Shown here: positions 1 to 64,000 of the stretch, one piece after another
How positions within the stretch are numbered: the stretch's first letter is position 1
Layout of the letters: every line of letters starts with the position of its first letter
Origin: Anaerococcus marasmi
GTDB lineage: Bacteria > Bacillota > Clostridia > Tissierellales > Peptoniphilaceae
Direction: 5' to 3'
Assembly (NCBI RefSeq): GCF_900290195.1
Contig: NZ_OLMF01000004.1
Coordinates: 1,415,501-1,479,500 of the forward strand
Length of the DNA: 64,000 bases
Notes under the pieces: model-generated
Databases searched by the model: none
What the model was told of the DNA's origin: nothing
Seen by the model: only the letters and a program-made list of their open reading frames with translations
Made by a program: the position numbers and the translations under genes

Positions 1-802
1 TTGTTTCTTCTTTAGCATTGTCCATTACCTTTTGGTTAACTTGGAATGGGTGAAGTTGTTCGATTCTATCAGCCCAAACATCTTCTGGTTCTCCCATTGA
101 TACCCAAATATCTGTGTATATTACATCAGCATCCTTTGTGCTTGCCATTACATCTTCGCTAAATTCAACTTTTGTTCCGTGTTTTTTAGCAAATTCTCTA
201 GCTAGTTCTTGAACATCTTCTTCTGGCCATAGGTCTTTTGGTCCACAACCGATGAAGTTGATACCAAGTTTTGCACAAGTTACTGCTAGGGAGTTACCCA
301 TGTTGTTTCTGCAATCGCCCATATATACAAAGTTTAGACCACGAAGGCGTCCAAAGTTTTCTTTGATTGTAAGCATATCTGCTATCATTTGAGTTGGGTG
401 CCATTTATCTGTTAGACCGTTCCATACTGGAACTCCTGCATTATCAGCTAACTCTTCTACTAAATCTTGTCTAAATCCTCTATATTCAATACCATCGTAG
501 AATCTACCTAAAACTTTTGCAGTATCAGCTATTGATTCTTTCTTACCCATTTGGCTTGAACCTGGATCTAGATATGTTACTCCCATACCAAGGTCCATGC
601 CTGCAACTTCGAATGAACATCTTGTTCTTGTTGATGTTTTCTCAAATAGTAGGACTATGTTTTTACCTTGGAGGTAATTATGTGGTGTCCCTGTTAGTTT
701 CAAGTTTTTGAATTGTTCTGATAGTTTTATTAAGTATAAAACTTCATCTTCTGTAAAATCTTTAATAGCTAATAAATTGCGTCCTCTTAAGTTAACTCCC
801 AT
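1..802 (-). CDS. arcB: Ornithine carbamoyltransferase, 3' end outside the window
   Basis: Interconverts ornithine plus carbamoyl phosphate and citrulline plus phosphate; in the arginine deiminase pathway it runs towards ornithine. I translated 267 codons from an ATG at 802 behind an AAGGAG-type site. Visible motifs are STRTR (carbamoyl-phosphate binding) near residue 57, HPTQ in the middle, and DIWVSMGE, the SMG ornithine loop. The frame is open to the window edge, so only the last part of the protein is missing. It lies 23 bp downstream of clpB in an operon with carbamate kinase, which favours the catabolic enzyme (arcB) over biosynthetic argF. Arginine deiminase is not in the window. Confidence 0.9.
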   Translation of the reverse strand, partial: MGVNLRGRNLLAIKDFTEDEVLYLIKLSEQFKNLKLTGTPHNYLQGKNIVLLFEKTSTRTRCSFEVAGMDLGMGVTYLDPGSSQMGKKESIADTAKVLGRFYDGIEYRGFRQDLVEELADNAGVPVWNGLTDKWHPTQMIADMLTIKENFGRLRGLNFVYMGDCRNNMGNSLAVTCAKLGINFIGCGPKDLWPEEDVQELAREFAKKHGTKVEFSEDVMASTKDADVIYTDIWVSMGEPEDVWADRIEQLHPFQVNQKVMDNAKEET

Positions 803-825
803 TTTAATCTCCTTATTTTTTTATT

Positions 826-3330
826 TTACATAATGCTAAAGGAAAACTTATCATCCTCTAACATAATTGTAAGCACGTTTGTACTATCCAAGTCATCTTG
901 TAAGATTTTTCTAGAAACCATGGTTACAATCTTATCATCAACCACTCTTCTAATCTCTCTAGCCCCAAATTCTTCATAATCTGAGAGGTCTACTATTTTC
1001 TCGATGACTTCATTTGTGTAGGCAAAGTTTACTCCGATTTCCCCAAAATCATTTTTAACTTCTTCTAAGTAAATCTTTGTGATTTCCATAAGATCTTTAT
1101 AAGATAAGGTATTAAACTTAACTATTGCATCAAGCCTATTTATAAATTCAGGCTTAAAGTATTGGTAAAGTTCATGCTTATATAGATCGCTATCATCTTC
1201 CTTGGCCAATATATTAGATGTCAAAATTATAATAGTATTGGTAAAGTCTATGGTTATGCCTCTATTATCAGTCAGCCTTCCCTCATCGAGTATTTGAAGA
1301 AGAATATCAAAAATCTGCTTGTTAGCCTTTTCTATCTCATCAAATAGAATTACCGAATAAGGATTGATCCTCACTTTTTCAGTAAGCTGGCCGCCTTCTT
1401 CATAACCGACAAAGCCTGGAGGAGCTCCAATAAACTTAGTTGTGGAATTTGAATCCATATACTCACTCATGTCAAATCTTATCAGGCTTTCTTCCCCTTC
1501 GTAGAGGGTATCTGCCAGAACCTTTGCCAAATAGGTCTTACCAAGTCCTGTATTTCCTGTAAAAAGAAATGTCCCTATTGGCTTGTGCCTATTTTTCATG
1601 CCAACAGCCGTTCTTATTATAGCATTTGATATCTTTTCTACAGCTTCTTGTTGGCCTATTACTTTTTCACCCAGAGCCTTGTCTATATTTAGGATTTTCT
1701 CCTTCCTATCTTGATTCAAATCCTCGACAGGAATTTTAGTTATCCTAGATATCAAAGTTTTGATATGACTTTCTTCAAGTTTTTCTATTTTGACAAATTC
1801 ATATTTCTTATCTAGGTAGGATTTCTCTTCCTTTTTAAGCTCCGGTAGTTTTACTTTGGTGATTTTAGTATATTCTTCGAATTTATCTTCGTTTAATAAT
1901 CTTTTTTTGATAAACTCAAGCTCTCTTATATCGCTTCTTATCCTTCTTAGATCTTTTATATCTTCTGTTTCTTCTTGTTTTATTTCTAGATCTTTGTCGT
2001 AAAGCTTCTTTAGCTCATTTAACTTATTTTTCTTCTTATCATTATCTTCAAGCTGTAGGCTTTCTTCCAATTCTAGAATATCTTCTCTTAAATCATCAAG
2101 TATATCCGGCGTATTTTCAAGCTTGTTTTTAAGCATAGAGGCTGCCTCATCCATAAGGTCTATCGCCTTATCGGGTAGTTTTCTATCGGTAATATACCTA
2201 TCCGATAAGTCAACACAAGCCCTTATCGCGCTATCTGTTATTATCAGATTGTGGAAGTTCTCGTAGTTAGTCTTTATTCCACGAAGAATATCATAAGACT
2301 CCTCGATACTTGGCTCCTTTATCAAAACCTTCTGGAAACGACGTTCTAGCGCTCCGTCTTTTTCTATATGAGATCTGTATTCAGCAACAGTTGTCGCTCC
2401 TATTATAGTTATTTCTCCTCTGGATAGCTTTGGTTTTATGATATTTGAAATATCAATTCCACCAGACGAAGATCCAGCTCCAACTATGGTGTGAATCTCA
2501 TCAATAAATAGGATGATTTTTCCTTCAAAGGAGGTTACCATATCCATCAAATCTTTAACTCTTGATTCAAATTCACCTCTTAAACCAGTACCAGCCAGTA
2601 CACTTGATATATTTAGTGAAAATATTATCTTATCTTTTAGAAAATCAACCACATCTCCTTGGGCAATCTTTAGGGCTAATCCCTCTACAACTGCAGATTT
2701 ACCAACTCCAGGCTCGCCTATTAGGATAGGGTTATTTTTTATCCTTCTTGTTAGAATTTCAGATAATCTATCTACTTCATCATCCATCCCTATTACAGGA
2801 TCAATTTTACCTTCTTTAGCTCTTTTAGTAAGGTCTATCCCATATTTATCTATGAGATCTCCTATTTTCTCGCTAAATCGCTCGCTGGTTTCTACTTCTT
2901 TTTCTTTATTTACAAGATATTGTTCACACTTTTCATGCCTTAGGCCAACTTTTTCTAGGATATGTTTGCTAGTAGTCTTGCCTAAATCAAAGAAAGCTAG
3001 AAATAGATGGCTTGTAGTTATCTTCTCAGCATATCTTTTCTTGGCATTTTCTTTGGCAAGTAGCAAGGCACGCTGGTAATCTCTTGAAAAATAAAGCTTA
3101 CTAAGTCCATCATTGGACCTTAATTTTCCTATAGCTTTTGTTATTTCATCAGCTAAGTTATCTTTATCTACAGAAAACTCTTCAAGCATTGTATCTAGGA
3201 CGTGGTTTTCTTGATCTGTTATAGACTTTAGCAGATGAAGGTCTGTTACTTCTTGATTTTTATTGAGGAGGGCGAGGTTTCTGGCTTCCTTAATCGCCAT
3301 TGATGCCTTTAGTGAATATATATCTTTCAT
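826..3330 (-). CDS. clpB: ClpB-type AAA+ disaggregase
   Basis: ATP-dependent protein disaggregase of 834 residues. It has a Clp N domain (about 1-145), AAA-1 with Walker A GEPGVGKS near 205 and Walker B IILFIDEIH, a long coiled-coil M domain (about 400-530), and AAA-2 with Walker A GNTGLGKT, pore loop GFVGYEEGGQ and Walker B VILFDEIEK. The roughly 130-residue M domain, and the lack of the hydrophobic LGF/IGF tripeptide that docks ClpP between AAA-2 sensor 1 and PEFINR, indicate ClpB rather than ClpC. Walker A of AAA-2 has N where P is usual. An AAGGAGGG site precedes the ATG. It sits between arcC and arcB, an odd place for a chaperone; no CIRCE-like repeat was noticed upstream of it. Confidence 0.88.
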   Translation of the reverse strand: MKDIYSLKASMAIKEARNLALLNKNQEVTDLHLLKSITDQENHVLDTMLEEFSVDKDNLADEITKAIGKLRSNDGLSKLYFSRDYQRALLLAKENAKKRYAEKITTSHLFLAFFDLGKTTSKHILEKVGLRHEKCEQYLVNKEKEVETSERFSEKIGDLIDKYGIDLTKRAKEGKIDPVIGMDDEVDRLSEILTRRIKNNPILIGEPGVGKSAVVEGLALKIAQGDVVDFLKDKIIFSLNISSVLAGTGLRGEFESRVKDLMDMVTSFEGKIILFIDEIHTIVGAGSSSGGIDISNIIKPKLSRGEITIIGATTVAEYRSHIEKDGALERRFQKVLIKEPSIEESYDILRGIKTNYENFHNLIITDSAIRACVDLSDRYITDRKLPDKAIDLMDEAASMLKNKLENTPDILDDLREDILELEESLQLEDNDKKKNKLNELKKLYDKDLEIKQEETEDIKDLRRIRSDIRELEFIKKRLLNEDKFEEYTKITKVKLPELKKEEKSYLDKKYEFVKIEKLEESHIKTLISRITKIPVEDLNQDRKEKILNIDKALGEKVIGQQEAVEKISNAIIRTAVGMKNRHKPIGTFLFTGNTGLGKTYLAKVLADTLYEGEESLIRFDMSEYMDSNSTTKFIGAPPGFVGYEEGGQLTEKVRINPYSVILFDEIEKANKQIFDILLQILDEGRLTDNRGITIDFTNTIIILTSNILAKEDDSDLYKHELYQYFKPEFINRLDAIVKFNTLSYKDLMEITKIYLEEVKNDFGEIGVNFAYTNEVIEKIVDLSDYEEFGAREIRRVVDDKIVTMVSRKILQDDLDSTNVLTIMLEDDKFSFSIM

Positions 3331-3347
3331 TGACCCTCCTTATATTT

Positions 3348-4280
3348 TTACTTAACTATTTTTGTTCCTACTTTTCCTTCTAATCCATCCAAAGCTTTGT
3401 CTAGTGAAGTTATTATTGCTTCACCTTCTGGATTTTCTTCTAAGAACTTAAGACAAGCTTCTATTTTTGGTAACATAGAGCCCTTAGCGAATTGTCCTTC
3501 TTCTATATATTTCTTGGCTTCAGCTACGCTAATTTCTCTAAGTTCCTCTTGGTTTTCCTTGCCGAAATTGATATATACACTATCAACTGCAGTTAGGATT
3601 AAAAGTTTATCTGCATTTATATCTGCTGATATTTTACTTGCAACAAAATCTTTATCAATTACAGCATCTACTCCAACGATAGTACCATCTTCATCAAAGA
3701 CTGGAATTCCACCACCGCCGCCTGTAATTACAGCTGTATTATTTTCTAGTAAAGTTTTTAGGGTTTCTATTTCCTTTAACCTAACTGGCTTTGGACTTGC
3801 AACTACTCTTCTATAGCCTCTACCTGCATCTTCTTTGAAAGTATAACCGTCTTCTTTCTCAATTCTTTCTGCTTCTTCTTTGCTATAGAATGTTCCTATT
3901 GGCTTAGTTGGATCTTTAAAGGCAGGATCGTTTTTGTCAACTTCTACTTGGCTTATTATTGTTACAACCTTCTTGTCGATTTCTCTTTTCTCAACCTCAT
4001 TTTCAATTGCTTGTTGAAGGTGATAGCCTATATAACCTTGGCTTAGAGCAACACATTCTACCAAAGGAAATTCTGGTATACTTGTATCGATCTCACTTGC
4101 CTTAGATAATCCTAAGTTTATTACACCAACTTGTGGTCCATTTCCGTGAACTATGGCTACATTTTCATAATTTTCTATAATATCTGCCAAGGCCTTAGAA
4201 GATCCCTTAACTGCCTCTAATTGTTCTTTTGGGCTATTGCCTAGGGCGTTTCCACCCAATGCTACTACTATTTTCTTCAT
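3348..4280 (-). CDS. arcC: Carbamate kinase
   Basis: Transfers phosphate from carbamoyl phosphate to ADP, giving ATP, CO2 and ammonia: the energy-yielding last step of arginine or citrulline fermentation. The 310-residue length is normal. The amino-acid-kinase start VVALGGNALG, the VHGNGPQVG segment near residue 45 and the glycine-rich ITGGGGGIPV segment near 205 are the family's nucleotide and substrate loops. It is followed by clpB after 17 bp and preceded by the AGCS symporter gene after 41 bp, so all four genes probably share one transcript. The first ATG is used, with an AAGGAC-like site upstream. Confidence 0.95.
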   Translation of the reverse strand: MKKIVVALGGNALGNSPKEQLEAVKGSSKALADIIENYENVAIVHGNGPQVGVINLGLSKASEIDTSIPEFPLVECVALSQGYIGYHLQQAIENEVEKREIDKKVVTIISQVEVDKNDPAFKDPTKPIGTFYSKEEAERIEKEDGYTFKEDAGRGYRRVVASPKPVRLKEIETLKTLLENNTAVITGGGGGIPVFDEDGTIVGVDAVIDKDFVASKISADINADKLLILTAVDSVYINFGKENQEELREISVAEAKKYIEEGQFAKGSMLPKIEACLKFLEENPEGEAIITSLDKALDGLEGKVGTKIVK

Positions 4281-4321
4281 CTATCGTCCTTTCTCAAAAT
4301 GATGGTTTGTATAAATACGTT

Positions 4322-5734
4322 CTATTTCTTATTTTTTTGATCTAGTTTGTAATAATTATCCCCATCAAAGAATTCTTTCTTGATATCTTTTATCTCTCCG
4401 CTCATGGCGATTAATCCAATCATATTAGGTATTACTACAAGTCCTAATGTAAAGTCTAAGAATACTCCAGCCTTTTCGAAAGACACAAATATACCAAGAA
4501 GAATCATAAGTGATGCTACAACTCTCATTATCTTACCAACCTTAGTACCAAATAGATATTCAGCTTGTTTTTCACAATAAAATACTATTACTATAATTGT
4601 TGATAATACAAATAAGAATAAGCTTATTGATATTACTATAGATCCCGCTTGACCAAACATTGTGTTAAATGCTCTTTCAACTGCTACTGGTGCTAGTTGG
4701 TCGCTTTCTGCTTGGCTTAGACCTGGTTGCCATACTCCTGATAATAAAACAACAAGGGCTGATATTGTACATACTACAATTGTATCTGCAAATACTTCAA
4801 ATACTCCCCACATACCTTGTCTAGCTGGATGATCTGTGGTAGCTGCAGCATGACCATATCCTGCAGAACCCATACCAGCTTCATTAGAATATACACCACG
4901 AGCAACACCCATAGATATTACCTTAGATAAAGCAGCTCCACCAACTCCTCCAGCAACTGCTTTAGGATTGAAGGCGCCTTTAAAAATATATCCAAGAACT
5001 CTTGGTACATCACCTATGTGCATAATAATTATGATTATACCAAAAAGGATGTATAGGGCTGCCATGATTGGAACTAGTTTTTCTGTAACTCTACCAATTT
5101 GTTTTACTCCACCAAAGACTACAATTGAAACGATTATAAAAATAACTATTATAGCAATTGTTTTGATAATGTTTTCGTTTAAGTTAGTTGCAGCAAATAC
5201 ATTTTCAACAGGACCTGCTGCTGATAGAGTTTGAAGAGTAATTGATGGAAGGATTTCAATCATAAAGAAGAAAGCTGCCAAGGCTCCCATAGCCTTACCA
5301 AGACCACCCTTTAGTCCGTTCTTTAACATATAAGAACATCCACCAACGAAATCTCCATCTTCATTCTTCTCCCTATATTTGATAGATAGGGCAACTTCCG
5401 CAAACTTTGTTCCTTGTCCAATAATTGCAGCCATCCACATCCAGAATATAGCTCCAGGACCTGCTGCAAATATTATAGTTGGAACTACAACTATGTTTGC
5501 TGCTCCAATAGATGAAGCAAGAGCTGTGGTCATGGCTTGAAAGGCTGATACTGTACCAGATCCTTCTGCATCTTTAGAAAACATCTTTCCAAAAGTTTGT
5601 CTCATGATATATGGGAAATATTTTAATTGGATAAATCCAGTTTTAATATTAATAATTAGCCCACCACCCATAACTAGGGCAAGCAGTGGCCATCCCCATA
5701 GCCATTCCGTAAATGATTTTATAATTTCTAGCAT
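4322..5734 (-). CDS. AGCS-family sodium/alanine-glycine type amino-acid symporter
   Basis: Integral membrane cation:amino-acid symporter of 470 residues, a normal length for the alanine/glycine:cation symporter family (AlsT/AgcS type). The segment SAFQAMTTALASSIGAANIV near residue 65 is the family's substrate and sodium binding core, and GVARGVYSNEAGMGSAGYGHAAA near 280 is its other signature stretch. Many hydrophobic helices cover the protein. It is the first gene of the carbamate kinase-clpB-arcB operon. Substrate cannot be read from the sequence. In this context it may import a fermented amino acid, since the usual arginine/ornithine antiporter is not seen. The ATG at 5734 has an AAGGAG site seven bases upstream. 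Confidence 0.9.
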   Translation of the reverse strand: MLEIIKSFTEWLWGWPLLALVMGGGLIINIKTGFIQLKYFPYIMRQTFGKMFSKDAEGSGTVSAFQAMTTALASSIGAANIVVVPTIIFAAGPGAIFWMWMAAIIGQGTKFAEVALSIKYREKNEDGDFVGGCSYMLKNGLKGGLGKAMGALAAFFFMIEILPSITLQTLSAAGPVENVFAATNLNENIIKTIAIIVIFIIVSIVVFGGVKQIGRVTEKLVPIMAALYILFGIIIIIMHIGDVPRVLGYIFKGAFNPKAVAGGVGGAALSKVISMGVARGVYSNEAGMGSAGYGHAAATTDHPARQGMWGVFEVFADTIVVCTISALVVLLSGVWQPGLSQAESDQLAPVAVERAFNTMFGQAGSIVISISLFLFVLSTIIVIVFYCEKQAEYLFGTKVGKIMRVVASLMILLGIFVSFEKAGVFLDFTLGLVVIPNMIGLIAMSGEIKDIKKEFFDGDNYYKLDQKNKK

Positions 5735-5820
5735 AATTTACTCCTTGTAGAAAATCACAACAAACCACCATCTTTTTTAATATTATCTAAAGAAGATGTA
5801 AACTTTAAATAATATAGGCT

Positions 5821-5847
5821 ATCTAGGAATTGTTTTCTCTCCTAGAT
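5821..5847 (-). promoter_or_regulatory. Hairpin in the symporter leader, unassigned
   Basis: The 352-bp space between the divergent symporter and AraC-type genes holds no gene. About 90 bases upstream of the symporter start there is a perfect 8-bp stem, ATCTAGGA/TCCTAGAT, with an 11-base loop. A -10-like TATAAT on the minus strand lies at 5952-5957, which would give a leader of about 210 nt. I compared it with the lysine, glycine, SAM and T-box consensus patterns and found no convincing match. Confidence 0.4.
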
Positions 5848-5978
5848 TTAGGCAAGAAATCTTTCATATTTCATAAAAGATAACTCCTCCTAGCAACCTC
5901 TCTCTATCATTTACCCATAATAAGGAGGCTTACTACTGTGACCTTGTAATTATTATATAAAAGAAATCGTTTTTATAT

Positions 5979-6025
5979 AAGACAAATACATATTTTATTT
6001 TTGTAAATAGAAATATATTTGTCTT
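5979..6025. promoter_or_regulatory. Inverted repeat between divergent promoters, candidate AraC-type operator
   Basis: Two perfect 10-bp inverted arms, AAGACAAATA at 5979-5988 and TATTTGTCTT at 6016-6025, are separated by 27 bp. They lie between the minus-strand -10 (5952-5957) of the symporter operon and a plus-strand TATAAT (6044-6049) of the regulator gene. The position suggests an operator for the adjacent regulator acting on both promoters; that is inference. Confidence 0.5.
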
Positions 6026-6086
6026 GATATTTAATCTTTGTGATATAATTGTTATATAAAATGTCAGGAAAAAAGAAAAAGAGGAG

Positions 6087-7325
6087 ATGATTCATATAAC
6101 TAAAAAAACAAATATCCAAGATGAGTCTACTTATTTTGAAACTAATAAAAATAAACTTCCCCTAATAGACTTAGCTAGCGAGGTATTCACTGAAAAGACA
6201 GAGCCACTCCTTCATACAAATGCAAGGTTTTGGATTGTAAAAAAAGGATCTGCCCTTGTAAACATCCAAGGAGAAGATATAGAGATTAAAAAAGGATCTA
6301 TGGTAGGAATCCTTCCTTGGTATTATACTCAGATAAAGGAAGTAACCGAAGATCTTCTGATGGATGTAGTTGTTTACGATTTGGACTTTGTAAATATCCT
6401 CTTTAAAAGAACTAACGATTTATTTATGAAAGACTACTCCCTAAGCAAGTTAGTTTCTGACAATATTTATGTCACTCTTTCTAGCAACGAAGAAGAGGAA
6501 GTATTAGCTATCCTTGATAAACTCAAATATGAACTTGCCAAGTACAAACAAGGCGACAAGTTTTCTAACCATATGATTTTTATAAAGCTTATGGAAATCG
6601 TCGTGATTTTTGAGAAAAATATAGATTATCCTAGTAAAAAAAAACTAAAAAATAAACACGATATCGAAATATTTCACTATATTTACTCTAATTTAAATGA
6701 AAATATCAACCTTAAAAATATATCTGAGAATTTTTATCTAAGCCAGTCTCAAATCAGCAAATATATCAAGGAAACTACAGGTCTAAGCTTTAGCTCGCTT
6801 GCATCCATGATGAAACTCATTAAGCTAATGGGCTATCTAAACTTTTCGCAAATGAACCTAGAAGAGCTTTCCGTTGTATTAGGTTTCAAGGATCCATCTC
6901 ACCTCTCCAAGTTTTTTAAGGCGAAGCTTGGTATAAATACCAGCGAATTTAAAAATAAAACTAATAGTCACTCTAGAAAAGTAATAGATTTAGGTAAAAT
7001 GGAAGAAATAACTTCATATCTGTTTAAGTACTATTATACAGATTTAAAAATTGAAGATTTGTCCATAAAATTTAGACTAAATCCAACAGAGATAAACAAC
7101 TCTTTTGATTTTTACCTAGATAAGTCTTTTGATTCCTACTTAACTTATGTAAGGATTGTAAATGCAGCCAAAATACTTCTAATAAAAGATGACACGGTAA
7201 CAGATATAGCCTATACTGTTGGTTTTAACACAACTAAGACCTTTAATAGAAATTTTAAGAAAATATACGGAATAAACCCCAGCGATTTTAGAAAGAAATT
7301 AATCTATCAAACAGAAATCCTATAA
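6087..7325 (+). CDS. AraC-family regulator with two HTH_AraC units
   Basis: DNA-binding transcriptional regulator of 412 residues. Residues about 40-110 look like a cupin-type sensory domain. Two AraC-type double-HTH units follow, one at about 192-290 (NLKNISENFYLSQSQISKYI, then LSVVLGFKDPSHLSKFFKAKLG) and one at about 308-405 (IEDLSIKFRLNPTEINNSF, then VTDIAYTVGFNTTKTFNRNFKKIYGINPSDFR). The second has the more typical C-terminal signature. One such unit is the norm, and the total length is correspondingly larger than the usual roughly 300. It is divergent from the symporter-arcC operon and upstream of the TIGR00300 pair, so it probably controls amino-acid catabolism. GAGGAG directly abuts the ATG, which is unusually close, so the true start is slightly uncertain. 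Confidence 0.85.
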   Translation: MIHITKKTNIQDESTYFETNKNKLPLIDLASEVFTEKTEPLLHTNARFWIVKKGSALVNIQGEDIEIKKGSMVGILPWYYTQIKEVTEDLLMDVVVYDLDFVNILFKRTNDLFMKDYSLSKLVSDNIYVTLSSNEEEEVLAILDKLKYELAKYKQGDKFSNHMIFIKLMEIVVIFEKNIDYPSKKKLKNKHDIEIFHYIYSNLNENINLKNISENFYLSQSQISKYIKETTGLSFSSLASMMKLIKLMGYLNFSQMNLEELSVVLGFKDPSHLSKFFKAKLGINTSEFKNKTNSHSRKVIDLGKMEEITSYLFKYYYTDLKIEDLSIKFRLNPTEINNSFDFYLDKSFDSYLTYVRIVNAAKILLIKDDTVTDIAYTVGFNTTKTFNRNFKKIYGINPSDFRKKLIYQTEIL

Positions 7326-7360
7326 AACACAAATTTCAAATATAAGTATAAAGCTATACA

Positions 7361-7389
7361 AAAAACCCACCTCGAAAGGTGGATTTTTT
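7361..7389. terminator. Bidirectional terminator between convergent genes
   Basis: The stem CCACCT/AGGTGG (7367-7372 and 7377-7382) has a four-base CGAA loop, with T-runs on both sides (TTTTTT on plus, AAAAA before the stem for the minus strand). It can serve both the AraC-type gene and the convergent TIGR00300 pair. Confidence 0.85.
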
Positions 7390-7405
7390 GTATATTATAT
7401 GCTTT

Positions 7406-8512
7406 TTATTTTTGATTTAAATTTCTGTCAATATTTTTGACGAAGTCTTGTGAGTTTGTAACCATTGTTTTTGCAGTTAATGTTCCCCTGTCTGATAGTT
7501 TATTAACAGCGAATTCTTGGATATCAACTGTATACATGAATACTGGTCTTATTTCTCCATTAATTTCATTGTATGATGGAGTCATATTACCTGTAGCAAT
7601 CGTAAATAGGATTGCTGATGACATGATTACTGTTGATGATTTTTTGATGTTTCTTCTCATCTCATCTTGGGCTTCGTATACATTGTTATAAGTGTCATTA
7701 AATGTATATCTATCTCTAATTGTTCCAGCTATTACTAGGTTTACATTATTTCTAATTGCAGCTGCAACAAATCCTGTTTCTATACCTTCTTTTTCTACAT
7801 ATTCTTTGATAGAACCGTATTCGTTTACTCTGTTGATTACTTCATAGAAGTTTTCTCTTGTATTTTGGCTATTTAGATATTCTTCTTGGCCTTCTACTGT
7901 ATTAAACTTAGCTCTTTCAAGGTCATAAGCAACAGCTGCCGTACCGCAGAAGATTGCATTTGCATATCCGTTTTCTACAAGTCTAGCCAGAGCATCATCA
8001 CTTTCTTCATCGAGAGATGTCGCTGTACCAAGTACCCAAGTTACATAACCATTGTTTTCTTTTTCGTATTTTAAAACTTCATATAGTTCATCGTAATCTT
8101 TAGAAAAGGCTGTTTCTCTTGATCTTCCTTCTCTAAATCCAAACGTTGCTTCTTCTTTGCTAGATTTATCTACGAAACCTTCTGTATAAACATAGATTCC
8201 TTCAGATCCATCTTCTTTACGTCCAACAACGACTTTGTCACCTTTTTTAAGGTTTCTAAATTCTACAACATCAACTCTTTCATTTCCTGGTTCATCTATT
8301 GCTACTGCAACAGTATCCATTCTAGATTGAAGGGCTAGTACCCATTTATCATTTATCTTGAAATATTCTGGGAAAACTGATAGAGCGTGATAACCTTCTG
8401 GGCTTATTCCGTCTTCTTCTACTTCTACAAGTTTAGCATTTGGAAATTTATCAAATTTCTCATCAAATTCTTTAGGGAAGTATTTTGGCATTTCAAATTT
8501 ATAGTCCATCAT
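7406..8512 (-). CDS. Divergent TIGR00300-family protein (ornithine cyclodeaminase-like, second copy)
   Basis: Protein of 368 residues aligning along its length with the upstream gene product; both belong to the TIGR00300 (LOR/SDH-like) family whose characterised members convert ornithine to proline and ammonia. Motifs conserved in copy 1 are changed here: LGPAVV becomes LGTATS (161-166), GGNAMATHDLE becomes CGTAAVAYDLE (189-199), and GSIRDDGPLP becomes GTIRDRYTFN (263-272). The fold-defining residues around them are kept and the gene shows no decay. It starts immediately after the stop codon of copy 1, with its GAGGAG site inside the end of that gene, so the two are translated together. A non-catalytic or differently specific partner subunit is the likely reading. 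Confidence 0.75.
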   Translation of the reverse strand: MMDYKFEMPKYFPKEFDEKFDKFPNAKLVEVEEDGISPEGYHALSVFPEYFKINDKWVLALQSRMDTVAVAIDEPGNERVDVVEFRNLKKGDKVVVGRKEDGSEGIYVYTEGFVDKSSKEEATFGFREGRSRETAFSKDYDELYEVLKYEKENNGYVTWVLGTATSLDEESDDALARLVENGYANAIFCGTAAVAYDLERAKFNTVEGQEEYLNSQNTRENFYEVINRVNEYGSIKEYVEKEGIETGFVAAAIRNNVNLVIAGTIRDRYTFNDTYNNVYEAQDEMRRNIKKSSTVIMSSAILFTIATGNMTPSYNEINGEIRPVFMYTVDIQEFAVNKLSDRGTLTAKTMVTNSQDFVKNIDRNLNQK

Positions 8513-9691
8513 CTACTCCTCTCTTCCTTGGCTCATTGCCTTTTTATCTTCAACAGAAGCTTCACTACTTGCTTCTTCTACTTCGTAAACATGTTCTTCG
8601 TCATAAGATAGGTATTCTTCTGGAACAAGTTCTTTTTCTAAGTTCACTACAAAGTCTTGAACATTTGTTACAAGAGTTCTTACAGCTATTCCTTCTCTAG
8701 CAGCAGATACTTTTCTAACTGCGTTTTCTGTAACATCTACTGTAAAGATAAATACTGGAACAATATTGCCGTTTTCATCTACCCTATAGCTTGTAGCTGT
8801 CTCTGCAGTTGAAGCTGAGTGAAGGGTTGTAGCAAGACAAATAATAAGATTTGACTTATCTGTAGCAACTCTTACATTGTCCAAAGAATCATATACATTG
8901 CCTGTAACTTCTGGAAGTGGTCCATCATCTCTGATAGATCCAGCTAGAGTAATTGGAACTCCAAGTCTGTTTAGAGTTTTAATAAATCCATCACGAACAT
9001 TTCCTTCATTTATGAATTCATCTATAGAACCAACTTTTCTTATAGCATTTAGTGTATCCAGGTGGTTGTAGTGGCCTAGTGGATCAGATTCTTGAGTGTA
9101 GATATCTTGACCAAGAGCTGTGTTTAGATAACCACCTTCAAGGTCGTGAGTAGCCATAGCATTTCCACCAAGAAGAGCTTGAACATATCCATTTTCTGCA
9201 AGTCTTGATAGACCATTTCTTGTATCATAGTCAAATACAACAGCAGGTCCTAGAACCCAAGTGATATTTCCTTGTGCTTCTTTTTCAGCTCTAAGTAGTT
9301 CGTAAAGAAGTTTGTAGTTTGATGTATTTGATGCCTCAACAAAATCTCCTCCACGAGAAAAAACTTCCTCTGAGAAACCTTGCGCATATTTTAAAACACC
9401 TTCACTACCATCAGTCTCGCTAGCGATAACTACCTTATCACCTTTTTTAAGATTTCTAAACTCTCTTACGAATACCTTTCCATCCTCAACAACTGCAACA
9501 CAGTCTTGAGAACTTCTTTCTGGAATTTGCCAAGATCCATCAACCTTGTAATAGGTTGGCATGTGGCTTGTTAAATAAAAACCCTTTGGGCTTACACCAT
9601 CTTTTGTAACTTCTGCAGTAGTTACATCTTTAGCAGAAGCGTATTTTTCTTCCGAAAAATTAGGTGGTGTAAATAGTAAGTCTTCTCTCAT
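8513..9691 (-). CDS. TIGR00300-family ornithine cyclodeaminase-type protein
   Basis: Protein of 392 residues with the hallmark TIGR00300 segments: an N-terminal domain with FRNLKKGDKVV (78-88), then the Rossmann-like part with WVLGPAVV (145-152), LLGGNAMATHDLEGGYLNTALG (173-194), GSIRDDGPLP (251-260) and CLATTLHS (285-292). Family knowledge: the C-terminal part of cyanobacterial AgrE and archaeal homologs show ornithine cyclodeaminase activity (ornithine to proline plus ammonia); I cite this from memory. The nearby arcC/arcB genes give a source of ornithine. An acidic tail of about 40 residues after EKELVPEEYL is extra. The start ATG has AGGAGG at a good distance, and a -35/-10 pair lies upstream. 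Confidence 0.8.
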   Translation of the reverse strand: MREDLLFTPPNFSEEKYASAKDVTTAEVTKDGVSPKGFYLTSHMPTYYKVDGSWQIPERSSQDCVAVVEDGKVFVREFRNLKKGDKVVIASETDGSEGVLKYAQGFSEEVFSRGGDFVEASNTSNYKLLYELLRAEKEAQGNITWVLGPAVVFDYDTRNGLSRLAENGYVQALLGGNAMATHDLEGGYLNTALGQDIYTQESDPLGHYNHLDTLNAIRKVGSIDEFINEGNVRDGFIKTLNRLGVPITLAGSIRDDGPLPEVTGNVYDSLDNVRVATDKSNLIICLATTLHSASTAETATSYRVDENGNIVPVFIFTVDVTENAVRKVSAAREGIAVRTLVTNVQDFVVNLEKELVPEEYLSYDEEHVYEVEEASSEASVEDKKAMSQGREE

Positions 9692-9734
9692 TTAATCCTC
9701 CTAAATTTGCTAAGTAAAAAACTATCTTTATATT

Positions 9735-9763
9735 ATCATATAGGTAAATAATATATAAGTCAA
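9735..9763 (-). promoter_or_regulatory. Sigma-A-type promoter for the TIGR00300 pair
   Basis: On the minus strand TTGACT (9758-9763) and TATGAT (9735-9740) are separated by 17 bp, about 45 bp upstream of the ATG at 9691. Four or more positions of each hexamer match the consensus. Confidence 0.65.
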
Positions 9764-9888
9764 TATTAGAAACTGTAAACCTTTGCTTTATAAGTTATAA
9801 AAGCTATAAATATATAGTCAAAAAGCATCCTTTCATAAATTCTCTTTAATATTTCAATATTATTAATATTACAATTAATATATTTAAT

Positions 9889-9915
9889 TTGACAAAAGGA
9901 AATTTCGAGTATAAT
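9889..9915 (+). promoter_or_regulatory. Sigma-A-type promoter for the DUF1232 gene
   Basis: TTGACA (9889-9894) and TATAAT (9910-9915) are perfect hexamers but only 15 bp apart, shorter than the usual 16-18. The gene starts 35 bp downstream of the -10. Confidence 0.6.
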
Positions 9916-9950
9916 TAAAGTAGAAATTGATTTACCTTCAAGGAGGTTTT

Positions 9951-10214
9951 ATGAATAAGCTAATGAAAATCAAAAATTTTATCCCTGTATACTTTAGGGC
10001 AATGAAAAATAAAAATACACCAGTAATGGCAAAGCTCATGGGAATATTTGCCATAGCCTATGCTGTTTTGCCAGCTGATATGATACCAGACGTCCTTCCT
10101 TTTCTAGGAATCTTGGATGATGCGATAGTGCTTCCATTTTTAATCTATCTTACATCCAAAATGATCCCTGATGAAGTTTTAAACAAAGAGGAAGCAGTAG
10201 TTATAGAAGAATAA
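9951..10214 (+). CDS. DUF1232 (YkvA-like) small membrane protein
   Basis: Small protein of 87 residues. The segment at about 25-60, AKLMGIFAIAYAVLPADMIPD followed by PFLGILDDAIVL, is the DUF1232 signature (the LxPxDxIPDxxPxxGxxDD pattern), usually placed in the membrane; the biochemical role of the family is not established. An in-frame non-ATG start 24 bases upstream is less likely, because AGGAGG at 9941-9946 sits four bases before the ATG at 9951. The gene is monocistronic, with its own promoter and a strong terminator. Confidence 0.85.
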   Translation: MNKLMKIKNFIPVYFRAMKNKNTPVMAKLMGIFAIAYAVLPADMIPDVLPFLGILDDAIVLPFLIYLTSKMIPDEVLNKEEAVVIEE

Positions 10215-10220
10215 TTGATA

Positions 10221-10266
10221 AAGCCTCAAATTTTCTGAAAGTTAAATCAGATATTTGAGGCTTTTT
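10221..10266 (+). terminator. Rho-independent terminator of the DUF1232 gene
   Basis: Perfect 11-bp stem AAGCCTCAAAT/ATTTGAGGCTT (10221-10231 and 10253-10263) followed by T residues; it begins six bases after the stop codon. Confidence 0.9.
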
Positions 10267-10380
10267 GCTTGTCTAATAATAAAACCCAGGTATTTGCAAG
10301 AATTGCTTAGTGATAATCTTATCTCACTTAACATTCATAGCCTTATCGTCTAATAAAGCTTAGTTAAGTCCAAAAAGCAA

Positions 10381-10668
10381 TTAGAGCCAACCTGGGTAGT
10401 TTCTGTCAGAAGATATATCTTTAGCTACTCCTAAACTAATATTTTCCTTAAAGAAAGTATCTTCATCTCTATTCAATTGTAGATTAATCCTAGAAGATTC
10501 CTTATCGTAAACATCTTTACTAGCTTCTCTTAGCTTACAGTTAATCCTAAATTTCTTTCTAGATTCCAAAACAGATGGGAGTTTATTTGCTCTTTCCTTT
10601 TCAACAAATTTACTAACTCCATGATAAGATTCAAATAGGACTTGGTCAAACGATTCAAACTCTTCCAT
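10381..10668 (-). CDS. Small hypothetical protein
   Basis: Soluble-looking, strongly charged protein of 95 residues with no domain I recognise. No signal peptide or membrane helix is visible. Its start is supported by AGGAGG at a good distance before the ATG, and no larger frame overlaps it. The space upstream to the next divergent gene is about 220 bp, enough for promoters in both directions. The protein ends in NYPGWL. It stands alone between the DUF1232 gene and a small membrane protein gene, so context gives no functional hint. It could be a lineage-specific gene; coding status is likely but not proven. Confidence 0.5.
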   Translation of the reverse strand: MEEFESFDQVLFESYHGVSKFVEKERANKLPSVLESRKKFRINCKLREASKDVYDKESSRINLQLNRDEDTFFKENISLGVAKDISSDRNYPGWL

Positions 10669-10888
10669 CGGACCGTCCTCCTTTTTTATATTAAGAACGA
10701 TAGTGATATATCTTTCTTGTTATAATATTACCCAGATTTTTATAATGTAAACATTTTCTTTTTATTTTTCTGAAGATTTTTATAAGATTTCTCCTTGTAA
10801 ATATTAATAAGGGCTTTAGGGTATACGATATCTAAGAAGAATTTAAGAATTGTAATACAACAAAAAATATTTACAATAGGAGATAATC

Positions 10889-11080
10889 ATGGATAAAGAT
10901 AGAAAAAGAATATTATTAAAAATCGGACTAGCTATATTATCATTTTTTTGGGGGAATAACTTTATGAGTCCCTATGTCAATAAATCATTTTCTTATCCAG
11001 GTTTTGTTGTCTCCTTATTATTCTTTTTTACATTTTCTTTCTTTTGGGATAGAAATTTAAATAATAAAGATAAGAAATGA
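10889..11080 (+). CDS. Small two-helix membrane protein, unknown
   Basis: Protein of 63 residues with a basic N-terminus (MDKDRKRILLK), two hydrophobic segments (about 11-28 and 36-53, the second very rich in phenylalanine) and a charged C-terminal tail. It has a good AGGAG site before the ATG and a terminator-like hairpin about 55 bp after the stop. I do not recognise a family. The gene stands alone between two minus-strand genes, so neither neighbours nor motifs suggest a role beyond a small inner-membrane protein. Confidence 0.55.
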   Translation: MDKDRKRILLKIGLAILSFFWGNNFMSPYVNKSFSYPGFVVSLLFFFTFSFFWDRNLNNKDKK

Positions 11081-11134
11081 TTAAAACAGATTGGATAGAT
11101 TTAAGAATAGGCAAATTTTTTATGCATCAAGTTG

Positions 11135-11173
11135 AGCAAAGTCGAGGACTCTATCCTCTTCTTTGCTATTTTT
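11135..11173 (+). terminator. Terminator after the small membrane protein gene
   Basis: Stem AGCAAAG/CTTTGCT (11135-11141 and 11161-11167) with an inner AGGA/TCCT pair and a small internal loop, followed by ATTTTTC on the plus strand. Confidence 0.65.
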
Positions 11174-11226
11174 CAAGATTCTATATTAGATAATAGGATT
11201 TATAGATTTTTGATTTTTTCTTAATA

Positions 11227-11254
11227 GCAAAAAACTAGCGAAAAATCGCTAGTT
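11227..11254 (-). terminator. Terminator of glmS
   Basis: Perfect 9-bp stem AACTAGCGA/TCGCTAGTT (11233-11241 and 11246-11254) followed on the minus strand by a run of T residues; it starts six bases beyond the glmS stop codon. Confidence 0.9.
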
Positions 11255-11259
11255 AATTT

Positions 11260-13083
11260 TTACTCAACTGTAACAGATTTTGCAAGGTTTCTTGGCTTGT
11301 CTACATCGATTCCCTTGGCTATTGATGTGTAATAGGCCATTAGTTGGGCTGGTATTGCTGTAAGAAGCGGATAGAGGATATCCAAGGTCTCTGGAATTAT
11401 TAATATCTTATCAGTGATCTTACTCATTCTGGAGTCTTTGTGACTTGTTATGATAAATACATTGGCTCCTCTTGCCACGACTTCTTCGACATTTGATAGA
11501 GTTTTTCCTAAAAGATTCGCCTGGCTCATTATTGCTATAACTGGAGTCTTATCTTCTATTAGGGAAATTGTCCCGTGTTTTAACTCTCCTGCTGCGAAAG
11601 CCTCTGTGTGGATATATGAGACCTCCTTAAGCTTAAGAGCCGCCTCTATGGAAGTTTGGTAGTCAAGGCCACGAGCTATATAAAACAGGCTCTTTTGATC
11701 TTTTATCTCTTCTGCAAAGTCTTTTATTATCTTATCATCTTCTAGGATTTCTCTAATTTTTCCTGGAATCTCCCTTAAGCCTTCTAGAATTTCTCTATAA
11801 TAATCATCGTCTATTCTAGATAGTTTCCTAGCAAAATCAAGGGCTAGGAAATAGAGATTTAGGACTTGGCTAGTGTAGGCCTTGGTACTAGCTACAGCTA
11901 TTTCTGGACCTGCGTAGCAATATATAGACTTATCAGCTTCCCTATCCATGGATGAGGCTAGGGTATTTGTTATAAGAAGGGTCTTAGCTTTCTTTTTCTT
12001 GGCAAAGCTTAAGGCCTTTAGGCTATCTGCTGTCTCTCCTGATTGGGATATAAATATTACCAGGCTCTTCTCATCAAGGAAGGGATCATTATATCTAAAC
12101 TCTGAGGCAAGATCACAGATTACTGGAATCTTGGCAAGTTTTTCTATAAGAGCCTTGCCAACAAGGCCTGCATGGTAGGCTGTTCCACAAGCTACTATAT
12201 AAATCCTTTTAAAGTTTTCTAGATCTTCTTTATCAAATGAATCTCCATCAAGGACGACTTCGTCATTTTTTACATTTAGTCTAATAAGCTCTTCTAAGAC
12301 AGAGGCTTGCTCATTTATTTCCTTGATCATAAAATGGTCGTAGCCTGCCTTAGTAGCTGCATCAACTGACCATTCTATCTTTTTAATTTCTCTGTCTACT
12401 TTTTTATTATCTTTGTCATAGATAGTGTAGGAATCTCCCTTGATATCTACCACATCTCCATTTTCTAGATAGATAACCTCTCTGGTGTATTTTAGTAGAG
12501 ATGGAATATCGCTTGCCATCATGAAGGAATCTTCCATTATTCCTGCAACAAGAGGGCTTTCTTGTCTAATCCCAATAAGTCTATCTGGCTCGTCAGAAGA
12601 TATAATGCCACAAGCATAGGCTCCCACAAGCCTTTTGCGTGCCTTTCTTACAGCTTCTAAGAGATCTCCTTCATAATATTTTTCAAGTATTACAGCTATA
12701 ACTTCAGTATCTGTCGAAGATTTAAACTCGTAGCCTTCTTCTTCTAACTCTTTCTTAAGTTCTCTGTAGTTTTCTATAATTCCATTATGGACTACAGCAA
12801 TCTTACCATTGTTTGAAAGGTGAGGGTGGCTGTTTATATCATTGGCCTCTCCGTGAGTTGCCCATCTGATGTGGCCTATGCCGACTTTGCCTTCGATGGG
12901 ATTCTCCTCCAAGGCCTTCTTCAAATTCTCAAGCTTTCCGGCTCTTTTTACACAAGAAATCTCTCCATCATTAATCACAGCTATGCCTGCTGAGTCGTAA
13001 CCACGATATTCTAATCTTTCTAGCCCATCGATGATCACCTCTCTTGCATCAAGCTTTCCCTTATACGATACTATTCCGCACAT
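11260..13083 (-). CDS. glmS: Glutamine-fructose-6-phosphate aminotransferase
   Basis: Makes glucosamine-6-phosphate from fructose-6-phosphate and glutamine, the entry into peptidoglycan amino-sugar synthesis. The 607-residue length is typical. Residues 1-220 form the class II glutamine amidotransferase domain, with the nucleophile Cys2 (MCGIVSYKG) and the RWATHG and HNGIIENY segments. Two SIS isomerase domains follow, with SQSGETADSL near 350 and AVASTKAYTSQ near 400, and the protein ends in PRNLAKSVTVE. It is a single-gene unit with its own promoter, an upstream glmS ribozyme that would cut the mRNA when the product accumulates, and a terminator. Confidence 0.97.
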   Translation of the reverse strand: MCGIVSYKGKLDAREVIIDGLERLEYRGYDSAGIAVINDGEISCVKRAGKLENLKKALEENPIEGKVGIGHIRWATHGEANDINSHPHLSNNGKIAVVHNGIIENYRELKKELEEEGYEFKSSTDTEVIAVILEKYYEGDLLEAVRKARKRLVGAYACGIISSDEPDRLIGIRQESPLVAGIMEDSFMMASDIPSLLKYTREVIYLENGDVVDIKGDSYTIYDKDNKKVDREIKKIEWSVDAATKAGYDHFMIKEINEQASVLEELIRLNVKNDEVVLDGDSFDKEDLENFKRIYIVACGTAYHAGLVGKALIEKLAKIPVICDLASEFRYNDPFLDEKSLVIFISQSGETADSLKALSFAKKKKAKTLLITNTLASSMDREADKSIYCYAGPEIAVASTKAYTSQVLNLYFLALDFARKLSRIDDDYYREILEGLREIPGKIREILEDDKIIKDFAEEIKDQKSLFYIARGLDYQTSIEAALKLKEVSYIHTEAFAAGELKHGTISLIEDKTPVIAIMSQANLLGKTLSNVEEVVARGANVFIITSHKDSRMSKITDKILIIPETLDILYPLLTAIPAQLMAYYTSIAKGIDVDKPRNLAKSVTVE

Positions 13084-13104
13084 AGTAACCTCCTATTTAA
13101 TTTT

Positions 13105-13238
13105 TATGAGGCCACTGTATCTTCTCTGTCCACAGGATTGCTCCTGTGTTTTGTCTAATACTAGGGCTGTGAACCCAGACAGCTCCCGCCGAATTTTCGA
13201 TAACTGTCTTCCTCGTCATCCCAAAGGGATCTGGCGCT
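13105..13238 (-). ncRNA. glmS ribozyme (glucosamine-6-phosphate self-cleaving riboswitch)
   Basis: On the minus strand, about 20-155 nt upstream of the glmS start, the leader matches the ribozyme core in order: AGCGCCAGA at the 5' side, GACGAGG, TTATCGAAAATTCGGCGGG (the double-pseudoknot core) and a 3' hairpin CACAGGA/TCCTGTG (13131-13148). By homology, cleavage would fall between A13238 and G13237. The predicted promoter starts transcription about 20 nt upstream of that point. Family knowledge: binding of GlcN6P triggers cleavage and mRNA decay. Confidence 0.93.
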
Positions 13239-13262
13239 TCGTTGTTTTTACCTCATTTTTCT

Positions 13263-13291
13263 ATTATACCCTGTAAATTTGAGCAAAACAA
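13263..13291 (-). promoter_or_regulatory. glmS: Promoter of glmS
   Basis: Minus-strand TATAAT (13263-13268) has a TTGTTT -35 hexamer (13286-13291) 17 bp upstream. The -35 lies inside the T-tract of the terminator of the preceding opp operon, so terminator and promoter overlap. Confidence 0.7.
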
Positions 13292-13314
13292 AATCCTCCA
13301 GCCTAGCCGGAGGA
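13286..13314 (-). terminator. Terminator of the opp operon
   Basis: A 9-bp stem, TCCTCCAGC/GCCGGAGGA (13294-13302 and 13306-13314, one G-T pair), with a CTA loop, is followed on the minus strand by TTTTGTTTT. It lies six bases beyond the stop codon of the last small gene. Confidence 0.85.
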
Positions 13315-13320
13315 CCCATT

Positions 13321-13509
13321 TTAGATTACTAAAGCTAAAATTATAAGAGGAGAAAGTATTAACAAAACCCAAGGCATAAATACTTTCATCGCCGCAAGGA
13401 ACATAGCCAATTGATCTTTATTTTCGAGATTGTCCTTATCTAGGAGTCTCTCTTTTTCATAGATTTCTTTTTGGCTTTTGCCCTTAAATCTATCTATTGG
13501 AGCCTTCAT
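13321..13509 (-). CDS. Small single-helix membrane protein coupled to oppF
   Basis: Protein of 62 residues. Residues 1-37 are highly charged (a KSQKEIYEKERLLDKDNLENKD-type helix), and 40-62 form one hydrophobic helix running to the C-terminus. Its ATG overlaps the oppF stop codon (ATGA type), so translation is coupled, and the operon terminator follows directly. No known family was recognised. The topology of a charged cytoplasmic head and a C-terminal tail anchor, together with the tight coupling, suggests an accessory subunit of the Opp transporter. That is inference from context. Confidence 0.7.
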   Translation of the reverse strand: MKAPIDRFKGKSQKEIYEKERLLDKDNLENKDQLAMFLAAMKVFMPWVLLILSPLIILALVI

Positions 13510-15119
13510 ATAGCGCTCATTTCTTCTAGTTCTTCTTCCTTTTTAGCTTTTTCTATTTTATTTTTCTCGAAAGCCTTTTGCTTTTCTTCTTCGCTTACAT
13601 CAAGTAAGTGGCATGCCACGAAGTGGCCGTCTTCTCTTTCTTTAAGTTCTGGCTCAAACTGGGCACAAATGTCCATTGCGTATTCGCATCTTGTATGGAA
13701 CCTACATCCTTTTGGAGGTTTTACTGCTGATGGTATATCCCCCTCTATAACTTGTAGCTCTTGGCCCTGATCTACGTCTGTTCTTGGGATAGCACGTAGG
13801 AGGGCTTTGGTGTATGGATGGAGAGGATTTTCGAATATTCTCTCTGATTCACAAAGTTCTACCAAAACTCCAAGATACATTACCCCAATCCTATCTGATA
13901 TATATTTTACAACTGATAGGTCGTGAGTGATGAAAAGATAAGTTAAGTTGTTCTCATCTTTTAGGTCTTGAAGAAGGTTAATGATCTGAGATTGGATAGA
14001 TACGTCAAGGGCACTTACAGCCTCATCGCAAACTATAAAGCTTGGCTTAAGGGCTAGAGCTCTTGCTATACCGATTCTTTGTCTTTGTCCACCTGAGAAT
14101 TGGTGAGGATATCTATGAAGGAAGTAAGGAGCAAGTCCGCACTTTTCCATGGTCTCTCTAATATACTCATTGTATCCTTTTTCTTTTCTACTCTTAAAGA
14201 GTTCATGTCCTAGAACACCTTCTCCGATGATATTTCCTACAGTCATCTTTGTATCCAAAGATCCGTAAGGGTCTTGGAAGATCATTTGTAGGTCCTTTCT
14301 TAAGGCTCTCATCTCCTGGTTGTTAAGCTCAGATAGGTCGATTCCATCATCTCTCTGATCTTCAAGCTCGGCAAATCTCTCGTCATTTTCGAGACTCTTT
14401 CTGTAGGCTTCTATAGATTGATCTTTCTCTTCGATTTCTTTAGTCTTGGCAGATTTTTGGCTGATTAAGTCCTTATATCTGACATCTTCTTCTAGGAATT
14501 TTTCGTATTCTTCCCAAGTCCTTGATCTCATTTGAGTTTTTTGCTCAATCTCTTCGATCTTTTCTAGGATGCTCGCCCTTTGTTTAAGGATGTCATATTT
14601 TTCCTTAAGCATAGTAGATACCTTGTTTAGGTCATCACTTACAAGAAGTCCCCCAGCAATCCTGACCATATTTAAGTAGTTTTCCTCTAGGTCACGACGC
14701 TTAAACATAGCCTTTTCGTTAAGCTCCGCTCTTTTTTCGTCTGTATCAGCATTTTCTAATTCTTCGTAAATCTTATTTAAAGCTTCGATTTCTTCGTGAT
14801 ATTTAGGAAATTGGCTAGGAATCTTCTTGATCATATCTAGCATATAGGCTGGAGCAGTTTCTTCTATGGTCTTTCCGTAATAAAGAGTAGTTCCTTCTGT
14901 TTGATCATATATTTGTAGGAGGGTTCTACCGAAAGTAGACTTACCGCATCCAGATTCTCCTACAAGACCAAGGGTTTCTCCTTGATAGATATCTAGGCTA
15001 ATAGACTCATTAGCATGAACATACTCGCCTGGTCCCTTGTTAAATATAGACTTTTTCTTAAGAGGGAAATACTTCTTTAGATTTCTTATCTTAAATAAGA
15101 CTTTTTTATCATTGTTCAT
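13506..15119 (-). CDS. oppF: Oligopeptide ABC transporter ATP-binding protein OppF with a large coiled-coil insertion
   Basis: Cytoplasmic ATPase subunit of a peptide importer, 537 residues from the ATG at 15119; the family is normally about 310-330. Walker A GESGCGKS is at 54-61, the Q-loop MIFQDPYGSLD near 279, the signature SGGQRQRIGIARAL and Walker B FIVCDEAVSALD near 400, and the OppD/F C-terminal region with the CRFHTRCEYAMDIC cysteines follows. Between about 84 and 265 lies an insertion of some 180 residues, mostly charged and helical, placed just before the Q-loop. The start was chosen because GGAGAGGG precedes this ATG; a longer frame back to 15173 would overlap oppD by 65 bases. It overlaps oppD by 11 bases. 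Confidence 0.92.
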   Translation of the reverse strand: MNNDKKVLFKIRNLKKYFPLKKKSIFNKGPGEYVHANESISLDIYQGETLGLVGESGCGKSTFGRTLLQIYDQTEGTTLYYGKTIEETAPAYMLDMIKKIPSQFPKYHEEIEALNKIYEELENADTDEKRAELNEKAMFKRRDLEENYLNMVRIAGGLLVSDDLNKVSTMLKEKYDILKQRASILEKIEEIEQKTQMRSRTWEEYEKFLEEDVRYKDLISQKSAKTKEIEEKDQSIEAYRKSLENDERFAELEDQRDDGIDLSELNNQEMRALRKDLQMIFQDPYGSLDTKMTVGNIIGEGVLGHELFKSRKEKGYNEYIRETMEKCGLAPYFLHRYPHQFSGGQRQRIGIARALALKPSFIVCDEAVSALDVSIQSQIINLLQDLKDENNLTYLFITHDLSVVKYISDRIGVMYLGVLVELCESERIFENPLHPYTKALLRAIPRTDVDQGQELQVIEGDIPSAVKPPKGCRFHTRCEYAMDICAQFEPELKEREDGHFVACHLLDVSEEEKQKAFEKNKIEKAKKEEELEEMSAI

Positions 15120-16110
15120 TTTCTTCCCTCTCCTTTCTATTTGGATAATGACATCTGATCTTTTGGTTTTCATTTACTGAAACTAAATCAGGCATCACTT
15201 CTATACATTTTTTAGTAGCGTATTTACACCTATCTGCAAACTTGCATCCTTTTGGAAGGTTAAGTGGGTGTGGGACTGAACCTGGTATGATGTCAAGTCT
15301 TTCATTTCTATCTGATGTGATAGATGGGATTGAATTTAGTAGGGCTATTGTATATGGGTGGTTGTAGTCTGTGATATCGTGTTTGAAGATAAACTCAACT
15401 GGTGATTGCTCAACTATTTGTCCACAATACATTACTGCAACTTCATCAGCCATTTGATTTATTACACCAAGGTCGTGGGTAATAAAGAGGATTGATGTAC
15501 CAGCCTTATGCTTAAGATCATTCATTAGTCTTAGGATTTGGGCTTGGATGGTAACATCAAGGGCTGTTGTAGGCTCATCTGCTATAAGTAATTTTGGCTC
15601 ACAAGCAAGGGCCATGGCAATCATCACCCTTTGGTTCATTCCTCCAGATAACTCGAAAGGATATTGCTTGGCCACTACATGTGGATTAGGAATTTTAACA
15701 GCTGCAAGAAGCTCTTCACATCTTTTAGCTGCTTCCTTCTTATTCATTCCCTTATGGAGGATAAGAACTTCTGAGATTTGTTTTTCTACAGTAAAGACTG
15801 GGTTAAGGGAGCTCATAGGTTCTTGGAATATCATAGATATTTTATTGCCTCTGATATGCTCCATTTGGCTAGTCTTAAAGTCTGATATCTTTTCTCCATC
15901 GAATATTATCTCACCATCGTAAATCTTTTGGTTTGACTCAAACAGTTGGAGTATACTCATAGCTGTTTGACTCTTACCAGATCCACTTTCTCCAACAAGA
16001 CCCAAGGTCTTACCAGCATCGACTGTAAAAGATACGTCATTTACAGCCTTGATAAGGCCACGTCTTGTTTCAAAGTAGGTGTGTAGATTTTTTATTTCTA
16101 ATAAACTCAT
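15109..16110 (-). CDS. oppD: Oligopeptide ABC transporter ATP-binding protein OppD
   Basis: First of the two ATPase subunits of the Opp importer, 333 residues, a normal length. Walker A GESGSGKS is near residue 38, the Q-loop MIFQEPMSSLNP near 95, the signature LSGGMNQRVMIAMAL near 155, Walker B KLLIADEPTTALD, the H-loop FITHDLG, and the C-terminal oligopeptide-transporter extension with CKFADRCKYATKKC. Unlike its partner oppF it has no large insertion, so the extra coiled coil is specific to one ATPase. The gene starts eight bases after oppC and overlaps oppF, consistent with one operon. Confidence 0.95.
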   Translation of the reverse strand: MSLLEIKNLHTYFETRRGLIKAVNDVSFTVDAGKTLGLVGESGSGKSQTAMSILQLFESNQKIYDGEIIFDGEKISDFKTSQMEHIRGNKISMIFQEPMSSLNPVFTVEKQISEVLILHKGMNKKEAAKRCEELLAAVKIPNPHVVAKQYPFELSGGMNQRVMIAMALACEPKLLIADEPTTALDVTIQAQILRLMNDLKHKAGTSILFITHDLGVINQMADEVAVMYCGQIVEQSPVEFIFKHDITDYNHPYTIALLNSIPSITSDRNERLDIIPGSVPHPLNLPKGCKFADRCKYATKKCIEVMPDLVSVNENQKIRCHYPNRKEREENEQ

Positions 16111-16118
16111 TTTATAAC

Positions 16119-18083
16119 CTATCTTTCGTTTGCTCTTGGGTCGATGGCATCTCTTAAGGCGTCACCGATTAGGTTTACAGAAAATGATGTCAAAAATACT
16201 GCAAGTGCTGGGAATACCCATCTCCACCAGTAAGTGTTTAGTACATCTGATGATTGGGCTGCAGTAAGCATATTACCCCAAGAAGGAGTTGGCTCTTGTA
16301 CACCAAATCCTAGGAAGGATAGACCAGATTCTGTTAGCAAGTTTCCAGCATAACCTATAGTCGCATTTACAATTACTATTGATAAGATATTTGGGAAGAT
16401 GTGCTTGATCATAATAGACCAGTTCTTAACTCCCAAGGCTCTCGCCGCTGTTATATAATCTCTTTCTCTTTCGGCAAGGATTTGTCCACGGACAAGTCTT
16501 GCAAGTCCCGTCCAACCAAGTAGACCTAGAAGAATCATAACCATAGTGATTCTTTGCTCTTGGCTTGCTCCTGGTGGGAGTAGGGCTGATAGAGAAATCA
16601 ACATTGGATAGAATGGGAAAGATGCCACAATCTCAGAAAATCTCATCAATACATTGTCTATCTTTCCTCCAGCAAAACCTGAAATCATACCGATAAGTAC
16701 ACCGAGGACTATTTGAATTACTGTAGAGATCAAAGAGATTACCATGGTCATCTTACCACCGTGGATTAGTCTTGTGAAAATATCACGACCTTGATCGTCA
16801 GAACCAAATCTAAAACCATTTAGACCCCAAGTTTCGATTTTGCCTTCTTTGTTTACTGCGTAATTGTTAAAATATGAAGAATAAATTTGATCGAATTCTC
16901 CTTCTGGAGTCTTTAGCTCTCCGTAGTTTTCCTTACCCCATTGGTAGATTTTTCCGTTTTCGTCAAGGGCTGTGAAAACTGAATCACTTGCCTTGATATC
17001 TACAAGAGGAGCTTCAAATTTAGGTATCGCATCTCCTGAAACCTTATCTCTAGTAGGTCCCCAAACATAGAGCTTGCCATCTTCCGATAGGGCTGCTGCT
17101 GATGAAGATGTTAGGGCTACTTTTTTAGTCTTAACCTTGCCTGTCTTAAGCTCTTCTGGCATTTGAGTATCAATTTCTGCACCCATTACACCCAAAAGTC
17201 TTATAGATCCGTCCTTCATTATAGCTAGGATATTAATTGGATTTGCTGCAAAATCTACAACTTGTCCCTTTATATCAGAAGGAAGAAGGTTAAGTCTACT
17301 CGCAAGGGTTGATCCCCATACAACTAGGTTGTTTTTCTTTGTAAGAATTACGGAGTATTGAACACCTGCTCCGAGTTTTTCGATTCCTTCCTCTTTTACC
17401 TTAGCCTCATCCATCGGTGGCATTTGGTTTTGTTGGAAGGCATTGTTACCCCAACCGTATATCTCGTTATCTTCTGTAGCAGCAATGATATGCCTATCTC
17501 CTGCCGCTATATCTACGATTTTTTTGTTAGCTAAGGCTTCTTTGGCCTTATCAGGAATTTCTAGTACCTTATCTTCGTTGTCAGATCCCCAAACATAGAC
17601 ATTTCCCTCTTTGCTAAGTCCTGCAGAGAAGGTATTACCTATAGAGATCTTCTCAACTCCTTCTTTTTCTAGATCAGAAGGATAGTTCATATAAGCTCCA
17701 CCTGGAGCAACATTAGTTAAGTTTCCTTGGGAGTAGTATTGGTTAAATGGAAGAACTTTACTTCCTACAAATACTACTAGGACTATCGCTACAAAAAGCA
17801 TAAGTCCTATAATACCCAAAGGGTTTCTAAAGTAGTTTCTAAGGGCTACCTTTCCCGGAGACATGATAGCTTCTTCTTTTAACTTATCATTTTCGTCTTC
17901 CTTTCTTGGTCCCTTATCCACATTTTTATTATCACTGTGGAGTAATTCGTCATCTGATTTATTGTCAAAGGAATTATTACTGTCGTTAAATTCTTCTCCC
18001 TTAGATAATGTGAAGGCTCTTAAGAAGAAATTTTTCAAGAAACTTCCATATGATTTTACAGATTTTTTTAAAGTCGTATTCAT
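16119..18083 (-). CDS. oppC: Oligopeptide ABC permease OppC with an inserted seven-repeat RCC1-like domain
   Basis: Membrane permease of the Opp importer, 654 residues; the family is normally about 300-350. A long acidic cytoplasmic N-terminus (1-75) precedes helix 1 (about 89-107). Residues about 143-420 carry seven RCC1-type repeats of the form IxxIxxGxxxxxALxxDGxxYxWG: ISIGNTFSAGLSKEGNVYVWG, DIAAGDRHIIAATEDNEIYGWG and five more, the expected number for a seven-bladed propeller. The normal OppC sequence then resumes at FGSDDQGRDIFTRLIHG (426-442) and runs to the end, with the permease EAA-type loop RALGVKNWSIMIKHIFPN. The frame is continuous. By OppC topology the insertion lies outside the cell, facing the binding protein. 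Confidence 0.93.
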   Translation of the reverse strand: MNTTLKKSVKSYGSFLKNFFLRAFTLSKGEEFNDSNNSFDNKSDDELLHSDNKNVDKGPRKEDENDKLKEEAIMSPGKVALRNYFRNPLGIIGLMLFVAIVLVVFVGSKVLPFNQYYSQGNLTNVAPGGAYMNYPSDLEKEGVEKISIGNTFSAGLSKEGNVYVWGSDNEDKVLEIPDKAKEALANKKIVDIAAGDRHIIAATEDNEIYGWGNNAFQQNQMPPMDEAKVKEEGIEKLGAGVQYSVILTKKNNLVVWGSTLASRLNLLPSDIKGQVVDFAANPINILAIMKDGSIRLLGVMGAEIDTQMPEELKTGKVKTKKVALTSSSAAALSEDGKLYVWGPTRDKVSGDAIPKFEAPLVDIKASDSVFTALDENGKIYQWGKENYGELKTPEGEFDQIYSSYFNNYAVNKEGKIETWGLNGFRFGSDDQGRDIFTRLIHGGKMTMVISLISTVIQIVLGVLIGMISGFAGGKIDNVLMRFSEIVASFPFYPMLISLSALLPPGASQEQRITMVMILLGLLGWTGLARLVRGQILAERERDYITAARALGVKNWSIMIKHIFPNILSIVIVNATIGYAGNLLTESGLSFLGFGVQEPTPSWGNMLTAAQSSDVLNTYWWRWVFPALAVFLTSFSVNLIGDALRDAIDPRANER

Positions 18084-18084
18084 C

Positions 18085-19047
18085 TTAAGCCTCCAATTGA
18101 ACTCTTGGATCTACTAGGGCATAGGCCACATCCATCAATAAGTTTCCAAGAAGAGTAAGCACAGCATAAAACATTGATAGGGCAAGAATTACATTGTAAT
18201 CTTGAGCCATTACAGCCATTATCAGTTCGTTACCGATTCCCCTAAAAGAGAAAATTCTCTCAGTTATAGCTGAACCCGAAAACATTCCAAGTACAGCCCA
18301 AGTTAGGGCGGTAACTACTGGTATAAGGGCGTTTCTAAAGGCATGAGAATAGATTACGGTCTTCTCTTTTAAGCCCTTACTTCTCGCTGTTCTTATATAA
18401 TCTTGGTCTAGGGCATCTAACATAGAGTTTCTTACATATCTTGATAGGGATGCAAGTGAACCTATGGTTAGGGTCGCTGTTGGTAAAACTAGATACTTAA
18501 CCCATTCTCCAAAGGTATTTTCTCTAGGCATACCATTAGCAGGAAACCATCCTAGCCTAAAGGCAAAGACGAATATCAAAATAAGTCCTATAAAGAATAC
18601 AGGAATTGATAGACCCACTAGGGTCAAAGTCTGGAAGGTCTTATCAAAAGCCCCTCCCTTGTGCGTGGCCGACCTTATTCCTATAAGGACCGAAAGTACA
18701 AATGATAGAATTGTCGAACCAATATTTAAAAATATGGTGTTTTTGAGAGGCTCTGATAGATATTCAGAAACTGGTCTTCTAACTCTGGTAGATTCTCCCA
18801 AATCACCCTTCAAAGTTCTTCCAAGCCATCTTACATATTGCTCAGGCAAGGACTTATCGAGTCCATATCTTGCTTGAAGTGTTTGGTATAGCTCTTCTTG
18901 CTCTTGCTTAGTCATACGACCTGTAGTAGGCATCATAGCCTTGATTGGATCTCCTGGCATAGCTTTAGAGAAAGCAAAAAGCATTATGGATATAATTAGA
19001 GCTACTGGTATTAAATTTATGATTCTCTTAACTATATAACGAAACAT
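18085..19047 (-). CDS. oppB: Oligopeptide ABC permease OppB
   Basis: Membrane permease subunit, 320 residues, normal for OppB/DppB. It begins with the typical MFRYIVKRIINLIPVALIIS helix, has the FxFGDLGESTR-like external segment (GRTLKGDLGESTRVRRPVSEYL), and ends with the EAA-type loop RTARSKGLKEKTVIYSHAFRNALIP and the VDPRVQLEA tail. No insertion is present, unlike its partner OppC. A strong GGAAGGGAAG site precedes the ATG. It is the first gene of oppBCDF plus the small membrane protein gene; the binding-protein genes lie upstream on the same strand behind their own terminators. Confidence 0.95.
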   Translation of the reverse strand: MFRYIVKRIINLIPVALIISIMLFAFSKAMPGDPIKAMMPTTGRMTKQEQEELYQTLQARYGLDKSLPEQYVRWLGRTLKGDLGESTRVRRPVSEYLSEPLKNTIFLNIGSTILSFVLSVLIGIRSATHKGGAFDKTFQTLTLVGLSIPVFFIGLILIFVFAFRLGWFPANGMPRENTFGEWVKYLVLPTATLTIGSLASLSRYVRNSMLDALDQDYIRTARSKGLKEKTVIYSHAFRNALIPVVTALTWAVLGMFSGSAITERIFSFRGIGNELIMAVMAQDYNVILALSMFYAVLTLLGNLLMDVAYALVDPRVQLEA

Positions 19048-19171
19048 ATCTTCCCTTCCTATTTTTTATAACATTGAGATTCGTTATCTTGTTAAAGTAT
19101 ACTGATAAATATGTAGTCTTTTTTAAAAAAATGATAAACAAACCCAAGTTAATAATTTTTATAATTTATAT

Positions 19172-19198
19172 GTTATAATATTAGTCGTATTTTGTCAA
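19172..19198 (-). promoter_or_regulatory. Possible oppB promoter
   Basis: On the minus strand TTGACA (19193-19198) and TATAAC (19172-19177) lie about 125 bp upstream of oppB, with a 15-bp spacer. The hexamers are good but the spacing is short. The rest of the 341-bp space between oppB and oppA holds only the oppA terminator and a catabolite-element-like site. Confidence 0.4.
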
Positions 19199-19240
19199 CC
19201 ACCTATCTTATTTAATTATTATATAAAGAGGTCCGCCAAA

Positions 19241-19254
19241 TGTAAACGTTGGTA
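19241..19254. promoter_or_regulatory. cre-like site upstream of oppB
   Basis: TGTAAACGTTGGTA matches the catabolite-responsive element pattern TGNAANCGNTNNCA at nine of ten fixed positions. It lies about 40 bp upstream of the possible oppB -35. Binding by CcpA is inference. Confidence 0.35.
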
Positions 19255-19342
19255 AAATAACGACATAATTATGCATATTATTTCATAACTTTATGATTTT
19301 TTTGCAATTACATTTGATAGTTTATGTATAATCGCAATAAAT

Positions 19343-19370
19343 AAAATAAAAAGGCTCACTCAAGTGAGCC
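19343..19370 (-). terminator. Terminator of the first oppA gene
   Basis: Perfect 8-bp stem GGCTCACT/AGTGAGCC (19353-19360 and 19363-19370), followed on the minus strand by TTTTTATTTT. It would separate oppA from oppBCDF transcription. Confidence 0.9.
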
Positions 19371-19388
19371 CCTTTAATTTACTTATTA

Positions 19389-21584
19389 TTAGTTTTCCAA
19401 AGTAAGAGCATTTATTTGATCTTCTGATTGCCATACTGGCGTATTAACATCGAATCCCTTAACTCTCTTTGTGTAACCTGTGTGAAATTGGTTAGCGTAA
19501 AGTGGGATTTCTGGTAGGTAATCATTGTACCAGATTTCGAATTCTTCCCAGTTATCTAAATATTCATCCTTTTTATCGGCAGGTGTCTTACGTAGTTTAA
19601 CTGTCAACTCATCAGCCTTTGGATCATTTACCTTAGAGTAGTTGTAAGGTCCTTCTGAGTTATATTGATACCATGGATCAAATGGTGTACCGAAGTCTGT
19701 ACCCATGTTGAACGCTGTATATTCTGGGTCTTCTTCTGGATAGTAGTAGTAGTTTAGAAGAGTTGCGAATGAACCAGCTGTAACATTGTATTCCATACCA
19801 ACCTGCTTAGCATTGTTTGGTACTTGGTTAGAGATCAATGTTGTAATTGGTGATTCATCAGAACCATATTGGTTAACTACAAGCTTCTTACCATTTTCAT
19901 CATATCTATAATAGTCAAATCCATCTGGGTTAGATGCGAAAGCTTCATCAGCCTTAGCCTTATCCCAAGGTGTAGTTCCATCAGCCTCGAACTTGTAAGG
20001 TGTTTTGTCAAGAAGGGCATTAGCTTGATCTAAGTTCATTTGGTAGTTGATTAGCTTACCTTCAAGATCTGCTCCTCTTTCCTTATACATCCATTGGCTG
20101 CTACCATACATACCGTTAGTTACAACACCGTATCCACCAGCGAAGGATTGTACGAAGCTATTTCTATCCATTAGGTGAGCGATAGCTTGTCTAACTTCTT
20201 TGTATTTTGTACTTCCTCTGTCTGTTAGGAATTTTACGTTACCATAACCGTTTCTTTCGAATGTGTTATATCCACCGATCTTTCCGCTTTCAGCAGCTTC
20301 TCTCATTCTATCGATTGGACCACCTTCAGATTCTTGTTCCCAAAGATCGATATCTCCATTTTCAAGTAAGTCTACAGCAATCTTTGCGTTTACAGTTTGA
20401 AGGATTACATTAGGAATTGTAGCCTTATCACCCTTGAAGTTTCCAGCATAGTTTTCGTTTAGGCTTAGTTTAACCATGTTGTTTTCAAATGATTCAAACT
20501 TGTAAGGTCCTGTTACAACTGCTGGATTAAGTCTATATTCATTAACTTCCTTAAGCATAGCTTCATCGATAAGTTGTTGAGTAGGATCTACATCTCCATT
20601 TTTACGCTCTTCTAGGTCTTTAATTGCTTCATCGTGAGCTTGTTTAGCTTCTTCGTAAGCTTTTTTGTCCTCTTCTGCTGCATCATCTGCTGGAGCTGGA
20701 TTGTTTTCTTCAAAGTCTTCTTTTTGTTTTTTGATTTGTTCATCCAGGTTCTTTACATAGTTTTCTTTCTCTTCATCACTAACTTCATAGCCTTCCTTAG
20801 CAACAAGCTTGTTACCTTCTTTAGAAAGAGCTAAGTTTTCGTTTAGATAGTGCATTGGGTGTGGTGCAACAGCTAGTAGAGATGCTTCTTCGTAGTATGG
20901 AAGGAATGATGCATCAATTGTAACCTTGAATGTGTAGTCATCTACTTTCTCAAGACCTTCAAATACATCACTATCGCCCTTCTTGTAAGCTTCATATCCC
21001 TTAACTGAGTCAGCTCCTGGGTTTGTGGAACCTGTTAGTTTGGTATATTCTGGGTGAGTGTGAAGTAGGGCACCGAATAGGAATTCATCTGCCTTGATTG
21101 GTTCGCCATCAGACCATTTAAGATCTTGTTTGATCTTGAATGTAACAGTCTTTGATCCATCTTCGTTATCTTCTGATAAAGGCTCACCATCTAGAACAGC
21201 TGTATTATTTACCCAAGCTCCAGATTCGTCTTGAACAACTGTTTGGTAACCGTTGTTTCCTTCGATACCAAGATATTTTCTAACCTTAACATCTCCTGAG
21301 TTGTTTGTCCAACCACCATAGAAGTCTCCGTTAAGCTCACCAAGACCTACTACTAGAGTGTCGTCTGATGTTTGTGCCTCAAAGTCTTCAGTGCTTTGTT
21401 CACCAGCTTCTTCACCTTCAGCTGCATCTTTATCGTCTGTAGCTTCTTCGTTTTTATCTTCAGTTTTTGTATCTGCGTCATTATTAGCAGCTTTGTCGTC
21501 TTTATTTTCTCCACCGCCACAAGCAACTAGAGTACTAGCTAGTCCAAGTGCCATCAATGAAGAAAAAACTTTTTTCATTTTCAT
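19389..21584 (-). CDS. oppA: Oligopeptide-binding lipoprotein OppA, copy 1
   Basis: Extracellular peptide-binding lipoprotein (SBP family 5), 731 residues; family members are usually 530-600. The signal peptide ends in a lipobox LVAC with the lipidated Cys22. An acidic linker to about residue 72 is followed by the SBP_5 fold, with the KIKQDLKWSDGEPIKADEFLFG segment (150-170) diagnostic. An insertion of about 60 charged, mostly helical residues (about 268-330, rich in EEK and KAYEEAKQ) is present. The C-terminal half has QAIAHLMDRNSFVQSFAGGYG. It is a close paralog of the gene at 21982-24126, with its own promoter and terminator. ATG at 21584 follows GGGGGAA; a second in-frame ATG two codons on is possible. 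Confidence 0.93.
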   Translation of the reverse strand: MKMKKVFSSLMALGLASTLVACGGGENKDDKAANNDADTKTEDKNEEATDDKDAAEGEEAGEQSTEDFEAQTSDDTLVVGLGELNGDFYGGWTNNSGDVKVRKYLGIEGNNGYQTVVQDESGAWVNNTAVLDGEPLSEDNEDGSKTVTFKIKQDLKWSDGEPIKADEFLFGALLHTHPEYTKLTGSTNPGADSVKGYEAYKKGDSDVFEGLEKVDDYTFKVTIDASFLPYYEEASLLAVAPHPMHYLNENLALSKEGNKLVAKEGYEVSDEEKENYVKNLDEQIKKQKEDFEENNPAPADDAAEEDKKAYEEAKQAHDEAIKDLEERKNGDVDPTQQLIDEAMLKEVNEYRLNPAVVTGPYKFESFENNMVKLSLNENYAGNFKGDKATIPNVILQTVNAKIAVDLLENGDIDLWEQESEGGPIDRMREAAESGKIGGYNTFERNGYGNVKFLTDRGSTKYKEVRQAIAHLMDRNSFVQSFAGGYGVVTNGMYGSSQWMYKERGADLEGKLINYQMNLDQANALLDKTPYKFEADGTTPWDKAKADEAFASNPDGFDYYRYDENGKKLVVNQYGSDESPITTLISNQVPNNAKQVGMEYNVTAGSFATLLNYYYYPEEDPEYTAFNMGTDFGTPFDPWYQYNSEGPYNYSKVNDPKADELTVKLRKTPADKKDEYLDNWEEFEIWYNDYLPEIPLYANQFHTGYTKRVKGFDVNTPVWQSEDQINALTLEN

Positions 21585-21626
21585 TGGTTTTCCCCCTAAA
21601 AAATTAAGTAACTTTTATATTTATAT

Positions 21627-21655
21627 ATTTTAACTCAATGAATAGATTTTGTCAA
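21627..21655 (-). promoter_or_regulatory. Promoter of oppA copy 1
   Basis: Minus-strand TTGACA (21650-21655) and TAAAAT (21627-21632) are 17 bp apart, about 45 bp upstream of the start codon. Confidence 0.65.
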
Positions 21656-21780
21656 GAATTTCCTAAAGTTTTATGCACTATATAGAATTTTTATTCTTTA
21701 TATTTCTTTAATATTAGGGATTTTTGAATTATATTCATGTAATATAATACAGGTATCTAGGTCTTGTTAAAGTGATAATC

Positions 21781-21821
21781 TGTTGAATTTCAACATCCGC
21801 CATACTTTTCTCTACGAGAAA
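21781..21821. promoter_or_regulatory. Two adjacent palindromes between the oppA genes
   Basis: TGTTGAA-T-TTCAACA (21781-21795) is a perfect 7-1-7 inverted repeat, and TTTCTC-TAC-GAGAAA (21807-21821) a perfect 6-3-6 one. They lie about 200 bp upstream of oppA copy 1 in a 397-bp space that otherwise holds only a promoter and a terminator. They could be operators or part of an unassigned RNA. Confidence 0.4.
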
Positions 21822-21913
21822 TTATTTATAGAATAATTAACTTCTTGTATTTTTATTTTTCTAATGATAGGGCAAATGCTTTGCCTAAATAATACAAATA
21901 AAAAATTTCCATC

Positions 21914-21949
21914 AAAAAAGAGGTGATTATCTAAATCTCACCTCTTTTT
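21914..21949 (-). terminator. Terminator of oppA copy 2
   Basis: Stem GAGGTGA/TCACCTC (21920-21926 and 21938-21944) extended by A/T pairs on both sides, with a T-run on the minus strand; it could also work in the other direction. Confidence 0.85.
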
Positions 21950-21981
21950 CGATCTTTTACTTAATTTATTTATAAAAATCT

Positions 21982-24126
21982 TTATTCAATTGTCATAGCA
22001 TTGATTTGATCAGCTACTTGCCATACTGGTGTCATCACGTCAAAGCCTTTAATCCTGTTGGTATAACCTGTGTGGAAGACATTTGAGTAGAGTGGGATTT
22101 CTGGTAGGTAGTCGTTGTACCATTTTTGGAATTCTTCCCACTTATCTAGGTAAGCTTCCTTATCTCCTGGCTCTGTTCTTCTTAGGGCAGTAGTTACTTC
22201 ATCCGCCTTTGGATCGTCTACCCTGTTTTTGTTAAATGGACCTTCCTTTGAATAGTATAGCCATTGGTCAAATGGTGTAGCAAAGTCTGTTGCCATTGAG
22301 AAGGCTGTATATTCTGCATCTTCCTTAGGGAAGTTGTAAAGGTCTATTAGGGTTGAGAAGGATCCGCTTGTTACGTTATATTCCATTCCAGCTTGTTTAG
22401 CATTTGGAGGAAGTTGGTTAGATATTAGGGTTGTAATTGGGGATTGTTCTGCACCATATTGATTTACAACGAGCTTGTTTCCGTTTTCATCATATCTATA
22501 GTAGTCGAAGCCTTCTTGGTTTTTGTTAAATTCATCAAGAGCCTTGTCCTTATCCCAAGGAGTTGTTCCATCAGCTTCGAACTTGTATGGAGTTTTGTCA
22601 AGAAGTTCATTTGCCTTATCGATATTTAGAACCCAATTTACCAATTCTCCTTCGACGTCTGCTCCTCTTTCCTTATACATCCATTGGCTTGTACCGTACC
22701 TACCGTTAGTTACAACACCATAACCACCTAAGAAGGATTGGACGAATTCATTCCTATCCATTAGGCTTGCTATAGCTTGCCTTACTTCCTTGTATTGGGT
22801 TGCTCCCCTATCTACTAGGAAGGTTAGGTTTCCATAACCATTTCTCTCGTAAGAACCTACTTGGATTTTGCCATCTTCTGCTGCTTTTTTGAGTTGGTCG
22901 ATCTTTGATCCGTCAGCTTCGCCTTCCCAAATATCTATATCTCCATTTTCTAGAAGGTCTGGTCCAATGTTCTTGTTTACCAATTGAACAATGATATGAG
23001 GAATAGTTGCCTTATCACCTTTGAAGTTTCCTTGGTAGTTTTCATTTAGGTCAAGTCTAACCATGTTGTTTTCGAACTTATCGAACTTGTATGGTCCACA
23101 GGTAACCTTAGGGTTAAATCTGTAATCACTTGTAAGCTTGATCATAGCTTCTTCGATGAGTAATCTAGTAGGATCCACGTCTCCGTCTTTACGAGCTTCA
23201 AGATCTCCTACTTGATTGTCTAATTCTTCCTTGGCTTCTTTGTATTCGTCACTTTCCTTATCAAGGCCTTCGCTATCTTCTTCGAAGCCTTCTTTTAGGA
23301 TTTCTATTTGTTTATCTATAGATTTCTTGTAGTCGTCTATATCCTTATCTGTAACTTCATAGCCTTCTTTAACTACAAGCTTCTTTCCATCTTCTGCTAC
23401 AGCTAGGTTTTCCCCTATATAATGCATTGGGCTAGGTCCTGCGTTTGAAAGGACTTCAACTTCATAATATGGTAGTTGTGAAGGATCTACTGTTAGACTA
23501 AAGCTATAGTCGTCATGTTTTTCAATTCCTTCAAAGCTATCTGTCTCACCATTTTTGAAGGCCTTGTAGCCTAAGAGCGCGTCTGCTCCTATATTCATAG
23601 ATGCAGTAAGTGGGTTAAAGTCCTTGTCTGATTCTAGAAGGATTCCAAATATATAATCATCAGCTGTGATAGGCTCTCCATCTGACCATTTTAGGTCTTT
23701 CTTTATGGTATAAGTTGTTGTTCGTGAGCCATCTTCGTTAATCTTTACTTCAGGGTCTTTTTCAAGGGCAGCTGTGTTTGTTTGAAACTTACCTTCCTCG
23801 TCAAGAACATAGCAGTCATAGCCGTTGTTTCCTTCTATACCCATGAATCTTCTTACCTTTACGTCGTTTGCATCATTGGCATAGCCTTGGATGAAATCTC
23901 CATTTATGGAATCAACTCCCACTACTATAGTGTCATCAGATGTTTGCTTTTCAAAATCTTCTGGAGTCTCTGACACTTTTTCATCTTCTGTTGCTTTTTC
24001 AGTCTCTTCATTTTCGCTCTTTTTATCCGCTCCACCCTTGGTTGAATCTGTGCTAGATCCACATGCGGATAGACTTAGGATGAGTCCTAGAGCCATTAGA
24101 GATGAATAAACTTTTTTAATCTTCAT
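21982..24126 (-). CDS. Oligopeptide-binding lipoprotein OppA, copy 2
   Basis: Second peptide-binding lipoprotein of 714 residues, aligning end to end with the neighbouring oppA. It shares the signal peptide with lipobox LSAC, the SNGDFIQ-like start region, KIKKDLKWSDGEPITADDYIFG in place of the equivalent stretch, the charged insertion (KDIDDYKKSIDKQIEILKEG and following), and nearly identical stretches such as NELLDKTPYKFEADGTTPWD near residue 520. Differences concentrate in the acidic linker, the insertion and parts likely to line the ligand pocket, so the two may take different peptides. The gene is directly upstream of copy 1 on the same strand, with its own promoter and terminator, which points to a tandem duplication. 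Confidence 0.93.
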   Translation of the reverse strand: MKIKKVYSSLMALGLILSLSACGSSTDSTKGGADKKSENEETEKATEDEKVSETPEDFEKQTSDDTIVVGVDSINGDFIQGYANDANDVKVRRFMGIEGNNGYDCYVLDEEGKFQTNTAALEKDPEVKINEDGSRTTTYTIKKDLKWSDGEPITADDYIFGILLESDKDFNPLTASMNIGADALLGYKAFKNGETDSFEGIEKHDDYSFSLTVDPSQLPYYEVEVLSNAGPSPMHYIGENLAVAEDGKKLVVKEGYEVTDKDIDDYKKSIDKQIEILKEGFEEDSEGLDKESDEYKEAKEELDNQVGDLEARKDGDVDPTRLLIEEAMIKLTSDYRFNPKVTCGPYKFDKFENNMVRLDLNENYQGNFKGDKATIPHIIVQLVNKNIGPDLLENGDIDIWEGEADGSKIDQLKKAAEDGKIQVGSYERNGYGNLTFLVDRGATQYKEVRQAIASLMDRNEFVQSFLGGYGVVTNGRYGTSQWMYKERGADVEGELVNWVLNIDKANELLDKTPYKFEADGTTPWDKDKALDEFNKNQEGFDYYRYDENGNKLVVNQYGAEQSPITTLISNQLPPNAKQAGMEYNVTSGSFSTLIDLYNFPKEDAEYTAFSMATDFATPFDQWLYYSKEGPFNKNRVDDPKADEVTTALRRTEPGDKEAYLDKWEEFQKWYNDYLPEIPLYSNVFHTGYTNRIKGFDVMTPVWQVADQINAMTIE

Positions 24127-24165
24127 GCTAACCTTCCTTATTTAATATTTTATGAAATTGTTTAC

Positions 24166-24194
24166 ACTCTACCTTTTTTATTCATTTTAGTCAA
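24166..24194 (-). promoter_or_regulatory. Possible promoter of oppA copy 2
   Basis: Minus-strand TTGACT (24189-24194) and TAGAGT (24166-24171) are 17 bp apart, 40 bp upstream of the start. The rest of the 316-bp space up to the amidase gene shows only a terminator and AT-rich sequence. Confidence 0.5.
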
Positions 24195-24401
24195 AGATTT
24201 GTGTATAAGTATTAATTTACTTTCTTGTATTTTCACATCTATCTTATAAAGAATTATTGTTATAAAGACATCCTCTAAATAAAAACAACATTTCAAAAAT
24301 AAATCTTATTCACAGATTATTCGTATAAAGATTTTCTAAAGCACTCAAAGTCCATAATATTGAAATAAATTATGTATTTTTCTAAATTTAATTCTATAAA
24401 T

Positions 24402-24434
24402 AAAAAAAGAGCCTACTTCTATCAAGTAGAACTC
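24402..24434 (-). terminator. Terminator of the amidase gene
   Basis: Hairpin with CTACTT/AAGTAG as its core and outer GAG/CTC pairs (24409-24434), followed on the minus strand by a run of seven or more T residues. Confidence 0.75.
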
Positions 24435-24442
24435 CTTAAATT

Positions 24443-26242
24443 TTATTTTTTGTTTTCGTATAATCTGTCTGAATCTGCTCCTACAAGTCTGTAGTATCTT
24501 ACAGGTAGACCAGAAGAATCTCCCATGTAGCCTTTTCTAGGAGTAACAGCTATTCCATTTTGTCCGTAGGACATGTGGATTATTGTATCATTTGCCCTGT
24601 TTAGGATAAATCCAGTGTGTCCAGCGGCTCCCGCACTTGCACCAGGCCTTCCTGATACGAATATATCTCCGTATCTTATCTCACTTTCAGAGATTTCATA
24701 CAATACCTTGCCTGCTGCTCCTAACTTAAAGAGTGTTTCTGTATTTCCTATAGCTGAGCCTTGTTTTAGGAATCCTCCGTAGATTAGAGACCTATAAACT
24801 GCTGATGAACAATCTGCTGCCCAGTCAGATGTTCTATTCTTCCAGTGCATATCATAAGTTAGGCCAGCTCTTCTTCCTGTAAACATCCACTCAATAACCT
24901 TATCGAGATTCTTTGAGCCTTTAATGTTATTATCTACTGGCTTTGCAAGACCGTTGCCATCAACCTTGTAGGTTACTCCCCTTTGAGTTACTTCTGTGTT
25001 CTTTTGGAGGCCATTTGATGTGAAGTAATAATAATTTCCATCAATCTCCCAAACACCTTCTTGAACGTAACCATTGACATTAGTGTGGTATTTGTTGCCA
25101 TTAAATTCAAACCAAGCGTTCTTTGGATTTGTAGCAACTCCCCTATTGTCTGTCTTGTAGTATCTTCCTGCAGACATTATTCCTTTATTTTGGGCCATGA
25201 CTCCATCTTTATCGAATACATAGGTGTATTTGGCTATAGTATGAGCACCTCTTACAAGTTTTCCGTCATTATCACTTCTATAGGTCTTACCATCTATTGC
25301 AGCCCAAAAGTTTTTAGGATTTGTAATCCTTCCTTCTTTATCGGTTACATATAGTTTTCCGTCTTTTATTTCTTTTTTGCTAGTTGTAAGAGCTCCTTCG
25401 TCATTGAAGTTATAGTAGTCATTTCCAACTTTTGTCACACCCTTATAGATTTTTCCGTTTTCATCTGTGCGATATGTCTTGCCATTTACATTGACCCAAG
25501 AGTTTATCTTGGCTGTTAGGATTCCCCTATCGCTTGCTTCATAGTAGGAATCATTTGTAAGAACCTTCTTGTTTGTTTGAAGACTTCCATCATTTGCAAA
25601 GTAATACTTCTTACCTTCTATTTCTGTAAGGCCCTTGCTTACATTACCTTCACTATCTTTATGGTATACTTTGGAATTTTCTTCATACCAAGAAGACTCG
25701 CTTGTTGATTTATCTTCGCTCCTTGATTTATCCTCTAAGGAAGCTCCCCTATCAGATGTAGAAGTATTAGAATCACGTACTCCAACTTCATTATATATGT
25801 CATCGAGACTAGAATTATCATAATAGATGATATCTTTTGAAGTATCTTCCTTTACTTTTTTATCATCTGCTGGTCCCTTGTCTCCAGAAATCTCCTTAAC
25901 AGAGATCTCTTGTTCAGGAGCAAGTTCCTTCTCGCTAGATTCATCAGCCTCATCTTCTGTATCATTTTCTTCTTTACTATCAGCTTCTAGCTCTTCGCCA
26001 CTTGTCTTATTATATCCCATCTCTTCTAAGTCAGATAGGATCATATCAAGGTTTTCTTCATCGTATGTAGCTATATCATTATCTTCGCTAGTTGAAGCTT
26101 CATCTTCTCCTAAATCTTGTGATAAATTATCATCAACATCTTGTTTATAGTCTTCTTCTGCATATGAATATGTTCCTGACATCAAAGCCTGAGATATAAA
26201 CAGTGTTGATGCTAAAAGTATTGTTTTATTTACCTTCTTCAT
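24443..26242 (-). CDS. Secreted cell-wall amidase with choline-binding-like repeats
   Basis: Exported peptidoglycan hydrolase of 599 residues. A signal peptide (KKVNKTILLASTLFISQALM) is followed by a long acidic, low-complexity region to about residue 180. Then come about a dozen 20-residue repeats of the form WxxxNGKxYxxDxxGxxxxG (about 185-435), like choline/cell-wall-binding repeats. The C-terminal catalytic part (about 440-599) has SDWAADCSSAVYRSL with the likely nucleophile Cys478, GDIFVSGRPG, and AGHTGFI with His542. This pattern fits the Amidase_5 / NlpC-P60-like group known from the phage Dp-1 lysin Pal. The start was placed at the internal ATG (26242) because GAGGTAGAG lies just upstream; five codons earlier there is no ribosome binding site. 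Confidence 0.85.
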   Translation of the reverse strand: MKKVNKTILLASTLFISQALMSGTYSYAEEDYKQDVDDNLSQDLGEDEASTSEDNDIATYDEENLDMILSDLEEMGYNKTSGEELEADSKEENDTEDEADESSEKELAPEQEISVKEISGDKGPADDKKVKEDTSKDIIYYDNSSLDDIYNEVGVRDSNTSTSDRGASLEDKSRSEDKSTSESSWYEENSKVYHKDSEGNVSKGLTEIEGKKYYFANDGSLQTNKKVLTNDSYYEASDRGILTAKINSWVNVNGKTYRTDENGKIYKGVTKVGNDYYNFNDEGALTTSKKEIKDGKLYVTDKEGRITNPKNFWAAIDGKTYRSDNDGKLVRGAHTIAKYTYVFDKDGVMAQNKGIMSAGRYYKTDNRGVATNPKNAWFEFNGNKYHTNVNGYVQEGVWEIDGNYYYFTSNGLQKNTEVTQRGVTYKVDGNGLAKPVDNNIKGSKNLDKVIEWMFTGRRAGLTYDMHWKNRTSDWAADCSSAVYRSLIYGGFLKQGSAIGNTETLFKLGAAGKVLYEISESEIRYGDIFVSGRPGASAGAAGHTGFILNRANDTIIHMSYGQNGIAVTPRKGYMGDSSGLPVRYYRLVGADSDRLYENKK

Positions 26243-26498
26243 CTCTACCTCTTCCATAAAATTTTAATTACAAATTAATTACAAATAATCTATAGTATTT
26301 AGCTATTTTTCCTGTATTTTGGTATTTCAAGAATATTATAGACTATTTCAATCAAAATTGCAACAAAAAGGTTACAAAATTTCTCTATTTTTTGAAATTT
26401 TTATCAAATTTTTATAAAAAATATAAATTTCCCTCCAAAAAATAGTACAATTATTAAAAACAAGCAAAAAGGGTATCATATTAAAAACGGAGGGATAT

Positions 26499-27479
26499 AT
26501 GAAAAAAAGAAATATATTATTAGCATTTGCTCTTATTCTAGCTCTAAGTTCATGCCAAAACTTGGAAGGATCTAATAAGGGAAATGTATCAGAGAAAACA
26601 ATAGAAGATGCGCTAGCCGAAGGAAACGAAAACGGTAAAGACTCCGACTTGATTGATGACAAGGACGAGGATTCAAATAATGAAGATAAAGATTCAAGTG
26701 AAGATAAAAAAGAAGAGAAAAAGGGCGACAGTTCTGATAAAAATGTAGAAGATGCTCTTACAAACATCAATTACGACGATATCAGAAAATATATAACAGA
26801 TATCGGAGAATTCGACCCAAAAGTCCTAGATGAATTAACAGATGACGATATCAAAGAATACTATCTACGTGCCAAATCTGCAAGTAATAAGACAGGTTAT
26901 TGGGATGTGAAGGACTTCTTCTTCCAAGAACTTGCCAAAGACTATAGAGAATACTCAAACAAATTCCCACTAGATTCTATAGAAGAGTTATATAACTGGC
27001 CTAAAAGCACTGATAAAGTTACAGATAAGTACGCTGACGAAAGAAAGTTCATAGCAAATCTTGGCTATGATCAAGCAGAAATAGACAATATGTCTGATAA
27101 GAAGCTTGAAGAAGCCTTTAAGAAAGCCTATGACGAAAATCCAGAAGGCCTTTACAATGACTATATAGAAATAGTTGGCAAAAATAATTTCGACAAAAAC
27201 GAAAGTCCTACTAATGAAGTAAAAGCAGTAGAATCTAGCCAAAATGTAGAGAAATTTGCAGAAAATCAAAGTGATTATGATGAATTTAAAAGAAGCCTAG
27301 TTGAACTTTACGAATTCGACCCTGATGTAGTGGCTCAAATGACTAACGAAGACATAGACCTAGCAGCAAGTCGTGGCCAAAAAATCCTAGAAGAAACCGG
27401 CTACGGTGACATAGGTCTAATAATAAATGAACTAGCAAAAATGTATCCAGGTTCATCTACAATGTATCCTGGTGAATAA
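26499..27479 (+). CDS. Lipoprotein with three internal repeats, unknown function
   Basis: Surface lipoprotein of 326 residues. The signal peptide ends in LALSSC (lipidated Cys). An acidic linker (about 45-85, rich in EDKDSSEDKKEEKKG-type sequence) is followed by three related units of about 60-70 residues: IRKYITDIGEFDPKVLDELT (about 91), RKFIANLGYDQAEIDNMS (about 187) and FKRSLVELYEFDPDVVAQMT (about 265). Each has a helix, an F/YD-P/Q turn, and a DDI/DKKLEE-type helix. I do not recognise the repeat. A good GGAGGG site precedes the ATG. It is divergent from the cell-wall amidase gene across 240 bp, so joint regulation or a role in envelope maintenance is possible. Confidence 0.8.
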   Translation: MKKRNILLAFALILALSSCQNLEGSNKGNVSEKTIEDALAEGNENGKDSDLIDDKDEDSNNEDKDSSEDKKEEKKGDSSDKNVEDALTNINYDDIRKYITDIGEFDPKVLDELTDDDIKEYYLRAKSASNKTGYWDVKDFFFQELAKDYREYSNKFPLDSIEELYNWPKSTDKVTDKYADERKFIANLGYDQAEIDNMSDKKLEEAFKKAYDENPEGLYNDYIEIVGKNNFDKNESPTNEVKAVESSQNVEKFAENQSDYDEFKRSLVELYEFDPDVVAQMTNEDIDLAASRGQKILEETGYGDIGLIINELAKMYPGSSTMYPGE

Positions 27480-27483
27480 GGTT

Positions 27484-27673
27484 AAAAGAGGTTGTTGCAA
27501 AATTGTGAGTATTCATGTACCATCGTTAGAATGTTATCTTAGGAGTTACCTCTCCTGGCCGGTAGGTCAGTTTGTGCCTGTCGGCTGGTGGAGTCGATTA
27601 GCCAGTCGGCTACTCCATGGGGATTATTCTAACTGTGGTGGAATGATTTATTAATTATGCAACAGCCTCTTTT
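27484..27673. other. 190-bp, self-complementary element (MITE-like or structured RNA)
   Basis: The element begins four bases after the lipoprotein stop codon and ends in the stop codon of the convergent histidine kinase gene. Its ends, AAAAGAGGTTGTTGCA (27484-27499) and TGCAACAGCCTCTTTT (27658-27673), pair with one G-T wobble. Further nested pairs are GTTAGAAT/ATTCTAAC (27525-27532/27626-27633) and GGAGT/ACTCC (27542-27546/27612-27616). Inside are two hairpins, GCCGGTAGG/CCTGTCGGC (27558-27566/27577-27585) and TAGCC/GGCTA (27599-27603/27608-27612). The core is richer in GC than its surroundings. The TGTTGCA ends resemble ends of several IS families, so a non-autonomous MITE is plausible; a bidirectional terminator or structured RNA are alternatives. 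Confidence 0.7.
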
Positions 27674-29181
27674 TAATTCTTATAAATTATTATAGTAAAT
27701 ATTTCATTTTCATAATCTACAGAAAAACCATAAGCACAATCATCTAAGAGGCTTTCCACTATATACATTCCCATCCCTCTAGATTTAGACGTATTTGAAG
27801 ATACAAATGGTTTTTTGATATTGTTTAGTATATCCGAATCTATTCTTGTAGGATAATTTTTTATGACAATATCAGAAGAAAACTCGATCTCTATTTTTCC
27901 ATAATCATCGGTATATTCTATGGCATTTTTAAGGATATTATCGAATACTATTCTAAAATGATCATAATCTATTTTATCTAATCTAGAACCCTTAATACTC
28001 AGATATATCTTCTTTTTTTCTAAGAGATCTGTATGGTTAATTATAGATTCATCCATTATAGATCTTAGGTCAAGTTTTTCTAATATAGGTTCTTCATCCA
28101 GTTTATTTAGGTAGAGCAAATCTCCTATCAAGACTTGAAGATTAATTAATTTATCTTTTAATTTTGGTAAGTATATATCTCTATCTTTGTATTTTCCTAT
28201 ATTTTCTATCATTCCATCTGCTAACAATATAGCTGCTTGAACTGGAGTTTTGAGCTCATGAGATGCTGATTTGAAGAATACTTCTCTTTTTTCACTTGAT
28301 TTTTCAAGACTTTTGTAATTTTCTGTAAGTGCCTTATAAGTTTCTTTGATATTTTCTGATAATTCTTCTATTTCGTCATTGGTATGGATGTCTAAATCAT
28401 ATGAAATATTTCTATTATCTCTAGATTCTCTTGTAAATTTACTCATCTTTAGAATTGGATCTGTAATAGATTTTGAATAAATTCTATTTAAAAGAAAGAC
28501 TATTATTACAACTAGCAAAAATATAATTGGAAAGGCTGATATTATAGTACTTTTTACCCCAGTTAGATCATCAAACAATAGAGGATAAGTGCTTATATAT
28601 ATCCCCGAGTCCTTATAAGTTATTAACATAAAACTTATTGCCGACCTATCTTTTTTTCTGGATACAGACTTAATAAGTATTGAATCTCTTATTTCTTTCA
28701 CAAAAATGGAATCATCTGAGTCGACTTCCACATAATCTAGCCCTTTTATATCTACAAAATCCTCCAATGATTTTAATAAGTCTTCCTTTATATGGAAGAA
28801 TTTGTTTTTAAAGACTTCTTCATCAAATGAGCCTTTAGAATTTTCTAAGTATTGTAGAAAATTTAAAATATTTTTATTTTTTATCTTGATAATGGTATCA
28901 AAATTTAGACCTGATAAACGAACCTCGTCACTATTATTCTTTTTGTATAAGGAAATCATCCCTTCTTTTGCCACATCTCTTGCACTATCGTAAGATATAT
29001 CCTTCACAAAAGATTCATGAACCTTAAGGGCTAAGTCTTCATTTTCTTGGTTCTTCTTCTCTAAATAAATATTAGGCATAAAGAATATCATATAGGAAAA
29101 TACTATAAAGCATATCAAAAGAGTCAGTATTATGTTGTATATGAAATTTTTCTCACTTATATTTAGCTTAGGCTTCTTCAT
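27673..29181 (-). CDS. Sensor histidine kinase
   Basis: Membrane histidine kinase of 502 residues. Two transmembrane helices (about 13-34 and 217-238) flank an extracytoplasmic sensor domain of about 180 residues. A HAMP-like linker is followed by the phosphorylated H-box SASHELKTPVQAA (His near 315), the N-box DNILKNAIEY, and a glycine-rich KSRGMGMYIVE segment. The usual DxGxG box is weak. The gene overlaps the response regulator gene by 14 bases and follows an ABC exporter, so the four genes form one unit, probably sensing an envelope or peptide stress. The signal is unknown. Confidence 0.9.
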   Translation of the reverse strand: MKKPKLNISEKNFIYNIILTLLICFIVFSYMIFFMPNIYLEKKNQENEDLALKVHESFVKDISYDSARDVAKEGMISLYKKNNSDEVRLSGLNFDTIIKIKNKNILNFLQYLENSKGSFDEEVFKNKFFHIKEDLLKSLEDFVDIKGLDYVEVDSDDSIFVKEIRDSILIKSVSRKKDRSAISFMLITYKDSGIYISTYPLLFDDLTGVKSTIISAFPIIFLLVVIIVFLLNRIYSKSITDPILKMSKFTRESRDNRNISYDLDIHTNDEIEELSENIKETYKALTENYKSLEKSSEKREVFFKSASHELKTPVQAAILLADGMIENIGKYKDRDIYLPKLKDKLINLQVLIGDLLYLNKLDEEPILEKLDLRSIMDESIINHTDLLEKKKIYLSIKGSRLDKIDYDHFRIVFDNILKNAIEYTDDYGKIEIEFSSDIVIKNYPTRIDSDILNNIKKPFVSSNTSKSRGMGMYIVESLLDDCAYGFSVDYENEIFTIIIYKN

Positions 29182-29833
29182 TAAATTTGTACCCTACTCC
29201 TACAAGAGTTTTTATATACTCCTTCGGTAGTTTTTTCCTGAGATTTTTTATATGAGAATCTATGGTTCTAGTAGAACCATAAAATGTAGTGTCATATAAG
29301 CTAGTTATTAGGTTCTCTCTAGAAAAAACCTTTTTTTTATTCTCTATAAATAATTTCATTAGCTGAAATTCTGTAACTGTTAGTTTTAGGTCTTTGCCGT
29401 CATACAATAGCCTAAATCCATCATTATCTAGTACAAGACCATCCTGAGATAAGTTATAATTATTACCTCTCCTTTGTAAAATCATTTCTATTTTCTTTAT
29501 GAGTAAAATAGGTTGAACAGGCTTTATAATATAGTCGTCACAATATAGGTCAAAAGCCTCTATCTGCGTATTTATATCTTCTAAGGCTGTAAGCATTACT
29601 ACATTAGTATTTTTTATTTTTTTATTCTTTCTAATAAATTCTAGTACCTCAAGACCACTTTTCCCATTTACCATTATATCCAATATTGCTACATCAAATT
29701 TTTTTTCATTTAAAATTTCAATCGCTTCATTTCCATCATCAGTGACAGTTACAGAAAAATCAGCGATTTTTAAATATTCAGACAATACTTCTCTAATATC
29801 TATTTCATCTTCTAGAAATAGTATACTTTTCAT
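29168..29833 (-). CDS. OmpR/PhoB-type response regulator
   Basis: Two-component response regulator of 221 residues. The receiver domain (1-115) has the acidic pair EDE near residue 7, the phospho-acceptor Asp in VAILDIMVNG near 52, and the conserved Lys in IIKPV near 104. The C-terminal winged-helix DNA-binding domain (about 128-220) has LTVTEFQLMKLFIENKKKVFSRENLI and TRTIDSHIKNLRKKL. It is translated before, and overlaps, its cognate kinase gene. Only 47 bp separate it from the upstream permease gene, so exporter and regulator are probably co-transcribed. Confidence 0.93.
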   Translation of the reverse strand: MKSILFLEDEIDIREVLSEYLKIADFSVTVTDDGNEAIEILNEKKFDVAILDIMVNGKSGLEVLEFIRKNKKIKNTNVVMLTALEDINTQIEAFDLYCDDYIIKPVQPILLIKKIEMILQRRGNNYNLSQDGLVLDNDGFRLLYDGKDLKLTVTEFQLMKLFIENKKKVFSRENLITSLYDTTFYGSTRTIDSHIKNLRKKLPKEYIKTLVGVGYKFNEEA

Positions 29834-29880
29834 ACAATCACCCCTAGTTTGATTATATAGTATTTTCAGAAAGATATGAA

Positions 29881-30633
29881 TTAATTATCTCTTCTCTTAT
29901 TTTTCCTTATAGCCAAAACCATCATAATTAAGGATATTAGAATTAGTAATATTAATCCTTGGATGAAAGTATAATTTACGATTCCCTTGGATATTTCATC
30001 CAAATATTCTGCTGATGAAAAGTGACTTGTTGGAATAGCTCTAGCAATATATCTTACGGATTCTGGCATATCATCTACAGAAATTCCCATCATTCCACTT
30101 AGAATCATAGTTAAAAAATATAAAACCATAGTTAAACCGAAAGATAAGGAATATTTTTTTGTATATAGGCAAATAGCATAGGCTAAGAAGAAAGAGCTCA
30201 TATCTATCAAACTTACATATATAGTGTGTCTTAATAATTCTATCATAGTAAATTCTACATTGAAAGCATTCATGATTATTAAAAAATATATGATAGTGCA
30301 TATTAGAAAAAATATATAGTAAATCAAAAACTTATACTTAGCCATAACAAACTGTTTTATGGAAAAAAGCTCTAATCTATCATAAACTCCTTCTTCCATA
30401 TCCTTAGCTGTAATACTGGCGTGACCAATCAAAAATATAGATAAAGGTGATATTATGTTTATAGTTAAAGTTATACTCCTTTTAGCTTCTGATACATACT
30501 GAATTGGTAGCTTTGAACCAACACCAACTATGATTAGGGATGCCATAAGCAAAGGAAAAACTAAGCCGAAAAATATTGTTGCATAGTTTTTCAATAATAA
30601 TTTAGTTTCATACTTTATTATATACTTATTCAT
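29881..30633 (-). CDS. ABC-2 type exporter permease
   Basis: Membrane permease of 250 residues with about six hydrophobic helices; the segment LLLKNYATIFFGLVFPLLMASLIIVG at the start and the DMEEGVYDRLELFSIKQFVMAKYKFL loop are typical of ABC-2 permeases (ABC2_membrane). It works with the ATPase encoded just upstream, which it overlaps by eight bases. The start at 30633 is preferred because AGGAGG lies six bases before it; a neighbouring ATG three bases earlier is the alternative. The operon with a two-component system resembles self-protection exporters against lipid-targeting peptides, but the substrate cannot be read. Confidence 0.85.
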   Translation of the reverse strand: MNKYIIKYETKLLLKNYATIFFGLVFPLLMASLIIVGVGSKLPIQYVSEAKRSITLTINIISPLSIFLIGHASITAKDMEEGVYDRLELFSIKQFVMAKYKFLIYYIFFLICTIIYFLIIMNAFNVEFTMIELLRHTIYVSLIDMSSFFLAYAICLYTKKYSLSFGLTMVLYFLTMILSGMMGISVDDMPESVRYIARAIPTSHFSSAEYLDEISKGIVNYTFIQGLILLILISLIMMVLAIRKNKRRDN

Positions 30634-31492
30634 CATATCCCTCCTTAGATAATGCATTCAATACAGTAAGTTCTATGGACTCATTTAGTCTTTCAAAATT
30701 TTGATTATTTTCAACAAGCTTATTGATCAGATCTTTTTCTCTAGTACTGTCATCAAAACCTGCAGCTATCTTATTAGTCATAGAAGCTATCCTATCTTCT
30801 TTCCCTATCAAGCTATTTGTTATATCATTATCCTCAGTTAGTATCACTGACTTCGCGCAATATTTATTGAACATCTCTTTCTTAGATCCAAAAAATAAAA
30901 CCCTTCCTTTGTGGATATATAGGAGCTTATCACAAATATTTTCAAGCTCTTCATAGTAGTGGCTTACTAAAAGTATGCTAGTACTCTTGCCCTTGTAATA
31001 ATCCAAAATCTTCTCCATCAGCATCTGACGAGTTACAAAATCAAGTCCAGTAGTCACTTCATCGAACATCGTTATAGGAGAATCCTTCCACATAACTAAG
31101 ATAAGAGTTAGTTTTTGTTTTTCTCCCCCTGATAGTTCTTTAAAAGATTTTTTTAATAGTTTTTTAAAATCAAAAAACTCTATTAATTCTGATAAACTTT
31201 TATCATTTTCAATTTTACTATTAGCAACCATTTGAATAATATCCCTAGTAGATACACTCTCAGAATAATTATTAAATTGCATATGAACGGCAATCTCTTG
31301 CCTAGGTATACCCGTTACTATATTTCCACTAAAGGGAATGATTCCAAGAATAGCCTTGATGAGTGTTGTTTTTCCAGCTCCATTTGAGCCAATTATTCCT
31401 ATCTTCTCCCCATCTTTAAATTCTAATTTCTCCTTAATATCCAATACTTTTTTATCCCCATAGGAGACTTTTAAATTATCTATTTTAATCAT
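30626..31492 (-). CDS. ABC exporter ATP-binding protein
   Basis: ATPase subunit of the ABC-2 exporter, 288 residues. Walker A is GSNGAGKTTLIK (about 35-46), the signature ELSGGEKQKLTLILVM, Walker B ITMFDEVTTGLD, and the H-loop VSHYYEEL. The Q-loop glutamine lies in HMQFNNYSE. The frame is open for a further 44 codons upstream, but AAGGAG stands just before the ATG at 31492 and the extension has no ABC similarity, so the shorter form is reported. First gene of the unit ATPase-permease-response regulator-kinase. The C-terminal 70 residues are the variable helical tail common in these ATPases. Confidence 0.9.
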   Translation of the reverse strand: MIKIDNLKVSYGDKKVLDIKEKLEFKDGEKIGIIGSNGAGKTTLIKAILGIIPFSGNIVTGIPRQEIAVHMQFNNYSESVSTRDIIQMVANSKIENDKSLSELIEFFDFKKLLKKSFKELSGGEKQKLTLILVMWKDSPITMFDEVTTGLDFVTRQMLMEKILDYYKGKSTSILLVSHYYEELENICDKLLYIHKGRVLFFGSKKEMFNKYCAKSVILTEDNDITNSLIGKEDRIASMTNKIAAGFDDSTREKDLINKLVENNQNFERLNESIELTVLNALSKEGYDE

Positions 31493-31651
31493 ATCTTGCT
31501 CCTTACATCTATATAATAAATCAAAGATGTGGATTTTAAGTGCAGATAGTTTAGATTTTTTGTAAAATATATAGGTAAAGCTCCATTGATTTAACATTGT
31601 ATAAAAATAGATGCCACTTTTCATAAATCAGCATCCAATATCTAAATTATT

Positions 31652-31954
31652 TTAAATTTTAACAAAAAGGCAAAACCAAATAGCCTTATCCTGATCTATC
31701 ACCCTATGCCTTAAGCCCTTGGGAATAAAAAGAAAATCTCCCTTTTTCATCCTTACTATCTCCGTTTCTGTTTCAATGGAAGCTAGTCCTTCCATAAGAA
31801 TAACAAACTCATCCTCATCTTGAACCATATAGTCTGTCACTTGGTTGAGGGACATGGTCCTAAGAGCCCTGACCTTCTCATTTTCAAAAATTCCCTCCTC
31901 AACTTCTTCTAACTCAGAAAACTTTATATGATCAAGTAAATTAAAAACCTCCAT
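31652..31954 (-). CDS. Small cupin-domain protein
   Basis: Single-domain cupin of 100 residues. The conserved cupin strands are visible as DEFVILMEGLASIETE (motif 1 region) and KKGDFLFIPKGLRHRV (motif 2 with its histidine), so a metal site of the usual composition is only partly kept: the two histidines of motif 1 are not seen. Such proteins bind small ligands or act as isolated sensor domains; a specific role cannot be given. The start is the ATG at 31954, seven bases after AGGAGG; a TTG one codon earlier is less likely. It is a single gene between the ABC unit and the DUF438 gene. Confidence 0.75.
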   Translation of the reverse strand: MEVFNLLDHIKFSELEEVEEGIFENEKVRALRTMSLNQVTDYMVQDEDEFVILMEGLASIETETEIVRMKKGDFLFIPKGLRHRVIDQDKAIWFCLFVKI

Positions 31955-32035
31955 CAAATCTCCTCCTATTTTAGTCCATCTATACCCTTTTCAAAAGTAT
32001 TTTATTTACATTTAAATTTATTCCTTCTCTCCCTA

Positions 32036-32078
32036 AAATAAAAAATCTCCCATTTAGTTACACACTAGTTGAGAGATT
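32036..32078 (-). terminator. Possible terminator of the DUF438 gene
   Basis: Outer pair AATCTC/GAGATT (32044-32049 and 32073-32078) around a poorly paired 23-base loop, followed on the minus strand by TTTTTTATTTT. Confidence 0.45.
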
Positions 32079-32096
32079 AAAATATCATAGCTTATT

Positions 32097-33401
32097 CTAT
32101 TTTGTAAGATAATCCTTGTAGAAGCTTAAGTCTTGAACTACTTCCAAAGCTCCCTTGTACTTTCCTTCCTTATCTCTTACAGCATAGTAAGTAATTGACG
32201 TATCTTTGCCTCCTATAGGTCTAACTATTCTAAACTCGTCTCTTTTGCCTACTTTGAAGTCCTTGATTAGTCCTCTTACTATAGGTTCTACCTTGGGTGG
32301 GTGGCAGGAATATACTGGGCGGCCTAGGGCACTTTCTGGTCTTTTGAAGACCTTACTTCCCTCATGGTCGTTGAAGTAGGTATTTATATCCTTATCATCG
32401 ACAAAGGTGATTTCTACATCCATTGTGTCAAATATTGCTTCGATTTGATCGTAGCTTAATTTGCCTTTCTTGAAAGTGACAAAGCCATCTTCTTCTTTGC
32501 TTTCTTTTTCTTCACTTTCTATTTCTTCGTATGAGATTAGGGAGTGGTAGTAGTCTTTTAGGTCCTTGTAGAGTAAGTCTAGGTCTTCCCCGCTTACATT
32601 TTCTTCCAAGAGGGGGTAAAGGATATTATCTTCCTTGTAGGTCATCTCTTCTGCCCTTTGGATAGCTTTATCTAGGGCTTTCTCGTCTTTTTTCTTTACA
32701 GCTTTTCTAATAGCCTTAGCTATTTCTATGTCTACAGCCCACATCACATCTGATGGGCCCGGTTTATTGTATTTTACTTTAAGGAGGGGATAGATTAAAT
32801 CTCCCTTTTTCTTGTAGTGACTTCCTATAGCCATTAGCTTATCGTAGTCTTTATCTTCTTTGGCCTCGTTTATTATTTCTTTTACCTTGTCGTTTTCTCT
32901 TTCCATGTAGGATATAAATGGATCTATACTTCTTTCCTCACTATTTTCCTTGTGGGTCATCCCATGAAAGAGGGAAGAGTGGACATCGCAAAGTTTTCTT
33001 ACTTCGTCCTTATCGATTCCAGATTGTAGGAGTTCTTCTTCTGCATCCATTATCTCTGATGATGAGACTCCTTGGAAATTTTCTTTGAAATCTTTCCTTA
33101 CATTTTCTAGGTCCTCTCCTTCAGAAAGTCTTGTGATATAGGATTTGACAAGTTCTTTTCTCCTAATAACCTCTGGGTCTAGTGAAGAATCAGAAACTTT
33201 GTAACCATAGTTTTCTATTTTATCTTCTAAATTTTCTATGCCCATGATGCCCGCTCCCCTTTTGAGCGATGTTTTCTTGCCCATACTTTTAAGCAAGAGT
33301 GGGTTATCTAGGCCCTTAAATCCTATTTCTGTGAGTATATCCTTAAGTTCTGGATTTTCTTCTATTAAATCAAAAACTGTTTTATTTATATCAATTTTCA
33401 T
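32097..33401 (-). CDS. DUF1858-DUF438-hemerythrin-PAS protein
   Basis: Cytoplasmic multidomain protein of 434 residues. Residues 1-65 form a DUF1858 domain (MKIDINKTVFDLIEENPELKDI). About 75-150 are DUF438 (VIRRKELVKSYITRLSEGEDLENVRKDF). About 170-300 are hemerythrin-like helices with KKKGDLIYPLLKVKY and KEDNILYPLLEENVSG. About 318-430 are a PAS domain (LSYDQIEAIFDTMDVEITFVDD to GALEVVQDLS). The family is linked to oxygen, iron or nitric-oxide sensing and repair, often near hcp-type genes; this is background knowledge. The start at 33401 has GGAGG five bases upstream, which favours it over longer forms. A Fur-like box and a 14-bp palindrome lie 43-70 bp upstream. Confidence 0.85.
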   Translation of the reverse strand: MKIDINKTVFDLIEENPELKDILTEIGFKGLDNPLLLKSMGKKTSLKRGAGIMGIENLEDKIENYGYKVSDSSLDPEVIRRKELVKSYITRLSEGEDLENVRKDFKENFQGVSSSEIMDAEEELLQSGIDKDEVRKLCDVHSSLFHGMTHKENSEERSIDPFISYMERENDKVKEIINEAKEDKDYDKLMAIGSHYKKKGDLIYPLLKVKYNKPGPSDVMWAVDIEIAKAIRKAVKKKDEKALDKAIQRAEEMTYKEDNILYPLLEENVSGEDLDLLYKDLKDYYHSLISYEEIESEEKESKEEDGFVTFKKGKLSYDQIEAIFDTMDVEITFVDDKDINTYFNDHEGSKVFKRPESALGRPVYSCHPPKVEPIVRGLIKDFKVGKRDEFRIVRPIGGKDTSITYYAVRDKEGKYKGALEVVQDLSFYKDYLTK

Positions 33402-33443
33402 ACTTGCCTCCATATCTTTAACTGATTTTATTATATAACTATT

Positions 33444-33471
33444 GAGAATGGTAATCAGTAACATATGTTAC
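33444..33471. promoter_or_regulatory. Fur-like box overlapping a GTAAC palindrome
   Basis: Positions 33444-33462 match the 19-bp Fur box GATAATGATAATCATTATC at 15 of 19 bases. Overlapping it, GTAACATATGTTAC (33458-33471) is a perfect 14-bp palindrome of the size bound by Crp/Fnr-type regulators. Both stand next to a minus-strand TATAAT and upstream of the DUF438 gene. Dual control by iron and by a redox or nitric-oxide regulator is inferred. Confidence 0.55.
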
Positions 33472-33507
33472 ATGGCAAAGAAAAAGAACCCCGCATTAAC
33501 GAGATCC

Positions 33508-34275
33508 TTATTTCATTTTTTCTAATTCTATACTAAATTTTTGTAAGATTTTTTTCTCAATTCTTGATACTGTCATCTGGCTTATGTCCAAGGTATTTGC
33601 TATGTCTACCTGGGTTCTTCCTTCGTAGTATCTGAGTTCTAAGATTTCTTTTTCTAGGTCATTTAATCTTTCTTTTGACTTATCAATCAGATCTTTAAGT
33701 TCTATTGAGTCGAAGTTCTTATCTTCTTCTCCAATCATATCTGATAGGTCAATGGCGTTTTCTCCCTTTTGGACTTGATATTTCATGTCCAAGGATTGTG
33801 GAGTGTAGACCTTGCTCGCTTCCATAGTCTCTAGTATTGTCTCCTCATCTTCTCCCAAATAGTCAGCTATATCCGCTATGGTTGGTGTTCTTTGAAGTTC
33901 TTGTGGGAGGATTTTTTTGGCTGTATTGATCTTTTTGTAGAGATTCTGTATCCTACGAGGAACTCTTATTACCCAACCCTTATCCCTAAAGTATCTCTTA
34001 AGCTCTCCCATTATGGTTGGAGTCGCAAAGGATGAGAAGGCAAAGCCCTTGGTTGGATCGTATCTTTCTACAGCATAGATCAAGCCTAGGCTTGCTACCT
34101 GGTAGAGATCGTCTTTTTCGATTCCCTTTCCTACATATTTGTTGGATAGGATATCGACTATATACATATGTTCTTCTATAAGCTCATCTCTTAGTTTTAT
34201 GTCGCGAGTTTCATAATACTCTTCGAATTTTTCTTGAATGGCCTCTTTGTGCTCTTTTTTGCTTGACTTAGACAT
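33508..34275 (-). CDS. SigB/SigF-type alternative sigma factor
   Basis: RNA polymerase sigma factor of 255 residues, the size of the SigB/SigF/SigG group. Region 2 is DDLYQVASLGLIYAVERYDPTKGFAFSSFATPTIMGELKRYFRDKGW (about 56-102), region 3 follows with VPRRIQNLYKKI and LQRTPTIADIADYLG, and region 4 is LRYYEGRTQVDIANTLDISQMTVSRIEKKIL near the C-terminus. It is encoded behind an RsbV-like and an RsbW-like gene, all joined to gyrA by overlapping or one-base junctions. The partner arrangement suggests stress-responsive use. Its promoters are not identified here. Confidence 0.92.
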   Translation of the reverse strand: MSKSSKKEHKEAIQEKFEEYYETRDIKLRDELIEEHMYIVDILSNKYVGKGIEKDDLYQVASLGLIYAVERYDPTKGFAFSSFATPTIMGELKRYFRDKGWVIRVPRRIQNLYKKINTAKKILPQELQRTPTIADIADYLGEDEETILETMEASKVYTPQSLDMKYQVQKGENAIDLSDMIGEEDKNFDSIELKDLIDKSKERLNDLEKEILELRYYEGRTQVDIANTLDISQMTVSRIEKKILQKFSIELEKMK

Positions 34276-34610
34276 TATTCTGCCCTTATTGTAAGTAGAA
34301 TCTTTTCATCTTCGATTTCTAGTTCATCACATAACTCTTCTAGGATTAAGTCTCTCATAGAAAGGGCTCTTGGCTCAAGCTCTCTGTCCTTTCCTCTTAC
34401 TTCTACCTTAAGGTTTTTCTCTTCTGCATAGAAGTTTACTGTGATGTCTTCTTGATTTAATTTGTAATTAACTGCCTCAGATACTACTACTCTTATATCT
34501 TCGACTTCTTCTATATTAAAGCCCAAATCTGAGGCAAGGCTTGCTGCAAAGAGCCTCAATGATTTGATATAGAGGCTATTTGCAGGGATTTTAATGCTTA
34601 TTTTTTCCAT
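34275..34610 (-). CDS. Degenerate RsbW/SpoIIAB-like anti-sigma protein
   Basis: Protein of 111 residues, shorter than the usual roughly 145-160. The first 60 residues align with the RsbW/SpoIIAB kinase fold up to VEDIRVVVSEAVNYKL, where the N-box would be. The N-box asparagine is shifted, the G1 box DxGxG is replaced by VRGKDRELEP, and the lid and G2 glycines are missing. It probably cannot bind ATP in the usual way. It lies between the RsbV-like and sigma genes, overlapping the sigma start by one base, so sigma binding without kinase activity is plausible. The start at 34610 (MEKISIK) is chosen over a longer frame; the site is the weak GAGATGG in the rsbV end. Confidence 0.75.
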   Translation of the reverse strand: MEKISIKIPANSLYIKSLRLFAASLASDLGFNIEEVEDIRVVVSEAVNYKLNQEDITVNFYAEEKNLKVEVRGKDRELEPRALSMRDLILEELCDELEIEDEKILLTIRAE

Positions 34611-34611
34611 A

Positions 34612-34917
34612 TTACACCATCTCAAATATTTCTGTAAGATCTGTAATCTTGAAAAGCTTTAAAATATTTTCTTTCGGATTGATTATTTTTACTTTTTTTC
34701 CTCTTTCCTTATTTATCTTATATATTTTCATGAACATACCAAGACCTGTTGAGTCAAGATAGTCAAGATTTTTGATATCTATTAATATGTCTTTGTTCAC
34801 AGTTTCTATTTCATCTTCTATAAGAGATTTGAACTCTTCTTCTGAATATACATCGAGATCTCCAGAAAGATCTAGCACTAACTTGTCATTTTCGTCTGTA
34901 ATATTTGCCTTAAACAT
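34612..34917 (-). CDS. RsbV/SpoIIAA-like anti-anti-sigma factor (STAS domain)
   Basis: Single STAS-domain protein of 101 residues, normal length. The segment [17 protein letters not shown] (about 51-67) is the STAS signature; the serine of DSTGLG is the residue phosphorylated by RsbW-type kinases. It starts inside the end of gyrA (eight-base overlap) and stops two bases before the RsbW-like gene. In the classical scheme the unphosphorylated form frees the sigma factor. Here the kinase partner looks degenerate, so control may depend on another kinase or on binding alone. Confidence 0.9.
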
Positions 34918-37354
34918 CTTCTTCCTCTTCTTCTAAAGTGCTATATTTAGTTACTGAAACAATTCTGTCATTTTCATCTGTAAGGTTTTTAAGCTTAACA
35001 CCTACTGTGTTTCTACCTGTTATAGATATATCCCTTACATTTAATCTTATCATATCACCTGATAGAGACACCATCATTATATCATTATCTAGGTCGACTG
35101 GTAAAGTATCTATGATTTTTCCAGTTTTTTCTGTAACCTTGTGGCATTTGACACCCTTACCACCCCTGTTTTGATTTTTAAAATTGTTAAAGGAAGTCTT
35201 CTTGCCGTAGGCGTTTTCTGTTACTACAAGAAGATAGGTCTCATCGCCTTTTATATTCATTGATACAACTTCGTCTCCCTTATCGAGCTTGATTGCCCTT
35301 ACACCCTGGGCTATTCTTCCCATAGATCTAAGATCAGCTGAATTAAATTGGATGGTCATACCATTTTTAGTTGATATTATTAGCTCTTCTTCCTTATCTA
35401 TTTGTCTAACTGAGATTAACCTATCGTCTTCTTTTAGTGAAATGGCTATGATTCCATTTTTCCTAATATTGGTGAAGTTTTCGGCATCAGTTTTCTTGAT
35501 TGTACCCATCTTGGTTTGAAGGACTATTTGGCTATCCTTATTTAATTCAGATAGGGTCATCATTTCTGTAATCTTTTCTCCAGATTCTAGCTTTAGGATA
35601 TTTATAATAGCTGTTCCTCTTGATTGGCGGCTTCCTTCTGGAACTTCGTAGGTCTTTAGGGAGTAGACCTTACCGAAGGATGTGAAGAATAATAGGTCTT
35701 CGTGGGTATTGGTTGTCTTTATCTTCTTGATAAAGTCTCCTTCTTTGGTATTTCCTGCAGCTATCCCCTTGCCACCCCTATTTTGAACCTTGTAGGTATC
35801 TATAGGGAGCCTTTTGATATATCCATCTTTAGTTAGGGTAAGGAGAACATCTTCTTTTTCGATTAGCTCTTCTATGTCTATTTCACCCTCATCTGGGATA
35901 ATCTTGCTTCTCCTGTCATCAGAGAATTTCTCTTTTATTTCTTCCATCTCATCGATTATTAGATTGAGGAGGTTTCCTTCTGAATTTAGGATAGAAAGTA
36001 GATATGCTATAGTCTCTTCTAGCTCTTTGTTTTCTGCATTTAACTTGTCAATTTCAAGTCCTGATAGTCTTTTAAGTTGCATATCAAGGATGGCTTGAGA
36101 TTGCTTGTCTGTAAGGCCGAATTTTTCAAAGAAGATTTTCTTAATCTCATCATTATCATAAGAAGATCTGATTATTCTTATTATTTCATCGATATTATCG
36201 ATTGCTATTATAAGACCTTCTACAATGTGTTTTCTAGCCTTAGCCTTGGATAGGTCAAAACTTGTCCTTCTAGTTACTACATCCTTTTGGTGGTCGATGT
36301 AGTATTCGATTAATTCCTTGAGATTTAAAACCTTAGGCACCCCATCTACTAGGGCTAGGTTTATTATTCCGAAAGTTGTCTCAAGCTGAGTGTATTTGTA
36401 TAGGTTATTTAAGACGATATTTGCATTAGAGTCTCTTTTGATCTCTATTACAATTCTCATTCCCTTTCTGTCTGACTCATCCCTAATATCAGATATGCCA
36501 TCAATTCTCTTATCTTTGACAAGGTCTGCTATTTTTTCGATTAGTCGGGACTTGTTTACCTGGTAAGGAATTTCTGTAATTATGATTCTTTCCCTATTTT
36601 TCTTAAAGGGTTCGATTTTACAAACAGCACGGAGCTTTACCTTGCCTCGTCCTGTACTATAGGCATCCTTTATTCCTGATTTACCGAGGATGTAGGCTCC
36701 TGTTGGAAAGTCTGGTCCTGGTATTATTTTATTTAAATCTTCTATGGAAATCTCAGGATCTTTCATATAGGCTATACAGGCCTCAATTGACTCTCCTAGA
36801 TTGTGAGGAGCCATATTTGTAGCCATACCTACAGCTATACCATTTGATCCATTTACAAGGAGGTTAGGAAATCTTGAAGGAAGGACAACTGGTTCCAATT
36901 CTTCTTCGTCGAAGTTTGGCATAAAGTCGACCGTATCCTTGTTGATATCTCTTAGCATCTCCTTGGCGATCTTGCTCATTCTAACTTCTGTATAACGCAT
37001 AGCAGCTGCGTCATCTCCGTCTATTGAACCGAAGTTACCCTGACCTTGGGCCAAAGGATATCTAGTTGAGAAGTCTTGGGCAAGTCTTACCAAGGCATCG
37101 TAGATGGCACTATCACCGTGAGGGTGGTATTTACCCATTACATCACCGACTACCCTGGCGGATTTTCTAGTAGGCTTATTTGGATCAAGTCCTAAGCCTT
37201 CCATTCCGTAGAGGATTCTCCTATGAACTGGTTTTAGACCATCTCTTACATCTGGAAGGGCCCTAGATACGATTACACTCATGGAGTATTCGAGATAGGA
37301 GTCCTTCATCTTCTTTTCTAGGTCTACATTAATAATATTGTTATCTTCTATCAT
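34910..37354 (-). CDS. gyrA: DNA gyrase subunit A
   Basis: Catalytic cleavage-rejoining subunit of DNA gyrase, 814 residues, a normal length. The N-terminal [26 protein letters not shown] is characteristic. The quinolone-resistance region is [19 protein letters not shown] near 85, followed by the active-site tyrosine in [11 protein letters not shown] (near 125). The C-terminal beta-pinwheel contains the GyrA-box-like motif QNRGGKG. The position of the usual quinolone-resistance residue 83 reads GDSAIYD: serine is kept, i.e. the susceptible-type residue. It is preceded by gyrB after eight bases and overlaps rsbV. Confidence 0.97.
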
Positions 37355-37362
37355 TTTGCCTC

Positions 37363-39264
37363 CTATACGTCAATGTTTGATACGTACTTGGCGTTTTCTT
37401 GAATAAAGTTACGTCTTGGTTCTACCTTCTCTCCCATTAGAAGTGAGAAAGTATCATCTGTACTAGTTGAATCTAAGTCTTCATTAACTCTTAGAAGAAC
37501 TCTGTGATCTGGATCCATTGTGGTATCCCATAGTTGATCTGCATTCATCTCACCAAGACCCTTATATCTATTTATCTTATACTTATCAGCCTTGATTTCC
37601 TTAAGGACCTTATCTCTTTCAGCATCTGTGTATACATAGCGTTCATTTCTGCCGTGACTGATCTTATATAAAGGTGGTTGGGCAACATATACATGGCCTT
37701 CGTCTATTAATGGCTTCATGTATCTGTAGAAGAAGGTCAAAAGAAGGGTTCTGATGTGGGCACCATCGACGTCGGCATCGGTCATGATTATAATTTTACC
37801 GTAGCGGAGTTTGGATATATCAAATTCCTTGCCTATTCCTGTACCGAAGGCTGTAATCATAGCCTTAATTTCTTCTGAATTTAAGATCCTATCTAGATTG
37901 GCCTTTTCTACGTTCATAATCTTTCCTCTTAGAGGAAGGATAGCTTGAATTCTATTATCCCTTCCACCCTTAGCAGATCCTCCCGCAGAATTACCCTCGA
38001 CTATGAAGATTTCATTTTCGGAAAGGTCGGTTGATTGGCAGTCTGCAAGCTTTCCTGGAAGAGTTGTCGAATCTAGGATAGATCTTTTCCTAGTTAAGTC
38101 TCTTGCCTTTCTTGCAGCTTCTCTCGCTCTTCTGGATGCTAGGGCCTTTTCTATTATATTTTTGGCAGGTTTTGGATTTTCTTCTAGATAAGCTTGAAGT
38201 CTCTCACTTACGAATGTATCCACAGCTCCCCTTACCTCTGAGTTTCCAAGTTTAGCCTTGGTTTGTCCTTCAAATTGTGGGTCTGATATTTTGATGGAAA
38301 CTACAGCAGTAATTCCTTCTCTTATGTCGTCACCTTGAAGGTTTTCGTCATTTTCTTTTAGGAACTTAAAGTTTCTAGCGTAATCATTTACTGTTCTTGT
38401 TAGGGCTGACCTAAAACCTGATAGGTGGGTTCCACCTTCTGGTGTGTGGATATTATTGGCATAGGTTAGGATATTTTCACTGTAGCCATCAGTGTATTGA
38501 AAGCTTACTTCTACTTCTATGTCTTCTTGCATCCCATCAAAGTGAGGAACTTGATCCATAATTGGAGTCTTATTTCTATTAAGATATGTTACAAATTCCT
38601 TGATTCCACCTTCATATTTGAAGCTTTCGGAAAAGTCTTCCCTCTCATCTTCTAGGATTATTTCCACTCCCCTATTAAGGAAGGCCATTTCCCTAAACCT
38701 ATTTTCTAAAGTTTTCCTATCAAATATTGTTGTATCAAAAATCTCTCCATCTGGCTTGAATGTTATAGTTGTACCAGTCTCATCCGTATCTCCTACAATT
38801 TCCAAATCACTTGTGACTTCTCCCTTGGCAAAAGTCATCTTGTAGATATGGCCATCTCTTTTTACTTGAGCTTCCAAGTATTCACTTAGGGCATTTACTA
38901 CAGAAACACCTACACCGTGAAGTCCTCCTGAAAACTGATAGGCAGAGTCATCGAACTTACCACCTGCGTGCAATACTGTAAGGACTGTCTCGAGCGTTGA
39001 TTTGTGAGTTGTAGGATGTTCTTTGACAGGTATTCCCGAACCGTCATCCTCGACTTTTATTACATTATCTTTACTTACTGTTACCTTTATGTAGTCACAA
39101 CGACCTGCCAAGGCTTCATCTACAGAGTTGTCAACGACTTCGTAAACTAAGTGGTGAAGTCCCTTTTCACTGGTCGAACCTATATACATACCAGGTCTTA
39201 GTCTAACTGGTTCTAGTCCTTCCAAGACCCTGATATTGCCAGCATCATAATTGTTATCTTGCAT
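37363..39264 (-). CDS. gyrB: DNA gyrase subunit B
   Basis: ATPase subunit of DNA gyrase, 633 residues. It has the GHKL ATP site ([14 protein letters not shown], then DDGSGIPV, then [15 protein letters not shown]), the transducer domain, and the TOPRIM domain with [15 protein letters not shown], the [16 protein letters not shown] metal site, and the C-terminal [15 protein letters not shown]-type segment. The start at 39264 (MQDNNYDA) has AAAGGAATAG in front and follows the recF stop by one base; a frame eight codons longer is less likely. Confidence 0.97.
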
Positions 39265-39265
39265 A

Positions 39266-40345
39266 CTATTCCTTTCTAATCTTTCCATCTAAGATATATG
39301 AAATCTTTTCCTTATCTACGTACTCCAAGCTCTTGGTATTAGTTGCAGTTATTATTGTCTGAAAACCCTTGAGGTTTTCTAACAAAAACATAGACCTTTT
39401 CTCATCTAATTCTGAAAAGACATCATCAAACAAAATGACAGCCTCATCACCTGTCACTTCCTTAATCAACCTTACTTCTGCAAGTCTAATGTTTAAGATA
39501 GCCGAACGCTGTTGGCCTTGAGAAGCAAAGCTTTTGGTATTTTTACCATTTATACTTATTTCAATCTCATCCCTATGGATTCCTCTTTGGCTTGTAAGAT
39601 ATTTAAAATCTAAGTCTCTCGCCGATCTAAAAACTTCCTCATATTCTCTAAGACTTGAAGCTTCTATATCAGCCTTATAGCTTAGTTTTAACTCTTCCTT
39701 ATTTGATGTTAGAGATGAGTGAAATTCTCTAGAAAATTTATCAATAATTTTGATGAATTTATCCCTAGTCCTATATATCTTGTACGAAAGTTTGCTAAGA
39801 GACTTATCGAAAGCCTCTAGCTGTTCCTCAAAGTAGGGAGCCTTTTGTTTTTTCAAAAGCTTATTTCTTTGATAGAGAATCTTATCGTAATCTCTCTTGT
39901 TGGCCTTATAAGATAGATCAATTTCTTCTATAATTTCATCGATTAAATCTCTCCTACGACTTGGACCATCCTTAATTATTCCGAGATCTTCTGGAGTAAA
40001 TAATACAATCTTGAAAAGAGATCTTAAATCTTTCCTCCTATCATATTTTACTCCATTTACGAAAATACTCTTATCATTATCCTTTACTTCTATGAGAACT
40101 TCCTTAAAAGACCTGCCCTTTCTTATAGTTCCAGCTAGCTTCATCTGACTTTGAGAAAACCTAATTATATCCTTATCTCTAATCTTCTTAAAGCTTGACG
40201 CATTGGCCAGATAGTAGACACTTTCTAAAAGATTAGTCTTGCCCTGGGCATTATCTCCTATAAAGATATTGGAGTCTTTATTAAATTCTACATTTTCATA
40301 AAAATAATTCCTAAAATTATTTAACTTTAAATCTTTGATCCGCAT
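39266..40345 (-). CDS. recF: DNA replication and repair protein RecF
   Basis: SMC-like ATPase that binds single-strand gaps and helps load RecA; 359 residues, normal length. Walker [13 protein letters not shown] is near residue 31, the ABC-like signature [17 protein letters not shown] near 280, and Walker [17 protein letters not shown] near 303. It overlaps the S4-domain gene by one base, and gyrB follows after one base, the standard order near a bacterial origin. A helical arm (about 150-240) connects the two ATPase halves. Confidence 0.96.
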
Positions 40346-40551
40346 TATACAATTGTAATAGAAAAATCATCAAATTCGACTACATCTCCCTTGTAAAGCT
40401 TTCTTCCTGCCACAAAGCAAGGACTTCCATTTACAAGTACTCCTTCTTCCTTTATTATAACTTTGGCAAGACCTCCTGTAGGGATAATGTTGCTTGCTTT
40501 TAGTAAATCTTTTAATTTTATCTCTTCACTTTCAAATTCAATTTTTCCCAT
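40345..40551 (-). CDS. yaaA: S4-domain RNA-binding protein YaaA
   Basis: Small S4-domain protein of 68 residues, the conserved companion between dnaN and recF in many Firmicutes. The S4 motif is KLKDLLKASNIIPTGGLAKVIIKEEGVLVNGSPCFVAGRKLYKGDVVEF. The start at 40551 (MGKIEFES) is chosen because GAGGT lies four bases upstream, inside the dnaN end; a frame six codons longer would overlap dnaN. It binds RNA in related proteins; a specific role in the replication operon is not established. Confidence 0.88.
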   Translation of the reverse strand: MGKIEFESEEIKLKDLLKASNIIPTGGLAKVIIKEEGVLVNGSPCFVAGRKLYKGDVVEFDDFSITIV

Positions 40552-40558
40552 AGCTACC

Positions 40559-41671
40559 TCAATTCGCAAGTCTTACTGGAAGAACTAGATAGGTAAAGTC
40601 CTCATCTTCGTAAGTTGAATTTTCTGGATATATTAGGCATGGATTTAGGGATGATTTGAAGTTTAACTTTATCTTTGATGAGTCACAAGCCTTTACACCT
40701 TCTTGCATATACCTAGCATTAAAGGCTATCTCTAGATCACTTCCCTTTTGCTCTACATCTATAGCTTCCCTAACATCTCCTATCTCTGAGTTTGATTTTA
40801 TAAGCATAACATTATCAGAAAGCTCTATTTTAATAAGGTTGGCTCTTCCTGGATCTGATAGGACTTGGGCACGATCTAGGGAATTGATCAACTCTCTCTT
40901 ATCAAGTATAACACTAGTTTCTGAAATATCGTTTATAATATTTCTATAGTCGATAAAGTTTTTGTCAATTACCTTGCATTGCATGGTAGTGCTTCCGCTT
41001 GAAAATATTAGGTCATTTTCATTTTTATATAGCTTACTTGTCAAATCGTCAGAAATAATCCTAGACCATTCTAATAGTGATCTTTTAGGTATGATATATT
41101 CACTGTCTTCGTAGTCTGTTGGGTAAGCTAGTTTTACCTTCTTTAGGGAAACCCTGTAACCATCTAGGGCTACCATATTTAAGTATCCTTCTTTTAGTTC
41201 AAATAATATTCCTGTTAGGGCAAGTTTAGTTTCATCTAGACTTGTAGCAAACTCTGTCTGTCCTATAGATCTTTTAAGGATGTCATTATCTATTTCTATA
41301 GCCTTAGTTTCTGGAATATCTAAATCATTTTTGTCATAATAGTCGAAGGCTATTAGGTTAAAGCTTGAAGATTGACATTTTATAGAGATTTTGCCATCTT
41401 TGTTTTCTATTATAACTATGTCGTTTGGGAGTTTTCTTACTATATTTGAGATTAGACTTGCCTTAACAGCCATCTCTCCTTCTTCGTCTACTACAGCTTC
41501 TACATTTGTCTTTATAGATATTTCACCATCAAAGGCTCTTAGTGAAAGAGAGTTATCAGAACACTCAAAGTATATTAATTCATGTATCTGTATATTGGTA
41601 CTCTTTGAGACAGCTTTCATCGCAATCGTAATTGCATTCATTAAATCTTGCTGATTGATTTTAAATTTCAT
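40559..41671 (-). CDS. dnaN: DNA polymerase III beta subunit (sliding clamp)
   Basis: Ring-shaped processivity clamp for the replicative polymerase, 370 residues, a normal length. The N-terminal MKFKINQQDLMNAITIAMKAVSKSTNIQIHELIYFE, the central DGYRVSLKK segment and the C-terminal TYLVLPVRLAN ending are all typical of the three-domain clamp. It is encoded downstream of dnaA across a 224-bp space that contains DnaA boxes, so its expression may respond to DnaA. A strong AGGAG site stands before the ATG. Confidence 0.97.
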   Translation of the reverse strand: MKFKINQQDLMNAITIAMKAVSKSTNIQIHELIYFECSDNSLSLRAFDGEISIKTNVEAVVDEEGEMAVKASLISNIVRKLPNDIVIIENKDGKISIKCQSSSFNLIAFDYYDKNDLDIPETKAIEIDNDILKRSIGQTEFATSLDETKLALTGILFELKEGYLNMVALDGYRVSLKKVKLAYPTDYEDSEYIIPKRSLLEWSRIISDDLTSKLYKNENDLIFSSGSTTMQCKVIDKNFIDYRNIINDISETSVILDKRELINSLDRAQVLSDPGRANLIKIELSDNVMLIKSNSEIGDVREAIDVEQKGSDLEIAFNARYMQEGVKACDSSKIKLNFKSSLNPCLIYPENSTYEDEDFTYLVLPVRLAN

Positions 41672-41729
41672 GGTTACTCCTTAACTTATTATATATACTT
41701 AGTAGTATTATTAGTAGGGCCTGTATAAA

Positions 41730-41881
41730 TGTGGATAAGTTTATATAAAGGCTAAATGTAGCCAAATATCTCTATTGATAACTTGGGCATAATTAAAGGA
41801 TAAAAGCCTTAGTTTTCCACACTTTCCACAGGATGAAAATCGAAGATAAAAACTTTTGACTTATCAACAAACTTATCCACA
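41730..41881. promoter_or_regulatory. DnaA-box cluster between dnaA and dnaN
   Basis: TGTGGATAA at 41730-41738 and TTATCCACA at 41873-41881 match the DnaA box exactly. TTTTCCACA (41813-41821), CTTTCCACA (41822-41830) and TTATCAACA (41861-41869) are near matches. They fill the 224-bp space and, with the group upstream of dnaA, suggest a bipartite origin of the Bacillus type. Confidence 0.8.
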
Positions 41882-41895
41882 GGCTTATAAACAAT

Positions 41896-43275
41896 CTACT
41901 CTGTTATCTCCTTCAAAAGAGATTCTATTTCATCTTTGAAGTTATCGTCTTCATCAATTTGTTTTTGAATTTTATCGATCCCATGCATGACAGTCGTATG
42001 ATCTCTGTCAAAGGCGTTGGATATTGTTACTAGTGAATCTTCTAATATTTCTCTTGATAGGAACATGGCTATTTGTCTAGGATTTACTATTTCTTTTTTC
42101 CTTGATTTTCCCTTTATATCAGATAATTTGATTCCATATTTATCAGCCACAAACTTTTGTATATCATCTATGCCTACGCGTTTCTTCTTATCCTTTACTC
42201 TAGTAGCAACTCCCTTTATGGCATCTTCCATGGTTACCACTTCTCTATTATCGCTTTTGGCATAGGCAATGGCGGTAGATAAGGCTCCTTCGAGATCTCT
42301 AATATTTGTATCTATATTTTCCGCTATATAAAAGAGAATATTATTATCTATATAGGCGCCTAACTGGTCGAGTTTTTTCTGTAGTATTGCAACTCTTGTT
42401 TCAAAGTCAGGCTTTCCAATATCGACTATAATTCCCCAAGAAAACCTTGATATTAACCTATTTTCTAAATGTTTAATTTCCTTTGGTGGTCTATCAGATG
42501 ATATTACTATTTGCTTGCCTGTATTATAGAGGTCGTTAAAGGTATGGAAGAATTCCTCCTGGGTACCTTCTTTTCCAGCAATGAATTGGATATCATCTAT
42601 AAGAAGGATATCAACTGACCTATACTTTTCTCTGAACTTCTCGTTTTTAGTTGATCTAAGTGCTGATATCATCTCATTTGTAAACTTTTCACTTGATAGA
42701 TACATTACATAGGCATCATCCCTATTATCTAAGATCTCGTGGGCAATTGCTTGCATCAGGTGGGTTTTACCTAGACCACTTTCTCCATATATAAATAAGG
42801 GATTGTAAAGTCTTGCTTGGGACTTATTTGAAATATTTTCTGCTACAGCTTGGCTAACGCCGAGTGCGTATTGGTTTGACTTACCTTCCACGAAGTTTGC
42901 GAAAATATTCTCTTCTTCTAGTTGAGGTCTTGGAAATGAATTTACCTTACTTATTCGCATCTGGCCATTTGGATCATAGTCTTTTCCGAGTGTTATTACC
43001 TTATTATAATTATCGGAATCTTTTGCAATTACAGAAACCTTAAGGTCCTTTCCTGTCTTGTCTTTTATATTATCAAGAGCGATCTGAAGTTGAGGAATCC
43101 AGATTTTATCGTAGATAAAGAGGGTGTCCTTTTTTGGAACTTCTAGATATAGGGTCTCGTTATATAAATTTAAGGGTTTCAGAATGCTAATCCATGTATC
43201 GAATTGTTGAGTATCGGTAACATGCATTTTCATTTCATTTTTTAATTCATCTGTAATGTATTCTAGATTCGTCAT
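41896..43275 (-). CDS. dnaA: Chromosomal replication initiator DnaA
   Basis: Initiator ATPase that binds DnaA boxes and opens the origin, 459 residues. Domain I is at 1-90. The AAA+ domain has Walker A GESGLGKTHLMQ (near 160) and Walker B VDILLIDDIQFIAGKEGTQEEFFHTFN. Domain IV, the DNA-binding part, has LSREILEDSLVTISNAFDRDHTTVMHGIDKI. The start at 43275 (MTNLEY) is favoured over a longer frame because AAGGAAGG lies eight bases upstream. It is flanked by DnaA boxes on both sides, which implies autoregulation. Confidence 0.97.
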   Translation of the reverse strand: MTNLEYITDELKNEMKMHVTDTQQFDTWISILKPLNLYNETLYLEVPKKDTLFIYDKIWIPQLQIALDNIKDKTGKDLKVSVIAKDSDNYNKVITLGKDYDPNGQMRISKVNSFPRPQLEEENIFANFVEGKSNQYALGVSQAVAENISNKSQARLYNPLFIYGESGLGKTHLMQAIAHEILDNRDDAYVMYLSSEKFTNEMISALRSTKNEKFREKYRSVDILLIDDIQFIAGKEGTQEEFFHTFNDLYNTGKQIVISSDRPPKEIKHLENRLISRFSWGIIVDIGKPDFETRVAILQKKLDQLGAYIDNNILFYIAENIDTNIRDLEGALSTAIAYAKSDNREVVTMEDAIKGVATRVKDKKKRVGIDDIQKFVADKYGIKLSDIKGKSRKKEIVNPRQIAMFLSREILEDSLVTISNAFDRDHTTVMHGIDKIQKQIDEDDNFKDEIESLLKEITE

Positions 43276-43350
43276 CCATACTACCTTCCTTCTAAAGTTA
43301 TGCACAAGGGATGAAGCTTAAAATATTAAAAGTTAAGCAAGAAAAATTAA

Positions 43351-43797
43351 CTTATCCCCAAAAATAGGATAACTTGTGGATAACTTTGATGTTGATAATT
43401 CTTTTTGCTAAATTTTAGGCTTTATAGGGACAAATCCTAAGAAAAATCTTGTCAGCTTGGATTTTATCCACATAAAAATGTTAAATTATTGCAAAAAACA
43501 TAGTTTTACATATACTTTTACACAGCTAATTATACTATAATCAAGCGATTTAATCAACTTATCCACATTTTTTATTATATTTTTGGGAAAACTTATTTTC
43601 GCACTTTTGAAAAGTCGGAAATTATAGTGGATATGTGGATAAGTCTGTGTATTTATTTAAATTTCTTCATACTTTTTTTAGAATGCACTGATTTAAGCCA
43701 AGAATAAAATAGATAATCGATGGTTTTTAAATTTTATTCACAAGAGTTTTCTGTTTACAACTTGTGTAAAAATATTCTTTCCCCAAATTTATCCACA
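43351..43797. other. Chromosomal origin region oriC, upstream part
   Basis: This AT-rich, gene-free stretch lies between dnaA and rpmH (43276-43987). Exact DnaA boxes (TTATCCACA or its complement) are at 43375-43383, 43464-43472, 43559-43567, 43634-43642 and 43789-43797. Variants include TTATCCCCA near 43352 and TGTTGATAA at 43390-43398. Transcription diverges from here: dnaA-gyrA to the left, rpmH-parB to the right. The unwinding element was not located exactly; the AT-richest part is 43480-43620. Confidence 0.88.
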
Positions 43798-43924
43798 ATG
43801 CAAATTTATACGAGATTATCCCTATTAAATGATTATTTATCCAAAGGTTTAATGAATATATTATGTATAGGTAAATTCATCTACATATATGGAAAATTAA
43901 TAGAATATTTTTTGCCTATATATC

Positions 43925-43953
43925 TTGACAGATTAGCTTTATTTCAATATAAT
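43925..43953 (+). promoter_or_regulatory. Promoter of rpmH
   Basis: TTGACA (43925-43930) and TATAAT (43948-43953) are both perfect consensus, with a 17-bp spacer, 35 bp upstream of the rpmH start. Confidence 0.85.
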
Positions 43954-43987
43954 AGTATGAGTCAAAAAAAGAGTAGGAGGTGTAAGC

Positions 43988-44122
43988 ATGAAGAGAACTT
44001 ATCAACCAAATAGAAGAAAGAGATCTAAAGATCACGGCTTTAGAAAAAGAATGTCAAGCCCAGGCGGTAGAAGAGTGCTTAAAGCTAGAAGAAGAAAAAA
44101 CAGAAAAAGATTATCTGCTTAG
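43988..44122 (+). CDS. rpmH: Ribosomal protein L34
   Basis: 50S ribosomal protein of 44 residues, the normal length. It begins [19 protein letters not shown] and carries the family's [24 protein letters not shown] end, nearly half of it Arg and Lys. GTAGGAGGTG precedes the ATG. First gene of the rpmH-rnpA-yidD-yidC-jag cluster, next to the origin as in most bacteria, and driven by a perfect consensus promoter. Confidence 0.97.
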
Positions 44123-44198
44123 GCTAAAATAGTAATATATAGATTAGAGAGAGGGCCTTTTTTAAGGCTCTTGTTTATATGTATTTTAGATTTTTAAT

Positions 44199-44549
44199 AT
44201 GGAAAAAAGAATTAGTTTAAGAAAAGATTTAGATTTTCAAAGAGTATACAAGAAAAACAAAGCTTTCTATAATAGGGATTTCACTATACTTATTAAAAAC
44301 AACGGCCTAGACCATCCTAGATTTGGAATTACTATTAGCAAAAAAATCGGCAAGGCCAACCAAAGAAATTCACTAAAAAGGAAGTTAAGAGAGATTCTTA
44401 GGCTTAATTATGCTTCTATAAATGGAGTAGATATAGTAATTATTCCTAAGAAACATACGACAGATTTTACTTACGACAAATTAAAAAAATCCTTGGGTCA
44501 TGTTTTGAGTAAGGCTTTTAAGAAAAAGATAGTCTATTATGGTAAATAG
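44199..44549 (+). CDS. rnpA: Ribonuclease P protein component
   Basis: Protein subunit of RNase P, which trims tRNA 5' ends; 116 residues, normal length. The N-terminal [25 protein letters not shown] and the conserved basic RNR-type motif, here [15 protein letters not shown] near residue 60, are diagnostic. No Shine-Dalgarno-like sequence is visible before the ATG (the preceding bases are T- and A-rich), so translation may be weak or start without one. It overlaps yidD by 11 bases. Confidence 0.95.
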
Positions 44550-44754
44550 ATTGTTTATAAGACTTATTAAGTTTTATCAAAAGTTTATTTCTCCCCAATT
44601 AGGACCTTCCAAGTGCAAGTTCCACCCGACTTGTTCCCAATACGCACTGGAAGCTTTCAGAAAATACGGGTTTTTGAAAGCGTTTATCAAGTCTTTTTGG
44701 AGAATATTAAGATGCAATCCATTCTCTAAGGGTGGATATGATCCAGTAGATTAA
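44539..44754 (+). CDS. yidD: Membrane protein insertion efficiency factor YidD
   Basis: Small membrane-associated protein of 71 residues that assists YidC-dependent insertion. The hallmark [30 protein letters not shown], with its two cysteines, and the GGYDPV ending match the family. Overlap with rnpA and the 20-base gap to yidC show the usual operon rnpA-yidD-yidC. Confidence 0.95.
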
Positions 44755-44774
44755 ATAAAATAGATGGAGTTTAT

Positions 44775-45512
44775 ATGATTAAGTTTATAGCCGGCATTTT
44801 AGGTCAGCTTATGAGATGGATATATGATTATCTCGCGGCGAATTTCACAGAACCTACAAATGTTAGTTTTTATGCCATAGCGATAGTAATAATGACTTTG
44901 CTTGTGAGTCTTTTAATTATACCAATGACCGTTAGCCAACAAAAACAAGCTGAAAGAACTAAGGTTTTCAAACCAAAGATGGAAGAAATCCAGAAAAAAT
45001 ATGGCTACGACCAACAAATCATGCAACAAAAGATGCAAGAACTATATAAGGAAGAAGGAGTTACTCCTGGTCTTTCTGGTTGTCTTGTAATGATAATCCA
45101 AATCCTTATACTTTTTGGATTGTTTAGAATGATGAGCGACACAACTAGATATGTATTCCCAGAAGGCCTTGATAATATCAGAACCAATTTCTACTGGGTA
45201 CCAGACCTACTTAAAAAAGATCCATATTGGTTCGGTTTACCACTACTTACATCTTTATCCCAAGTTGGTGTACAACTTTTCTCAATGAAGACCAATCCAC
45301 AAATGCAACAAGCAGGAGGGGCAATGGGAGGAATGAATAACATGCTTTTACTCATGCCTTTGATGTATTTCTTTGTATTTAAGGGCCTTCCTGCTGGTTT
45401 GCCACTATATTACACCCTAAGTTCTTTATTTAGATTAGTAATAATGGTTATAATGCATTTTTCAATGAGAAATAAAAAAACGGAGTTAGAAAATGAAAAA
45501 GTCAATAATTAA
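44775..45512 (+). CDS. yidC: Membrane protein insertase YidC
   Basis: Insertase for inner-membrane proteins, 245 residues, the short Gram-positive (SpoIIIJ/OxaA) type. About five hydrophobic helices are visible. The cytoplasmic coiled loop PMTVSQQKQAERTKVFKPKMEEIQKKYGYDQQIMQQKMQELYKEEGVTPGLSGC is a family signature, as is the LPAGLPLYYTLSSLF segment. No lipobox cysteine is seen at the N-terminus. It overlaps jag by 20 bases. Confidence 0.95.
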   Translation: MIKFIAGILGQLMRWIYDYLAANFTEPTNVSFYAIAIVIMTLLVSLLIIPMTVSQQKQAERTKVFKPKMEEIQKKYGYDQQIMQQKMQELYKEEGVTPGLSGCLVMIIQILILFGLFRMMSDTTRYVFPEGLDNIRTNFYWVPDLLKKDPYWFGLPLLTSLSQVGVQLFSMKTNPQMQQAGGAMGGMNNMLLLMPLMYFFVFKGLPAGLPLYYTLSSLFRLVIMVIMHFSMRNKKTELENEKVNN

Positions 45513-46332
45513 AAGCGCCAAAACAAAAGAGAAGGCTATAGAGCTTGCTCTAGAAGAAATTGGTAAGAGTCGAAATGAAGTAGAAGTTGAGATTATTGAG
45601 GAAGAATCTACTGGATTTTTAGGTCTTATTGGAAATAAGGATGCAGTAGTAAGAGTTAGCTACGAAGAAGATATCAAAGAAGCTCTCTCTAATCTTGAAA
45701 GAGAGATCGAAGATACTAAATTTACAGCAAATGAAGACGATAGCGAAGAAGAAATCATAGACAATAAAGAAGAATTTTCTGAAGTTACAGAAAACAAAGA
45801 AGAAGTAGAAGAAGTAGAAGTAGAAGAAGAAAAGACAGAGCCAGTTGATTACGGAAGAGCTAAACAAAAGGCAGATATAGATAAGTTTTATGAGGCAAAA
45901 GACCTCTTAGAGAAAATTCTTTTAGCTATGCATTTTGAAGATGTTACAGTTATAGGAAATCTTGAAGATAACATCATAAAGCTTGAAGCTAAGGTTTCGG
46001 AAAAAGATACAGGAATTGCTATAGGCAAGGCTGGTTCTACCTTAAATGCGATTGAACTTATAATTAGAAAAGCCATAGATTCAAGAAGAAACAATGTTAG
46101 AATTAATATTGATATCAACTCATACAAGAAGAGAAGAGATGAGAAAATAATAGATCTTTCAGCAGATACTGCTAGGAAAGTTCAAAGAAGTAAGAAATCT
46201 TGGAACTTAAGATATATGAATTCCTATGAGAGAAGACTTGCGCACGAGGAGATAAGCAAACATCCAAATGTATCAAGTCACTCAGAAGGAAATGATCCTA
46301 AAAGATATGTTGTAGTTGACTATGTAGAATAA
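45493..46332 (+). CDS. jag: RNA-binding protein Jag (KhpB)
   Basis: RNA-binding protein of 279 residues associated with YidC. A Jag-N domain (1-50, KSAKTKEKAIELALEEIGKSRNEVEVEIIEEESTGFLGLIG) is followed by an acidic linker (about 70-115, very rich in E and V), then a KH domain with IGKAGSTLNAIELIIRKAI near 175 and an R3H domain with SYERRLAHEEISKHPNVSSHSEGN near 245. It follows yidC and ends the cluster before a strong terminator. Its partner KhpA is not in this window. Confidence 0.95.
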   Translation: MKKSIIKSAKTKEKAIELALEEIGKSRNEVEVEIIEEESTGFLGLIGNKDAVVRVSYEEDIKEALSNLEREIEDTKFTANEDDSEEEIIDNKEEFSEVTENKEEVEEVEVEEEKTEPVDYGRAKQKADIDKFYEAKDLLEKILLAMHFEDVTVIGNLEDNIIKLEAKVSEKDTGIAIGKAGSTLNAIELIIRKAIDSRRNNVRINIDINSYKKRRDEKIIDLSADTARKVQRSKKSWNLRYMNSYERRLAHEEISKHPNVSSHSEGNDPKRYVVVDYVE

Positions 46333-46358
46333 GCTTGTGACCTTTCACAGGCTTTTTT
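46331..46358 (+). terminator. Terminator after jag
   Basis: Stem AAGCTTGTG/CACAGGCTT (46331-46339 and 46346-46354, one G-T pair) followed by a T-run; the stem begins with the last bases of the jag stop codon. Confidence 0.88.
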
Positions 46359-46365
46359 ATTTTGC

Positions 46366-46392
46366 AAAAAAATAAGCCGGTTAACCCGGCTT
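46366..46392 (-). terminator. Terminator of the Na/Pi cotransporter gene
   Basis: Perfect 7-bp stem AAGCCGG/CCGGCTT (46374-46380 and 46386-46392), followed on the minus strand by TATTTTTTT. Confidence 0.85.
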
Positions 46393-46397
46393 AAATT

Positions 46398-48092
46398 TTA
46401 AAATGTTTCATGTGAAACTTCTTCGAATTTTGAATGGTTATCTGTGTGAACCTTAACGGGATCCATGGTTAGTCTTGCGATGTTATATGCATGGTCTCCG
46501 GTTCTTTCCATGGTTGATAAGATATCGTTAAATACATATGAAGCAATGCTTGTCATATCTTCACCATTGGCGAGTCTCTTGTAGTGAGCCTTTCTTAGTG
46601 TGGTCTCCATAAGGTCAAGAGATGCCTCATCTTCTCCAAGCCTACTAAATATTGATTGATCTTTGCTATCAAAAACTTCTATAGCATTAACAAAGTTGTT
46701 GATTACTAGATCATATATGTCTTCCAAATCTGATAAGGCTTCGTCATTATAACTTGCTCCAGATTCATAAATTTCTTCGTAGTACTCACCCAAATTTTGA
46801 GCAAGATCTGAGACTCTTTCTACATTTATCTGTATCTGCAAGTAGTTTTGTACTTCAACTTCCAAGTCCATTGGTCCAGAGTTTTGGGCTATAGCCAAAA
46901 GATAGGCTTGGATTTTGGTATCCATATCGTTTACAATAGATTCTGCCTGATTAGCTGTTTCTAGATATTTTCTGTCTTTTTCCAATAAATAAAGCTTAGT
47001 TTGCTTTATTGTCTCTAAGGCAACCTTAGATTCTTTAAGTATTGCAGACTTTATCTGATCAAGAGCGGCTATAGGGAAAGTTTCTATCAACTTATCATCT
47101 AGCTCTATATCACCAAGGTCAGAGAATATAGAATCCTTACCAGGGATAAGCTTTCTTAATAACTTACCTACGTATTTGGTAAGAGGTAGGAATAAGATCA
47201 TACCTACAAAGTTAAAGGTAAAATGACCCACTGCTATTGTCATTAACTTGTTTGTTCCCAAGAAATCCGCTATTGTTCTTACTAGGCTTTCGTAAGGATC
47301 TAAGAAAATCAAAAATATTACTGATATTAGCACATTAAATAGCACATGGAAGGTGGAAGTTCTTCTAGCTGAAAGGGATCCACCAAGGGAGGCTAAGATA
47401 GCCGTTATACATGTACCTATATTTGCGCCAAACATTAATGCTAGGGCAAGCTTTAAATCTATGGCCCCTGAAGCAAATAAGGACTGAGTTATACCAATAA
47501 AGGCTGAAGATGATTGGATCAAGGCTGTAAGGCCTGCTCCTACTATTACTGCTAGTATTGGGTTTTTGGCCATATTTGCTACGACTTTTTCAAATCCATC
47601 TATATTACTTAATTCTGATAGGGATGATCCCATCATTTCAAGTCCTATAAATAGTAGGCCAAATCCTACTAGAATTTCTCCGATATATTTATTTCTTCTT
47701 TTTGCTGAAAACATCGTAATAAGTACACCTACTAGGGCGATGAAATACGATAGATATCCTAAGTCGAAACCGATTAATATAGATGTAACGGTTGTACCAA
47801 TATTTGCACCCAAAATGACACCTATAGCCTGTTCGAGGCTCATAACTCCTGCTCTAACAAAACTTATGGCTATAACTGTCGTCGCTGATGAGGATTGGAT
47901 TAAACCAGTTATGACTATACCAACTAAAACTCCCATTATCGGATTGGAAGTGTATTTCTCTACATATCCTCTTAGCTTAGGGCCTGCAAAATTTGTAAGG
48001 GCATCTCCCATTAGGGATATACCGAATAGGAATATGGCCAGACCTCCTGCTATGAGATTCCATTGTAGAGAGCTTAATGATTGTAGTTGCAT
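46398..48092 (-). CDS. Na/Pi cotransporter family protein with PhoU-like tail
   Basis: Membrane protein of 564 residues. Two inverted Na_Pi_cotrans repeats each carry the signature QSSSA: GLIQSSSATTVIAISFVRAG (about 62) and ALIQSSSAFIGITQSLFASG (about 188), with GANIGTTVTSIL and GANIGTCITAIL in each half. A PhoU-like helical domain fills the C-terminal 220 residues. It probably transports or senses phosphate with sodium. It is convergent with jag and divergent from mnmE. Its last codons coincide with a parS-like site, so the coding sequence there is constrained by two functions. Confidence 0.9.
   Translation of the reverse strand: MQLQSLSSLQWNLIAGGLAIFLFGISLMGDALTNFAGPKLRGYVEKYTSNPIMGVLVGIVITGLIQSSSATTVIAISFVRAGVMSLEQAIGVILGANIGTTVTSILIGFDLGYLSYFIALVGVLITMFSAKRRNKYIGEILVGFGLLFIGLEMMGSSLSELSNIDGFEKVVANMAKNPILAVIVGAGLTALIQSSSAFIGITQSLFASGAIDLKLALALMFGANIGTCITAILASLGGSLSARRTSTFHVLFNVLISVIFLIFLDPYESLVRTIADFLGTNKLMTIAVGHFTFNFVGMILFLPLTKYVGKLLRKLIPGKDSIFSDLGDIELDDKLIETFPIAALDQIKSAILKESKVALETIKQTKLYLLEKDRKYLETANQAESIVNDMDTKIQAYLLAIAQNSGPMDLEVEVQNYLQIQINVERVSDLAQNLGEYYEEIYESGASYNDEALSDLEDIYDLVINNFVNAIEVFDSKDQSIFSRLGEDEASLDLMETTLRKAHYKRLANGEDMTSIASYVFNDILSTMERTGDHAYNIARLTMDPVKVHTDNHSKFEEVSHETF
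46404..46419. promoter_or_regulatory. parS-like site 1
   Basis: TGTTTCATGTGAAACT differs from the ParB-binding consensus TGTTTCACGTGAAACA at the central CG and the last base. It lies at the 3' end of the Na/Pi cotransporter gene, about 2.6 kb from the nearest oriC DnaA box. Confidence 0.75.
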
Positions 48093-48257
48093 AATCCCTC
48101 CAAATAATATTATTATGTATCTAATATATCATATAGGAGGAAATTTTTCTACAAAATTTTCATATAATCTTGTAAATATTGACAAATCAGGATTTTCCAC
48201 TATAATTCTTATGTTACAAACCACTAGTCAAAGTAGTGTATATTTAAAGGAGTAATT

Positions 48258-49616
48258 ATGGAAGAAAGAACAATTGCTGCAATATCTACTCCATCCGGGA
48301 CTGGTGGCATATCCATAGTCAGGATGAGTGGAAGTAAGTCTTTTGATATTATTAGTCGACTATTTTGCCCTATTAACGGAAAGGGACTTGACAAAGATAA
48401 GGATAATCGAAAGATGCGCTATGGAGTTATTAAAGACAGGAAAGGCGAGACAATCGATGAGGTGATGGTCTGCTTTATGAATGGACCATTTACCTATACT
48501 AGAGAAGATATTTGTGAGATTAACTGCCACGGATCTTTTGTATCTGTCAAAAAAATCTTAAATCTCTTGTTAGATGAAGGATGTGATATGGCAGAAGCAG
48601 GAGAATTTACTAAAAGAGCCTTCCTCAATGGAAGAATAGACTTATCACAGGCAGAGGCTGTCTTGGATATAATAAATTCCACCAATGAGCTAAGCCAGAA
48701 AGAAAGTATACATCAATTACAAGGATCTATTAGAGAAAAGATTTTATCTATAAGACAGGACCTATTGGAAGCCCTATCAAGATTAGAATATTCTATTAAT
48801 TTTACAGAAGATGGCGAAGACCTATCACCGGATGAGATAATTTCCTATATGGTAAAAGCTAAAACTACAATAGAAAAGCTTTTAAACACTTCTAATAAAG
48901 GAAAAATATTAAGAGATGGAATAAACACAACCATTATAGGTAAACCAAATGTAGGGAAATCTTCCTTATTAAACAAATTGCTAAAGGAAAATCGCGCTAT
49001 AGTAACTGATGTTCCAGGTACTACAAGAGACCTCATTACAGAATATATTTCTTTTGGTGATTTTACCTTAAAAATCAATGATACGGCAGGCATTAGGGAG
49101 ACTGATGACTTGGTAGAGAAAATTGGAGTGGACAAGTCTATAGAACTTATTGATGAATCTGATTTAATTATTGCAATTTTTGATACATCGAGGACTTTCG
49201 ATAGAGAAGATGAGAAAATCCTAGACTTAATCGAAGGAAGAAATGCTATTATTATCCTAAACAAGGCTGACCTTGAAGATAAATTCACTTATGATTTCGA
49301 TCAAGTAACTATAAGGACTTCTATGGCCAAGGACGAAGGAATAGATAAGCTGGAAGAAGCTATTACCGGAATGTTCAATACCAAAGATATAAAAAGAGAG
49401 TCGGTTCTAATAACCAATACTCGTCACGAAAGACTCCTGAAAGAAGCCTCTAAAAAGCTAAACGACTCATTAAAAGATATAAAAAGAGGAATTCCACTTG
49501 ATGCTTGTGAGGTTGATCTAAGAGGAGCATATGACGATTTGGGCCTTATCATAGGTGAATCTGTTTCGGATGAAATAATGGATAAAGTATTTAAGGAGTT
49601 TTGCGTTGGAAAATAA
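48258..49616 (+). CDS. mnmE: tRNA modification GTPase MnmE
   Basis: GTPase that, with MnmG, forms the 5-carboxymethylaminomethyl group on wobble U34 of certain tRNAs; 452 residues. The N-terminal tetrahydrofolate-binding domain begins [25 protein letters not shown]. The G domain has G1 [10 protein letters not shown], the DTAGIRE G3 motif, and NKAD. The protein ends in the FCVGK CxGK motif whose cysteine is required for activity. It overlaps mnmG by 11 bases. GGAG precedes the ATG. Confidence 0.97.
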
Positions 49617-51492
49617 ATATAAAGCAGGAAGCTACGACGTAGTAGTGGTAGGAGCCGGTCATGCTGGTTGTGAAGCATCTCTTGCCGCATCAAGACTTGG
49701 ACTTAAGACCCTAATTCTTACAACTAGCATGGAATCAATAGCAGATATGCCATGTAATCCCAATATAGGTGGGACTGGCAAAGGGCATATTGTTAGAGAA
49801 ATTGATGCCATGGGTGGTCAAATGGCCTTAAATATTGATAAGACTTTTATCCAATCTAGGATGCTTAATACGAGCAAGGGGCCAGCTGTTCACTCTCTAC
49901 GTGTCCAGGCAGATAAGAGGCTCTATCACGAAGAGATGAAAAAGACTCTAGAGGCAGAAGTTGACATATTTGAACAAGAGGTTGACAAGATTAACTATGA
50001 GGATGGAAAAATTGTTTCATGTGAAACAGTCGAGGGAGCCATATTTGAAACAAAGTCTCTTATAATTTGTACAGGAACATATCTTAACGGAAAAATCCTC
50101 ATAGGGGAATATGAAAAAGTATCTGGTCCACATGGTCTTTCAGCTGCTACTTTCCTTTCTGATTCATTAGAAGAGATGGGCTTTAAGCTTAGAAGATTCA
50201 AGACAGGAACTCCTGCCAGGGTCGATAGAAAAAGTCTTCATCTAGAGAAAACCGAAATTCAAAAGGGAGACGATGAGATAATTCCTTTTTCTTTCCTTAA
50301 TGAGGGCAGTGATTTCTCAGATAGGCACCAGGAAAATTGCTATCTAACCTATACAAGACCTGAGACAAAACAAATAATAATGGATAATCTCGATAGGTCA
50401 CCTATCTATGGGGGACATATCAAGGGCGTAGGACCTAGATATTGCCCTTCTATCGAAGATAAGATGGTAAGATTTCCTGATAGAGATATCCACCAAGTTT
50501 TCATTGAACCAGAAGGACTTACTACAGATGAGATGTATGTCCAAGGAGTATCTTCATCCTTACCTCAAGAAGTTCAATTTGATTTTTATAAAACTATAAT
50601 AGGGCTTGAGGATGTCAAAATTATGAGACCAGCTTATGCTATCGAATACGACATGATAGATACTAGAAATCTCTATAGAACTTTGGAATCAAAAGATTAT
50701 GAGGGCCTATATTTTGCAGGACAAATCAATGGATCTAGTGGTTACGAAGAGGCAGCTGGTCAAGGTCTAATAGCTGGAATAAATGCTGCCCTTAAAATAA
50801 AGGGAGAAGATCCCTTTATCCTAGATAGGTCTGATGGCTATATAGGAGTTCTAATAGATGACTTGGTTACAGAAGGCACCCAAGAGCCATATAGGATGAT
50901 GACTTCTAGATGTGAATATAGATTAACTATGAGACAAGACAATGCCGACCAGAGACTTACAGAAAGGGCCTACAAGATAGGACTAGTAAGTGAAGAGAGA
51001 TATCAAAAGATGGTCGAGAAAAGGTCTGCTATTGATAAGGAGATAGAAAGACTTAAAACTGTTATGCTCACTCCAAAAGAAGAAACTAACAAAAAACTAG
51101 AAGATTTAGGAACTACTCCTTTAAATAATGGAATGAGTCTCCATGACCTATTAAAAAGACCTGAGTTGGATTATAAAATGTTAGAGGTGTTCGATCCAGA
51201 AAGACCAAAGCTACCGAAGTTTCAACAAATACAAGCTCAAACAGAAATAAAATATGAAGGCTATATCAAAAAACAAATGGCAGATATAGATAAGTTCAAG
51301 AAGCTAGAGGGTAAGAAGCTAAGGAAGAATATTGATTATTTCAAGATTCCTGGTCTAAAAAAAGAATCGGCTGAGAAACTAAATGATATTCAACCAGAAT
51401 CTATTGGTCAAGCTTCTAGAATTTCAGGAGTTTCTCCAGCAGACATCAATGTCCTATTAATCAGACTTAAGACAGGAGAGTTAGATGGATAA
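49606..51492 (+). CDS. mnmG: tRNA modification enzyme MnmG (GidA)
   Basis: FAD enzyme that works with MnmE on tRNA U34; 628 residues, normal length. The dinucleotide fold [21 protein letters not shown] is at the N-terminus, followed by [22 protein letters not shown]; later come the FAD-binding [10 protein letters not shown] segment and CNCR-type cysteine region [18 protein letters not shown]. The start is TTG (49606) with AAGGAG eight bases upstream. It overlaps mnmE and rsmG, consistent with one operon, and contains a parS-like site at 50013-50028. Confidence 0.97.
50013..50028. promoter_or_regulatory. parS-like site 2
   Basis: TGTTTCATGTGAAACA, identical to site 5 and inside mnmG. One base of the central CACGTG consensus core is changed (C to T). 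Confidence 0.8.
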
Positions 51493-52117
51493 GGCTTATA
51501 AAATATATATGGATTATTTATTAGAGGTAAATAGTCACACTAATCTCACGGCTATAACAGATCCCAGTAAAATTGAGACTAAACATTTTAAGGATTCACT
51601 CACAGTACTTGACTATATTAAAGAAGGAGACAGGGTCCTAGACATAGGAGCTGGAGCCGGATTTCCTGGAATTCCTCTAAAGATTGAAAAGGATATTGAC
51701 CTCACTCTCATTGATTCTGTCAACAAAAAAGTAAAGTTTATGAACGAAGTTATAGATAAATTAGGACTTACAAATGCCAGGGCAATCCACACTAGGGCAG
51801 AAGACTTCGCAAAAGAGGAAAGAGAGACTTATGATGTTGTAGTTTCGAGAGCTGTGGCAAACATGGCGACCCTTTCAGAATATTGCCTTCCTATGCTTAA
51901 AGTAGGTGGGATTTTCATAGCTCTTAAGGGACCTAGGGCAGATGAAGAATTAGAAGATGCTCAAAATGCCATAGATATTCTAGGCGGCAAAGTTAAAAAG
52001 CTAGATAGATTTGATTTGGACGGCAATGAGAGAGTAAACATAGTAGTAGAAAAGATAAGGAGAACTAAGAAGAAATATCCAAGAGGGAAAAACTTACCAA
52101 AGAAATCTCCCCTATGA
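51485..52117 (+). CDS. rsmG: 16S rRNA (guanine-527-N7) methyltransferase RsmG
   Basis: Methylates N7 of G527 in 16S rRNA, using S-adenosylmethionine; 210 residues, close to the usual 210-240. The SAM-binding motif is [15 protein letters not shown] (near 55), and the family's NLTAITDP at the start and [24 protein letters not shown] in the middle are present. It overlaps mnmG by eight bases. A parS-like site begins directly after its stop codon. It ends in a lysine-rich tail. Confidence 0.95.
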
Positions 52118-52133
52118 TGTTTCATGTGAAACT
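52118..52133. promoter_or_regulatory. parS-like site 3
   Basis: TGTTTCATGTGAAACT fills exactly the 16 bases between the rsmG stop codon and the start codon of the CPBP gene. Confidence 0.78.
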
Positions 52134-52856
52134 ATGATAGCAGTAATTTTTCTAATAATAAATATACTTTATGATATAGGAGTCGGGGTTCTTTCAGGAT
52201 TTATCCTAGGAGAAGTCCAACCCCTCTACTATCTAATAATAACGCAAGCGACTAAGTTAATACTTGTAGCTATCTTTGTAAGGAAAAGGACTGATAAGTA
52301 TAAAGAGGAATATAATGAAGAATATATAAAGACTAAAAGCCTAAATAAGGATGCTTATAAGCTAGTAACAATAGGACTAGGTCTAGCTGGCTTTGGAAAT
52401 ATATTGGTCACTATTATAATGAAGCTTTTTGAGAGTAATCCTTATATTAATAATGTAATAGAGACCTTAAATCAGGCCTTATCCTTTTCGAATAACTACG
52501 AGTATGCCTTGATGATTCTAAGTGTAGTATTATTAGCCCCTATTCTTGAAGAGTATTTGTTTAGGGGAATACTCTTTGCAGAAGTTAAAAAAAGCCCTAA
52601 GGCAAAGATAATAATTACCGCCCTTACTTTCGCTATCTATCACCTAAATTTAATCCAAGGACTTAACACCTTATTCATAGGTTTAGTTCTAGGATATATA
52701 TATTATTATAGAAGGAACATAAAGGAAGTTATTTTGGTCCATATGGTGAATAATCTGGTAGCTGTATTTCCGGTCTACAACGAAGTTTTAGGTATAATTT
52801 GTATTATAGCTATAGGCTTTGCCATTAAGTTTTTGATGGACTTTAGAAAAGAATAA
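52134..52856 (+). CDS. CPBP-family intramembrane metalloprotease-like protein
   Basis: Membrane protein of 240 residues in the CPBP (CAAX protease and bacteriocin-processing) family. Hydrophobic helices cover the protein, and the signature LEEYLFRGILF (Glu139-Glu140 and Arg144) with a downstream FAIYHLN histidine segment and HMVNN near 205 form the predicted active site. Substrate is unknown; family members process signal or self-immunity peptides. The preceding 16 bases are the parS-like site, so the ribosome binding site is weak (only GTGAAAC is near). Confidence 0.85.
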   Translation: MIAVIFLIINILYDIGVGVLSGFILGEVQPLYYLIITQATKLILVAIFVRKRTDKYKEEYNEEYIKTKSLNKDAYKLVTIGLGLAGFGNILVTIIMKLFESNPYINNVIETLNQALSFSNNYEYALMILSVVLLAPILEEYLFRGILFAEVKKSPKAKIIITALTFAIYHLNLIQGLNTLFIGLVLGYIYYYRRNIKEVILVHMVNNLVAVFPVYNEVLGIICIIAIGFAIKFLMDFRKE

Positions 52857-52895
52857 ATTGATAAAAACACGATAGCTAATTTGCTTTTACATTGG

Positions 52896-52919
52896 GCTCT
52901 TTTTTAAAGAGCTTTTTTT
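52896..52919 (+). terminator. Terminator after the CPBP gene
   Basis: Perfect 7-bp stem GCTCTTT/AAAGAGC (52896-52902 and 52906-52912) followed by seven T residues; 34 bp before cinA. Confidence 0.88.
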
Positions 52920-52952
52920 GTGGTAGAATATAAGATAGAAAAAGGAGTAAAG

Positions 52953-54158
52953 ATGCAAGCTTTAATTTGTTCAGTGGGAACTGAAATTTTATTAGGAAAT
53001 ATAGTAGATACGAATTCACAATACATAGCAAGCCATCTTAAAGACATGGGAATCAATGTTTATAAGATGATAACTGTCGGAGATAACTTCGATAGACTTG
53101 AAAAAGTCCTAAAAGAAGATTTTTATGATTATGTCTTTATAACAGGGGGACTTGGTCCAACCGAGGATGATATAACCAAAGAAGTAGTGATGAAAGTCGC
53201 CCAAAAAGACAAGCTAATTGTAGATGAGGAGTCGCTAAAAGCCTTGGAAGAATATTTTTCTAAAGACGACAAGGCTATAGAAATTAACAAAAAACAGGCA
53301 ATATTTCCTGAAGATGCCATAATACTTAAAAATCCAAAAGGAACAGCACCAGGTTGTATTATTGATTCTGGTAAGACTAAATTTGTACTCTTACCAGGTC
53401 CACCTAATGAAATGACTTATATGTTTGATAAAGAAGTCGTAAAACACATCATGAAAGATTCTTTTATAAAATCTGTCACAGCAAAGACAGCCTTTCTTGG
53501 CGAATGGGATATGGCAAGCAGGGTAGACCTTTCAGGGAAAAATCCTACCATAAGCCCCTATGCAACTGATAATGGATGTATATTGAGGATAACTGCAAGC
53601 GGAAAAAGTGAAGCAGAAGTTGATGAACTTTTAACTAAGGGGATAAACCAGGTGGAAAAATCTCTAGGAGATTATGTAATAACTTTCGAAGATAAGAGAA
53701 AAGAGGAAGTTCTAATAGATATACTTAGAGAAAGAAAAGAGTTTGTTTCAACTGCAGAATCTTTTACTGGAGGTTTAATAGCAAGCTCTATAATAGATAT
53801 TGATGGAGCAAGTGATGTTATCAAGGAAAGTTATATCACCTATGCTAATTCTTCTAAACATGATTTGCTAAATGTTTCATATGAAACAATCGAGACTTAT
53901 GATGTAGTAAGTAGGGAAGTCCTAAAGGAAATGCTTGATGGACTTTTTAAAAGAACTAAAGCAGAACTTACTATAGCCACAACCGGCTATGCCCATCTTG
54001 GCAAAGTTTTTGTAGGAGTTTTATATAAGGGAGAGTATGTCCTTAAGGAATATAATTTCAAAGGTGATAGAAATAGGGTTAGATTGAGAGCGAAAAATAG
54101 GGCGATTGATTTAGCTATAACTTTAATGAGAGGTAAGTATGATAGTATCAATATTTAA
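52953..54158 (+). CDS. cinA: CinA-like protein (NMN deamidase / ADP-ribose pyrophosphatase type)
   Basis: Protein of 401 residues. The N-terminal MoaB/COG1058 domain has EILLGNIVDTNSQYIASHL and FITGGLGPTEDDITKE, and the C-terminal CinA domain has STAESFTGGLIASSIIDIDGASDVIKESYITYANSSK. Homologs deamidate NMN in NAD recycling and hydrolyse ADP-ribose. The start at 52953 (MQALICSVG) has AAAGGAG upstream; a frame 11 codons longer is less likely. A parS-like site lies inside. It overlaps parA by 20 bases. Confidence 0.92.
   Translation: MQALICSVGTEILLGNIVDTNSQYIASHLKDMGINVYKMITVGDNFDRLEKVLKEDFYDYVFITGGLGPTEDDITKEVVMKVAQKDKLIVDEESLKALEEYFSKDDKAIEINKKQAIFPEDAIILKNPKGTAPGCIIDSGKTKFVLLPGPPNEMTYMFDKEVVKHIMKDSFIKSVTAKTAFLGEWDMASRVDLSGKNPTISPYATDNGCILRITASGKSEAEVDELLTKGINQVEKSLGDYVITFEDKRKEEVLIDILRERKEFVSTAESFTGGLIASSIIDIDGASDVIKESYITYANSSKHDLLNVSYETIETYDVVSREVLKEMLDGLFKRTKAELTIATTGYAHLGKVFVGVLYKGEYVLKEYNFKGDRNRVRLRAKNRAIDLAITLMRGKYDSINI
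53873..53888. promoter_or_regulatory. parS-like site 4
   Basis: TGTTTCATATGAAACA is a perfect palindrome inside cinA; the core is CATATG instead of CACGTG, so it is the most divergent of the five sites. Confidence 0.65.
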
Positions 54159-54975
54159 TCAAAAAGGCGGAGTAGGAAAAACTACTAGCGTAGTAAATCT
54201 TTCGGTAGCCTTGGTAAAAGAAGGAAAAAAAGTCCTTGTAATAGATATGGATCCTCAGGCCAATACAACCACAGGATTGGGGGTTGATAAAGAGGGAGAT
54301 TCAGTTTATGACTTATTTAATGAGATTTTAGATGGTAAGAATGAAAAAGAAGAGAATGAAGAATTAGAAGAAAACGAAGAAGATAAAAAAACTATACCAG
54401 AAGATAAAAAGAGAATTGATTTTTCTAAATATATAAAAGAAACTGAATCAGGAGTACTTCTTATTAATTCCGAGTCTTCTCTATCAGGTCTTGAAGTTGA
54501 GCTTGTAAATCTAGATCCAGTTTCAAGGACAGAAGTCTTAAAGGAAATAATAGGAAAGCTAGAGGAAGAGTATGACTTCATATTAATCGATTGTCCGCCA
54601 AGTTTGGGACTTCTATCAATCAATGCTCTTGTTGCTAGTGACTCTATAATAATTCCTATTCAGACAGAATATTACGCCCTAGAAGGAGTAAGTGAATTGA
54701 TGAATACTTACAAGCTAGTCAAGGATTCCTTAAATAAGGATCTTGAGATAGAAGGGGTACTTTTAACTATGTTCGATAAGAGGACAAATTTATCCTATGA
54801 AGTAGTAGAAGAAGTTAAATCATATTTTAAAAACAAGGTATTTAAGACGATGATTCCAAGAAATGTAAGACTCGCTGAGGCTCCTTCATACGGTAAGTCT
54901 GTCTTAGAATATGAAGAAAGGTCAAAGGGTGCGACAGCTTATAAAATGCTCGCCCAAGAATTGATAGGTGAATAA
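54139..54975 (+). CDS. parA: Chromosome-partitioning ATPase ParA (Soj)
   Basis: Walker-type ATPase for chromosome segregation and initiation control, 278 residues; Soj is usually about 253. The deviant Walker A is FNQKGGVGKTTSVVNL (7-22), Walker A' VIDMDPQANTTTGLG, Walker B LIDCPPSLGLLSINAL. Residues about 69-99 form an extra, very acidic stretch rich in E, N and K, inserted after the VYDLF segment. The ATG lies inside the end of cinA. parB follows after one base. Confidence 0.95.
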   Translation: MIVSIFNQKGGVGKTTSVVNLSVALVKEGKKVLVIDMDPQANTTTGLGVDKEGDSVYDLFNEILDGKNEKEENEELEENEEDKKTIPEDKKRIDFSKYIKETESGVLLINSESSLSGLEVELVNLDPVSRTEVLKEIIGKLEEEYDFILIDCPPSLGLLSINALVASDSIIIPIQTEYYALEGVSELMNTYKLVKDSLNKDLEIEGVLLTMFDKRTNLSYEVVEEVKSYFKNKVFKTMIPRNVRLAEAPSYGKSVLEYEERSKGATAYKMLAQELIGE

Positions 54976-54976
54976 G

Positions 54977-55819
54977 ATGACAGGAAGAAAAACCTTAGGC
55001 AGAGGCCTATCGGCTCTCATACCTGAAGTGGAAGAAGATATAACAAGCATAGAAAAAATAGATATAGATTTGATAGAAGCCAGGCGTGATCAGCCTAGGA
55101 AAAATTTTGAAAATATTGAAGAACTTGCTGAGTCCATAAAAGAATACGGCCTCCTAAATCCTATTGTATTAAGTAAAAATAATGGTAAATACGAAATAAT
55201 AGCAGGTGAGAGAAGGTATAGGGCAAGTATCAAGGCTGGACTTAAGAAAATCGACGCTATAGTTAGGAATTTCGATCAAAAGGATATTGATATCCTCTCC
55301 TTAGTAGAAAATATTCAAAGAGAGGATCTAAGTGCACTTGAGGAGGCAGAAGCTTATAAGAAGCTCATTGATGATTTTTCCATGACCCAGGAAGAAATAG
55401 CAAAGTCTATGGGTAAATCTAGATCTTATATAGCGAACTCTGTAAGACTACTAAAGTTAAACAAGGATGAAACGGAAGCCTTGGCTGATAGGAAAATTTC
55501 TGCTTCTCAAGCTAGGACCCTCCTATCTATAAAGGATCAAGATGAACGAAAGAAAGCTCTCGATGGTTTTATAAACAAAAAATTAAATGTAAGAGACGCA
55601 GAAAAAATTAAAAATAAGGGGAAAAGAAAGGAAAAAGCAGATGGTCTGAGTGACATAGACAAGATTCTTTTAGAGGATTATGAAGAAAAGTTTATGGAAA
55701 AAGTAGGCTCTAAGGTAAAAATAGACAAAACTGGCAAGACCTACAAATTGATAATAGATTGTTTCACAGTTGATGATATAGAAAACATTTATTGGAGACT
55801 AGGCGATGAAGATAGTTGA
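54977..55819 (+). CDS. parB: Chromosome-partitioning protein ParB (Spo0J)
   Basis: Centromere-binding CTPase of 280 residues. The N-terminal GRGLSALIPE is typical; the CTP-binding segments are ENIEELAESIKEYGLLNPIVL and IAGERRYRASIKAG; the HTH is DFSMTQEEIAKSMGKSRSYIANSVRLLKL. The start is the ATG at 54977, five bases after AGGTGA; a GTG three codons earlier would overlap parA. It would bind the five parS-like sites found between 46.4 and 56 kb. It overlaps the next gene by 14 bases. Confidence 0.96.
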   Translation: MTGRKTLGRGLSALIPEVEEDITSIEKIDIDLIEARRDQPRKNFENIEELAESIKEYGLLNPIVLSKNNGKYEIIAGERRYRASIKAGLKKIDAIVRNFDQKDIDILSLVENIQREDLSALEEAEAYKKLIDDFSMTQEEIAKSMGKSRSYIANSVRLLKLNKDETEALADRKISASQARTLLSIKDQDERKKALDGFINKKLNVRDAEKIKNKGKRKEKADGLSDIDKILLEDYEEKFMEKVGSKVKIDKTGKTYKLIIDCFTVDDIENIYWRLGDEDS

Positions 55820-56318
55820 CATGAGTGTAGAAAGGCTCCTTACAGAGATCAAAAATATGAGACCGAACCCAGGAGGAGGAGCTGTTGTAATACTTGTGGC
55901 TAATATGGCAGTCAATCTCATTAATATGATGGGAGATGTTTCATGTGAAACATATATTAGTGAAAGGCTTACAGAACTTATTCAAGAAGATGTTGACGCA
56001 ACCAAGAAATTAATAGCTGAGATAAAGAAAAAGAACTTTGAAGAAAAATACTTTATTGAAGCGGCCAGACCTCAAATCGAGATGGTGGATATTTCTCTTA
56101 AGGCCTTAGAACAATTTTCCGATATTCTTCTTAGGGGAAAGAATCTATCTGATGGTATTATAGCAAACAGTCTTTTAAAAGAAGCTATAAGATCTGCCAT
56201 GCCTACTATTGAAGTTAATCTTAAATATACAGAAGAGATTTATGATTATGACTATTTTTTAGAAAAGTGTGAGAATTTGTATCAAAAAAATGTTGAAATT
56301 ATCGAAGGAAGGAAATAA
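55806..56318 (+). CDS. Cyclodeaminase/cyclohydrolase (FTCD_C)-like protein
   Basis: Helical protein of 170 residues resembling the cyclodeaminase domain of formiminotransferase-cyclodeaminase (FTCD_C, PF04961). The glycine-rich motif RPNPGGGAVVILVANMAVNLINMMG (about 19-43) is the family's hallmark, and the distribution of helices fits. It is shorter than the roughly 205-residue stand-alone enzymes. In folate metabolism the domain releases ammonia from 5-formimino-THF. Position after parB is unusual for a folate gene, though the parB-FTCD_C-DUF4446 order suggests a fixed operon. A parS-like site lies inside. Confidence 0.75.
   Translation: MKIVDMSVERLLTEIKNMRPNPGGGAVVILVANMAVNLINMMGDVSCETYISERLTELIQEDVDATKKLIAEIKKKNFEEKYFIEAARPQIEMVDISLKALEQFSDILLRGKNLSDGIIANSLLKEAIRSAMPTIEVNLKYTEEIYDYDYFLEKCENLYQKNVEIIEGRK
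55937..55952. promoter_or_regulatory. parS-like site 5
   Basis: TGTTTCATGTGAAACA, identical to site 2, inside the gene after parB. Confidence 0.8.
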
Positions 56319-56785
56319 TGACAGGAGTATTTATAGGGATATTATTCGTCTTAGTTGTGGTTGAATTTGCCTTTATTATGTCGATGAATAATAGGATAAG
56401 AAGGCAAAAGCAAAGGTATGACCACCTTTTAAGAGGAAATAACACAGATGTTAACTTAGAAGAACTTTTAGTTTCAATCAATGAAAGAATAGAAAATTCT
56501 AATAAGGAAATTAGAACAATAGATCAAAGGGCAATCGAAGCTAAAGATACTACTATGGGTGCCGTAAGCAATATGGCTGTGGTAAGCTTCGATGCTTTCG
56601 ATGGACAGACTGGAAGTTTATCTTTTAGCCTATGTTTGCTTGATAATTTTCATAATGGTATAGTTCTGACCAGTCTTTATTCAAACGAAGGCTCCACAGT
56701 TTACCTTAAGGAAATTGTTAACGGAGCAAGCGAAAAGGACCTAGCCACTAATGAGCTAGAAGCTTTAAATAAAGCAAAAAGTTAA
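56318..56785 (+). CDS. DUF4446 family protein
   Basis: Membrane-anchored protein of 155 residues. One N-terminal transmembrane helix (3-22), a basic and helical stretch (about 24-65), then a globular domain with VVSFDAFDGQTGSLSFSLCLLDNFHNGIVLTSLY, which is the DUF4446 signature. The function of the family is unknown; it commonly follows parAB in Clostridia. The ATG overlaps the preceding stop codon and has AAGGAAGGAAA upstream. Confidence 0.88.
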   Translation: MTGVFIGILFVLVVVEFAFIMSMNNRIRRQKQRYDHLLRGNNTDVNLEELLVSINERIENSNKEIRTIDQRAIEAKDTTMGAVSNMAVVSFDAFDGQTGSLSFSLCLLDNFHNGIVLTSLYSNEGSTVYLKEIVNGASEKDLATNELEALNKAKS

Positions 56786-56804
56786 TAAAATAACTAAGCT
56801 TACG

Positions 56805-56832
56805 TTTGAAATTTAATGGGTATAGTTATAAT
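56805..56832 (+). promoter_or_regulatory. Promoter of pta
   Basis: TTTGAA (56805-56810) and TATAAT (56827-56832) are 16 bp apart, 25 bp upstream of the pta start. Confidence 0.6.
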
Positions 56833-56857
56833 ATAGAAACAAAAATAGGAGGACTAA

Positions 56858-57841
56858 ATGCCAAAAGGTATACTAGAAAATGCAAGAAAGACCATAGAAG
56901 GTAAGAATTTAAAAATCGTTTTACCAGAAGGTAGCGATCCAAGAGTTCTAGCTGCTGCTTTAAGACATAAGGAAGAAGGACTTCTTACACCAATAGTTTT
57001 GGGAGATCAAGGAGAAATCCAAAAAACTGCTGATAAAGAAGGTCTAAAACTTGGAGATTTACAAATCATAAACCCACAATACTTCGAAGATTTCGATAAA
57101 TTAGTTGATGTTTTCGTTGAAGTAAGAAAAGGTAAGACTTCAAAAGAAGAAGCTGAATTCTTACTTAGAACAAATGTAAACTATTTCGGAGTTTTGTTAG
57201 TTAAGGCAGGCTATGCCGACGGAATGGTATCTGGTGCGGTTCATACTACAGGAGATACTATTAGACCAGCCCTTCAAATTATTAGAACAAAACCTGGTGT
57301 AAATAGAGTATCAGGCGTTATGGTAATGATTGGACCAGATGGAAACCAATTGGTATTTGCAGATACAGCTGTAAATATTACTCTAGAATCTGATGAGCTT
57401 GCAGAAGTAGCAGTTGAAACTGCAAAAAGTGCTGAATCTTTTGGTATGGACCCATATGTAGCATTATTATCATTTTCAACTCACGGTTCAGCTCACCACG
57501 ATCTAGCTACAAAGGTAGCTAAGGCTAAACAAAGAGCTTTAGAGCTTGATCCAGACCTAAGGGTTGAAGGTGAAATCCAATTCGATGCAGCAATCGATCC
57601 AAAAACAGCAGCTCAAAAGGCTCCAAAATCTGAAGTAGCTGGTAAGTGTAATGTATTCATCTTCCCAGATCTACAAGCAGGAAATATTGGATATAAGATA
57701 GCACAAAGACTTGGTGGATACAAGGCATTAGGTCCAATACTACAAGGTCTTAACGCACCAGTAAACGACCTTTCAAGAGGTTGTTCTGAAGAAGACGTGT
57801 ACGAAATAGCAATTATTACAGCATCCCAAGCTTTAAATTAA
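56858..57841 (+). CDS. pta: Phosphate acetyltransferase
   Basis: Converts acetyl-CoA and phosphate to acetyl phosphate and CoA; 327 residues, the short form usual in Firmicutes. The PTA_PTB signature is seen in KIVLPEGSDPRVLAAALRHKEEGL near the start, AGYADGMVSGAVHTTGDTIRPALQII near 120, and VFIFPDLQAGNIGYKIAQRLGG near the end. No acetate kinase gene follows, so it must be elsewhere. It has its own promoter and terminator, and AGGAGG six bases before the ATG. Confidence 0.96.
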   Translation: MPKGILENARKTIEGKNLKIVLPEGSDPRVLAAALRHKEEGLLTPIVLGDQGEIQKTADKEGLKLGDLQIINPQYFEDFDKLVDVFVEVRKGKTSKEEAEFLLRTNVNYFGVLLVKAGYADGMVSGAVHTTGDTIRPALQIIRTKPGVNRVSGVMVMIGPDGNQLVFADTAVNITLESDELAEVAVETAKSAESFGMDPYVALLSFSTHGSAHHDLATKVAKAKQRALELDPDLRVEGEIQFDAAIDPKTAAQKAPKSEVAGKCNVFIFPDLQAGNIGYKIAQRLGGYKALGPILQGLNAPVNDLSRGCSEEDVYEIAIITASQALN

Positions 57842-57853
57842 TAGGCTATTATG

Positions 57854-57894
57854 AAGAAGAGACAGTCGTTTGATTGCCTCTTTTTCTTTTAAAA
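57854..57894 (+). terminator. Terminator after pta
   Basis: Imperfect hairpin with AAGAG/CTCTT outer pairs and CA-TC/GA-TG inner pairs (about 57857-57882) followed by TTTTTC. Confidence 0.65.
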
Positions 57895-57902
57895 AAAATG
57901 AG

Positions 57903-59294
57903 GTGAGTAATATATTTTTTGAAGAAATAAAAAATAATGCGAAGGCAGTCGTTCCATTAGCCCTTCTAGTTTTAATCCTTAACTTCTTTGTAGGAGTAGA
58001 GAGTAAATTACTAGTTAATTTTCTTTTGGGATGTGCTGGCGTAATTTTGGGACTAGCGGTATTCTTGACAGGCGTGGAGATGTCTATATCAAAAACAGGA
58101 ACAATGATGGGAGAGTTTCTCGCAAGATTTAATTCTATTATTGCAGTCATTATTTTTGGTGTATTTATTGGATTTATAATATCTGTTGCAGAACCGGATC
58201 TTTTGATACTTGCCAATGAAATAACCAGTGCAGTTGGACTTTCTCCTCAAGTTATAGTTATGATAATTTCCCTTGGTGTTGGGATTATGATTTCTATTGG
58301 GCTTTTCAGAATATTTAAGGAGATTAAACTATCGAGCTTAATGATATGGATATATTCTCTTATATTTGTATTGATGATATTTGCTGATAACTTTGGCCAT
58401 GCCATCGCTTTTGACGCATCAGGGGCTACTACAGGAGCAATGACCACCCCCTTTATCATATCCTTGGGACTAGGGGTTAGCTCCCTAAAGGGTGATATGT
58501 CAGAAGACGATTCATTTGGACTTGTAGGGATTGCTTCAGCTGGACCCATTATAGCAGGAATTTTGATGAGTTTATCAATTGGAAATACAAATGTGGAAAT
58601 TGCAGAAGCAGGGCACAGCTCAGCCTTACTAAGCGGAATTACCAACGCTTCCTTTGCTATAATTCCAATTACTCTTGTATTTTACCTAATGAACTATAAA
58701 TATTTTAAGATTAGTAAAGAAGAAATTAAGGAAATATCTATAGGACTAATTTATAGCTACATAGGACTAATACTCTTTCTAACATCTGTTGAGGGAGGAT
58801 TTATGGAGCTTGCAAGAGTTATGGGAAAAGCCCTATCTGATTCAAAACTCCTTCCACTAATAGCCTTTGTATTGGGTCTTTTGGTAGTTCTTGCAGAGCC
58901 TGCAGTAGCGGTTCTATCCGAACAGGTCGAAGATGTTACGGGAGGTTCTATTCCTAGAAAGCTTATCCTAAGAGCCCTATCCATAGGAGTAGCCTTTGCA
59001 GTGATGCTTGCTATCTTTAGAATCAAAATCGAAGGATTTGCTCTTTGGATGGTCATAGTACCAGGGTTTTTGATATCCTTAATCCTTTCCAGGAAAGTTC
59101 CTAAAATCTTTGTAGGAATAGCTTTTGACTCAGGGGGAGTGGCATCAGGACCAATGACAGCGACCTTTATCCTAGCCTTCTGCCAAGGAGTTGCTGGAAA
59201 TATAGCTGATGGCTTCGGAGTAATAGCCTTTGTAGCTATGATGCCTGTAATAACTATAATGATATTAGGAGCTTTATTTAAGGGAGAAAGATGA
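57903..59294 (+). CDS. DUF1538 family membrane protein
   Basis: Polytopic membrane protein of about 463 residues with two DUF1538 repeats: the first with FLTGVEMSISKTGTMMGEFLA, SVAEPDLLILANEITSAVG and DNFGHAIAFDASGATTGAMTTPFI, the second with LVVLAEPAVAVLSEQVEDVTGG and GIAFDSGGVASGPMTATFILAF. The duplicated AEPxxxxL and F-D-S/A-G-G/A-x-T/A-x-G motifs look like a transporter with inverted or repeated halves. The start is uncertain: an in-frame TTG at 57870 lies in the pta terminator, GTG at 57903 has little upstream, and GAGGTGAG at 57900-57907 could serve a rarer start just after. The PII-like gene overlaps its stop codon. Confidence 0.85.
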   Translation: MSNIFFEEIKNNAKAVVPLALLVLILNFFVGVESKLLVNFLLGCAGVILGLAVFLTGVEMSISKTGTMMGEFLARFNSIIAVIIFGVFIGFIISVAEPDLLILANEITSAVGLSPQVIVMIISLGVGIMISIGLFRIFKEIKLSSLMIWIYSLIFVLMIFADNFGHAIAFDASGATTGAMTTPFIISLGLGVSSLKGDMSEDDSFGLVGIASAGPIIAGILMSLSIGNTNVEIAEAGHSSALLSGITNASFAIIPITLVFYLMNYKYFKISKEEIKEISIGLIYSYIGLILFLTSVEGGFMELARVMGKALSDSKLLPLIAFVLGLLVVLAEPAVAVLSEQVEDVTGGSIPRKLILRALSIGVAFAVMLAIFRIKIEGFALWMVIVPGFLISLILSRKVPKIFVGIAFDSGGVASGPMTATFILAFCQGVAGNIADGFGVIAFVAMMPVITIMILGALFKGER

Positions 59295-59893
59295 TGCAAT
59301 ATATAAGAATAATTTTACCGAGGGGTAAAGGAAGCCATTTCATGAAAGTTCTAAAAGATGAAGGAGCCTTTGGAATATCCTGCTTTTATGGAGAAGGAGC
59401 TGCCCCTAATGAAATTTTGAGCAAACTTCACATAGACAAGACAAAAAAAGAAATAGTAACAGCCTTATTCGATGAGAAGAAAACAGACGTTTTATTTGAT
59501 AAAATTAAAGATAAATTAAAAGATGTAAATACAGGTATTGCTTTTGCAACGTCGCTTGACAGAAAGGATTATATGATGGATTATGTATGTCTATATGTAA
59601 TAGTAGATAGACACGAGGGTCAAAGAGCAGTCCATATCGCCCAAGATAACGGAGCGCGTGGAGCAACTCTTGTCCATGGGAGAGGATCTGCAGAAAATGT
59701 TAAAAGCCCTATATTTTTGAATATGAATATAGAACCTGAAAAAGATATAGTAATAATGCTAATAAAAAAAGAATTAGAAGATACTATTAGGGGTAAGATA
59801 TATAAGGAGATGGAGCTTGACAAGGAAGGAAAGGGAATAATATATTCTCTACCTGTAAGTGAAGTTTCAGGATTAGTAGAACAAAGGAGATAA
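59291..59893 (+). CDS. Tandem PII-like signal protein
   Basis: Soluble protein of 200 residues made of two PII-like units. The second (about 97-195) has GARGATLVHGRGSAE, typical of GlnB-type T-loop bases, and EKDIVIMLIKKELEDTIRGKIYKEM. The first (about 1-92) shows the same fold order with GISCFYGEGAAP and EIVTALFDEKKTDVLFDKIKDKL. Classical PII proteins are single units of about 112 residues forming trimers. Translational coupling to the DUF1538 gene suggests it regulates that membrane protein, as PII proteins regulate AmtB; the ligand is unknown. Confidence 0.82.
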   Translation: MMQYIRIILPRGKGSHFMKVLKDEGAFGISCFYGEGAAPNEILSKLHIDKTKKEIVTALFDEKKTDVLFDKIKDKLKDVNTGIAFATSLDRKDYMMDYVCLYVIVDRHEGQRAVHIAQDNGARGATLVHGRGSAENVKSPIFLNMNIEPEKDIVIMLIKKELEDTIRGKIYKEMELDKEGKGIIYSLPVSEVSGLVEQRR

Positions 59894-59894
59894 T

Positions 59895-60197
59895 ATGAAA
59901 AGATTAAACTCTAATGAATTTAGAACAGAAGTAGAAAACGGAAAGGGTCTAATGCTTGTAGACTTTTCAGCTACATGGTGTGGACCATGTAAGATGCAAG
60001 GACCAGTTCTCGAGGGACTTGAGAGTGATTATACAATATATAACGTAGACGTCGATGAGTCAGAAGATATAGCAGGCCAATACAATGTAAATGCTGTTCC
60101 TTCTCTTATGATTTTCAAAGATGGAGTCCTAAAAGATACCCTAGTAGGCTTCCAATCTAGAGAAGTTATAGTAGAAAAAATGGAACAATATAAGTGA
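59895..60197 (+). CDS. trxA: Thioredoxin
   Basis: Small disulfide reductant of 100 residues with the active site ATWCGPCKM (near 29-37), the DVDE segment, and the cis-proline loop NAVPSLMIF. It lies just upstream of, and shares one base with, a thioredoxin-reductase-like gene, and follows the PII-like gene by one base. AAAGGAG precedes the ATG. It is the short, ordinary form; no signal peptide. Confidence 0.95.
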   Translation: MKRLNSNEFRTEVENGKGLMLVDFSATWCGPCKMQGPVLEGLESDYTIYNVDVDESEDIAGQYNVNAVPSLMIFKDGVLKDTLVGFQSREVIVEKMEQYK

Positions 60198-61060
60198 TGA
60201 GATATGATCTAGCAATAATCGGCGCAGGTCCAGCAGGGCTTAGCGCCGCTTTAAATGCAAAAATTAGAAACAAGTCTGTAATAATCTTTGGAAAGGACTC
60301 TCCTAAGCTTACTAAAACAGAATCCATTAAAAACTATCTAGGCTTTAGGGATATAAGAGGAAGTGAGCTAAACAAAAGATTCAAGGACTCTCTTAAAGAT
60401 TATGAAATAAATTTTAGTAATGACAGGATACAAACTGTCTATGCCATGGGAGACTACCATGCTCTTATGCTTAAGTCAGGAGAGATGGTTGAATCAACTG
60501 CTGTGATAGTAGCAACAGGTATGGATCAAACAAAGGATCTAGCAGGAGAAGAGGAATTTTTTGCTAAGGGGGTAAGCTATTGTGCAACCTGTGATGCAGC
60601 CTTATATAAGGGAAAGGAAGTAGTTCTTATAGGCTATAATGAAGAAAGTGTTGAGGAAGCAAATTTTACGGCAGAAATAGTAGATAAGCTTAGCTTTGTC
60701 AATATGTATAAGGATGATATCGACCTAGACCCTTCTATAAATCTAATAGAAGGAGAAGTTCCTCTAGGATTTACTGGAGATGATAGGGCAAAAGTTTTGG
60801 AATTTAAGTCTGGTAAAAAGATAGAGGCAGACGGATTTTTCATCATAAAAGATTCGTCCAAGGCCCAAAGACTAGTTCCATCTCTAAAGATGAAGGATAA
60901 TCACATAGATGTAGACTCTAATATGGCAACTAATATAGCTGGTCTCTTCGCAGCAGGAGATGTTACAGGAAGTCCATATCAAATAATGAAGGCAGTTGGT
61001 CAAGGGCAAATTGCAAGCCTAGAAGCAGTAAGGTATATTACAAAAATAAAGTCTAAATAG
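60197..61060 (+). CDS. Thioredoxin-reductase-like flavoprotein without NADPH motifs (FFTR-like)
   Basis: FAD-dependent disulfide reductase of 287 residues. The FAD fold is IIGAGPAGLSAAL (7-19), the redox-active pair is CATC (129-132), and FAAGDVTGSPYQIMKAVGQG is near the C-terminus. The NADPH domain lacks the usual GGGxSA and HRRxxxR motifs: LIGYNEESVEEANF stands where GGGDSAVEEA is expected, and no HRR motif follows. This pattern is the one described for ferredoxin-dependent flavin thioredoxin reductase (FFTR) of clostridia, or the related DFTR group. Pairing with thioredoxin supports this. The start ATG overlaps the thioredoxin stop by one base. Confidence 0.85.
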   Translation: MRYDLAIIGAGPAGLSAALNAKIRNKSVIIFGKDSPKLTKTESIKNYLGFRDIRGSELNKRFKDSLKDYEINFSNDRIQTVYAMGDYHALMLKSGEMVESTAVIVATGMDQTKDLAGEEEFFAKGVSYCATCDAALYKGKEVVLIGYNEESVEEANFTAEIVDKLSFVNMYKDDIDLDPSINLIEGEVPLGFTGDDRAKVLEFKSGKKIEADGFFIIKDSSKAQRLVPSLKMKDNHIDVDSNMATNIAGLFAAGDVTGSPYQIMKAVGQGQIASLEAVRYITKIKSK

Positions 61061-61092
61061 AAAATATTAGAAATTATAAAGAAAGGAATCCT

Positions 61093-61536
61093 ATGGTTGA
61101 AATAAAGAAATTCGAAGAACTAGAAAAAGATGAAATATACCAAATAGCCCAACTAAGAAACGATATATTTATCCATGAACAATCAATGGATATGAGAAAT
61201 CTCGATGCTATGGATTACATTGCAGATCATGCCTTTATCAAAGAAGGATATTCCTTAGTTTGTTATATGAGAATACATAAGATCGATGAAAAAAACAAAA
61301 TATATCAAATATCAAGAGTAGTAACCCACAGGGATTTCAGGGGAAAATCCCTAGCCAGAAAACTTCTTTCGGAAGTTATGGAATATATAGACAAAGAACT
61401 CGATGCCAAAGAAGTTAGAATAAATGCTCAAGTATATGTCTCTGACTATTATGCTTCCTTTGGTTTCAAAAGAGAGGGAGAAGTTTTTGATGATGGTGGA
61501 ATCGAACATATTTGGATGAAAAGGTACTATGATTAG
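61093..61536 (+). CDS. ElaA-like GNAT acetyltransferase
   Basis: Acetyltransferase of 147 residues with GNAT motifs: the ElaA-type start LYQIAQLRNDIFIHEQ-like segment (IAQLRNDIFIHEQSMDMRNLDAMD), the acetyl-CoA loop RVVTHRDFRGKSLARKLLSEV (near 75-95), and the SDYYASFGFKREGEVFDDGGIEHIWM end. The acceptor is unknown. It follows the thioredoxin reductase gene by 32 bp with a GAAAGGAAT site. It may share the transcript of the upstream redox genes. Confidence 0.88.
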   Translation: MVEIKKFEELEKDEIYQIAQLRNDIFIHEQSMDMRNLDAMDYIADHAFIKEGYSLVCYMRIHKIDEKNKIYQISRVVTHRDFRGKSLARKLLSEVMEYIDKELDAKEVRINAQVYVSDYYASFGFKREGEVFDDGGIEHIWMKRYYD

Positions 61537-61652
61537 GCCATAAATCTTCGAATTATTGAAATATGTATGAATTATATGTAAAGCATAAATAAGTTTTATT
61601 GAAAAAATTTAACTTATATGTAAAATAATAATATAGTACATTAGGAGGAGAT

Positions 61653-62132
61653 ATGGCAACAAAACATATAGATTTTTTTGAATTTAATAATTCTATATTC
61701 TCTATGATTAGAGAAATTTCACATAAAATCGATCTATTACTTCAAGATACTGCAAATGAACTAAGTATCACCCCTCTTCAGCTAAAGATGATTATTACAC
61801 TTTATTCTAATAGGGACAAGGAAGTATCTATCGGTAGCCTCGGCAAGGCCATAGGCATAACCGGAGGTAATATTTCAAATATTTGCAAGAGACTTGAAAA
61901 GCAAGGCTTTGTAAATAGGGTAAGAAGTGAAGAAGACGAGAGAGTAGTTAATGTAATGCTTACAAAAGATGGAGAAAAAGCAGCTAAAATGGTAGATGAC
62001 TACTTCCAAAAAATAAAGGAAGATATTCCGGAAGATGGAATAGATGTAAACTTACAAACCATAGTTGATGAACTAGAAGCTCTAGAATTACTGCTCGATA
62101 AATATATATATAGGAGTGGATTAGATGGCTAA
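61653..62132 (+). CDS. MarR-family transcriptional regulator
   Basis: DNA-binding regulator of 159 residues. The winged-helix domain covers about 35-110, with SITPLQLKMIITLYSNRDKEVSIGSLGKAIGITGGNISNICKRLEKQGFVNRVRSEEDERVVNVMLTKDGE showing the recognition helix and the DxR wing. The helices at each end form the dimer part. GGAGGAG precedes the ATG, and its end overlaps ftsH by eight bases, so regulator and protease are translated together. The ligand is unknown. Confidence 0.9.
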   Translation: MATKHIDFFEFNNSIFSMIREISHKIDLLLQDTANELSITPLQLKMIITLYSNRDKEVSIGSLGKAIGITGGNISNICKRLEKQGFVNRVRSEEDERVVNVMLTKDGEKAAKMVDDYFQKIKEDIPEDGIDVNLQTIVDELEALELLLDKYIYRSGLDG

Positions 62133-64000
62133 TAGAAATCCAAGCAAAAAACCTCTATTATATTATTGGTTGGTTGCTATAGTATTATTTGTAGTGATAC
62201 GATTTGCACTAAATCCAATAGCACAAGATGCAGATGTAAAAGAAGTATCCTACAGCCAATTTGTTGAAATGATCGAAAATGATCAAGTTACAGAAGTATC
62301 TAAGGATGATCAAAAATACACCTTCAAGGCAAAGGTAGATGGTGATGAAAATGCCTACGAAACAGGTCTATGGCAAGATACAGACCTTACAGATAGACTT
62401 CTTAAGGCAAAAGAAAGAAATGATAAGTTAATATTCTCCCAAGAGATTGAAACGAGAATGAACCCTTATCTTTCACTATTCTTGACAAGTATATTGCCTC
62501 TAGTTTTCATTTGGGTAATATTCTATTTTGCCTCAAGATCTCTTACAAAGACCATGGGAGGCCGTGGCGGCGGAGACTTCATGAACTTCGGTAAGTCCAA
62601 CGCCAAGATCTATGTAGAAAATAAGACTGGAAAGACCTTCAAGGACGTTGCAGGTCAAGAAGAAGCCAAAGACTCACTTAGTGAGATAGTAGACTTCCTC
62701 CACACCCCAGGAAAATACAAGGAAATAGGAGCCAAGGTTCCAAAGGGAGTGCTTTTAGTAGGTCCTCCAGGAACAGGTAAGACCCTAATGGCCCAAGCCG
62801 TAGCAGGTGAAGCCAACGTGCCATTTTTCTCAATTTCAGGATCAGAATTTGTGGAAATGTTCGTAGGTATGGGAGCAAGCAAGGTCCGTGACCTTTTCAA
62901 ACAAGCTAAGGAAAAAGCACCTTGTATAGTATTTATAGATGAGATAGACGCTATAGGTAAAAAGCGTGACGTATCTGGATATTCTGGAAATGATGAACGT
63001 GAACAAACCCTAAACCAACTCCTAAACGAGATGGATGGATTTGATGCGACTGAAGGAGTTGTACTTCTTGCAGCAACCAACAGACCAGAAATCCTAGACC
63101 CAGCCCTTACAAGACCAGGTCGTTTCGATAGGCAAGTTCAAGTAGAACTACCAGACCTAAAAGGTCGTGAAGACATCCTTAAAGTTCACGCCAAAAATAT
63201 CAAAAGAGAAGACGATATCGACTATGAAGAAATCGCCAAAAGAACTGCGGGTACAAGCGGTGCTGACCTTGCAAACATTATAAACGAAGGAGCCCTTCGT
63301 GCTGTAAGAGAAGGCCGTAACAAGTTAACCCAAGAAGACCTCGAGGAATCAATCGAGACAGTAATAGCTGGTCAACAAAAGAAAAACGCTGTAATAAGCG
63401 ATGATCAGAAGAAGATTATAGCCTACCACGAAGTAGGACACGCCCTAGTAGCAGCCATCCAAACCCAAAAAACTCCGGTAACCAAGATTACCATAGTGCC
63501 AAGAACTGGTGGAGCCCTAGGTTATACAATGACTGTAGACAAGGACGAAAAATATATCATGACCAAACAAGAGCTATTTGATGAGATAGTTACCTTTGCA
63601 GGTGGTAGGTCTGCCGAAGAGTTGATCTTTAACACCAAAACAACGGGAGCTTCAAACGATATAGAAAGAGCTACCGCCATGGCTAGAAATATGGTCACCA
63701 TATACGGAATGGATGATGAATTTGACTTCATGCAACTTGAACAAATCCAAGGAAGATACCTAGGTGGCCAAAGATCTATGATAGTGTCTGATGGAACAGG
63801 TAACAAGATTGACGAAAAAGTTGCCCAAATTATAGCAAAGGCTCATATGAGAGCTATAGAAATCCTTAAGGATAATATAGACAAACTTCACGAAATATCA
63901 GACTTCCTACTAAAAGAGGAGACCATAACAGGCGACCAATTTATGGAAATCCTAAACAAGAAGGCAGTAGATACTAGTGAAAGTGAGATAAAAGAAAATA
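62125..64000 (+). CDS. ftsH: ATP-dependent zinc metalloprotease FtsH, 3' end outside the window
   Basis: Membrane-bound AAA+ protease; 625 codons are present before the edge and the frame is open. Two helices (about 10-30 and 115-136) frame a small external domain. Walker A GPPGTGKT is at 213-220, Walker [12 protein letters not shown] near 270, the SRH segment [22 protein letters not shown] near 315, and the zinc site HEVGH near 434-438 (HEAGH is more common; the catalytic HExxH is intact). The ATG at 62125 overlaps the MarR stop region and has AGGAG 8-9 bases upstream. Only a short C-terminal piece is likely missing. Confidence 0.95.

Follow-up and report, generated by a model that had tools for sequence, protein, structure and literature searches.

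A predicted seven-bladed propeller in the outer loop of OppC, usually accompanied by a helical domain in OppF, marks a distinct clade of Opp importers

Peptide importers have been treated as a settled five-part machine. In E. coli, the TM1-TM2 region is periplasmic in both DppB and DppC; DppC binds DppF, DppB binds DppD, and a scoop is located on DppB (from the accessible part of PMC12136057). In comparison with E. coli OppBCDF (8z21) and DppABCDF (8z1v-8z1z), OppABCD and DppABCD of M. tuberculosis and the NCBIfam family Opp4C, the operon analysed here has a similar A-B-C-D-F organization, permease core, OppC_N and BPD_transp_1 domains and NBD fold, but differs in having a propeller insert of ~300 residues in the TM1-TM2 loop of OppC and an insert of ~170 aa in OppF. 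Sequence comparison and structural models together show a distinct Opp clade, with a predicted propeller in the extracellular TM1-TM2 loop, a fixed-length linker to TM2 and, in most members, a predicted all-helical cytoplasmic domain in OppF. A widespread version of the five-part machine has an extra outer domain and usually also an extra inner one.

The window, i.e., the whole stretch of DNA that was analysed, comprises 64,000 nucleotides of Anaerococcus marasmi, a member of a human-associated genus. It contains an operon in which OppC is accompanied by OppA, OppB, OppD and OppF partners:

13506..15173, minus strand: oppF, ATPase with helical insert (longest ORF, 555 aa; the probable start at 15119 would give 537 aa)
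14352..14870, minus strand: predicted helical domain inserted in OppF (approximate limits, residues 84-256 in the 537-aa version)
15109..16110, minus strand: oppD, ordinary ATPase (333 aa)
16119..18083, minus strand: oppC, permease with inserted RCC1-like propeller (654 aa; OppC_N, RCC1_2 and BPD_transp_1)
16122..16814, minus strand: OppC permease core, residues 424-654, with TM2-TM6 and the TAARALG coupling loop
16782..16829, minus strand: fusion junction, W-G-x-[KNDE]-G-[FY]-x-x-G-[ST]-D-x-x-G-R-D
16824..17657, minus strand: seven-bladed RCC1-like propeller, residues 143-420 (from Pfam, repeats, AlphaFold2 and Foldseek)
17658..17753, minus strand: link from TM1 to blade 1, residues 111-142, with conserved NxxPG..P
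17754..17822, minus strand: TM1 of OppC, residues 88-110 (hydropathy of 3.04 at 89-107; predicted helix at 88-110)
18085..19047, minus strand: oppB (320 aa, no insert)
19170-19198 and 19218-19246, minus strand: promoter-like sites before oppB
19347..19376, minus strand: terminator-like hairpin after oppA1
19389..21584, minus strand: oppA1, binding protein (731 aa)
21982..24126, minus strand: oppA2, second binding protein (714 aa)

The hairpin after oppA1 and the promoter-like sites before oppB are suggestive, with scan totals no higher than those of shuffles. The SBP_bac_5 and oligo_HPY partners suggest that this importer transports peptides. An additional Opp system of the ordinary kind is encoded in the genome (OppC, 341 aa; OppF, 327 aa). 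Gene order around the fusion is constant, as oppB is upstream and oppD downstream of oppC in all 65 fusion loci having both genes complete.

The first-pass annotation proposed seven RCC1-like repeats in OppC, between TM1 and the GSDxxGRD motif, and Pfam, the repeat pattern and the structural model agree on this arrangement. Translation of 16824-17657 (minus strand) gives exactly residues 143-420. The insert scored 110 bits with RCC1_2 (cut-off, 22) and 28 bits with RCC1 (cut-off, 21.7), and OppC scored 124.2 with the whole-domain model WD40_RLD, under its cut-off of 150. It is flanked on one side by OppC_N (residues 75-119; 31.2 bits, cut-off 23.9) and on the other by BPD_transp_1 (residues 461-651; 111.2 bits, cut-off 26.4). 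Sequence matches in the PDB were OppC/DppC chains for residues ~422-651 and HERC2, UVR8, BLIP-II and other RCC1-like propellers for the insert. A regular expression recovered six of the seven repeats, and the seventh (blade 5, residues 319-342) is visible in both sequence and model; blade 4 lacks the WG signature and reads LLG. RCC1_2 and BPD_transp_1 were both matched by every one of the 75 rows of alignment A3, the window's among them, so the fusion is neither a chance event nor an assembly artefact.

Ordinary OppC proteins are 269-341 aa long (21 control operons), and the TM1-TM2 outer loop of the fused OppC is not short. Both boundaries of the insert are constrained. The segment from TM1 to blade 1 (residues 108-143) is 32-37 aa long across the 75 rows of A3, and that leading from the final strand into helix TM2 (residues 418-436) is 19 aa in every row, with invariant junction residues W419, G420, G423, G427 and D429. 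One fusion OppC of 696 aa (L092:799-2889) has ~70 additional residues within the propeller.

OppC was modelled with AlphaFold2 as a single chain from the 75 rows of A3 (mean pLDDT, 86.2; pTM, 0.79). In this model, residues 143-420 fold into seven three-stranded blades (143-166, 189-212, 234-257, 275-297, 319-341, 360-383 and 397-420), and means over blocks of 10 residues are 85-96 there. Foldseek ranked seven-bladed BLIP-II first (3qi0_A; TM-score of 0.84 on the target) and E. coli OppC second (8z21_B; TM-score of 0.74). The insert is thus a closed seven-bladed propeller in the model, as had been anticipated from the number of repeats. A freely oriented two-domain chain would be expected to have a pTM lower than 0.79, and the propeller is therefore probably held in a defined pose relative to the permease.

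In OppC-type permeases the coupling loop (the TAARALG region, ~residues 542-549) is cytoplasmic. Counting back from this loop through TM4, TM3 and TM2 places the propeller outside the membrane, which supports the earlier assignment of the insertion to the outer face; by Opp topology and the model, this is its predicted location.

A search for the spread of the fusion, proposed in the first-pass annotation, found it in all 31 Anaerococcus genomes searched, in 44 of 130 genomes of the family (31 Anaerococcus and 13 others) and in 64 of 249 genomes of the order, one of which (G223) is matched only partly, in a short frame. Six more genomes of the order matched only other RCC1 proteins, as judged by frame and coverage. 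In even draws, the fusion was present in at least 17 of 391 genomes of the class (two of the 17 matched in pieces, and their ORFs were checked) and, at E <= 1e-25, in 14 of 398 genomes of the phylum. The phylum draw gave seven other matches, in frames of 483-1723 aa, and the sole frame inspected (G773) contains RCC1 repeats, with no permease encoded in the part available. PF00415 alone was uninformative, with no match in the window's genome or in 14 controls.

The wide propeller alignment (A2) had no stretch conserved enough for a locus search, and a degenerate DNA pattern of the junction was therefore used. Named genomes contained at least 117 matching stretches, and 116 of the 117 listed are true fusions; a plain OppC (L244) also matches the pattern. 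Among the 80 named matches listed are Anaerococcus, Erysipelothrix, Dielma, Hungatella, Gemmiger and Christensenella, many rumen or gut Clostridia, four Spirochaetota metagenome-assembled genomes (MAGs) and one Anaerolineaceae MAG. The Chloroflexota record (L162) lies next to a Clostridia MAG in the permease tree and may be a binning error. Two complete propeller-Opp operons are found in tandem in one genome (G187; L127 4957-6807 and 12959-14806), and in another (G020) two fusion OppC genes are carried by separate contigs. The fusion therefore reaches other Bacillota and some Spirochaetota, and propeller-OppC is a conserved arrangement of a large Opp clade that is not unique to the window. The first-pass view that this is not a standard arrangement requires some qualification in the light of that clade, although the arrangement was not met with in any paper.

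In a first tree of the permease domain, 124 fusion rows were split from 21 ordinary OppC with support of 100/99, and long branches were flagged both within the ordinary OppC and at their connection to the fusions. These 21 controls were 20 hand-picked from 58 listed ordinary-OppC matches in the window's family plus the genome's own second Opp. A second tree, sampling 63 of the 124 fusion rows (most at random), the 21 controls and 22 nearest relatives from 196 class genomes, split the 63 from the 43 others with support of 100/100. No propeller-free OppC occurs inside the fusion clade in either tree, and a single insertion event suffices in these samples, because the fusions form one side of a branch. 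In the first tree Anaerococcus groups with Erysipelotrichaceae, while members of its own family (G050-G052, G059 and G074) are placed elsewhere, which suggests horizontal transfer of the fusion.

Among the closest relatives that fall outside the clade, the TM1-TM2 loop often holds a different insert, of roughly 50 to 310 aa, and none of those scanned contained a Pfam domain over cut-off. This outer loop of OppC appears prone to domain gain, because sister lineages carry different inserts there, and, given these unnamed domains, it looks like a general site for adding function. The same inserts could mean that the loop simply tolerates insertions and that the propeller is neutral or structural filler with no specific role. 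We consider this very unlikely, as one insertion, with its seven blades, linkers of fixed length and invariant residues, has been retained across a wide clade, and neither tree places a propeller-free OppC within that clade. Several of the insert-bearing relatives are Clostridia with inserts of ~130 to 310 aa (L297, L299-L305, L307, L310, L313 and L314, permease ORFs overlapping 1501-2190), and such permeases often have GMD instead of the GRD motif.

The first-pass annotation did not include the OppF insert, which is co-inherited with the propeller. Alignment places this insert between the "YYGK" strand, after Walker A, and the Q-loop. In the AlphaFold2 model of OppF (54 rows; pLDDT, 90.6; pTM, 0.89) it is all-helical (helices 91-103, 105-122, 127-160, 164-198, 202-211 and 213-242), and the remainder of the model matches chain D of 8z21, presumably OppF from the chain order. 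No known family was found for the insert: PDB profile matches were mostly coiled coils (best E, 0.00077), and Pfam searches of 24 members returned 18 families, each matching one of the 24.

Within the order, the OppF insert was found in 63 of 64 fusion genomes and in none of the 185 others, from related genomes that do not provide independent tests and with at most 13 candidates scored per genome, such that a weak case could be missed among the 185. The fusion genome in which none was found (G200) is represented by a 3.5-kb contig ending inside oppD. OppF and OppC are on different contigs in G206, G223 and G225, and both genes are partial in G223. OppF is at least 450 aa long in 55 of 66 fusion operons and in none of the 21 control operons, where it is 218-391 aa; two proteins, of 411 aa (L033, in which the gene is split) and 428 aa (L159), fall between the length classes, and nine of the 66 are 334-355 aa. 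The range for OppD across 79 fusion operons is 312-369 aa. All but one of the nine short OppF forms belong to one subclade of the first tree, making loss of the insert likely, and the propeller does not require the insert, as at least nine of the 66 fusion operons have a short OppF. The window's operon has the insert and so belongs with the members of the proposed RCC1-OppC clade that carry it. Because DppC binds DppF, the propeller and OppF insert would be on the same half-transporter, on opposite sides of the membrane. The OppF proteins of two Erysipelothrix records (L154:3630-5102 and L176:3004-4494) lack the iron-sulphur cysteine pattern kept by the other aligned OppF.

We propose, with a probability of roughly 0.4, that the propeller serves as a rigid arm on which OppA docks, with the helical domain of OppF as its inner regulator. 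On the C side the propeller would provide a rigid platform for protein binding, catching peptide-loaded OppA and positioning it above the OppB/OppC gate, across from the scoop of OppB. The OppF domain would sense or limit the ATPase stroke or bind a cytoplasmic partner, and outer docking and inner ATP use would thereby be tuned together. RCC1-like and BLIP-II propellers are protein-binding modules, and the BLIP-II-TEM-1 complex is among the Foldseek match titles.

Co-variation was assessed by comparing chain-to-chain distances with the other chains held constant (partial r). In 33 non-redundant operons, the value for propeller and OppA was 0.29 (5-95%, 0.19-0.39), against a label-shuffled 95% point of 0.10. 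It exceeded those of the propeller with its own permease (0.20) and with OppB (0.14) and was below those of OppA with the OppC core (0.36) and OppB (0.43). For the 15 operons in which every part was complete, values were 0.61 (C-B), 0.52 (D-F) and 0.37 (C-F) for known contacts, and those of the propeller were 0.31 (OppA), 0.29 (OppB) and 0.27 (OppF insert). The method is not clean, as OppA and OppD gave 0.29 though unable to touch and OppB and OppD gave -0.02 though touching, and this lowers confidence in the docking reading; co-variation of propeller and OppA could also result from shared surface exposure. The first-pass suggestion that the propeller positions the binding protein is weakly and indirectly favoured, through this co-variation, from a method that also gave a false contact, and through the rigid mounting of the propeller. 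It may alternatively gather peptides, as the first-pass annotation also suggested.

In 72 of 75 rows the propeller has no net positive charge (median, -12; pI 4.8), and OppA is strongly acidic (median net charge, -56). Simple attraction of charges is disfavoured as a basis for docking, since both partners are acidic. An acidic domain is also a poor fit to a polyanionic wall, and cell wall binding, another role suggested in the first-pass annotation, is weakly disfavoured. An anchor to the cell wall or teichoic acid, fixing the importer beneath the wall, would suit the mostly Gram-positive groups among the 80 named matches listed, but the four Spirochaetota MAG records also carry the fusion and their envelope differs from the Gram-positive one; with the charge of the propeller, this makes such an anchor the least probable of the roles considered here.

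Conservation was 0.51 in the loops between strands 1 and 2, 0.47-0.60 in strands and 0.38 in linkers, and no ligand face of the propeller stood out by loop class. It is unlikely that the propeller is itself a receptor or pre-filter, binding peptides or a surface protease and passing substrates to OppA. Propellers do have a ligand-binding face, this one is placed at the entry gate, and the window's lineage includes asaccharolytic peptide users, but conservation singles out no such face and OppA already fills the role of receptor.

It is possible, though in our view doubtful, that the system is a sensing importer, in which the propeller binds an outer signal (peptide, wall fragment or host protein) and the OppF domain relays its state or throttles the ATPase, the two forming one C-F regulatory axis. 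Co-inheritance of both inserts, on one half-transporter, would be in line with this, as would their weak partial r of 0.27 in 15 operons, a histidine kinase located 3.5 kb away (27673-29181) and the precedent of VraG/GraS for a permease loop serving a sensor (accessible part of PMC7951975). Some fusions, however, lack the OppF domain, and no widely shared gene was found beside the operon in 42 loci, many with short flanks, the widest cluster of neighbour genes spanning six. A more speculative proposal, which we regard as tentative and rather doubtful, is that the outer propeller and inner OppF domain lie at either end of a single allosteric line that runs through the C-F half, giving a gated-receptor peptide transporter spread horizontally through gut Bacillota and spirochaetes. 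If true, this would be a kind of Opp system undescribed in the literature searched. Their additional outer and, usually, inner domains make propeller-Opp systems a natural test of how binding proteins dock and how docking is coupled to ATP use.

Several other features were observed in and around the operon. Both OppA1 and OppA2 have an extra charged, helical-looking stretch of ~80 aa ahead of the conserved GPYKF region. This coiled-coil-like stretch was rejected as a part of the system, as it is present in six of 15 aligned OppA (the window's two, L034-L036 and L239) and absent from nine. Adjoining the operon, 24443-26257 encodes a protein of 604 aa that combines an Amidase_5 domain with choline-binding repeats. 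The histidine kinase (502 aa), whose distance is measured from oppA2, overlaps an upstream ORF of 221 aa, and the pair spans 27673-29833. A glmS ribozyme (13106-13249; 86.4 bits) lies upstream of an SIS/glutamine-amidotransferase gene (11260-13083), and 7406-9691 contains a tandem gene pair (368 and 392 aa) with ArgZ-like arginine dihydrolase C-terminal domains.

Nothing on RCC1 in OppC, or on the OppF insert, was found in the open-access literature, a scope outside which most subscription papers and bioRxiv preprints fall. In the accessible parts of PMC2950845 and PMC9491525 the relevant terms are present as unrelated list entries. The architecture may be listed automatically by domain databases. 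Among NCBIfam equivalogs, the best model for OppC was the oligopeptide permease Opp4C (305.8 bits, below its cut-off of 350), and the insert-free OppB scored 294.5 with Opp4B, likewise below the cut-off of 450.

BLIP-II (beta-lactamase inhibitory protein II), the best structural match, is a seven-bladed RCC1-like propeller of similar size, but it is free-standing, whereas the domain described here lies within a membrane permease, with 24% identity in the structural match. Since BLIP-II is a free-standing secreted inhibitor of class A beta-lactamase, the predicted propeller in the window is not BLIP-II. RCC1, UVR8 and HERC2 share the repeat family and propeller fold, but their RCC1-like domains are eukaryotic, soluble and longer (350-400 residues), and we know of no counterpart to Ran exchange or light sensing in the window's OppC. 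Bce/Vra-type permeases are of an FtsX-like family and are not known to have a binding protein. As in the fused OppC, they have an outer domain in a permease loop (accessible part of PMC7951975). The window's OppC is not of this type, because it has a BPD_transp_1 core, matched the FtsX model of Pfam with an E of 0.56 only and has no widely shared neighbour gene in the 42 loci. It resembles the Bce/Vra sensor permeases at most in its working and is not a member of that family.
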